NCBI GenBank assembly: GCA_023511615.1
Contig: JAIMBL010000025.1
Coordinates: forward strand, 1 to 34,374
Length of the DNA stretch: 34,374 bases
Source of the DNA: Leptolyngbyaceae cyanobacterium HOT.MB2.61
Lineage (GTDB): Bacteria > Cyanobacteriota > Cyanobacteriia > Leptolyngbyales > Leptolyngbyaceae
Direction of reading: 5' to 3'
Shown here one piece after another: positions 1 through 34,374 of the stretch. A program made the position numbers and the translations under genes. The stretch's first letter is position 1. Each line of letters begins with the position of its first letter. The notes beneath the pieces are model-generated. The model was not told the origin of the DNA. It searched no databases and saw nothing but the letters and a program-made list of their open reading frames with translations.

Positions 1-74
1 CCTTGCACTTTAGCAGACTTGATCCCGCTTGAAAACTAGGCACAGTAAACCTTTGCTGCTTTTTTCAGCAAGCC
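1..74 (-). mobile_element. Possible insertion-sequence end abutting the truncated kinase gene
   Basis: On the minus strand the kinase reading frame ends in TAG, and the DNA immediately beyond it begins GGCTTGCTGAAAAAAGCAG, which does not continue a kinase. It contains a short inverted repeat (TTGCTG / CAGCAA around a T-rich loop, about 54-72) and resembles the terminal repeats of several bacterial transposons. No transposase is visible because the window ends here. The call rests on the abrupt loss of kinase homology plus the hairpin end, so it is an inference. Confidence 0.35.
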
Positions 75-3000
75 CTATTTACGGTCGGTTGTGAGTTGGG
101 TTTCGGCCAGCAGTTGGCGGCAAAACGCTGTCAGGTCAATCGGGCTGGGGGTGAAGTTCAGTTTTCCAGCTTCCACTTTGCCAATCAGTAGCACATCCTC
201 CAGAAGTTGAGTCATGTGTTGAACAGCAATGTGAATTTGCTGAAACCGTTCCTGTTTTTCTGTCTGCGACCAATCGTAGTGCTCAAGTAATTCGGTGGCA
301 GATTGAATGGTGGTCAATGGAGTACGAAACTCGTGAGAGATCATGGATACAAAGTGGGACTTGAGTTCATTCAACTCTTTCTCTTTGGTCAGTGCTTTCA
401 AAATCTCTGCTTCGGCTCGTTTGCGATCGCTAATATCTCGGCAGATACATAAGTTCACAGATTGCCCGTCCCAGGTGAGCGGGTTTGAGGTGATTTCCAC
501 ATAGTAGACCGATCCATCTTTGCGACGATGGCAGGTTTCAAAGGTGCCAACACAGGAGTCAGATTGCTCGATTTTCTGTTTAAGTTCCTCCTGGGACCAG
601 TGAACATCGAAGTCTGAAACGTTGAGTCTGGTTACTTCTTCCAGAGAATAGCCAAGCATTCTGGCAAAACTGGTGTTGGCTTCGATAATGTTGCCTGCCT
701 GATCTACAACAACAATTCCATCCGTGGAAGTATCAAAAAGGGTTTTACGCCATAAAACTTCCTGCACTAAGGTCGCTTCGGTTCGTTTGCGATCGCTGAT
801 ATCAGTAATCAGCGCGTAGTATCCACAAACCTGACGTTGAGCATTAATATCGGGCACCAACACTCCAGACACCCAGCGGGACTGTCCTCTCTCATAGGGC
901 AATTCAGCTTCATAGGTTACCGTTTCGCCAGACAGCACGCGCTCAATATACTGTTGAGCGCAACGGTAAGCTGGGGTTCCAATGATCGCCTTAACGGAGC
1001 ATCCCAGGATGTCTTCTTTCTGGTAACCAAACCACTCTCCACAGGTGCGATTGACGAACTGATAGTGCTGAGATGAATCGATATAGGAAATGCAGGCTGG
1101 AATGGAATCAGTGATCAGTTGCAATCGGGCTTCGCTTTGCCGTAAGGCCAGTTCAGCCTGTTTGCGATCGCTGATGTCTTTCATGAAGCAGTAATGTCCG
1201 GTAACCTGCTTCTGCTCGTTATAGATGGCAAGCAAAAAAATCTGCTTATAGAAGAAAGTGCCATCCTTACGCCGTCCCCTGGCTTCAACTTCAGCTTTTC
1301 CAGTGTCTACCATTTGTTGATAAGCCGTTGTCAGTCTATCCAAATCTTCAGGGTGAACGGTGATTTGCCAGGGTTGACCAATCAGTTCTTCAGGAGGGTA
1401 ACCCAGTGTACTCGCGTATGCCAGGTTTACCTTAACATAGCGACCCAGGGCATCCAGTCGCGAAATGCCTTCTACTGCGTTACTCAGGGCAGTGCTTATT
1501 TCCTGTAATTCTTCCTCGGTGCGCTTGCGATTTGTAATATCAGTCGCGACACAGGTCACAACCCAGCAATCTGCCTCTTCATCCCGCTTTGAAATCGATG
1601 TTTCCGATATCCATCGCCAGGAACCATCTTTTTGTCGAAAGCGATATTCAATGGTGATTAAATGTTCAGCATATCTATGATTATTAAAGGCGGGAAAAAT
1701 GATCTCTTCAAAATCATCAGGATGGACACAGGATAGCCATAGTCTATCTTCTTGCATGAACTCTTCAGCGGAATATCCGAAAACTGTCTCGCTGCCATGG
1801 GAATAGAATTCATATTGCAATTGCAGATCGGCAAACAGTCGGAAGCGGACTATGGCAGCTCCAGCATTGTGAAGAATGTCACTGAGTTTAGCCTCTGATG
1901 CTGTGAGGGCCTGCTCCAACTGCTTCCGGGCAGTAATGTCCTGTCCGACAGCCTGAAATTCCACACATTGGCCGCGATCATCAAAAATTGCCCGGTTGCT
2001 CCACCGTTGCCAGCGAACTTCTCCATTTGGCAAAATCACCTGATGCTCCAACCAGCTCACGGGTTTCTCTGGATTTGCGGCGGCGGTGAGCTGGGCTTTG
2101 GTTTCCTTATCCAGCGCCAGCAGGAACATTTTGTAAGAGTGCTTTACCAGTTCTTCCTGGGAAATGCCAAGCAACCGACAGTAAGCTTCGTTGGCAAAGG
2201 TGAGAGTGCCGTCGGGGAGAAAGCGACAAACGAGTTCTGTCTGGTCTTCCACAATGGCCCGATAGCGCCGTTCGCTGCGACGCAAAGCTTCTTCGGTCTG
2301 TTTCCGGGCAGTAATGTCTGAAAACGAGGCGACAACCCCATAGGGAACGGTTTCACCGCTACGAAACAGCGGTTGGGAGTTGACTGAAACCCAGGCCAGA
2401 CCACCATCAGGTTTGTAAATTCCCATGATGACGTTGGAGTAGGGTTTGCCGGTCCGCAGAGTCAGAAGGGCGGGGTGCATTTCTGCTAAAAAGGGGGAGC
2501 CATCCTGGCAGAGGGTGTTCCAGGACAGATCGAAGAAGTTAAGCCCGTTGAGCTGTTCAGCCGATAGTCCTAGGATTCTTTCTGCGCTGGGGTTGCAGGT
2601 ACAGATCCGCCCATCCCCATCCAGCAACACAACGCCTTCCTGCAAGGCAGCAACAACGGTGCGATAGCGGTCTTCACTTTGTTGTAAGGCTTCCTGGACC
2701 TGCTGTTGCTGGAAGCTGGTTTGGGAGAGGTGACGGGGTGCCTGGGAAGGGGATGGGAAGGCTTGAAGGGATGCTGCTCTTTGCCACAGGCTCCAGATTT
2801 CTGGAGAGCCATCATTTTCGTTGTAGAAAATCCTTCCCTTTACCAAAATTGCATGACCATTTTTTGCCAGCAACGTTGCCTCCATTTCCCAATTGGAAGC
2901 ACTGGTTTGGAGTGAAGGGAGAATTTGTTGAATGCGATCGCGGCTGTCTGTCTGCAACAGGTCAAAAAAAGAGAGAGTAGAGACTTCTGCCTGTTGATAG

Positions 3001-3131
3001 CCAAGCACTTTACGCCACGCCTGATTGGCGTAGATTATTTGCCCATCAGGGGCCATGATCTGAATTAAATCGCTGGCATGGTCTAGTAAGCTCCACGGGT
3101 GATCTAGACGATTCGCCATGCAGGTCTCCAT
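75..3131 (-). CDS. Seven-PAS sensor histidine kinase lacking its ATPase domain
   Basis: The 1018-residue protein has no membrane segment. It contains about seven consecutive PAS/PAC units (roughly residues 10-125, 155-280, 290-405, 415-545, 550-670, 675-795 and 800-920), most ending in the DITxRK or DISDRK signature and joined by short coiled-coil linkers. A HisKA dimerisation domain follows with the phosphoacceptor motif SHEFRTPL. The protein then stops about 60 residues past the H-box. The HATPase_c domain (N, G1 and G2 boxes) is absent, so it cannot autophosphorylate as a normal kinase. It was probably a cytoplasmic light, redox or ligand sensor cut short at its 3' end. It could still act as a dominant dimerisation partner, but a pseudogene is more likely. 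The start is the ATG at 3131, and a second ATG lies four codons further in. Confidence 0.85.
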   Translation of the reverse strand: METCMANRLDHPWSLLDHASDLIQIMAPDGQIIYANQAWRKVLGYQQAEVSTLSFFDLLQTDSRDRIQQILPSLQTSASNWEMEATLLAKNGHAILVKGRIFYNENDGSPEIWSLWQRAASLQAFPSPSQAPRHLSQTSFQQQQVQEALQQSEDRYRTVVAALQEGVVLLDGDGRICTCNPSAERILGLSAEQLNGLNFFDLSWNTLCQDGSPFLAEMHPALLTLRTGKPYSNVIMGIYKPDGGLAWVSVNSQPLFRSGETVPYGVVASFSDITARKQTEEALRRSERRYRAIVEDQTELVCRFLPDGTLTFANEAYCRLLGISQEELVKHSYKMFLLALDKETKAQLTAAANPEKPVSWLEHQVILPNGEVRWQRWSNRAIFDDRGQCVEFQAVGQDITARKQLEQALTASEAKLSDILHNAGAAIVRFRLFADLQLQYEFYSHGSETVFGYSAEEFMQEDRLWLSCVHPDDFEEIIFPAFNNHRYAEHLITIEYRFRQKDGSWRWISETSISKRDEEADCWVVTCVATDITNRKRTEEELQEISTALSNAVEGISRLDALGRYVKVNLAYASTLGYPPEELIGQPWQITVHPEDLDRLTTAYQQMVDTGKAEVEARGRRKDGTFFYKQIFLLAIYNEQKQVTGHYCFMKDISDRKQAELALRQSEARLQLITDSIPACISYIDSSQHYQFVNRTCGEWFGYQKEDILGCSVKAIIGTPAYRCAQQYIERVLSGETVTYEAELPYERGQSRWVSGVLVPDINAQRQVCGYYALITDISDRKRTEATLVQEVLWRKTLFDTSTDGIVVVDQAGNIIEANTSFARMLGYSLEEVTRLNVSDFDVHWSQEELKQKIEQSDSCVGTFETCHRRKDGSVYYVEITSNPLTWDGQSVNLCICRDISDRKRAEAEILKALTKEKELNELKSHFVSMISHEFRTPLTTIQSATELLEHYDWSQTEKQERFQQIHIAVQHMTQLLEDVLLIGKVEAGKLNFTPSPIDLTAFCRQLLAETQLTTDRK

Positions 3132-3265
3132 TCGTTAGAAGCAGGATTGGGGCAATCAGGAGCAATGATGGCTATGCACTCCTTATTTCTATCTCCAACA
3201 ATAATAGCCTCTAGCTTCTCTCCACCCGTTTCTCTCCACTAGGAATCATCCTTCCTCTGGCTTCC

Positions 3266-3280
3266 TTCCCTTTAAGGGAA
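3266..3280. promoter_or_regulatory. Perfect 15-bp palindrome upstream of the PAS kinase
   Basis: TTCCC and GGGAA flank TTTAA, about 135 bp before the PAS-kinase start, between it and the Ser/Thr kinase end. On the minus strand a TATAAAAT stretch lies next to it, so it may be an operator beside a -10 element. It could also be chance. Confidence 0.25.
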
Positions 3281-3390
3281 TTTTATAGTTTTTCCAGAGT
3301 TGCTTTTGTTCTTAATTCGTCCTGATGATAAAAGCATAGTTGACGCCACTCTTTCACCCGCAGGCCGAGAGAACCATCGGACTACTCAGG

Positions 3391-4554
3391 TTAATTTAAT
3401 GGCAATTTCAGCCAGGTCGAGAGTTCGTAGGCCAACCAGTCTAGCTCTGGTACTGTCAGGAGCAGGTGGCTCAGTTCATATTTTTCACTACCTGCCCAGA
3501 TAGTTAGCTGAGGCTCGGCATCTCCGGGTGCAATCGCCCGACGGTACTCCAGCTTGTTGATTCTATGTCTGGGAGAAACCTGGGGGCGTCCAGTCTGAAA
3601 GCCCAACCGCTTAGTAGTCATAGAAATCTGCTGGGGGTCAATCTGGAGTTGGGTTTGCCCCAGCAGGGATGGGATCAGAATCTCTAAATTGCGACTATCC
3701 TTTGTTAAGGAAATTTTGCTATTAGCCGGTTTTACAACTGGGTTGGCGGGGTTTGGGGTTTGCCGTCCCTGTTCCAGGATTTGCAGGGCTTCCTGGGCAG
3801 ACTTGGTGCGTTGTTCCAGGTTAGGTTCGGTCATCCGTTCCAACCATTCCGCAAATTCAGGGCTGACCGTGGCAGCGCTGCCAAAATCAATTTTGACGCC
3901 TCGCCGCGGCAGGCTGGAGGGGTGCGTTCCCGTCAGGAGGGCAATCAGGGTTGCACCCAGGCTGTAGAGGTCTGAAGCGGGCACAGCCCGTCCACTGAAC
4001 TGTTCGGGTGGCATATAGCCATAGGTGCCAACGACAGTAAAAGCGCTGGTCTCGTTTGTGTTCTTGAGCGCTTTAACAGAACCAAAATCGACCAGGTATG
4101 CCTGGCGGTTTGCCAGCAGAATGTTACTGGGTTTGATGTCGCGGTGAATAATGGGAGGCTGCCGACTGTGAAGGTAAACCAGAATGTTTAGCAACGCTTT
4201 AGCGAGTTGTTTCGTTTCAGCTTCGGTGAAGAGCCGACCCTGTTGCATGCACTGTTCCAGCGACTTTCCTTCCACATAGGTTTGAATCAATGCCAGCGCT
4301 TTGTCGTTGGGTAACTGATGTTCGAAATAACCGAGATAACGAGGGATAGAGGGGTGGGAAAGTGCCTTGAGAATTTCTACCTCTCGTTCAAACAGTTTTA
4401 GATCGTCCCACTCTAGCTGTTCATCCAGAAACAGGAGCTTGATGACAACCTGTTCCTGGGTTTGAAGGTCACGGGCGAGGAGGGTCCACCGCCCCGTTTG
4501 CTTGCCAAGCTGCCGCTCTACTTCGTAGCGATCGCCCAGTATTTGACCTGACAT
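3391..4554 (-). CDS. Serine/threonine protein kinase (Hanks type)
   Basis: A 387-residue soluble protein. The kinase domain spans roughly residues 9-280: a loose glycine loop (LGKQTG), catalytic Lys39 in VVIKLL, a helix-C Glu in FEREVEIL, the HRDIKPSNILL loop with Asp139, DFG at 156-158, and a GTYGYMPPEQF activation/P+1 segment. A short linker and an approximately 100-residue C-terminal region of unknown fold (TKRLGFQTGRP... to ...STWLKLPLN) follow; this tail has no membrane span. I chose the ATG at 4554 (MSGQILGDRY) because the fold begins there. An upstream in-frame extension of 20 residues to 4614 would run through the candidate promoter. The protein probably phosphorylates cytoplasmic targets; the substrate is unknown. 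The next gene downstream (the PAS kinase) is a separate unit. Confidence 0.9.
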   Translation of the reverse strand: MSGQILGDRYEVERQLGKQTGRWTLLARDLQTQEQVVIKLLFLDEQLEWDDLKLFEREVEILKALSHPSIPRYLGYFEHQLPNDKALALIQTYVEGKSLEQCMQQGRLFTEAETKQLAKALLNILVYLHSRQPPIIHRDIKPSNILLANRQAYLVDFGSVKALKNTNETSAFTVVGTYGYMPPEQFSGRAVPASDLYSLGATLIALLTGTHPSSLPRRGVKIDFGSAATVSPEFAEWLERMTEPNLEQRTKSAQEALQILEQGRQTPNPANPVVKPANSKISLTKDSRNLEILIPSLLGQTQLQIDPQQISMTTKRLGFQTGRPQVSPRHRINKLEYRRAIAPGDAEPQLTIWAGSEKYELSHLLLTVPELDWLAYELSTWLKLPLN

Positions 4555-4568
4555 TGGTTTGTCCCCAG

Positions 4569-4580
4569 TGTATATATACA
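4569..4580. promoter_or_regulatory. 12-bp palindrome TGTATATATACA near the kinase transcription start
   Basis: A perfect palindrome 15 bp upstream of the Ser/Thr kinase ATG, just downstream of the candidate -10 element. It is placed where an operator could block transcription. AT-rich palindromes also arise by chance. Confidence 0.3.
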
Positions 4581-4584
4581 GGTC

Positions 4585-4614
4585 TTTATAACCCTGGTTC
4601 TTTAAGAACAGCAA
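4585..4614 (-). promoter_or_regulatory. Candidate sigma-70 promoter of the Ser/Thr kinase
   Basis: On the minus strand TTGCTG (-35, 4609-4614) and TATAAA (-10, 4585-4590) are separated by 18 bp. The spacer contains a second palindrome, GTTCTTTAAGAAC (4597-4609). The elements lie about 30 bp before the kinase ATG. Confidence 0.45.
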
Positions 4615-4812
4615 CCTTATCTTGACGGAAGCCAGGAACCAGCAGGAGATGAGTGAATGGGGTGACGGGGCGGATAGGGTGATGGGGGAGGTAGAAAATC
4701 TGAGAAATTAGTTAAATTTTATGAATATAGCTTGTTTTGTAATTTTAACTACAGAATTTAATTGCTATATTGTTTTCGGAAGGCAGACAACAGTGTAATC
4801 GGGAGAAACGCC

Positions 4813-5013
4813 ATGTCAACTGAATCGCAAATTCGTGCCCTCGGACTCCGTCACCATCACATGATTAAGAATCGGGAGCAGTGCATGTTGAGCCGGGCTG
4901 CATCTGAAATTGGGATGCCTGCTGAGACTGCTCACTTCTGGAATCACATTCAGGGTAAGCCCCATCCCACTTTGGCAATGAACTATGATCGCTCGAAAGT
5001 CGGTTTAAGCTAA
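4813..5013 (+). CDS. Small conserved-looking protein of unknown function (66 aa)
   Basis: I do not recognise a characterised family. The product is small, soluble and rich in His, Met and Arg (MSTESQIRALGLRHHHMIKN at the N terminus), with one Cys and a predicted helix around SRAASEIGMPAETAHFWNHI. The ATG at 4813 is chosen because GGGAGA lies 7-12 bases upstream; an in-frame extension to 4762 has no such site. The gene stands alone between two minus-strand units and ends 158 bp before a strong hairpin terminator. The His/Met-rich head could bind a metal or nucleic acid, but nothing proves it. Confidence 0.6.
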   Translation: MSTESQIRALGLRHHHMIKNREQCMLSRAASEIGMPAETAHFWNHIQGKPHPTLAMNYDRSKVGLS

Positions 5014-5041
5014 CCGCGATTAAATTCTGCTTTTTATAGTG

Positions 5042-5110
5042 GTAGTCATTGTGGTCAGGATTGGGTGCAGAGGTGGAACCCCGATCTGGGGGCGAAGCCT
5101 CTACTCCCTG
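5042..5110. repeat. Degenerate dispersed repeat (GGTGGAACCCC type), copy A
   Basis: Shares GGTGGAACCCC, then CTGG and a purine-rich GC(G/A)AAGCC stretch, with the segment at 19087-19155. It can fold into two short adjacent hairpins. It looks like a non-coding interspersed repeat and lies between the 66-aa gene and the terminator. Confidence 0.4.
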
Positions 5111-5170
5111 TCTGAGTCCAATGTCTTAACGCAACCTGCATAGAGCCATACAACCCGCTTTGCTACATAA

Positions 5171-5206
5171 AAGCGCTCTGCCACTGGCAGAGCGCTTCAG
5201 TTTTTT
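5171..5206. terminator. Bidirectional intrinsic terminator between the 66-aa gene and infB
   Basis: A perfect 12-bp stem, AAGCGCTCTGCC / GGCAGAGCGCTT, with a 3-nt loop (5171-5197). On the plus strand it is followed by CAGTTTTTT, and on the minus strand by TTATG after the terminal TT. It lies 19 bp beyond the infB stop and can serve both convergent units. Confidence 0.85.
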
Positions 5207-5215
5207 GCCGTTATT

Positions 5216-8200
5216 CTACTTGGTCAGGGTGCGTCGCTTACTGATCATGCGGTAGCACTCGATGATGTCACCCTCTGCCCAATTATTGAAGTTATCCACC
5301 CCAATGCCGCACTCGTAACCCGTGTTCACTTCCCGCACGTCTTCCTTCATCCGCTTCAGTGAATCCAGGTTCCCTTCGAAAATAACCGCTCCGTTGCGGT
5401 GAACGCGAATCTTAGCGTTGCGGACAACTTTGCCCGTCTGAACGTAACAACCTGCTACGGTGCCCCGCCCAACCGGGAAGACTGCCCGGACTTCAGCCTG
5501 CCCCAGGGCTTCCTCCACCAGTTCAGGTTCCAGTAAACCTTCCATTGCTGCCTGAATGTCATCCAGCAGCGTATAGATGATGGTGTATTCACGGACGTCT
5601 ACTCCAGTGCGATCGGCTGCCTGACGGGCACCGGTTGCCAGGGTCGTGTTAAATCCAATGATTACTGCACTACTGGCGGCAGCAAGATCCACATCGGTTT
5701 CGCTGATTTCACCGGGTGCTGCATGCAATACCCGCACCTGGACCTCTTTTTGAGGAAGTTGCTTGAGCGCCGACAGAATAGCTTCTACTGAACCCTGAAC
5801 GTCTGCCTTGAGCACCAGATTCAGTTCTTTCAGTTCGCCTTCCTGGGCACGGGCAGAGATGGTATTGAGGCTGACCGGGCGAGAGGCCATTGCCCGCATC
5901 AAGCGAGATTGGCGCTGCTCTTGCAGCTTAGCCATTGCCACGGCACGAGCATCTTTCTCATCCTGGAAGACTTCAAATTCGTCTCCTGCTGCCGGAACAT
6001 CACTCAGACCCAATACCTCCACCGCAAAGGAAGGATTGGCCTGCTTAACCCGAGCGCCCCGGTCGTCTACCATTGCCCGAACCTTACCAAAGGAGGAACC
6101 TGCTACCAGGATATCTCCAACTCGGAGTGTGCCGTTTTGAATCAGCAAAGTAGCAACGGGTCCCTTCGCCTTATCCAGGTGAGCTTCAATCACGGTTCCC
6201 CTGGCAGGGCGATCGGGATTTGCGTAGAGGTCTTCCACCTCGGCAACCAGGAGGATCATTTCCAGCAGGGTATCCAGGTTCTCGCCCGATAGGGCGCTGA
6301 CGGGAACCATAATCGTGTCGCCGCCCCATTCTTCAGGCACCAGGCCATATTCGGTGAGTTCCTGCTTAACGCGATCAGGCTGGGCCTCTTCCTTGTCAAT
6401 CTTGTTGATGGCAACCACAATGGGAACTTCAGCCGCTTTCGCGTGGCTGATAGCCTCAATCGTTTGGGGCCGTACTCCATCGTCCGCTGCCACAACCAGG
6501 ATTGCAATATCGGTCACTCGCGCGCCCCGTGCCCGCATGGCAGTAAAGGCTTCGTGACCGGGCGTGTCCAGGAAAACGACCTGTTGCACCTGCCCATTGT
6601 GCTCCACATCCACATGGTAAGCACCAATATGCTGGGTAATGCCGCCTGCCTCTCCTTGAGCGACCTTGGTTTTGCGGATGGAGTCCAGCAGGGTGGTTTT
6701 ACCGTGGTCTACGTGCCCCATGATGGTGACAACGGGTGGACGACGCTGGAGATTCTCCAAATCATCTGCATCCAGCATTTCAGTTACTTTACGGGCTTCC
6801 GCTTCTTTCTCACCCGTTTCAACTTCGACCCCCAACTCTTCAGCCACCATAGTGGCTGTTGGGATGTCGAGAGTCTGGGTGACGGTTGCCGCAATCCCTT
6901 TCATGAACAGGGTACGGATGATTTCGGTTTCAGGCACAATCAGTAAGGCTGCCAGTTCCTGCACGGTGAGACTGCCAGTGAGAACAATTTGGGTTGGTTT
7001 TTCCACCTTGATTTCGTCCCGACGTTCCCGGCGATCGCGAGGAGCAGATTGCTTCTTCGCTTTAGGAGCCGCTGCTGGAGGTTTGGCCTGAGGTTGGCGG
7101 GCTGCCTTCGGTTTAGCAGGGCGAACCAGCGATAGACTAACCTGCACGGGAGCATCCTCGTTGCGGTCAAGGATGCTTTCCAGTTCTTCGTCGTCCTCCT
7201 CGTCCAGGTCAGGCTGAGTACGACGCTTACCCTTGGTAGTAACCTTCGCTTTCTCAAATTCCCGCTCTTCTTCTTCTTCCTGCCAGCTTTTGCCCTTTTT
7301 CGATGAACGGGGCAAGGTCGGGCGATGCAACTGAACCTCTTCCGTTTTGGTTGCTACCGCTTTGGTTGCTACCGCTGCAGCCTCGGACACCGTGAGATTG
7401 GGTCGGTTGGCCCGCAATACTGGCTCAGCAACCTCTCCTGTATCTCCTCCAGCACGTGCTACCACTGGCTCTTTCCGTGCTTCATCACCGGAAGGAACAG
7501 GACGAGGACGCTTCAGTTCAACAATGGTTTGAGGGCGAGGCGTTGGACGCTCAACTGGCGGTCTGGTTCCTGACTGATTACTGCCCGTTATGGGACGATT
7601 ACCGCCGGGTCGAGGCGATCGCTCCCGTTCAACCTTCGCTTCTGCATCTGCTGTCGGCGCTTTCTGAGCAGCGAGTTCCGGCTGCGATCGCTTAAGAACA
7701 GGACGATTGGCCGCCACATTGGGTTTAGGAGTGGGGGCACTGGGTCTCGCAGGCGGTCCTGCCAGTTCCGGTGGCGATGCCACTTCTTGCTCAATCGCCT
7801 CTTCTTCGACTTCGACAACTTCGGGCTCAACAGGAGCAGGAGCCAGCACCACTTCTTCCTGAGGTTCAGCCAATGGTGTTGGCAGCTCAACAGGTTCGGT
7901 ATCTACTGGAACACTCGCTACGGATTGAGCAGGACGGCTGGGAGCAACGGGCTTCACTGGACGGGTGATCGGGTGACTGACTTCTGGTTGAGCAGTGTTG
8001 TAGTTAGGTGGAACAGGTGGTTCAGGTGCTTGAGCGGGGCGAGTAACCGGCTGTTTGCGAATCTCCAGGATTTGTTGTCTCTTCTGAATCGGAGCCGAGG
8101 GTTTCGGTCTGGGTTCCGATGCCTGGGAATGGGAGGCATGGCGCGGAGTCGGCTTTGGAGAAGATGGGCGGCTAGGAGCTTGTTTTTGAGCCGCAGCACG

Positions 8201-8344
8201 AATCCGTTCAGCCTCGGAGTCAGTAATCGTACTGCTATGGCTCTTCACTGAGATATTTAGCTGTTCGCAAACTGCTAATAAATCTTTATTATCCAAATTC
8301 AATTCCTTCGATAATTCGTAAATTCTGACTTTGCCGCTGTTCAT
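5216..8344 (-). CDS. infB: Translation initiation factor IF-2
   Basis: A GTPase that delivers initiator tRNA to the 30S subunit and promotes subunit joining. The 1042 residues are arranged as an N-terminal IF2_N helix bundle (1-50, [13 protein letters not shown]), a very long Pro/Ala/Arg/Glu-rich disordered linker (about 55-440), a second IF2_N-like domain ([18 protein letters not shown]), the G domain with GHVDHGKTT near 541, DTPGHEAF near 590 and NKID near 645, then the beta-barrel and C-terminal tRNA-binding domains. The long linker matches the long form of cyanobacterial IF-2. A 15-bp tandem duplication (7346-7375) gives the repeated [10 protein letters not shown] in the linker. It is the last gene of the rimP-nusA-ylxR-infB run, with a 614-nt gap after ylxR and its own candidate promoter. 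Confidence 0.98.
7346..7375. repeat. 15-bp tandem duplication inside infB
   Basis: Two adjacent copies of TTTGGTTGCTACCGC. They keep the frame and duplicate five residues in the disordered linker of IF-2, a region that tolerates length change. Confidence 0.8.
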
Positions 8345-8899
8345 CCACCAATCCCTCGCTACCTATCCAGTTTTTACATAATTGCCTGCTGTCATGACTA
8401 AACTACATTGGACTCGACTCAAACCCGCTCCATATATTGTAAGAGAAGCAAACCTCTGCGATTCCCACAATGGAAGCTGAGATTGTTTGTTCACCTGAAG
8501 CAGACTCAATATTAGATGACTGCTCCTATTTCGTGAACAGTTACCCCCTTCAATTTTGCATAAAATTTCCTACTACTGAGGCTAGTTGCAGTTAAAGGCT
8601 CCACCAGGTTCTTCTTGCAGGGCAGTCAAGTCCTACTTTCGCACTGAATCAACCCTCATCGAAATGACCAACAGCCCTTGCTTGAGATGCACAAGTAAGT
8701 TGTGCAAAACGCCAATGAGTTCGGAAACATCTGGCTGATTCAGCGTAACTAGCTCTCTAGCAATCAAGATATGTAGTTGCCCTCTCTATTTTGAACCCTC
8801 TATCAGTTTACCTAATTTAATTAGATATAAGTCAGCTATTCCGACAGTCAACTCACAATTCTTCGATCGCTTACCCTTCACTTTTAATGGAGCCTCTGT
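8345..8899. other. Long non-coding interval between ylxR and infB
   Basis: No convincing gene is visible on either strand. The interval is more AT-rich than its neighbours and includes the candidate infB promoter at 8824-8851. If that promoter is used, infB would carry an untranslated leader of about 470 nt. No recognised riboswitch or cold-shock element was identified. Confidence 0.5.
8824..8851 (-). promoter_or_regulatory. Candidate internal promoter for infB
   Basis: On the minus strand TTGACT (8846-8851) and TATATC (8824-8829) are separated by 16 bp. It would let infB be transcribed independently of the upstream operon genes. Confidence 0.35.
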
Positions 8900-8979
8900 C
8901 TTGCTCTGATTCATGCTTGCTCTGATTCATGCTTGCTCTGATTCATGCTTGCTCTGATTCATGCTTGCTCTGATTCATG
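8900..8979. repeat. Five perfect tandem copies of a 16-bp unit across the ylxR stop codon
   Basis: The unit CTTGCTCTGATTCATG is repeated five times with no mismatch or spacer. On the minus strand the first-read copy and the start of the next encode the last residues of YlxR (HESEQA) and the stop TGA. Because 16 is not a multiple of three, each further copy is read in a different frame. The absence of spacers rules out CRISPR. Confidence 0.97.
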
Positions 8980-9270
8980 GTCGGCTTTTGGACTCCCTTT
9001 CATTTCTACCAAGTTTTCTCCACCTTTTGCCAAACGCTGCCACAACTCCTGATAGATAGCTTCTGGTACTGGTGTCTTCAAAGCTCTCCCCAACCTGTCT
9101 TTCCGCTGTGCAGACTTCAAACAACTGGCATCAGGACAAAGATAGGCTGATCGCCCTATCCCCTGATCCAGTGCGATCGCTCCGGTTGGATAAACCCTGA
9201 CAATACGCCATAGTTCGCTTTTATGGGCGATCCTGCGACAACTCAAACATCGTCGGTAGTTTGGTTCCAT
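8959..9270 (-). CDS. ylxR: YlxR family RNA-binding protein (DUF448)
   Basis: A 103-residue protein with the YlxR fold: RRCLSCR near the N terminus (Cys8, Cys11), a central WRIVRVYPTGAIALDQ strand pair, and the hallmark GRSAYLCPDASCLKSA, followed by a Lys/Arg-rich helix. The family is encoded between nusA and infB in many bacteria and is thought to bind RNA or modulate RNase P. The 71-bp gap to nusA indicates co-transcription. The last residues (HESEQA) and the stop come from the 16-bp tandem repeat, so the original C terminus has probably been replaced or trimmed by repeat expansion. Confidence 0.93.
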   Translation of the reverse strand: MEPNYRRCLSCRRIAHKSELWRIVRVYPTGAIALDQGIGRSAYLCPDASCLKSAQRKDRLGRALKTPVPEAIYQELWQRLAKGGENLVEMKGSPKADHESEQA

Positions 9271-9340
9271 TCAAAAACACAAAGGCACCTGTTGCCAAAC
9301 CTCGAAGGTGTGCGTAAGCCCTATTATGGTTAACAAGCCA

Positions 9341-10708
9341 TCAGGGACGCTTCAGTGCAGCATCGGATTCAGTGCCAGAACCATCTGCCGATGCCCCAGA
9401 AAACGGAATCTTTTCTTCAATCAAGGATTCGTCAGTGTCCTCCTCTAAATCTGACTCTAGATCTGAATCTAGCTCTTCTTCTTCAATTTTCTCATCAGAT
9501 GCTTCTGCCTGGGCAGTTTGTTGCGCCTGACGGCGTTCCTCCAAAGCCGCTGCAATCTTGCTGTTTTCTGCCTCATAGTCATACTTCGCAGAATCCTTAA
9601 TGTCAATCTTCCAGCCAGTTAAACGGGCCGCTAAACGAACGTTTTGTCCCTCCTTGCCGATCGCCAGACTGAGCTGGTCTTCTGCCACTAAAACGTGAGC
9701 TTGCCTTCCTTCCGGATCAACCAGGCGAACCTCATCAACCCGTGCTGGGCTGAGGGCATTGGCAATATAGGTTGCAGGGTCAGGGGACCAGCGGATGACA
9801 TCGATCTTTTCACCACGCAGCTCATTCACCACCACCTGAATTCGAGATCCCCTTGCTCCAATGCAAGCTCCAACCGGGTCTACATCTCGCTCCAGGGTGT
9901 CAACAGCGATTTTGGTGCGAGGCCCCACAAACCGGGACGGTGGGTTCGCTTCCCGCGCAACGGCGACAATTCGGACGATTTCATCCTCAATTTCGGGTAC
10001 CTCATTGGCAAACAGATATACCACCAGCCCTGCATCGGCTCTGGAAACCAGCAGTTGCGGTCCCCGATGGGAACCCTCGGAAACCTTCTTCAAAAGCACC
10101 TTGAAGGTCGCGTTTGCCCGGTAGTTGTCATTAGGGAGTTGATCGCGCTTCAGGAGTTCGGCTTCCACTTCGGGTTGACCAAAGCCACTGCTGACCGCCA
10201 TGATGACCGATTGCCGCTCAAACCGCAGTACCCTCGCCTGAAGCACGGTTCCCTCCAGATCCTGAAACTCTTCCTGAACCAGCTTGCGCTGTTGATCCCG
10301 TAACTTCTGGGCCAGAACTTGCTTCGTTTGGATGGCGGCCATGCGTCCAAACTCACCCTGGTCGGGAGTGACATCTAAAACCACTTCCTGACCTGGTTGA
10401 GCTTCTTCTGCTACTTCCCGCACTTCCTGCAACGAGATCTCATGGTCGGGGTTGCTCACTTCTTCGACAATGGTTTTTGTCGCCAACACCCGGAACCCTT
10501 CCTCTTCGACATCCAACTCCACTTCAAAGTTGGAAAAGTATTCATCATCGAAGCCAGGATTCTCCATCCGCTGGGTGCGACGGTAACGTTCATACCCCTT
10601 GAGCAGGGCTTCTCGCAACGCCGCCTGAACCGCCAGCTTGGGCAGATTCCGCTCTCGGCTGATGTTTTCAATCATGTCTCTAAGTCCGGGAAGGGTAACC
10701 ATGGACAT
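9341..10708 (-). CDS. nusA: Transcription termination/antitermination factor NusA
   Basis: A 455-residue NusA. The N-terminal RNA-polymerase-binding domain covers [20 protein letters not shown] to about residue 130. The S1 domain follows (about 135-200), then two KH domains ([18 protein letters not shown] and [19 protein letters not shown]). The tail is short, Gln/Ala then Asp/Glu rich, and replaces the C-terminal repeats of enteric NusA, which fits the short cyanobacterial form. It acts on transcribing RNA polymerase at hairpin pauses. It lies between rimP (227-bp gap) and ylxR. Because a terminator hairpin precedes this operon, NusA could influence its own leader. The alternative start at the third codon (MVTLPGL) is also reasonable. 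Confidence 0.97.
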
Positions 10709-10935
10709 AGGGGGAAACTCCGTATCGTTCTATGTGAGGGGACAGGTGGTCAGGACCAGGGGCTAATAGAGTTGTTCGTCGCTAAAGAGAGGACAGGGAA
10801 AGTTTTGAGTTTGGCATTCAAGGGGAAAGGCGAAGGGAGTCATCTTGAGTTTTGAGTTCTGAATCCCTGACGCAGGTTACCTGGTACCTAAAACCTGAAT
10901 TTCTGCCTCTAGCCTCCAGCCCCTGACTCCTGAAA

Positions 10936-11409
10936 CTAGCCCTGAGAGTGGCGTTTTTCAGATAACTGGACTTTGGCAATGAGGTCACGGGGGATGGCGA
11001 TCGCTCGACCTTTCTGGCTTAAGTGGACCGCGGTTTCATCCCGGCGGATAAGTTGACCGATCCACTCTTGCTGCCCGGCATAGGGAGCAGAGGTGGTGAC
11101 AATCACCGTGAATCCCTTAAAGGATTGAAACTCACGGTCTGTAATCAACGTGCGAGAGATACCAGGGCTAGAAATTTCCAGCACATAGGCGTCAGGAATT
11201 ATATCCGTTTCATCGAGGGTTTGTTCCAGAGCCCGACTCATCCGCTCACAATCATCCAGACTGGTGTCCTGTTTAAGATTCCGAATATCCACCCGCAGGA
11301 TGGGAGGATGCTCGTTGGTGTGAAAAACTGCCCCAACAACCTCTAATCCTAAAGAATTGGCTACTGGAGTAGCCAGATCGATAATTTGAGGAATGAGTGG
11401 ATGAGCCAT
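10936..11409 (-). CDS. rimP: Ribosome maturation factor RimP
   Basis: A 157-residue RimP, needed for 30S subunit maturation. The N-terminal alpha-beta domain contains [21 protein letters not shown] and the family signature [15 protein letters not shown]...[14 protein letters not shown]. The C-terminal SH3-like barrel ends with [12 protein letters not shown]. The ATG at 11409 (MAHPLIPQI) is chosen; an upstream TTG in the same frame (11439) would lie inside a terminator hairpin and adds an unlikely FFLFKW extension. rimP is the first gene of the rimP-nusA-ylxR-infB unit and follows a candidate transcription attenuator. Confidence 0.95.
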
Positions 11410-11422
11410 GAGCCACTTAAAT

Positions 11423-11450
11423 AAAAAAAAGTGGGCCAATTACCCACTTC
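11423..11450 (-). terminator. Intrinsic terminator directly before rimP (candidate attenuator)
   Basis: Minus-strand stem AAGTGGG / CCCACTT with a 7-nt loop, followed by a run of six further T residues (eight T in a row including the stem end). It ends 13 bases before the rimP ATG. Only the minus strand has the T-run. No minus-strand gene lies upstream until beyond rpmI, so it would act on the rimP leader itself. A second hairpin, CATGAAA / TTTCATG (11452-11472), immediately precedes it. Confidence 0.75.
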
Positions 11451-11558
11451 CCATGAAACAAAAACTTTCATGAACCTGGAAGCGTCGCAGGAACCCCTGG
11501 ACCTTACGACATTTAGTCTAGCTCAACTTTGCCAGAAGTGGCGAGTCTCATGAAAAAG

Positions 11559-11608
11559 GGTTCTCCTGGCTTGCTGCTGAAAGAGTAGCGTAAGCTACTC
11601 CTTGATCT
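11559..11608. repeat. 50-bp dispersed repeat with palindromic core, copy 1
   Basis: Matches 19035-19084 at 42 of 50 positions. The core is AGTAGC-GTAA-GCTACT, an inverted repeat that can form a hairpin. Here it lies in the rimP leader region. Confidence 0.75.
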
Positions 11609-11666
11609 AGTACTCTGCCAAATTGAATTTGACGGTTAGCGAATACCCAGGAAGTTTATGGAGGTT

Positions 11667-11698
11667 AAATTTTGAGGGTCTGCGACCCGTCAAAATTT
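11667..11698. other. 14-bp inverted repeat with a one-base bulge
   Basis: AAATTTTGA plus GGGTC pairs with GACCC plus TCAAAATTT across a TGC loop, with one unpaired G. The GC core and AT ends look like a bidirectional terminator, but no gene reads into it from either side except through long leaders. Confidence 0.5.
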
Positions 11699-11743
11699 TC
11701 CTGGCGGAACACTAGAACAAAATCCCTGGAATATTGATTTTGT

Positions 11744-11773
11744 TTTGGTGATAAGCCTTGCCTTATCACCAAA
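11744..11773. other. Perfect 12-bp inverted repeat upstream of rpmI
   Basis: TTTGGTGATAAG and CTTATCACCAAA flank a 6-nt loop. No T-run follows on either strand, so a simple terminator is unlikely. It could be an RNA structure or a protein-binding site. Confidence 0.55.
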
Positions 11774-11872
11774 CTCTCAGGAAAACCTGAAAAAGGGAGT
11801 TGTCGGGAAGTACTTTCAAGCCACCGACAATGAACTGTGTCTCCATAAGCTTTCATTTAGCCGGACGAACAC

Positions 11873-11902
11873 TTGCGCTATTAAGAAATGACATAGTAGG
11901 AT
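11873..11902 (+). promoter_or_regulatory. Weak candidate promoter for rpmI-rplT
   Basis: TTGCGC (11873-11878) and TAGGAT (11897-11902) with an 18-bp spacer, 26 bp before the rpmI ATG. If correct, the hairpins to its left lie outside the rpmI transcript. Confidence 0.3.
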
Positions 11903-11928
11903 AGAGAGCTGTGTCTAATTGAAAAGCT

Positions 11929-12126
11929 ATGCCTAAACTGAGAACTCGTAAAGCGGCTGCCAAGCGCCTGAGAGCGAGCGGAAGCGGGAAAATAATGCGT
12001 CGCAAGACTTTTAGAAGCCACCTGCTGCAGCACAAAAGTGCTTCTCGTAAGCGCCGCCTTGCAGGGATGGCAGTTGTCAATGAACGGGATGAAGCAAACG
12101 TCCGTTTGATGCTCCCTTATCTATAA
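11929..12126 (+). CDS. rpmI: Large ribosomal subunit protein bL35
   Basis: A 65-residue, very basic protein with the L35 pattern [36 protein letters not shown] and a C-terminal RLMLPYL. It is a structural component of the 50S subunit. It is followed 40 bp later by rplT, the usual partner. infC, which heads this operon in many bacteria, is not present here; the divergent neighbour is rimP. Confidence 0.98.
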
Positions 12127-12166
12127 GTTTTTTTAACTGTTTTGGAATGCAGAGGAACCAGAAATC

Positions 12167-12532
12167 ATGGCACGGGTAAAGCGCGGTAATGTTGCTCGTA
12201 AACGCCGCAAGAAAATTTTGAAGCTGGCGAAGGGATTTCGGGGTTCTCACCACCGTCTCTTCCGGACCGCTAATCAGCAGGTGATGAAAGCGCTCCGCTA
12301 TGCTTATGCCGATCGCCGCAAACGCAAGCGTGATTTTCGCCGTCTCTGGATTACTCGCATCAACGCCGCCGCTCGCCTGCATGGAATGAGCTATAGCCAG
12401 TTGATGGGGGGGCTAAAGAAAGCCAACATCCAGCTCAACCGCAAGATACTGGCCCAGATGGCTATTCTTGATCCAGCGGGTTTTGATCGGGTAGTGGAAT
12501 TGGTCAGCCAGTCAGTCAAGCAATCGGCTTAA
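12167..12532 (+). CDS. rplT: Large ribosomal subunit protein bL20
   Basis: A 121-residue L20: [20 protein letters not shown], the [23 protein letters not shown] segment and the C-terminal globular part ending in VELVSQSV. It binds 23S rRNA and is required for early 50S assembly; in other bacteria it represses its own operon. GAGGAACC precedes the ATG as a ribosome-binding site. It is co-directional with rpmI upstream and a solute-binding protein gene 21 bp downstream. Confidence 0.98.
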
Positions 12533-12553
12533 CAGGGTCGGTAGGCATCCGGC

Positions 12554-13342
12554 ATGTTCAGGAAGCTGTCATTGCTGACAAGTCGAGTTCTGAGCTTTTG
12601 CTTGGTGGGGGTGTCAGTGCTGGCATCCCCACCAGCTATTTCTAAAGAATTAAAAACTCTGCGGGAGCAGGGGCGCCTGACTGTTGCTGTAAAAGACAAT
12701 CTGCGTCCTCTGGGTTTTCGGGGAGCGGATGGGCAGCTCCAGGGATTGGAGATCGAAATTGCTCAACGGCTGGCGCAGGAGTTGCTGGGGCGAACCGATG
12801 GGCTCGTGCTGAAGCCCGTGCTAAACCAGGATCGCCTCACAGTAGTGCTGGATGGACGGGCGGATCTGGCGGTCGCCAGAGTTACCATGACTTCAGTGCG
12901 ATCACGGGTCGTTGCTTTCAGCATTCCCTACTATGAAGACGGCACTGCCCTGGTCACAAAAGAGCCCACTCTGCAAAGCTCTCTCAACCTTACCAACCAG
13001 ACCATTGCGGTTTTAGACAACTCTGACACGATTGCAGTCATTCGTCATCGCCTGCCCCAGGCCAAACTGGTGGGTGTAGCCTCTTACCAGGCAGCCCTGG
13101 AGCTTTTGGAGCGCGGAGAAGCGATCGCCTTTGCCGCCGACGCCAGTGTCTTGAGTGGTTGGGTACAGGAGAATCCCCAATATCGCCTGCTGACTCCCAA
13201 CCTGTCAGTAGAACCCCTCTGCATTGTGCTACCAAAAGGATTGCAGTACGACGAACTGCGACGGCAGATCAACATAATCCTGACCCGCTGGAAGGCAGAA
13301 GGGTGGTTGAAGCAACGAGCAGCTTACTGGGGATTGCCTTGA
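12554..13342 (+). CDS. Family-3 extracellular solute-binding protein
   Basis: A 262-residue secreted protein with a signal peptide (basic N terminus MFRKLSLLTSR, hydrophobic core, cleavage after about residue 30). The mature part has the SBP_bac_3 fold: LTVAVKDNLRPLGF, the hallmark GLEIEIAQRLAQELLG, the DGRADLAVARVTMTSVRSRVVAFSIPYYEDG hinge region, and a C-terminal helix ending WLKQRAAYWGLP. The family binds amino acids or similar small ligands for ABC importers or sensors. No permease or ATPase lies nearby, so this is an orphan binding protein. It starts 21 bp after rplT and may be read through from that operon. Confidence 0.88.
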   Translation: MFRKLSLLTSRVLSFCLVGVSVLASPPAISKELKTLREQGRLTVAVKDNLRPLGFRGADGQLQGLEIEIAQRLAQELLGRTDGLVLKPVLNQDRLTVVLDGRADLAVARVTMTSVRSRVVAFSIPYYEDGTALVTKEPTLQSSLNLTNQTIAVLDNSDTIAVIRHRLPQAKLVGVASYQAALELLERGEAIAFAADASVLSGWVQENPQYRLLTPNLSVEPLCIVLPKGLQYDELRRQINIILTRWKAEGWLKQRAAYWGLP

Positions 13343-13362
13343 AGGAAATTTGCTCGCTCAGA

Positions 13363-13389
13363 CAACCCAAATTGTTGTAGCTTGGGTTG
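13363..13389 (+). terminator. Weak hairpin after the solute-binding protein gene
   Basis: CAACCCAA / TTGGGTTG with an 11-nt loop, starting 21 bp after the stop codon, followed by a T-rich but interrupted stretch. It may partly end the rpmI-rplT transcript or protect its 3' end. Confidence 0.35.
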
Positions 13390-13431
13390 GTAGCCTGTTT
13401 TGACCTTTGTTTGGATAAGCTGGCGGTGGAT

Positions 13432-13959
13432 ATGCAAGATTCATTTCCAATTGTTTATATTTCTTTGTTGCTGGCGCTGTTGTCGATTGCAGCCTGGGTC
13501 GTATTCCGCCAAATTTTGAAAACTCGCCGGGTGGAAAGTTCACTCAACCGGCTCCAGTCAAAACTATCCAAGGATAAGGGAACTGCCCAGGAATACTACG
13601 AACTGGGGAGTATTTACCTGGATAAAAAAGTGTACGCGCAGGCGATCGCCCTCTTTCAAAAAGCTCTGAAAGCAGAGGACCTGGTTGAGCCAGACAGTGC
13701 CCTGGTCTACAACGCCTTAGGTTTTGCTTACTTCGCCCAGGAGCAATACGACCTGGCGATTCGCCAATACAAAGAAGCCCTCAAAATTGAACCGAATTAC
13801 ATTACAGCCTTAAACAACATCGGGCACGCTTACGAACGCAAACAACTAACCGCTCAGGCCCTCGAAGCCTACGAACAGGTACTGGAACTTGATCCCAAAA
13901 ATGCTACTGCCAAGCGGCGAGCAGACTCCCTTCGAAAGCGACTGGTGACTTCAGCATAA
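13432..13959 (+). CDS. ycf37: Ycf37-like TPR membrane protein (photosystem I assembly)
   Basis: A 175-residue protein with one N-terminal membrane span (about residues 5-24, FPIVYISLLLALLSIAAWVV), then about three tetratricopeptide repeats: QEYYELGSIYLDKKVYAQAI, ALVYNALGFAYFAQEQYDLA and ALNNIGHAYERKQLTAQALE. The whole layout matches cyanobacterial and plastid Ycf37, which supports stability or assembly of photosystem I. The ATG at 13432 gives the hydrophobic helix near the N terminus; an upstream in-frame ATG (13387) would add 15 unlikely residues and overlap the hairpin. Assignment is from sequence memory, so a related TPR protein is possible. Confidence 0.75.
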   Translation: MQDSFPIVYISLLLALLSIAAWVVFRQILKTRRVESSLNRLQSKLSKDKGTAQEYYELGSIYLDKKVYAQAIALFQKALKAEDLVEPDSALVYNALGFAYFAQEQYDLAIRQYKEALKIEPNYITALNNIGHAYERKQLTAQALEAYEQVLELDPKNATAKRRADSLRKRLVTSA

Positions 13960-14087
13960 CTCTTCACTTCTCACTCCTCACCCCTCACTTTCATAAAGTG
14001 AAGGCAAATTTGTTGCCAATTCCATCGGTGTTTCCGGGAATGATGGGATATGCTCTGGATATAGCTCATGGGGACTAAGTAACACTC

Positions 14088-15224
14088 ATGGGACCAGAGC
14101 AGGAACAACAGCCTCTTCAGGGGCATCGGACGCTGGCTGCCATTGTCTTTTCGGACGTGGTCAATTACAGCGGCAGGATGTCCCACAATGAGGAACATAC
14201 GCTTAAGTTAGTGCAGCGAGACCTGGAACTGATGACTCGCCTCTGCGAACAGTATGAGGGGCGAGTGCTGAAGTTTACTGGGGATGGACTGTTAATGTAC
14301 TTCACCAGTGCGGTTCAAGCGGTTGCCTGTGCTCTGGAAATTCAGAAGACGATCGCTGCAACCGCCGCCACCATGCCAGAAAGCGATCGCTTGCAGCACC
14401 GCATTGGCATTCATTTGGGGGATGTGTTCGTCAGTCCAACGGATGTGATGGGAGATGGGGTCAACATTGCTGCCCGCTTACAGTCAGAGGCGGAACCGGG
14501 TGGCATCTGCTTATCTCAAATTGTTTATGACGTGGTTAAAAAGCGTCTGGCGCTACAGGCAACCTACCTGGGGCCGCGAGAACTCAAGCACATTCAGGAA
14601 TCCATTCCCATCTATCAAATTGTGCTGGCGGCTCAGTCAAAGACCACCAATCTGAAGAGTGAACTAGAAAGAACTCTGACTGAATCGGCGGGGGTAGAGG
14701 TTGAGGACGTTTTGAAACAGGAACTTAACCCCGTCAGCATGGGGTTACCTCTTTTAAGCGAAGATGTTAAAAAAGCGCTGGAGCGTTTGCTGATAGAGGC
14801 AATTGGCCCAATCGCCTCGGTTCTGTTCCAGCAGGCCTTAAACCAGGCAGATAGCCGCCAGGATTTGATAGAGCGCTTGGTGGCTCAGTTGCCTGACCAT
14901 TTGCGGAGTTCTTTCCAATCCCACGCTAGCGCCATGTTGAAGGATAGCGGTGAGAGTCCTCAACCTCTCCCCCCTCCCCAGCCTGGAATCCGGGAGGAAG
15001 CTCCACCTGCGGCAGGTGAGGGGACGCCTGATCCTGCCTTTGTCAAACGCTGTGAGCTGGAGTTAACCAAAGCGATCGGGCCAATCGCCCCCCTGATTAT
15101 CCAGAAAACCCTGTCTCAGCAACCGGGGCTTTCTCGCCATCAACTGATTGAGGCACTAATCAGCCATTTGCCAAACCCTAAGATGAGTGAATCCTTTCGT
15201 CGCCATTTACTCACCCCGTCCTAG
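14088..15224 (+). CDS. Class III adenylate cyclase with C-terminal tandem repeats
   Basis: A 378-residue soluble protein. The class III cyclase domain is at the N terminus (about 14-185). Metal-binding Asp23 (FSDVVNYS) and Asp66 (FTGDGLL), the adenine-selecting pair Lys62 and Asp123, and the transition-state pair Asn126 and Arg130 (VNIAARL) are all present, so it should make cAMP from ATP. The second half has two copies of an approximately 55-residue helical module containing IGPIA (about residues 223-279 and 318-376), separated by a Pro-rich linker. This looks like a protein-interaction or regulatory tail. No upstream sensor domain is fused to it. Its end overlaps the convergent HAMP sensor gene by 18 bp. 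Confidence 0.88.
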   Translation: MGPEQEQQPLQGHRTLAAIVFSDVVNYSGRMSHNEEHTLKLVQRDLELMTRLCEQYEGRVLKFTGDGLLMYFTSAVQAVACALEIQKTIAATAATMPESDRLQHRIGIHLGDVFVSPTDVMGDGVNIAARLQSEAEPGGICLSQIVYDVVKKRLALQATYLGPRELKHIQESIPIYQIVLAAQSKTTNLKSELERTLTESAGVEVEDVLKQELNPVSMGLPLLSEDVKKALERLLIEAIGPIASVLFQQALNQADSRQDLIERLVAQLPDHLRSSFQSHASAMLKDSGESPQPLPPPQPGIREEAPPAAGEGTPDPAFVKRCELELTKAIGPIAPLIIQKTLSQQPGLSRHQLIEALISHLPNPKMSESFRRHLLTPS

Positions 15225-16106
15225 CATTTTCATCGCCATTATCAGGCTGGTCTTCATTCGGTTGAATGCTTCAGACAGGTTGCCAATCTCATCGTCCGAA
15301 GTCTGCTCAAAGCTGGCATCCATATTGCCCATACTGACTTCATTGGCCGCTTTTGCCATTTTGTTTAACGGGCGAATTACTGTCTGCCGCAGTAACCAGT
15401 TGATTACCAGCATAGCCAGCGCGAAGGCGATCGCCAGAATTCCTATAAACAGCAGGATGGCTCTACCGGCATTGTTGATGATGCCACTGGCAGGAACTGA
15501 GATAATTTGGGCCCCAACAATCTCATTCAACTTCCAACCAAAGCCGTTTTCTCTGCCATAACTGACTAACTGGCTCTTGGGCGCAGCTTCTGGAGTGCTG
15601 TGGCAACGTAAGCAGCTTTCTTTTTCGATTTTGATAGGGCGGGCGATATAGAACAGATCCCCTGCCGGAGAGGTGCGGTAACCTGTTAGTTCCTTGAGTT
15701 TTGCTTCCTGGCGAAACTTTTCAACTAGCTGCGATTCAAACGGATCTGCTTTGTCTCGCAGGTTGGTGGGGTTTAGTGTTGCTTCTTTGTAAAAGAAATC
15801 CGAATAATCTGCATTTTTACGCAGATCCTCCATCACTTCCCGTGCTGAGTAGCCGGGAGCCGTTTGGGGCAAAAACTGTTCCTCGGTTTCTAATCTGGGT
15901 GCCAGCTCTGGGTTGACCTGGGTCAACGTATATTGCCGGACCGAGAGCATGGTTTGCAGTAACAAATTTGCCTTTGCAGTTACTTCACGCTCGGCATTGT
16001 GGTTCAGGAGGGCTGAGAATGCACTACCGCTTAAAATAACTGCACCTAGAAAAACTGCGAGTAGTAGAATATTAAATTTTTGACTGAGTTTAAGGTTTTT
16101 GAGCAT
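15207..16106 (-). CDS. DUF3365 (Tll0287-like) heme-motif HAMP membrane sensor
   Basis: A 299-residue membrane protein with two spans (about 12-33 and 213-239) flanking a periplasmic domain of about 180 residues. The domain resembles DUF3365/Tll0287, a PAS-like fold with covalent heme, and carries CLRCH at 165-169 for c-type heme attachment. A HAMP domain (240-290; RPLNKMAKAANEVSMGNMDASF...DEIGNLSEAFNRM) follows, and the protein ends soon after. There is no kinase, cyclase or methyl-accepting output, so signalling must pass to a partner protein. The convergent adenylate cyclase, overlapping by 18 bp, is the obvious candidate. A PhnD-like lipoprotein is divergently encoded 83 bp away. Confidence 0.85.
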   Translation of the reverse strand: MLKNLKLSQKFNILLLAVFLGAVILSGSAFSALLNHNAEREVTAKANLLLQTMLSVRQYTLTQVNPELAPRLETEEQFLPQTAPGYSAREVMEDLRKNADYSDFFYKEATLNPTNLRDKADPFESQLVEKFRQEAKLKELTGYRTSPAGDLFYIARPIKIEKESCLRCHSTPEAAPKSQLVSYGRENGFGWKLNEIVGAQIISVPASGIINNAGRAILLFIGILAIAFALAMLVINWLLRQTVIRPLNKMAKAANEVSMGNMDASFEQTSDDEIGNLSEAFNRMKTSLIMAMKMLGRGE

Positions 16107-16189
16107 TGCCGTTTATAGAAGCCTCTTCGTAGATAATACGCTCTATATCCTCAATACGAATAGAACATTGTTGTATCGGACCGTCTATT

Positions 16190-17044
16190 ATGATTTCCCG
16201 CCGTTTCTTGCTGTTTCAGGGTCTATTTCTGCTGGCGAGTTGTGCGGCTTCTCAGTCCAACAACTCCGAGAAACTGGGAAAGCTGGTAATTGGAGCTGTT
16301 GCCTATGGGGAGGGGGGGCGTTCTCTTGATCAATACCAGCGTTTCGTTCAATATCTGGAAACCAGAATGAAAACGTTAATTGAGGTGGAGCCTGCCTATA
16401 ACGAGGTCAAAGCGGTTGAGCAAATTCAGCGTCAGGCATGGTCACTGGTGTTTGCACCGCCAGGGCTGGCGGCGATCGCCATTGCCCAGGCCAAATATTT
16501 GCCTCTGTATCCTCTCCAGGGAGTTGATAACCTGACGGCTGTCCTGGTGGTGTTAAAGAGCAATCCGATTCAGACTATCCCCGAAGTGACGGGAAAAATC
16601 GTCGCTTTAGGGCAACCAGGTTCGGCAACTGGCTATTACGTACCACTCTACGAGCTATATGGCACAACCCCTTCAGAAGTTAGAATTGCACCCACCCCTA
16701 AAACCGTTCTGGAATGGGTTGCCAAAGGGGAAGTAGCTGTTGGCGCTCTGGCAAAGGATGAACTGGATCGGTACCGTTCCGAATTCAGCTCTACCGAATT
16801 TCGCGTTCTCAAAACCAGCCGCCGCATTCCCTCTGGCTCGGTGCTGGTTAGCCCGCAGGTTGAACGCAACCAGCAGCGTTTGATTCAGCAAGCGATGAAT
16901 GAAGCCATCCCTGCAATCGCCCAGGAAGTTGGCTACATTCCCAACACCTTACCTCCGGACTACAAAACCCTGATCACCTTCATTGAAAAAGTCAAACCGA
17001 TCGAGGCGCGAATTAATCGGAAGCCAGCACCGCTTTATGAATGA
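16190..17044 (+). CDS. PhnD-like periplasmic binding lipoprotein
   Basis: A 284-residue lipoprotein: MISRRFLLFQGLFLLASC ends in a lipobox with Cys18. The mature domain resembles the phosphate/phosphonate-binding PhnD family: LVIGAVAYGEGGRSLDQYQRFVQYLE, AWSLVFAPPGLAAIAIA, LVVLKSNPIQTIPEVTGKIVALGQPGSATGYYVPLYEL and a C-terminal helix. No phnC or phnE lies nearby, so it may serve as a ligand sensor rather than as part of an importer. Proteins of this fold are often coupled to signalling proteins. Here it is divergent from the heme/HAMP sensor. Confidence 0.8.
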   Translation: MISRRFLLFQGLFLLASCAASQSNNSEKLGKLVIGAVAYGEGGRSLDQYQRFVQYLETRMKTLIEVEPAYNEVKAVEQIQRQAWSLVFAPPGLAAIAIAQAKYLPLYPLQGVDNLTAVLVVLKSNPIQTIPEVTGKIVALGQPGSATGYYVPLYELYGTTPSEVRIAPTPKTVLEWVAKGEVAVGALAKDELDRYRSEFSSTEFRVLKTSRRIPSGSVLVSPQVERNQQRLIQQAMNEAIPAIAQEVGYIPNTLPPDYKTLITFIEKVKPIEARINRKPAPLYE

Positions 17045-17103
17045 GGGAATAAGGGAGTGGGAGGATGGATCTACTCCTATTGCCTGACCCCTCACCCCTC
17101 TCT

Positions 17104-17131
17104 AACAACTAACAACCAACAACTAACAACC
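17104..17131. repeat. Heptanucleotide tandem repeat before proS
   Basis: Four consecutive heptamers, AACAACT-AACAACC-AACAACT-AACAACC, i.e. two copies of a 14-bp unit. This is a short tandem repeat of the type common in filamentous cyanobacteria. Confidence 0.85.
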
Positions 17132-17203
17132 TCACTCCCCTCTTCTCGCTCTTCCATGATTTAGACTGAGATGATGATTAGACACTGAACAAGGAACCTG
17201 GCA

Positions 17204-19030
17204 ATGCGATTGTCTCAAATGCTGTTTGTCACCCTGCGAGAGGATCCAGCGGAAGCAGAAATTCCCAGCCATAAACTGCTGCTGCGGGCAGGATATATTC
17301 GCCGCATCGCCAGTGGAGTCTATGCTTACCTGCCATTGATGTGGCGAGTGTTGCAAAAGGTTTCAAAGATTGTGCGGGAGGAGATGAATGCAACCGGGGC
17401 GATAGAGTGCCTTTTGCCCCAGCTACAGCCTGCCGACCTGTGGCGAGAATCGGGCCGATGGGATACTTATACCAAAGCAGAAGGGATTATGTTCTCCCTG
17501 GTGGATCGCCAGGAGCGGGAAATGGGTCTGGGACCGACCCATGAGGAAGTGATTACAGCGATCGCCCGCGACATGATTTGCTCCTACCGCCAGTTGCCGC
17601 TGAACCTTTACCAGATTCAGACCAAGTTTCGGGATGAGATTCGCCCACGCTTTGGTTTGATGCGGGGACGAGAGTTCATCATGAAGGATGCTTACTCGTT
17701 TCATACAGATGAGGAGAGTCTGAAACAGACCTACCAGGATATGCACCATGCCTACAGCAATATTTTGCGACGCTGTGGGTTAAAGTTCCGTGCTGTCGAT
17801 GCGGATTCGGGGGCGATTGGGGGTTCGGGTTCCCAGGAATTCATGGTGCTGGCCGATGCTGGAGAAGACGAAATCCTCTATACCGAGGATGGCAAGTATG
17901 CAGCGAACGTTGAAAAAGCCGTTTCCCTTCCCCCAGATAGTTCACCTTCCCCCTTCAAAACCTACGAGAAACGGGAAACTCCGGGCACGGAAACCATTGA
18001 GAAAATGTGTAGTTTTCTCAAGTGTTCACCCACCTGTGTGGTCAAAAATGTTCTTTATCAGGCAATTTATGACAATGGTACGGTTGTGCTAGTACTGGTC
18101 AGTATTCGGGGAGATCAAGATGTCAACGAGGTGAAACTGCAAAATGAGTTGACCCGACTGGCAGAACGCTACGGAGCCAAAACTGTATTGGCCCTGACGG
18201 TTCCCGATGCGACTGAGCAGGAGAAGTGGGCAACGAAACCCTTGCCGCTAGGCTACATTGCACCCAATTTGCCAGATAGTTACATCCGCCCAGCCCAACC
18301 CCAGCCAGTGGGGACAAAAGCAACCAGCCGGGTTGCGCCTAAATTTCTGCGAATGGTGGACAAGACGGCAGTTGAGCTGAAAAATTTTGCAACGGGTGCA
18401 GACGAAGCAGGCTATCACGTTGTTGGGGCAAACTGGGGTAAGGAGTTTGATTTGCCAGAAATGGTGGTGGATGTGCGCAAGGCAAAGGCGGGCGATCGCG
18501 CCCTGCATGACCCCACCCAAACCCTGGAATCGGCTCGTGGCATTGAAATCGGTCATATCTTTCAGTTAGGCACCAAGTACTCGAAGGCAATGGGAGCAAC
18601 CTTCACCAATGAACAGGGTGAAGAAATGCCCCTAGTGATGGGTTGCTATGGGGTGGGGGTATCCCGCCTGGCCCAGGCAGCGGTTGAGCAGTCCTTTGAT
18701 AAGGATGGAATCATCTGGCCGGTGGCGATCGCGCCTTATCACGCGATCGTGGTCATCCCCAATATCAACGATGCAGAGCAGGTAAAAGCTGCCGAAACCC
18801 TCTACACGGAACTCAATCAGGCAGGTATTGAGACCCTACTGGACGATCGCGATGAACGGGCAGGGGTCAAGTTCAAAGACGCCGACTTAATCGGTATTCC
18901 CTACCGGGTTGTGACCGGGAAAGCCCTTAAGGAGGGCAAAGTAGAAGTTATGAAGCGTACCAGTAAGGAAACTCAAGAGTTGCCACTGGCAAAGGTCGTG
19001 CCCGTCCTAAAGCAGTGGATAGAGCAGTAG
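17204..19030 (+). CDS. proS: Prolyl-tRNA synthetase (bacterial type)
   Basis: A 608-residue class II synthetase that charges tRNA-Pro. The N-terminal catalytic core begins [20 protein letters not shown] with the class II features ...[34 protein letters not shown] and [25 protein letters not shown]. The editing insertion (INS, about 225-400) that deacylates Ala-tRNA-Pro follows. Motif 3 is [12 protein letters not shown], and the anticodon-binding domain ends in [11 protein letters not shown]. Length and order are typical of bacterial ProRS. AAGGAA precedes the ATG. The gene is monocistronic, with dispersed repeats beyond its stop. Confidence 0.98.
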
Positions 19031-19034
19031 CCTT

Positions 19035-19084
19035 GGTTCTCCCGGCTTGCAGGTGAAAAAGTAGCTTACGCTACTCTTTCATCT
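19035..19084. repeat. 50-bp dispersed repeat with palindromic core, copy 2
   Basis: 42 of 50 positions match 11559-11608. The core here is AGTAGC-TTAC-GCTACT; its loop is the reverse complement of the loop in copy 1 while the flanks run in the same direction. Being 4 bp after proS, it may act as a 3' hairpin. Confidence 0.75.
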
Positions 19085-19086
19085 AT

Positions 19087-19155
19087 AGCTATGGCCACCA
19101 GGCTTAGGACAGAGTGCGGGGTGGAACCCCTAGCTGGAGACAAAGCCCCCATACC
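19087..19155. repeat. Degenerate dispersed repeat (GGTGGAACCCC type), copy B
   Basis: Contains GGGGTGGAACCCC, which can fold on itself, then a second GC-rich hairpin. It is related to 5042-5110. It follows the palindromic repeat directly, so proS is followed by two repeats in tandem. Confidence 0.45.
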
Positions 19156-19245
19156 TTTCTTAACCCTCTTCGGTCACTCTAAGCAGATGAAAAGATGGTC
19201 TGGAAATTCAACCGATGCATTAACGGACAGATAAATTCATTCATA

Positions 19246-19407
19246 TTATGCGTCAGCTACTGAAACCCGATTTGCAGTGAAACCATCGAAAAGACCTCTA
19301 ACCAACGCTCGAGCCAGTTGAAGCAGATTAAGGGTTGGAGGATTAAGCGCAGATTGTTGAGCTAGTTCTTCCACCCCCTGCGACAACGCTAATTTGCTTC
19401 CCGATAG
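19246..19407 (-). pseudogene. Possible gene remnant, 53 open codons
   Basis: Minus-strand frame open from 19407 to the stop at 19246 with no start codon at its head (TGA precedes it). The translation is plausible protein: it includes GVEELAQQSALNPPTLNLL and LARALVRGLFDGFTANRVS. It lies 20 bp after the small membrane protein gene on the same strand. I do not recognise it. It may be the tail of a decayed gene, or chance. The rest of the 19156-19427 stretch shows nothing else. Confidence 0.3.
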
Positions 19408-19427
19408 TCAATTCTTTAACCAGAGCT

Positions 19428-19835
19428 TTAATCTGTGAACTGAAACCGTGACAGATCCCTTACTGTTTCGACACTCAGGTTAAGTTCTCTGGCGATCGCC
19501 GCTTCCACCTGTGCAACGTCCGTTAGAGGAAATTCAAACTCCAACGTTTTCAAGGGGGAGTTGGTTGTTCTAACCATAATCTTTGTAAACTTCGCCTTTT
19601 GTTTCATCTCAACCTCGATCGCCAAAACCGATGCACTAAATTGAATTTTGGCAGGTTTATCCGTTTCCAGGTGGCGGTTGGGATTATAGGCGTAGCTTAA
19701 GAGATGCTGATTAACCACCTCCCCGCCAAACCAAAATAGGAGGGCAACGAAGGGCAGCGGTAGCCAAAATTCTAAACCCAGGCGTTTGCAATCTAGCCTT
19801 TTCAACAGAGACAAGTGAGGAACAGCCATAGCCAA
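19428..19835 (-). CDS. Small single-span membrane protein, copy 1 of a paralogous pair
   Basis: 135 residues of unknown function. One membrane segment (about 22-42) carries the motif GLEFWLPLPFVALLFW. The remainder is a small domain of beta strands and a helix: VLAIEVEMKQKAKFTKIMVRTTNS, LEFEFPL, then VEAAIARELNLSVETV. It is clearly homologous to the protein at 24788-25177, sharing GLEFWLPLP, the V-R/K-TTN strand, EFPL and VEAAIA-EL. In both places the gene is divergent from an RppA-like regulator gene. That arrangement suggests an accessory protein or modulator of the RppB-like sensor, with the C-terminal domain probably outside the membrane. The family is not known to me. Confidence 0.75.
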   Translation of the reverse strand: MAMAVPHLSLLKRLDCKRLGLEFWLPLPFVALLFWFGGEVVNQHLLSYAYNPNRHLETDKPAKIQFSASVLAIEVEMKQKAKFTKIMVRTTNSPLKTLEFEFPLTDVAQVEAAIARELNLSVETVRDLSRFQFTD

Positions 19836-19861
19836 AGTCGCGATTAGTGTGGTTAAACTTC

Positions 19862-19896
19862 TTGATTATTGAGAACTTTTTGCATTAGTATATAGC
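19862..19896 (+). promoter_or_regulatory. Candidate promoter for the first two-component pair
   Basis: Two overlapping options: TTGATT (19862-19867) with TAGTAT (19886-19891), or TTGAGA (19869-19874) with TATAGC (19891-19896). Both lie in the 135-bp divergent gap about 75-90 bp before the regulator ATG. Confidence 0.3.
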
Positions 19897-19970
19897 AATT
19901 TTCACCCGAATTTAGCTAACCTCTGTCGAGACTCGTTTCATCCTGAGTTTAAAGTTCTGAATTTAAGTTT

Positions 19971-20663
19971 ATGAAAATCTTAGTAGTAGAAGACGATCCA
20001 GAGTTGCTGGAGCCGCTGAATACGGCGCTATCCCAAGCTGGGCACGTGGTGGATGGAGTGGAGACCTCTGAAGTGGCGACCTGGCTATTGGAACACCAGG
20101 AGTATGATTTGTTGATTTTGGACTGGATGCTACCAACCGGGAGCGGAGTAAACCTCTGCCAACACTACCGCACGAGTGGCAAAACGGCCCCAGTCTTAAT
20201 GCTAACAGCTAGAGATAGCACTGAAGATAAGATTACTGGGCTAGATGCCGGAGCGGACGATTATCTGGTCAAACCAGTTAATATGCCAGAATTGCTGGCG
20301 CGGGTACGGGCGTTGGCGAGACGATCGCATCAGTGGCAAGGGTCGCTTTTCCGGTTGGGAGATTTGAGCCTGGATTTAGCGACATTAAGGGTAGAATATC
20401 GCGGACGAACGGTTGCTCTGTCTCACCGCGAGGCGCAATTGCTGGAATTGTTTTTGCGCCATCCCCGTCAAATTTTGACCCGTGATCAGATTGAGCAAGC
20501 GTTGTGGAATTGGGAATCAGAACCGGGACACAATGCGATTACAGTGCAAATTCGGCGGTTACGTCAGCGGTTGCAGTTGGTGGGGTGCGATCGCTGGATT
20601 GAAACAGTGTACGGAGCAGGCTATCGCTTCAGTGACCTCTCTCAGCCGTCGTCTCATGCCTAA
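19971..20663 (+). CDS. OmpR-family response regulator, RppA-like (copy 1)
   Basis: A 230-residue regulator. The receiver domain (1-115) has the acidic pair EDD, phosphoacceptor Asp51 in LLILDWMLP, the Thr of MLTARD and Lys in YLVKPV. The winged-helix DNA-binding domain (about 125-225) ends VQIRRLRQRLQLVGC...ETVYGAGYRF. The pair with the following kinase most resembles cyanobacterial RppA/RppB (NrsR/NrsS), which control metal transport genes. The stop overlaps the kinase ATG (8-bp overlap), so the two are translationally coupled. It probably controls the TonB receptor or its own divergent region. Confidence 0.93.
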   Translation: MKILVVEDDPELLEPLNTALSQAGHVVDGVETSEVATWLLEHQEYDLLILDWMLPTGSGVNLCQHYRTSGKTAPVLMLTARDSTEDKITGLDAGADDYLVKPVNMPELLARVRALARRSHQWQGSLFRLGDLSLDLATLRVEYRGRTVALSHREAQLLELFLRHPRQILTRDQIEQALWNWESEPGHNAITVQIRRLRQRLQLVGCDRWIETVYGAGYRFSDLSQPSSHA

Positions 20664-21945
20664 CCTGTTTCAGCAAAGCCGTCGTCATCTAGCTCAATGG
20701 TTTACCCTATCAATGGGCAGTATTTTGGTAGTGTTTGCCGCCAGTGTGTATGTGCTGGAAGTGCGCGGTCGCCTGCAAGCCTTTGATACTGACCTGGAGA
20801 GCAAAGTACGAGTCATGGCAGGGGGGATTCAGTATCGCTTACGACAAGGGCGGCTCCAAGCCCGGCTCGATCATGTGCCGATGCTGGGCAGTAATACGCT
20901 CCCTCTCAACAGCAAGATTGTCTATGCTCGCTGGTATGACGATAAGGGCAGACTGGCTCGGTTTGTGAAACAGCAGCCCTCGAATCGGCAGATAACAACC
21001 CTGGGATTTAAAACTATTTCCCTTCCCGTTTCCCAAAAGAACCACCAACCGCTGCTTCTACGACAAGTGACGCTTCCAGTTTGGCAAGAGGGCGTTTTAA
21101 TTGGCTATCTGCAAATTGCAGTGCCCCTGACGCCTTTGCAGCAAACCCTGACTCAGTTGCGACTGCTGCTAACGTTGGGAGTTCCTGCCGCTTTGGGGCT
21201 AATTGCGCTGACGGGTTGGTGGTTAGGCGGGGTGGCTATGCAGCCGCTGCAACAGTCATATAAGCGGTTACAGCACTTTACTACTAATGCGTCTCATGAA
21301 CTCCGCACCCCGATCGCCAAGATATTAGGACAGGCGCAGCTTATGCTGATGCCGAACTATGAGGAGGAGTCAATTTCCCGGCAGCGAGTCGAAAAGATTG
21401 TCACAATTACGAAGGGGATGAGTCGTTTAGTGGGTGATTTGTTGTTTCTGGCTCGTCATGAAGGCCCCCTCAATCCAGAGAATCTAGAACGAATTGATCT
21501 GACTAGACTCCTCCAAGAATTAACCTGGGATGCGGCGGCACTGGCGCAAAACAAAGCCATTAAGGTGAACTGCGATCTGCCAGACCAAGCGGTGATGGTT
21601 GCTGCAGAAACCGATTTGCTGTGTCAGGCGATCGCGAACCTGACTAATAATGCGATCAAATATTCGCCACCAGGTAGCTGGGTGAAGGTGCGGTTGATGA
21701 CTCAAGGGCGATCGGCGTTGATTCACGTTGAGGATAATGGATCGGGCATTCCGGCAGAAGAGTTGCCCTACATTTTTGATCGGTTTTATCGGGTGAACAC
21801 CACTCGATCGCACTCAGAAGGCTTTGGGTTAGGGCTGGCGATCGTGCAGCAAATTGCTCAAGCTCATGGTGGAACTATTACTGTCTATAGCGAGATCGGC
21901 AAAGGCTCCTGTTTTGAATTGGTACTACCCCGCCAATTACTATAA
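20656..21945 (+). CDS. Sensor histidine kinase, RppB-like (copy 1)
   Basis: A 429-residue membrane kinase. The start is the ATG at 20656 (MPNLFQQSRRHLAQWFTLSMGS); the frame extends upstream only inside the regulator gene. Membrane span 1 is near residues 15-37 and span 2 near 166-190 (LLLTLGVPAALGLIALTGWWLGG), enclosing an approximately 125-residue periplasmic sensor with the conserved VPMLGSN and YARWYDDKGRL. HisKA has His214 in NASHELRTPI. The ATPase domain has ANLTNNAIKYS, VEDNGSGIP, FDRFYR and GFGLGLAIVQQIA. All kinase boxes are intact. The ligand is unknown; metal or redox state is plausible from the relatives and neighbours. Confidence 0.93.
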   Translation: MPNLFQQSRRHLAQWFTLSMGSILVVFAASVYVLEVRGRLQAFDTDLESKVRVMAGGIQYRLRQGRLQARLDHVPMLGSNTLPLNSKIVYARWYDDKGRLARFVKQQPSNRQITTLGFKTISLPVSQKNHQPLLLRQVTLPVWQEGVLIGYLQIAVPLTPLQQTLTQLRLLLTLGVPAALGLIALTGWWLGGVAMQPLQQSYKRLQHFTTNASHELRTPIAKILGQAQLMLMPNYEEESISRQRVEKIVTITKGMSRLVGDLLFLARHEGPLNPENLERIDLTRLLQELTWDAAALAQNKAIKVNCDLPDQAVMVAAETDLLCQAIANLTNNAIKYSPPGSWVKVRLMTQGRSALIHVEDNGSGIPAEELPYIFDRFYRVNTTRSHSEGFGLGLAIVQQIAQAHGGTITVYSEIGKGSCFELVLPRQLL

Positions 21946-22099
21946 CCAACTGCTAATGCCGATTACTTTCAAATGGACTGTTATTTTTTAGTTATATTTG
22001 CCTGCGACACTTTCTAGGTGATCATTAGCAGAAGTTTGGCGGTAGAGAGTTGATGGATTGAAGCAAATAATCTGAATCCATTACACAATTTCTCAAGTT

Positions 22100-22114
22100 T
22101 GATAATTGTTGTCA
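22100..22114 (+). promoter_or_regulatory. Fur-box-like site upstream of the TonB-dependent receptor
   Basis: TGATAAT-T-GTTGTCA matches the 7-1-7 Fur pattern TGATAAT-n-ATTATCA at 12 of 14 positions. It lies 79 bp before the receptor start codon, a normal operator position for iron-repressed genes. Confidence 0.5.
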
Positions 22115-22193
22115 GACTTAGTGATTTTGGCTGATTTTTAAGAGCACGAGAACACTGTTAACCCAGATTTATTTCCGATCAGGAGATAGGACA

Positions 22194-24764
22194 GTGAGTA
22201 TAAGGACATTACTTTCGACATTGAGTTTAACTAGTTGTTTAGTTGGAACTTTATCCAGTGCTGGTTACGCGGAAATGATTCAACTCTCATCTTTCACATC
22301 TGATCCTACTCGAACATCATCCAAGACGGTAAAAGAGTGGATGGCACAGATAGAAGCATCTGACCCTAAACAACCTCAAACAGAGATTGTTTCGATTACC
22401 AATATTCGGCTCGATCGCACTGATGCAGGGCTACAAGTGATTCTGGAAACACCGGAAGGGACAACGTTACAGTCCTCCACTCGTGAGGTGGATAATTCTC
22501 TAATTATCGAGATTCCCAACGCGGTATTGTCGCTCTCATTGGGTAAGGAGTTTCGGACTGAAAAGCCGCTAGACGGAATTGCGAGTATTGTAGTGACTCA
22601 GTTAGAGACTAACCGAGTACAGATTACGATCGCAGGTACAAAAGCGGCTCCACTGGCGCAGGTTGTATCGAGCGGGAATGGGTTGCAACTGAGCTTGACT
22701 CCCGACGATGACGCACCGGAAGAAGAGATCACCGTTACAGGAGCAGGCGATCGACAAAATCTGCTGCCTCAAACGGGAATTGCCCGTGAAGAGTTCTCCC
22801 GCCGGAACAACCTGCAACTGGGAGACATTCTGCAACGATTACCAGGGGTGGTGGGGGGTGGTCCTCCAGGCGAAAATCGAGAAGTGCGTCTGCGCGGGTT
22901 GGACAAGGAATTTACCCGGATTCAGATTGATGGAGTCACGCTGCCCGATGGTGGTGAAAAACGCGAGTTTCAAGTAAATCGCTTACCCTCGTTTTTAGTA
23001 GATGAAGTCAAAATTATCCGCAATCCAACGGCGGAATATGAAAGTGATGGGATTGCTGGACGGGTGAGCGTCAAAAAAACGACGATTCCCCAAGACTTTG
23101 TATTGCAAGGGCGGGCAGCACTTGGTGGCTATGATCGGCTTGGTAGCAATATTCAAAACTATCAAATTGGGATTGGCGATCGCCCGTCTCCCAATTTTGG
23201 TTATCTGGGAGCCTTCAGCTATCTCAAAAACCCAATTGAAATTGACAAATTCAAGCTGTTTTCTACCGGTAAATCAGAACTGGAAGGCGAAACCACGCGA
23301 CTGGAGTACTACGACACCCTGCTGGATATTGCCGCATTTTATGACCGGGGTGAAATTCACCTGAAACCCCTATTGCTGATTTTCAATATTGACAAGAACA
23401 AATTCAAACTGTTTCAGGAACCTCGGAGGCCAGCAACCCGCGAAGAGGAGCGAGAAATCGAACGCCGCTATACCTATGGTGCGGGATTAACCCATCAGCA
23501 CCGCTTTAACGGTGGCATTCGACTCGATACTGATCTGGGCTATTACGTTGCCACAGAAGACAAAGACAAAACCAGATTGGCTTTTGAGCAAGACCGGCGA
23601 GGCATCTTTCAGTTTAAAAGAAGTTCGCCTGAAGTGGAACAGAAGCGAGATGGAGTGTTTAACCTGGCAACTGCGCTAACTATTCCCGTGCAAGCAGGAC
23701 TGCGCCATGAAATTAAGCTGGGTGGGGCAATGCGACTGCGCGATCGCAACCGCGATAAGGAAAGATTTCAAATTGACGATAGAGGTCGCAGAACGCGAAC
23801 CACTGAAGCTAAAGATAACTACGAACTGAAGGAAAACTACTTTGCTGGATTCATTCAAGACCAAATTTGGCTCAGCGATCGCTTTAGCATTTTACCCGGC
23901 GTGCGGATTGAAACCGTCAGCCTGACCAGTCGCGATGGCACCAGCCGCGAAGCTGAAAAAACGGTGACGGATGTCAATCCATCACTGCATTTACTGTATC
24001 GGGCAACGGATACGATTAGCTTCCGTGCGGCCATTTCGCGGGGGTTGAATCGTCCTAAGTTTGATGAATTGTCTCCCTTTGAACAGGAAAAAGGCGATCG
24101 CATCACCATTGGTAGCCCTGATCTTGACCCAGCGCGATCGCTCAATCTGGATGTTGGCGCTGAGTATGCCGACCAACACTTCTTAGTCGGTGTAAATTTC
24201 TTTTACCGCGATATCAAAGGAGTGATTGAAGAAGTAGATACGGGTCTGGTTCGCAATCGCAAACGCATTTTTCAGGTACAAAATGTCGGCAACGGTTGGA
24301 CCAGTGGCTTTGAACTGGAACAACGGCTGAATCTGGGCTTTACCGGTGTCGAGGGTTTGAAAGGCTTGACTTTGTGGGCAAACCAGACCTTTTTAGATTC
24401 TGAACTGACCGATGCTTCAGGACGAGAGCGGCGGTTCAAAGATCAACCCAGGTTTGTAGCAAATTTGGGTTTGGATTATACCTATGAACCCTGGGGAACG
24501 ACCTTTACTATTGCCTATGGCTACATATCCAGCCGAGACGAATTCCGAGCTGATGGTAGCACCAAAACCATTGAACCTGCTTCTACCCTTAACCTGGCAG
24601 TGCGCCAGCGGATTGGGGCAAATGTCTCGCTCTTTTTTGAAGCAACCGATCTCCTAGGAGGGGATAAAAAAGTCGAGCGAGAAGTCTTTAGAGATGGTTC
24701 CACCAGCCTCAAAGAGGAAAGCGTGGGGACGCGCTATTTAATCGGTGTAAGCTGGAATTTCTAG
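22194..24764 (+). CDS. AMIN-domain TonB-dependent outer-membrane receptor
   Basis: An 856-residue receptor. The start is GTG at 22194, supported by AGGAG 8 bases upstream. A signal peptide (cleavage near AGYA-E, residue 26) is followed by an AMIN domain (about 63-170), a TonB-box-like EEEITVTG (about 175-182), a plug domain (about 190-305; GDILQRLPGVVGG, REVRLRGLDKEFTRIQIDGV, PTAEYESDGIAG) and a 22-strand-type barrel ending RYLIGVSWNF with a terminal Phe. AMIN plus TonB receptor is the usual cyanobacterial layout for siderophore-type receptors. It should take up a ferric chelate or another large metal complex using TonB energy. It sits alone between two sensor modules and has a Fur-like site upstream. 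Confidence 0.93.
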   Translation: MSIRTLLSTLSLTSCLVGTLSSAGYAEMIQLSSFTSDPTRTSSKTVKEWMAQIEASDPKQPQTEIVSITNIRLDRTDAGLQVILETPEGTTLQSSTREVDNSLIIEIPNAVLSLSLGKEFRTEKPLDGIASIVVTQLETNRVQITIAGTKAAPLAQVVSSGNGLQLSLTPDDDAPEEEITVTGAGDRQNLLPQTGIAREEFSRRNNLQLGDILQRLPGVVGGGPPGENREVRLRGLDKEFTRIQIDGVTLPDGGEKREFQVNRLPSFLVDEVKIIRNPTAEYESDGIAGRVSVKKTTIPQDFVLQGRAALGGYDRLGSNIQNYQIGIGDRPSPNFGYLGAFSYLKNPIEIDKFKLFSTGKSELEGETTRLEYYDTLLDIAAFYDRGEIHLKPLLLIFNIDKNKFKLFQEPRRPATREEEREIERRYTYGAGLTHQHRFNGGIRLDTDLGYYVATEDKDKTRLAFEQDRRGIFQFKRSSPEVEQKRDGVFNLATALTIPVQAGLRHEIKLGGAMRLRDRNRDKERFQIDDRGRRTRTTEAKDNYELKENYFAGFIQDQIWLSDRFSILPGVRIETVSLTSRDGTSREAEKTVTDVNPSLHLLYRATDTISFRAAISRGLNRPKFDELSPFEQEKGDRITIGSPDLDPARSLNLDVGAEYADQHFLVGVNFFYRDIKGVIEEVDTGLVRNRKRIFQVQNVGNGWTSGFELEQRLNLGFTGVEGLKGLTLWANQTFLDSELTDASGRERRFKDQPRFVANLGLDYTYEPWGTTFTIAYGYISSRDEFRADGSTKTIEPASTLNLAVRQRIGANVSLFFEATDLLGGDKKVEREVFRDGSTSLKEESVGTRYLIGVSWNF

Positions 24765-24787
24765 AGGCAGGGCCATGCTTATATAGA

Positions 24788-25177
24788 TCATCGCTTGACT
24801 TCATATTGAATGCGGGATTGCACCTGAGTGCGGGACACCCCCAATTCATGGGCGATCGCCGCTTCCACCTGACCAAACTCCAGCAGTGGAAACTCATACT
24901 CCAGCTTTTTGAGGGCTGGGTTCGTGGTTTTTACCACCACCTTAGAAAATCCTCTTTTGCGATGAATTTCTGCCTCGATTGCCACAATCGATACCGGAAT
25001 CTGAGTCTGCATCTGCTGACTCGCTTGCAATCCAATATCCGTTGTTTGAGGTCGCCCCATTGCCCACTCGGCGACTGAATGGCTACCAACCCAAAACATC
25101 AATCCCAGAATTGGCAACGGTAGCCAAAATTCTAGACCTAAACTTGCCAACCCTTTGAACCAGGGAGAAAACCGCAT
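24788..25177 (-). CDS. Small single-span membrane protein, copy 2 of a paralogous pair
   Basis: 129 residues, homologous to the product of 19428-19835. The membrane segment (about 13-35) contains GLEFWLPLPILGLMFW. The C-terminal domain has VSIVAIEAEIHRKRGFSKVV, KTTNP, LEYEFPL and VEAAIAHELGVSRTQV. The gene is convergent with the TonB receptor (23 bp apart) and divergent from the second response regulator (73-bp gap). The pairing of such a gene with an RppA/RppB-like operon twice in one locus supports a functional link. No known domain was recognised. The charged C terminus (SRIQYEVKR) is shorter than in copy 1. Confidence 0.78.
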   Translation of the reverse strand: MRFSPWFKGLASLGLEFWLPLPILGLMFWVGSHSVAEWAMGRPQTTDIGLQASQQMQTQIPVSIVAIEAEIHRKRGFSKVVVKTTNPALKKLEYEFPLLEFGQVEAAIAHELGVSRTQVQSRIQYEVKR

Positions 25178-25212
25178 TATCTTAGTCCTATTGCCCCGTC
25201 ATTGTTATACCA

Positions 25213-25240
25213 TTTTGGGTTTTGGGTTGCCGATTTTGGA
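25213..25240. repeat. Heptamer repeat TTTTGGG before the second regulator
   Basis: TTTTGGG-TTTTGGG-TTGCCGA-TTTTGGA in 7-base register. This is a short tandem heptamer tract of cyanobacterial type, within the divergent promoter region. Confidence 0.6.
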
Positions 25241-25250
25241 TTGAGAACCG

Positions 25251-25979
25251 ATGAGAATTTTGTTGGTAGAAGATGATCGCGATTTGCTAGAGCCGTTACA
25301 AGAAGCACTCGATGCCAATGGGCATGGGGTTGATGCCGTCGGTAATGGCGCGATCGCCCAATGGTTAATTACCCAAAAAGATTACGATCTGCTGATTCTG
25401 GACTGGATGCTGCCGGAAGTCGATGGTCTTCGTCTCTGCCAGTACTACCGCCAATCTGGTAAAGGTTCACCCGTGTTGATGTTGACTTCAAAAGATACCA
25501 CGTTGGATAAAATCACTGGTTTGGATGCGGGAGCCGATGATTACCTGGTCAAACCCGTAGACATGCTAGAGTTTCTGGCACGGGTGCGGGCACTGGGGCG
25601 GCGCTCTCCCCTCTGGCGTGGAGATATTCTCAGCTTGGCTGATCTGACCCTGAACTTGAATCACCTGACTGTAGAGCGGGCAAACAAAACAGTCGAACTA
25701 TCTGGGCGGGAATTTCAACTGATGGAATATTTCATGCGCCATCCTCAACAAGTCCTTACTCGCATCCAGATTGAGGAAACTATTTGGACCTGGGGAGAAG
25801 AACCCGAAAGCAATGCGATTACGACCTTGGTGCGGCGGCTGCGTCAACGCCTGCGAGGGTTGAATGCAGATAGCTGGATTGAAACGGTCTATGGCATTGG
25901 CTATCGGCTACGTCCGCCTACTGGTTCTGATACTCCAGCAAGCTTGGAGTCTAACCCCAATGTTCAACCCCCTATTTAG
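25251..25979 (+). CDS. OmpR-family response regulator, RppA-like (copy 2)
   Basis: A 242-residue paralogue of the regulator at 19971. The receiver has EDD, Asp51 in LLILDWMLPEVDG, LTSKD and YLVKPVDM. The winged-helix domain ends VRRLRQRLRGLNADSWIETVYGIGYRL, then a 20-residue extra tail. It overlaps the following kinase gene by 20 bp. The two copies differ in the recognition helix (TTLVRRLRQRL against TVQIRRLRQRL), so their DNA targets may be similar but not necessarily the same. Confidence 0.93.
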   Translation: MRILLVEDDRDLLEPLQEALDANGHGVDAVGNGAIAQWLITQKDYDLLILDWMLPEVDGLRLCQYYRQSGKGSPVLMLTSKDTTLDKITGLDAGADDYLVKPVDMLEFLARVRALGRRSPLWRGDILSLADLTLNLNHLTVERANKTVELSGREFQLMEYFMRHPQQVLTRIQIEETIWTWGEEPESNAITTLVRRLRQRLRGLNADSWIETVYGIGYRLRPPTGSDTPASLESNPNVQPPI

Positions 25980-27273
25980 CCATAGTCGTCGCAACCTGGC
26001 ACGCTGGTTTACGGGATCGATGGGAAGCATCCTGGTGGTGTTTGCTGCCACCTTGTTTTTTCTGGAAACACAAGAACAGATGCGAGCATTCGATCAGGAA
26101 TTATTGAACAAGAGCCGCACAATGGCAGCAGCGGTCAAATATCGTTTGCATGAGGGCCGGTGGCGGGTGGAACTGAGTGATGTGCCGGTGTTGGGCAGCA
26201 ATTCGATTCCCTATGACAATGAGGTGCAATATGTCCGCTGGTATGACCGTCAGGGACAACTAGTTCGGTTTGTGGGGGCCTTACCGCCCGAACAACTGGC
26301 GATCGCCCCTGGCTTTGTCACCCTATCCACACCCCAATTGCTCCGCCAGATTACTCTGCCGGTATTTCAGAATCAGGACGCGATCGGCTACCTGCAAGTA
26401 GCGGTTCCCCTGACTCCGGTGCGAACCAATCTCCGACAAATACGGTTATTTCTGTCGGTAGGAGTGCCTCTGTCGCTGGCTGTCATTGGTGTTGCAGGCT
26501 GGTTATTAGGTGGCTTTGCGATGCAACCGATTCAAGCTGCTTACGAACGGTTACAACGCTTTACTGCCGATGCCTCCCATGAATTAAGGTCACCCCTGGC
26601 TGCCCTCCTGAGCAACATTCAGATTGGTATTGTCAAACCGGCTGCCAATTTAGAAACCCAGGAACGACGACTGCAAAAACTGGTAGAGATTACCAAATCC
26701 ATGACGGTGCTGGTCAACAACCTGTTGCTGCTGGCACGTTATGAAGGATCGCTGCCAGCCAGCACCTTGAAAGTGGTTGACCTGGTGCCATTGCTCAAAG
26801 ATATGGCTGGAACATTTGAAACTGAAGCCACCCAGCATCACTTACGCTTTGGCTGTACCCTGCCCGACCATCCCCTGACTGTAATGGCAGATGCAGATTT
26901 GCTACAGCGGGCGATCGCCAATCTCCTCAACAACGCGCTGAAATATACACCGCCTGGAGGCACCATCGAACTGCGACTAACCGCAACGAATCAGCAAGCA
27001 CTCATTCAAGTAAAAGATACCGGGATTGGCATTCCAGAAGCTTTTTTGCAATTCATTTTTGAGCGATTTTACCGGGTTGATCAAGTGCGCACCCCCGATC
27101 ACCAGCGCCCTAAAAAATCCGGTGGGTTTGGCTTGGGCTTGGCGATCGCCCAGCAAATTATCCAGGCTCACGGCGGCAAAATTCACGTTGCCAGTACGGA
27201 AGGTAGCGGCTCCTGTTTCACCATCGAGCTACCCCTCATCAACCATCGCTTTCGTCTCCTGCGCTCCTCTTGA
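25960..27273 (+). CDS. Sensor histidine kinase, RppB-like (copy 2)
   Basis: A 437-residue membrane kinase starting at the ATG at 25960 (MFNPLFSHSRRNLARWFTGS), within the end of the regulator gene. Two membrane spans (about 15-37 and 160-184) enclose a periplasmic sensor with VPVLGSNSIPYDN and YVRWYDRQGQLVRF, close to copy 1. His207 lies in DASHELRSPL, followed by ANLLNNALKYT, VKDTGIGIP, FERFYR and GFGLGLAIAQQII. The periplasmic loop is shorter than in copy 1 because the segment after the WYDRQGQ strand is compressed, so the two sensors may differ in ligand affinity. Confidence 0.93.
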   Translation: MFNPLFSHSRRNLARWFTGSMGSILVVFAATLFFLETQEQMRAFDQELLNKSRTMAAAVKYRLHEGRWRVELSDVPVLGSNSIPYDNEVQYVRWYDRQGQLVRFVGALPPEQLAIAPGFVTLSTPQLLRQITLPVFQNQDAIGYLQVAVPLTPVRTNLRQIRLFLSVGVPLSLAVIGVAGWLLGGFAMQPIQAAYERLQRFTADASHELRSPLAALLSNIQIGIVKPAANLETQERRLQKLVEITKSMTVLVNNLLLLARYEGSLPASTLKVVDLVPLLKDMAGTFETEATQHHLRFGCTLPDHPLTVMADADLLQRAIANLLNNALKYTPPGGTIELRLTATNQQALIQVKDTGIGIPEAFLQFIFERFYRVDQVRTPDHQRPKKSGGFGLGLAIAQQIIQAHGGKIHVASTEGSGSCFTIELPLINHRFRLLRSS

Positions 27274-27332
27274 CATATTCGTGTCACTTTTAATTCAGAT
27301 ACTGATCTCGCAGCAAGAAAGGAGCAATTGCA

Positions 27333-27734
27333 ATGATGAAACAATCCATTCTGCTGGGGTTGTCACTGGCAACGGTTGTCCCCCTGATACAGCCATCTGA
27401 CCTGGCTCACGCCCAAATAAAAATCCGGGATTTGCAACAAATTGCACCGGGTATTTCAGTTTCTGGCAGAGTGACCAGTGTGGTCGGGAATAGTTTTGTG
27501 CTGGACGATGGCAGCGGGCAGCTCATTGTAGATGCGGGACCGCACTGGTGGCAACCCATTGATCTGACGGTGGGTGAGCAACTAACGGTCACAGGCAAGG
27601 TGGGGCGATCAGGCAAGCTAGATGCCTTTTCCATCACCCGCTCAAATGGCTCCGTGATTAATATCCGTCCGGCTGCTGGTTCACCCCCTTGGGCTGGTGG
27701 ACCGAATTGGAGAGGTCCTCGTCCAAGGCGATGA
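27333..27734 (+). CDS. Secreted OB-fold protein (YgiW/BOF-like)
   Basis: A 133-residue protein with a signal peptide (cleavage near AHAQ, residue 28). The mature part is a single OB-fold: ISVSGRVTSVVGNSFVLDDG, QLIVDAG, LTVGEQLTVTGKV, LDAFSITRSNG. It ends in a Gly/Pro/Arg-rich tail (RGPRPRR). The layout resembles the YgiW/YdeI family of periplasmic stress proteins, one of which sits beside qseBC in E. coli. Here it follows a two-component pair by 59 bp. GGAG precedes the start; a second ATG follows at once. It may bind a small ligand or modulate the kinase. Confidence 0.65.
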   Translation: MMKQSILLGLSLATVVPLIQPSDLAHAQIKIRDLQQIAPGISVSGRVTSVVGNSFVLDDGSGQLIVDAGPHWWQPIDLTVGEQLTVTGKVGRSGKLDAFSITRSNGSVINIRPAAGSPPWAGGPNWRGPRPRR

Positions 27735-27773
27735 TGCTGTTGTTCGTTACTCTATTAAATCAGGAATTGAATC

Positions 27774-28493
27774 ATGTCTATTCAACCAATCAAACACATA
27801 AAAGTATCGGCATTGTTGCTTGCTATTGCCTCGGTAGCCGCTCCAATGCTGATGTTTCACCAATCTTCTAAAGCCACTCCACTGGCTCCTCCCCTGCACT
27901 TGGCGCAAACTCCGCCCCGCCCACTTTCCCCTGGCGTAGCACCGTCGTTAGATGCTCACTATAGCCACAAAGCGACGCGAGACATCCAACGAGCGCGGGA
28001 GAAAGCTTTTTCCTTCCAATATCTCCTCAGTCAGGCCAGTTCTCAGCCTGCTGCTGAGTTCGCCAGCCTGGCACAACAAACCCTCGGTCAGGCAGAAAGC
28101 AGCTATGCCGCTGGTCGCTTTTTTACTGCCGAAAAGCAAGCAAAAGCTGCTAATGCACTCTATGAAGCTGCCAAAACACTTTGTGAAGGCAAATTAGGCT
28201 ATGTTGCGGGTCCACGTGGGCCAAAAGCACCGGGCAAACGCTGGTATGAAGCGCCTTACCAGGCACAAGAACGGATTGCTCGCACAGAAACTGCCATGAA
28301 CTATTACCAGGTGAATAACCCAACTGCAACGAATCTGTTGCAACGTGCCAGACAACTGGCAGGAGCGACCGCGCCAACAAATGTAGTACAAACTCCAGCC
28401 GCTTACAATTTGGCAACGCTGGCAAACTACCGGGCCTCCAAACACCTGGCAAATGCTGCCCTGCATTTGGTGGAAGCTCAAAGAGGTTTTTAA
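27774..28493 (+). CDS. Secreted helical protein of unknown function
   Basis: 239 residues, not recognised. A signal peptide (hydrophobic core about 10-28) leads to a Pro-rich stretch and then an all-helical domain rich in Ala, Gln and Tyr: SHKATRDIQRAREKAFSFQY, LAQQTLGQAESSYAAGRFFT, AKAANALYEAAKTL, ERIARTETAMNYYQ and a C-terminal ANAALHLVEAQRGF. The pattern suggests a helical bundle of periplasmic location with many aromatic residues. There is one Cys and there are several His, but no clear metal motif. Its stop overlaps the next ATG by one base, so it is translationally coupled to the ABC membrane-domain gene and may work with it. Confidence 0.7.
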   Translation: MSIQPIKHIKVSALLLAIASVAAPMLMFHQSSKATPLAPPLHLAQTPPRPLSPGVAPSLDAHYSHKATRDIQRAREKAFSFQYLLSQASSQPAAEFASLAQQTLGQAESSYAAGRFFTAEKQAKAANALYEAAKTLCEGKLGYVAGPRGPKAPGKRWYEAPYQAQERIARTETAMNYYQVNNPTATNLLQRARQLAGATAPTNVVQTPAAYNLATLANYRASKHLANAALHLVEAQRGF

Positions 28494-29461
28494 TGGCAAG
28501 CCACTCGAATCACCCTAACCCTATGCAGAACTTCCGAAAATCAATCCTGTGGGACATGTTTCAGGTGCTGTTGACCTATCCTGGCTGGTTTGCGGCTTCT
28601 GTTCTTTCAACAGTTGTGGTGGTAAGTTTGGAACCCAGTCTTGCCTGGTTAAGCAAAACAGTCATCGATGACCTGAAAAAGGGAAAGGGCGATTTAGACA
28701 CTTCCCTGCTGCACTATGGCATGGTTTTTGGCGGGTTGCTGCTGGGGTTAGGCATCCTCAAATTTGGCGACAAGCTAATCGACAAAATCTATGAGCTAAA
28801 GTTGGTGATTTGCCTACAACGCCTGTATTTGCAACGACGGCCTGAAGATCGAGGGGTTGAAGATATTTCCCGCGTTATTTTTGACTGTGAAAAGTCGAAA
28901 GCTGGGTTGGATATTATCCATAAAGATGCCGGAAGGATTATTTTTCAGACGATCGCCGTCGTTGTCTGGCAGTTTTCTCTGGCACCCCAATGGTTGCCCG
29001 CTCTATTAATTGCGGTTGTCCCCCCCATTTTTGTGGGATTTATGTTTGGACCACTTATTCAACGCGCCAGCCTCAACCGACTAAGAGCCCAGCAGGCGAT
29101 CGCCTCCTCCACAGGTACCCATCAGCGAGCCAATCTGTTTAGTAGTCAGGAGATATTTTTCCGCCAAACCCTGCGCTTGGAAATCTTTAAATCTAGCACT
29201 GAAATTCTCATGGGTTTAGTCACCTGGTTTGGGCTTTTGATGCTGGTTTTAGTTAGTTCTGTCTTTCATCTGGGTTTGCTGCCAAAACAAATTGAAGCCG
29301 GAGATTTAGCATTGTTTGCTGTCAATCTCAATCTCCTCTCCAAACCATTGGGCGAAATTGTCAAAGTTTACAACAAAGGACGCGAAGCTTACCCGGCGCT
29401 GCTGCGAGTGTTGCGCCCAGAAACCCAGAGCTCTGACTTTTTGAAAAAGTCGGAAATCTAA
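28493..29461 (+). CDS. ABC-exporter transmembrane domain without an ATPase
   Basis: A 322-residue membrane protein with about five to six hydrophobic segments (for example WFAASVLSTVVVVSLEPSLA, YGMVFGGLLLGLGILKFG, WLPALLIAVVPPIFVGFMFG, LVTWFGLLMLVLVSSVF). The organisation, including the GDLALFAVNLNLLSKPLGEIVK segment before the end, follows the membrane half of type-I ABC exporters. The nucleotide-binding domain (Walker A, LSGGQ) is absent; the protein ends at about the point where it would begin. It could be a degenerate exporter, a stand-alone partner, or half of a pair with the full exporter at 30826. ATG overlaps the TAA of the preceding gene by one base. Confidence 0.7.
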   Translation: MASHSNHPNPMQNFRKSILWDMFQVLLTYPGWFAASVLSTVVVVSLEPSLAWLSKTVIDDLKKGKGDLDTSLLHYGMVFGGLLLGLGILKFGDKLIDKIYELKLVICLQRLYLQRRPEDRGVEDISRVIFDCEKSKAGLDIIHKDAGRIIFQTIAVVVWQFSLAPQWLPALLIAVVPPIFVGFMFGPLIQRASLNRLRAQQAIASSTGTHQRANLFSSQEIFFRQTLRLEIFKSSTEILMGLVTWFGLLMLVLVSSVFHLGLLPKQIEAGDLALFAVNLNLLSKPLGEIVKVYNKGREAYPALLRVLRPETQSSDFLKKSEI

Positions 29462-29504
29462 GCACACCTGTTAATCACACCAACTCATAAATACAGGAGA
29501 TCCA

Positions 29505-29825
29505 ATGAACCGAAGATTCTTCTTAGAACAAGCAGCCCAGGCGATCGCGCTCTTGATGACATCTACAGCGCTGCCTGCTCAACCGACCTCAACGGAACTA
29601 TTCCCTGGCAGTTCTACATCTACCAGTAACCCAGGTACATCCAAATCTGAAACTAGTTCCGCGTCTAAAGTCAGTGAGTTACCAGAAGATAAAAATGCGC
29701 TAAAAACTCACAAAAGTCATAGAAAAAACCAAAAGAAAAAACAGGAAGAGATGAAATTGAAACACAAGCAAGGCAAGGCTAAAGTTGCTAAACATAGACA
29801 AAAAACTGATTCAGTAGATATCTAA
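29505..29825 (+). CDS. Secreted Lys/His-rich small protein
   Basis: 106 residues, function unknown. The N terminus MNRRFFLEQAAQAIALLM has a twin-arginine-like RRFFL motif and a signal-type core, with a possible cleavage near PAQ (residue 26). A Ser/Thr-rich spacer follows, then a tail of about 40 residues with 14 Lys, 4 His and 2 Arg in mixed runs (NQKKKQEEMKLKHKQ). The basic tail could bind an anionic surface or polymer, or coordinate a metal through His. AGGAG precedes the ATG. The gene lies between the ATPase-less ABC protein and the FTR1 permease, which hints at a role in iron handling. Confidence 0.6.
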   Translation: MNRRFFLEQAAQAIALLMTSTALPAQPTSTELFPGSSTSTSNPGTSKSETSSASKVSELPEDKNALKTHKSHRKNQKKKQEEMKLKHKQGKAKVAKHRQKTDSVDI

Positions 29826-29856
29826 AAACATTACTTGTAATCTAGGGACTGAACTG

Positions 29857-30786
29857 ATGGATTGGAGTCCAGCAATTCCAACTTTTTTAATTACCCTGCG
29901 TGAAGGGGTTGAGGCAGCACTTGTTGTTGGCATTGTGCTGGCGTGTTTGCGTCAGGCACGGCGCCCTCAGTTAATTCCCGCTGTCTATTTCGGCATCGCC
30001 ACTGGGTTGGTTGCCAGTATCGGGGTGGGAGGGTTGCTCCTGCAAGGATTGCATCAGGTAGAAAATGTCAAATCTCCTGATATGGTCGTGATGCGACAGC
30101 TTTTGGAAACAGGCCTGGGAGTATTGGCGATTGCCATGTTGAGTTGGATACTGATCTGGATGACGCGGCAAGCGCGATCGCTCAAGGCAGAGATTGAAGG
30201 CTCGGTGCAAGTAGCGGTTACGGGTAATGGGGTTGCTGCCTGGGGCATTTTTAGCTTGATCGCGACTGCCGTGTTGCGCGAAGGATTTGAAACGGTGTTG
30301 TTTCTAGCGGTGCAGTTTCAGACGAACTGGACTCCTATAGTGGGAGCGATCGCAGGCATTATGGCAGCCGCGATCATCGGTGTCTTGTTATTCAAGTGGG
30401 GCATCAAAATTAACCTCAAACAGTTCTTCCAGATAATGGGCACGCTGCTGTTATTGATTGTGTCTGGGTTAGTGGTTTCGGCTCTACGACATCTAGATGC
30501 AGCGGCGATCGCCTTTATTCAATTGCATCCCCAGGCTGCCCCATTGTGCTGGTCAGCCGCTCCCACCTGTCTGCTCGGTTCCCTAGTGTGGGATGCCCAT
30601 GCCGTCCTACCCGATCAAGAATTTCCTGGCATTATTCTCAAAACCTTGTTTGGGTATCGGGAGAGGCTTTATCTGGTACAAGCGATCGGGTATTTCCTAT
30701 TTCTTGGTCTAGTCGGCAGGCTTTATTTCCGCAGTTTTAATCCTCCGAAAGCAACTTCGCCAACGCCCGATCTCGCCTTGAAATAA
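29857..30786 (+). CDS. FTR1-family high-affinity iron permease
   Basis: A 309-residue inner-membrane permease with about seven spans. The two iron-coordinating motifs of the FTR1/EfeU family are both present: REGVE at 15-19 in the first helix and REGFE at 141-145 in the fourth. It imports ferric or oxidised iron, usually with a ferroxidase partner (Fet3 in yeast, EfeO/EfeB in bacteria). No EfeO or EfeB is present nearby, so a different partner is needed. Candidates are the PepSY-TM protein and the secreted proteins in this run. 31 bp separate it from the Lys/His-rich gene. Confidence 0.92.
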   Translation: MDWSPAIPTFLITLREGVEAALVVGIVLACLRQARRPQLIPAVYFGIATGLVASIGVGGLLLQGLHQVENVKSPDMVVMRQLLETGLGVLAIAMLSWILIWMTRQARSLKAEIEGSVQVAVTGNGVAAWGIFSLIATAVLREGFETVLFLAVQFQTNWTPIVGAIAGIMAAAIIGVLLFKWGIKINLKQFFQIMGTLLLLIVSGLVVSALRHLDAAAIAFIQLHPQAAPLCWSAAPTCLLGSLVWDAHAVLPDQEFPGIILKTLFGYRERLYLVQAIGYFLFLGLVGRLYFRSFNPPKATSPTPDLALK

Positions 30787-30790
30787 AGAT

Positions 30791-30811
30791 TCCAAAATCC
30801 AAAATCTAAAA
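30791..30811. repeat. Heptamer repeat TCCAAAA before the ABC exporter
   Basis: TCCAAAA-TCCAAAA-TCTAAAA, the reverse complement of the TTTTGGA family seen at 25213-25240. A short cyanobacterial heptamer tract 15 bp before the exporter start. Confidence 0.6.
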
Positions 30812-30825
30812 TGGCATGACGCTTT

Positions 30826-32703
30826 ATGCACGCTGAGATGATCCGCAAGATTGCCAAAAGCGATCCTACCCAACTCGAAACAGAAACGCCGATCTTACAA
30901 CTCTACGGACGCTTGTTAGCCTACGTCTGGCAGTATAAATGGGCAATGGCAGGCGGCATCGCCAGTATTTTTGCCCTGTCATTTCTACAAATTCTGATTC
31001 CCCAAATCACACGTTTCGTCATTGATGTAATCATTCCGGCGCGGCGATTTGATTGGCTGCCCTGGGTGGGAATTTGCATTATTGGGATTGCAGTGTTGTT
31101 GGGATTACTCAACTTTGTGCGAAATTACTTGATGGCAGTTGTGGGACAGCGCACAGTATTTACCCTGCGACGCGATTTGTATGAGCATTTGCAAGCGCTG
31201 TCATTGAGCTACTTTGAAAATCAGCGCACCGGTGCTTTAATAGGTCGCCTGACGCAAGATGTGGATTCATTACAGGGACTCATTACCTCGGAGCTAGCCG
31301 AACTGGGTGCAGAAATTGTGACGTTCTTCGTCATCGTTACCTACCTGTTCTACGCTGATTGGAAATTGACACTACTGATTCTCGCGACGCTGCCCGTGAT
31401 GGTGCTGTTGACTCATTTATTTGGAACTCGAATGCGCCCTGCCTATCGGGAGGTGCGGGAACAGGGAGCCGAGTTAAACAATCACCTGCAAGATACGATC
31501 GCTAATATCAAAATTATCAAAGCCTGTGCGAATGAAGCATTTGAGAGCGGGCGGTTTGCGGAACGCAATCAGCAAAATATGACAGTGAATATTCGGGTCA
31601 TTCAACTCTGGTCAGCGTTTTCGCCCGTGATTGATTTTATGAATCATCTGGGGCACGTGATTGTGCTGGTGTATGGTTCCTGGGAAGTGATGCAGGATGC
31701 TTTAACGGTGGGTGAACTAGCGGCATTCCTCGCCTACTTAAATCAAGTCAATCAACCCGCCAAAAAATTTAGCCGCATCATCCATACCATTCAAAAAGCC
31801 GGAGCCGCCTGTGAGCGCATCTTTGAAACGTTGGACGAGCAACCCGATGTGCAAGAAAAGCCAGATGCGATCGCTCTGCCTCCCATCCAGGGACATCTAC
31901 AATTCGACGCAGTTGATTTTGCCTATCAAGCCGATCGCCCCGTGTTACAGCAATTTTCGCTGGATATTCAACCGGGAATGACGGTTGCCTTAGTGGGTCC
32001 ATCAGGGGCTGGCAAAAGCACGATCGCCAATTTAGCCGTTCGCTTTTATGATCCCCAAGCAGGCTGTATTCGACTGGATGGTCAGGATTTACGCGATGTC
32101 ACGTTTCAATCGCTCCGCAGCCAGATTGGGGTTGTCTCCCAAGAAACCTTGCTACTGTACGGTACAGTGCGCGACAACATTACCTACGGCAAACCCGATG
32201 CCGATGAGTCTGCCCTAATTGCCGCTGCCCAAGCTGCCTATGCCCATAATTTCATTCTGGAGTTGCCCCAGGGATACGACACGGTCATTGGTGAACGCGG
32301 CGTTAAACTATCTGGCGGACAGCGCCAACGACTGGCGATCGCTCGTGCCCTGATCAAAGATCCCAAACTACTGTTGCTGGATGAAGCGACCTCCTCGCTA
32401 GACACAGAATCAGAACATTTGATTCAACAAGCACTCGCGGATCTGATGCGCGATCGCACCTGCCTCGTTATTGCCCATCGCCTGTCCACGATTCAAACCG
32501 CTGATTTGATTGTCGTGATTAACAATGGCACCATCCTTGAAAGGGGAACTCACACCGATCTCCTGGCACGCGGACAGTTTTACGCTCACCTTTATCAGTT
32601 ACAGTTTCCTAAAAATCTACCCACTGACTTTGATCCGGCTGTGGTGTTGCTCTCAAAAGTCGGTTCAGCTATACCTTCTCAGACAACCCTCACTAATAAT
32701 TGA
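30826..32703 (+). CDS. Type-I ABC exporter (fused permease and ATPase)
   Basis: A 625-residue half-transporter acting as a dimer. The membrane domain (about 30-330) has six spans and the FENQRTGALIGRLTQDVDS coupling region. The ATPase domain (about 365-605) has Walker A GPSGAGKST near 391, the signature LSGGQRQR near 495, Walker B LLLLDEATS near 515, and the H-loop AHR. It resembles lipid, peptide and siderophore exporters of the MsbA type. Beside a TonB receptor and an iron permease, export of a chelator is a reasonable guess. The Ser/Thr/Asn-rich end (IPSQTTLTNN) is non-conserved. A second in-frame ATG is at residue 5. Confidence 0.92.
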   Translation: MHAEMIRKIAKSDPTQLETETPILQLYGRLLAYVWQYKWAMAGGIASIFALSFLQILIPQITRFVIDVIIPARRFDWLPWVGICIIGIAVLLGLLNFVRNYLMAVVGQRTVFTLRRDLYEHLQALSLSYFENQRTGALIGRLTQDVDSLQGLITSELAELGAEIVTFFVIVTYLFYADWKLTLLILATLPVMVLLTHLFGTRMRPAYREVREQGAELNNHLQDTIANIKIIKACANEAFESGRFAERNQQNMTVNIRVIQLWSAFSPVIDFMNHLGHVIVLVYGSWEVMQDALTVGELAAFLAYLNQVNQPAKKFSRIIHTIQKAGAACERIFETLDEQPDVQEKPDAIALPPIQGHLQFDAVDFAYQADRPVLQQFSLDIQPGMTVALVGPSGAGKSTIANLAVRFYDPQAGCIRLDGQDLRDVTFQSLRSQIGVVSQETLLLYGTVRDNITYGKPDADESALIAAAQAAYAHNFILELPQGYDTVIGERGVKLSGGQRQRLAIARALIKDPKLLLLDEATSSLDTESEHLIQQALADLMRDRTCLVIAHRLSTIQTADLIVVINNGTILERGTHTDLLARGQFYAHLYQLQFPKNLPTDFDPAVVLLSKVGSAIPSQTTLTNN

Positions 32704-32715
32704 GGCGATTAATCA

Positions 32716-33930
32716 ATGCGCTACAAAGAAATTCGCCAGTTTAACTTTCCCCTGCATCGCTACCTGGGTCTAGCTATAGGAATTATTTTGGCGATCGTTG
32801 GTTTAACTGGAAGTGCATTAGTCTTTCAATCTGAACTGGATCATGCTGCTGTTACATTGCAGTACGGTCGAATTGTGCCTGAAGCATATCGACTTTCACC
32901 AGAAGTAGTACTGAATAAAGTCAAAACTAAAACTATTGATGCAAATAAAGAAGCAATAGTAATTGCTTCAATTGATTTAGCAACTGCTTCAGATCTTCCT
33001 GATAAAGTTAAGATCAGGCTAAGCAATAATGAATCTATTGAGATATTTGTCAATCCTTATACAGGGAATATTTTAGGCGATCGCCCAGATCATAATCTCT
33101 TCAAATGGATTTATCAGCTTCACGATCATCTCCTGATTGGCAAGATTGGCAACCTTGAAATTGGCAAAATCATCGTTGGGATTATCGCCTTCCTATTTCT
33201 TGTGATCAATTTGACGGGAGTCATCTTGTGGGATGGTTGGCGTAAACTCCCACAGGGTTTCACCATTCAGTGGCAAGCGAAGTCCCTGCGCCTCAATTAT
33301 GACATTCATAAAGTGGTCGGTATTTTGGCTGTTATCTTTCTAACATTCACAGCCTTTACTGGGTTTCTCTGGAACTTCAAATTGGATAAACCCCTTGCCC
33401 GTCTCATCACTCGATCCTCAACTCGATTGCGACCCACTACACTAGAGTCAAAGCCTACTAAAGATTGTTCTATTCTCAGCCTGACAGCGATCTTACAAAT
33501 AGCCGATGCGGCTTTACCGAATGCCGTGACAACCAAAATAAAACTTCCGGAAACGCCAAATGAAGTCTTTAAAGTGCATAAAAAATTTCCGCAAGAACAT
33601 GGACAAATGGGGCATAGCCGAGTGGCGATCGATCCATATAGTGGAGAGATTCTTGAACTCAAAAATGGACTAAATTTACCCCTCTATCAACAAGTCCTGG
33701 ATAGTTTTGAGGAAATTCACTATGGCACTTTTGCAGGGTTACCCACTCGAATTCTGTATGTGTTGGTTGGCGTAACTCCGCTGATTTTACTGATCACAGG
33801 CTTAGTCATGTACATTCACCGGCATCCTAAAGTAAAAAAAATTGATAAAAGCCCAAACTTGTCGTCCTTAGCTCAGACTGCTAAAAAGCTAACAATCTTG
33901 AAGTTCAAGCCAAGCATAGATGAGTTCTAA
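32716..33930 (+). CDS. PepSY-TM family membrane protein
   Basis: A 404-residue membrane protein. It begins RQFNFPLHRYLGLAIGIILA, the typical PepSY-associated helix with a conserved His, followed by FQSELDHA. Further spans are near 148-172 (IIVGIIAFLFLVINLTGVIL), 198-220 (HKVVGILAVIFLTFTAFTGF) and 350-372 (VLVGVTPLILLITGLVMYIH). Conserved His residues lie in HDHLLIGKIG, DIHKVVGI and MYIHRHP, which in this family probably bind heme. Related proteins (for example PiuB and FoxB types) act in ferric-siderophore reduction or utilisation. It starts 12 bp after the exporter stop, so it is co-transcribed. It is the last gene of the run. Confidence 0.88.
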   Translation: MRYKEIRQFNFPLHRYLGLAIGIILAIVGLTGSALVFQSELDHAAVTLQYGRIVPEAYRLSPEVVLNKVKTKTIDANKEAIVIASIDLATASDLPDKVKIRLSNNESIEIFVNPYTGNILGDRPDHNLFKWIYQLHDHLLIGKIGNLEIGKIIVGIIAFLFLVINLTGVILWDGWRKLPQGFTIQWQAKSLRLNYDIHKVVGILAVIFLTFTAFTGFLWNFKLDKPLARLITRSSTRLRPTTLESKPTKDCSILSLTAILQIADAALPNAVTTKIKLPETPNEVFKVHKKFPQEHGQMGHSRVAIDPYSGEILELKNGLNLPLYQQVLDSFEEIHYGTFAGLPTRILYVLVGVTPLILLITGLVMYIHRHPKVKKIDKSPNLSSLAQTAKKLTILKFKPSIDEF

Positions 33931-33961
33931 TGTGTTTCAGGATGTATATCTGGGGAGCGTG

Positions 33962-34348
33962 TCACTTTTTTGAGACAGAAATCGGGTCAAGTTGCCTATT
34001 GAGGTAAGCACAGCGATGCGCCAAACCTTGTGGGACATGATCTTCTCGCCATTGAGCACCGGAAATCTGAGTACGACGGTCAATCTGTTTGACCCATGAC
34101 TCCACACTGCCAGAACCAATCGGAATTCCTTCGGCTTGATAATCGGCTTGATAATCGGCATAGTGGGGAATGCGGTTTCGATGGGTGCGTAAATAGTCAC
34201 AGAATTTGTGAGCCTGGGATTTTTTCAAGGGTTCCAATAGGGTCAGGGTTTCGTCCACCTTAGGATCTGTAAAGGAATAACTTTTACAACTCCTTTTGTG
34301 GCGAAATTGTGTAATTCCATTCTCCATGAAACCCATGATGGGTAACAC
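33962..34348 (-). pseudogene. Transposase C-terminal fragment, ISKra4-like
   Basis: About 128 residues of a transposase tail. The segment GSGSVESWVKQIDRRTQISG followed by AQW, VPQ and HRCAYLN is the conserved C-terminal part of cyanobacterial ISKra4-family transposases. The catalytic N-terminal part is missing. The frame opens only with GTG at 34348, and an in-frame TAG (near 34358) precedes it, so the upstream part is interrupted. A 12-bp tandem duplication repeats ADYQ within the sequence. The gene is almost certainly non-functional. Confidence 0.8.
34137..34164. repeat. 12-bp tandem duplication inside the transposase remnant
   Basis: GGCTTGATAATC occurs twice in succession and a third partial copy follows. 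In the minus-strand frame it doubles ADYQ. It is in frame, and is consistent with replication slippage in decaying sequence. Confidence 0.75.
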
Positions 34349-34374
34349 AAACTGATGCTAGTTCTGTTTCAGAG

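Follow-up and report, generated by a model that had tools for sequence, protein, structure and literature searches.

Two copies of a three-gene sensor module bracket the gene for a TonB-dependent receptor in the window, the whole stretch of 34,374 nucleotides from a Leptolyngbyaceae cyanobacterium that was analysed. Each module comprises a gene for a single-span membrane protein of about 130 residues (hereafter SP), a divergent gene for an OmpR-type response regulator (RR), and a histidine kinase gene (HK) that overlaps the RR gene. The features are as follows.

19428–19829, minus strand: SP1, small single-span membrane protein of module 1 (133 aa, ATG start)
19830–19970, no strand: divergent promoter region of module 1, between SP1 and RR1
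19971–20663, plus strand: RR1, OmpR-family response regulator, RppA-like (258 bits against a cut-off of 250)
20656–21945, plus strand: HK1, histidine kinase with an extracytoplasmic PAS/Cache-like sensor (overlaps RR1 by 8 bp)
22194–24764, plus strand: TonB-dependent receptor with an N-terminal AMIN domain (GTG start after AGGAG)
24788–25177, minus strand: SP2, small single-span membrane protein of module 2 (129 aa)
25178–25250, no strand: divergent promoter region of module 2 (73 bp)
25251–25979, plus strand: RR2, OmpR-family response regulator (248.3 bits against the RppA cut-off of 250)
25960–27273, plus strand: HK2, histidine kinase (overlaps RR2 by 20 bp)
27333–27734, plus strand: small OB-fold (NirD/YgiW/YdeI-like) secreted protein after HK2 (weak match, below the curated cut-off)
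29857–30786, plus strand: FTR1-family iron permease, in the gene run downstream of module 2
32716–33930, plus strand: PepSY-TM membrane protein, last of the gene run after module 2, with an iron link suggested by its neighbours

This arrangement had been proposed in the first-pass annotation, and the verified open reading frames bear it out, including the HK/RR overlaps of 8 bp in module 1 and 20 bp in module 2. The receptor carries AMIN, plug and beta-barrel domains.

Age, neighbourhood and promoters of the modules

The claimed homology between the copies extends to all three proteins: SP1 and SP2 are 44% identical over 115 aa (E 8e-33), while the protein identities are 62% for the RRs and 48% for the HKs. 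The copies are old, because the DNA-level matches between the two modules are confined to short blocks of 12–86 bp. A recent tandem duplication of the module is ruled out by these short blocks and by the separate orthologues of each copy, and the two modules are ancient paralogous lineages. As proposed in the first-pass annotation, they might differ in threshold or in the metal to which they respond. The nearest relatives of SP1 are the SPs of loci L044, L046 and L048, together with those of family genomes in L133, L137 and L148.

Both modules adjoin iron-transport genes, in the window as well as in relatives. A TonB-dependent receptor gene lies next to SP2 in L134 and after HK1 in L148, the small OB-fold secreted protein occupies the same position after HK2 in L004, L007 and L134, and an FTR1-family iron permease also adjoins the module-1-type loci L044 and L048. 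The two modules of the window may control iron-acquisition genes. Many other members of the SP–kinase family, however, lie in contexts without an iron link: the 62 neighbours scanned elsewhere include four short-chain dehydrogenases, three amino-acid permeases and two genes each for MgtE and HlyD-type proteins. Given this diversity, we rejected the idea that all members share one function, in iron or another metal. One relative has a transposase-rich neighbourhood.

The promoter of module 1 contains the footprint TATTGAGAA....tGCATTAt near 19868–19890, which is common to four orthologous promoters and resembles a Fur box, weakly; a Fur-box scan of the window gave nothing clearly above the shuffled expectation. 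In many loci of the family, the divergent promoter carries a 26-bp operator-like motif, mostly about 50 bp upstream of RR. Its score was 270, as compared to 132–153 in shuffles, and it recurs in loci outside those used to build it. The two module promoters of the window lack this motif. The module may regulate its own expression.

The small protein and its association with the kinase

SP has no significant match in Pfam, NCBIfam or the PDB. The Pfam and NCBIfam searches stayed at noise level, with scattered weak helix-turn-helix matches on the C-terminal helices; the best PDB sequence match (E 0.014 over 20 residues) is not meaningful; and the PDB fold search with the SP model returned nothing at E < 0.001, the best Z of 6.0 belonging to ribosomal and other unrelated chains. 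No SP was found in the plasmid collection searched, and the protein is undescribed in the literature that we searched, outside which most subscription papers lay. Hydropathy and charge in 31 SPs place one hydrophobic helix at the N-terminal end, and the N-side of this helix is positive in most of the proteins. In the model, the helix spans positions 20–39 and the C-terminal part forms a small beta-beta-beta-alpha-alpha-beta domain with a predicted pLDDT of about 78–89. This layout of a single N-terminal transmembrane helix, a short N-side and an outer domain, found in the 31 SPs, is that of accessory modulators of the MgrB, SafA and MzrA kind. A metal-binding SP was rejected, since no conserved Cys or His was found in the SPs. 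SP is shortened to about 56 aa in two species, and its variants include tandem-domain and transmembrane-only versions.

How closely is SP tied to the kinase? The first-pass annotation had named, as the observation that would speak against it, a small protein family lying mostly away from such kinases. The opposite was found. In a phylum sample of 386 cyanobacterial genomes, an intact RR adjoins SP in 25 of 30 SP loci, and SP is divergent from RR in 23 of the 30; in L061 and L062, it is placed between RR and HK. The remaining five loci comprise two with only a C-terminal fragment of the kinase, one at a contig end and two unlinked. Profile searches of this sample, with a kinase profile derived from kinases linked to SP, detected SP in 22 genomes and the kinase sensor in 21. 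Both occur in 20 genomes from nine families, SP only in two, HK only in one (G352) and neither in 363 (Fisher p 4e-30), and in both SP-only genomes a kinase remnant adjoins SP. In the family of the window, 24 of 42 genomes have both, 18 have neither and none is discordant, some matches (G404, G409:C18) being near the cut-off. Moreover, SP and HK are both retained where they are unlinked, namely in G308, G070, G403, G404 and six genomes of genus g158, which carry them on separate contigs; one further g158 genome has neither.

The two proteins also evolve together. SP distances correlate with those of the HK sensor half at r 0.71–0.73, as compared to 0.24–0.38 for the HK catalytic part, and they track the sensor half more than RR. 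The partial r for the sensor half, given the catalytic part and RR, is 0.65, and it is near 0.5 once the fast clade is left out; the mirror-tree signal as a whole is carried in part by one diverged clade and is uncorrected for shared rate. Because SP and the kinase are gained, lost and evolving together, SP very probably forms a third component of the sensor, one that has so far been overlooked. The earlier proposal of a third component is thus supported by the linkage, by the near-exceptionless co-occurrence, unlinked genes included, and by the co-evolution with the sensor part.

SP might instead be a mere output, an envelope or membrane protein that RR switches on from the shared promoter and that has no effect on the kinase. 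The conserved site in the divergent promoter would suit such a role, as would the persistence of SP in G203 and G326 despite a decayed kinase. However, a kinase is not expected to need a mere output, yet it is found without SP in only one of 386 and none of 42 genomes. In addition, the SP distances follow the sensor half of HK and not RR, which would be the promoter binder, and SP and HK are retained together even where unlinked. We consider an output-only role unlikely. It is far less credible still that kinase, RR and SP form a selfish or co-inherited cassette, spread by transfer and linked without a joint function: the patchy distribution over families and the one transposase-rich relative agree with transfer, but the unlinked pairs are co-retained, and SP co-evolves with just one half of HK, even though the RR gene separates the SP and HK genes.

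Identity of the kinases

Response_reg, Trans_reg_C, HisKA and HATPase_c domains were found in the RRs and HKs above the Pfam gathering scores, which identifies them as OmpR-family two-component systems. The first-pass annotation had called them RppA/RppB (NrsRS), and the best NCBIfam matches are indeed RppA and RppB. RR1 scores above the cut-off of the RppA model (NF041734) and RR2 slightly below it, while HK1 (293.4 bits) and HK2 (303.4 bits) both miss the curated RppB cut-off of 400 (NF041735). The true RppB of the same genome, at 642.9 bits, is encoded on another contig. Furthermore, 33 SP-type kinases form one clade apart from true RppB and other RppB-like kinases (support 100/99), and none of the 17 loci of these outgroup kinases has SP. 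The name was therefore not upheld: by score and tree, the kinases of the window are related to RppB but are not RppB, and it is most improbable that the modules are RppA/RppB systems for nickel or redox.

The sensor fold, modelled on HK2 with HK1 as one row of its alignment, best matches WalK (in the WalK–YycH model) among solved structures, followed by the sensors of sporulation kinase D and CusS, with PhoQ lower.

Putative action of SP and comparison with known systems

How could SP act on the kinase? In our model, HK would sense through its periplasmic PAS/Cache-like domain and then phosphorylate RR. SP, held by its single N-terminal helix with the small folded domain outside the cytoplasm, would dock on the periplasmic domain and the transmembrane helices of HK, and the docked SP would set or gate the kinase output. 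Both the physical contact and the control of output are inferred. Each module is thus likely to be a three-component unit, in which SP is an obligate co-sensor or modulator of the kinase. A stronger version, in which SP is the real signal receptor and the kinases of this clade are unable to sense without it, making them obligate three-component sensors, is possible but doubtful; the tandem-domain and transmembrane-only SPs would then be natural receptor variants.

The gene arrangement resembles that of CpxP–CpxRA in E. coli and V. cholerae, in which the gene for a small extracytoplasmic protein is divergent from an OmpR-type regulator–kinase pair, and the periplasmic sensor domain of the kinase is the presumed target of CpxP (PMC6737893). 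The same arrangement is met in 23 of the 30 phylum-sample loci. Unlike CpxP, SP is membrane-anchored, and while CpxP is described as non-essential for most inducing cues, SP and its kinase are almost always retained together. CpxP/Spy (LTXXQ) is not among the 25 commonest weak families listed for the 31 SPs (Pfam E up to 1), nor are YycH/YycI among the families listed, and neither SP1 nor SP2 matches any of them.

YycH and YycI are much larger than SP, and the SP gene is divergent rather than co-operonic. In the WalRK system, these proteins (WalH/WalI) are membrane-located accessories of a PAS-type sensor kinase, to which they bind (PMC5013275, PMC8534201), and WalK is also the best match of the HK sensor model. 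No YycH/YycI chain appears among the fold matches listed for SP, the best of which (Z 6.0) are unrelated proteins.

Small membrane proteins also alter sensor-kinase output in the MgrB–PhoQ, SafA–PhoQ and MzrA–EnvZ pairs (PMC8404706, PMC8534201, PMC2727453); no sequence relation of SP to MgrB, SafA or MzrA was found. MgrB has 47 aa and requires its transmembrane region for PhoQ binding, whereas the outer domain of SP is predicted to be folded. MzrA, itself controlled by CpxRA, targets EnvZ; SP, in contrast, keeps to one kinase clade. In Synechocystis, NrsRS (RppA/RppB, Hik30–Rre33) regulates an adjoining metal-transport operon and its own genes (PMC4284471). Its regulator and kinase are related to those described here, but the SP-type kinases belong to another clade below the RppB cut-off, the RppB loci examined lack SP, and the modules of the window have iron genes nearby, in contrast to the nickel of NrsRS. 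In this lineage, the modules point to a regulator of the uptake of iron, a limiting nutrient for these organisms.

The paired, unlinked, duplicated, truncated and lost copies provide a test set for kinase output set by a partner. Most of the accessory membrane proteins known for sensor kinases come from enteric bacteria and Gram-positives; in the present case, an entire clade of cyanobacterial kinases apparently relies on a partner without annotation, recognised from reciprocal presence and absence alone, without experiment. SP is best read as a membrane-anchored co-sensor or modulator like CpxP, MgrB or YycHI, but from an unrelated family.

The two modules and their surroundings

The first-pass annotation had described a sensor module occurring in two copies, and this arrangement was borne out, with all six genes found in place. 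Each module comprises a single-span membrane protein of ~130 aa (SP), an OmpR-type response regulator (RR), and a histidine kinase (HK).

Genes of the two modules in the window
19428-19829, minus strand: SP1, module 1
19971-20663, plus strand: RR1, module 1
20656-21945, plus strand: HK1, module 1; its start overlaps RR1 by 8 bp
24788-25177, minus strand: SP2, module 2
25251-25979, plus strand: RR2, module 2
25960-27273, plus strand: HK2, module 2; its start overlaps RR2 by 20 bp

The SP, RR, and HK proteins of the two modules are 44% (115 aa), 62%, and 48% identical, respectively, and at the DNA level the identity is confined to short blocks. The TonB-dependent receptor encoded between the modules has AMIN, plug, and barrel domains. 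On the 3′ side of HK2, a same-strand run encodes an OB-fold protein, a secreted protein of 239 aa with no family, an ABC membrane protein of half size, a small ORF, the iron permease FTR1, a full ABC exporter, and a PepSY-TM protein. Positions 28493-29461 encode a 322-aa ABC-exporter-like membrane protein without an ATPase match, ahead of FTR1 and the exporter; the complete 625-aa ABC exporter lies at 30826-32703, and locus L044 of a relative holds two copies of the 322-aa type. Elsewhere in the window, an adenylate/guanylate cyclase-like gene (14088-15224, plus strand) and a Tll0287-HAMP membrane sensor gene (15207-16106, minus strand) overlap tail-to-tail by 18 bp.

HK1 groups with the kinases of loci L044, L046, and L048 (100/99), and HK2 with those of L004 and L007 (100/100). 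TonB-dependent receptors lie near the module in the first three, together with FTR1 in L044 and L048; the OB gene is present in both L007 and L004, accompanied by ABC, FTR1, and exporter genes in L007 and by the 239-aa gene in L004. Both module types are present in the related genomes G410, G388, and G396. Because each copy has separate relatives and both types occur in relatives, the pair is, as judged from sequence, a long-standing arrangement whose paralogues have diverged, set among iron-transport genes. The same-genus genome G410 has the receptor-to-PepSY-TM order of the window, and transposase-like genes (judged by eye from the sequence) part HK1 from the receptor. At L133 (10183-16593), from a same-genus relative whose genome is complete, the stretch separating HK1 from the receptor region holds such transposase-like genes. 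The neighbors of SP-type modules elsewhere in the SP family are diverse, and the iron setting therefore does not hold for the whole family.

Kinase lineage and association with the SP

The first-pass annotation had named the system RppA/RppB, and this naming did not hold. HK1 and HK2 score 293 and 303 bits against an RppB cut-off of 400, while the real RppB of the same genome, on contig 16, scores 643 bits. In a maximum-likelihood tree of 33 SP-type kinases with 17 RppB and RppB-like kinases, the SP-type kinases form one clade (support 100/99), and an HMM search found the SP in none of the 17 outgroup loci. The low scores, the separate clade, and the SP-free outgroup loci thus indicate a sister kind to RppA/RppB, rather than a member.

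Among 386 cyanobacterial genomes, the SP profile and a single-sequence search matched the identical 22. The kinase profile covers the N-terminal 195 residues of HK and was built from SP-linked kinases; kinases weaker than the cut fall outside the counts. It matched 21 genomes, of which 20 have the SP (Fisher p 3.6e-30, treating the genomes as independent, which they are not). The two SP-only genomes are those with kinase fragments, and in the single kinase-only genome, G352, the region upstream of RR showed no ORF resembling the SP. Within the window's family (42 genomes), the same 24 genomes have both SP and kinase and 18 have neither, some kinase matches being weak (G404 and G409:C18, near 1e-34).

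Regarding how often the SP gene sits divergent beside such kinase genes, 23 of the 30 SP loci in the phylum sample (tandem-domain proteins counted once) are divergent from RR, and an intact same-type RR adjoins the SP in 25. In L061 and L062 the SP is flanked by RR and HK and is on the opposite strand; it is far from the RR-HK pair in G308 and G070, and at a contig end in one locus. Only a C-terminal kinase fragment adjoins it in L053 and L055. These two loci (7792-8724 and 73-955, respectively), which come from different families, lack the N-terminal half of HK as well as the RR. Six of six further loci from named genomes, including Microseira wollei NIES-4236 and Pantanalinema, are linked. 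SP and kinase are on separate contigs in six genomes of genus g158, whose seventh (G418) has neither, and they are also apart in G403 and G404. That both are kept even where unlinked speaks for a joint function.

The SP and its shared promoter

Family-profile searches with SP1, SP2, and 31 members gave no family match, and sequence searches gave no solved relative. The alignment of the 31 members has a single hydrophobic helix, at the N-terminal end, that bears the motif GLEFWLPLP; it contains no conserved cysteine or histidine. Since the residues before the helix carry net positive charge in most members, the remainder should face the periplasm by the positive-inside rule. In the AlphaFold model, residues 64-128 form a beta-beta-beta-alpha-alpha-beta domain (block pLDDT about 78-89) behind a low-confidence linker; in comparison with PDB folds, none stands out. 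Four related loci, whose kinases form one clade in the HK tree, encode SPs with two tandem outer domains behind one TM helix.

Tandem-domain SPs
L061, 7560-8231
L062, 7586-8209
L063, 6328-6942
L064, 7760-8431

Conversely, the SP beside RR-HK in L160 (about 6841-6975) and L161 (about 6672-6806) has only about 56 aa: in these two species, with a common stop position, the TM region is kept and the outer domain is missing, as in either a pseudogene or a TM-only modulator.

A 26-bp motif, TnAAATCnnACnnnTGnAAGACGTTT, occurs in ten divergent promoters, in most of them 48-56 bp ahead of the RR start, with a score of 270 versus 132-153 in shuffled sets. Outside the building set, it recurs upstream of RR in L094 and L095, and in L135, L142, L145, L146, L147, and L150, at about 50 bp in five of these six. 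The motif could be an autoregulatory RR site; neither of the two promoters of the window yielded it. The motif about 50 bp upstream of RR (L005, L006, L039, L040, and others) resembles the RR's own first codons (ATGAAAATCTTACTGGTAGAAGACGAT), and the motif search therefore also matches RR starts. Module 1 and the three loci most closely related to it share a promoter footprint, TATTGAGAA....tGCATTAt, which resembles a Fur box with a score that is not significant by itself.

The SP as a putative partner of the kinase sensor

Across 24 modules, the distances between SPs are correlated with the distances of the HK sensor-plus-TM part (Pearson 0.71-0.73), as compared to 0.24-0.38 for the catalytic part and 0.37-0.46 for RR. 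The two halves of HK correlate at 0.23-0.33, below the SP-sensor value. The partial correlation given the catalytic part and RR is 0.65, or near 0.5 without a fast clade, and shared fast rates could contribute. Since RR sits between SP and kinase in gene order, simple physical proximity does not account for the correlation.

In the model of the N-terminal part of HK, a long helix is joined by several strands and another helix. Its best solved match is WalK in a WalK-YycH model (E 1.6e-5); sporulation kinase D, CusS, and WalK sensors come next, with PhoQ sensors lower down. The predicted sensor follows the widespread extracytoplasmic PAS/Cache-like design. WalK has membrane partners that control it (PMC5013275, PMC8534201).

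Most economically, the SP would be an accessory membrane subunit, working with the sensor and membrane part of the kinase. It may activate the kinase, inhibit it, or itself receive the signal; since the kinase hardly ever persists without the SP, a co-sensor role is somewhat favored over that of a dispensable damper. While no sequence membership was found with CpxP (PMC6737893), MgrB (PMC8404706), MzrA (PMC2727453), or YycHI (PMC5013275), the proposed working mode of the SP is like theirs, and the SP would represent a new accessory-protein family within a known kind of system.
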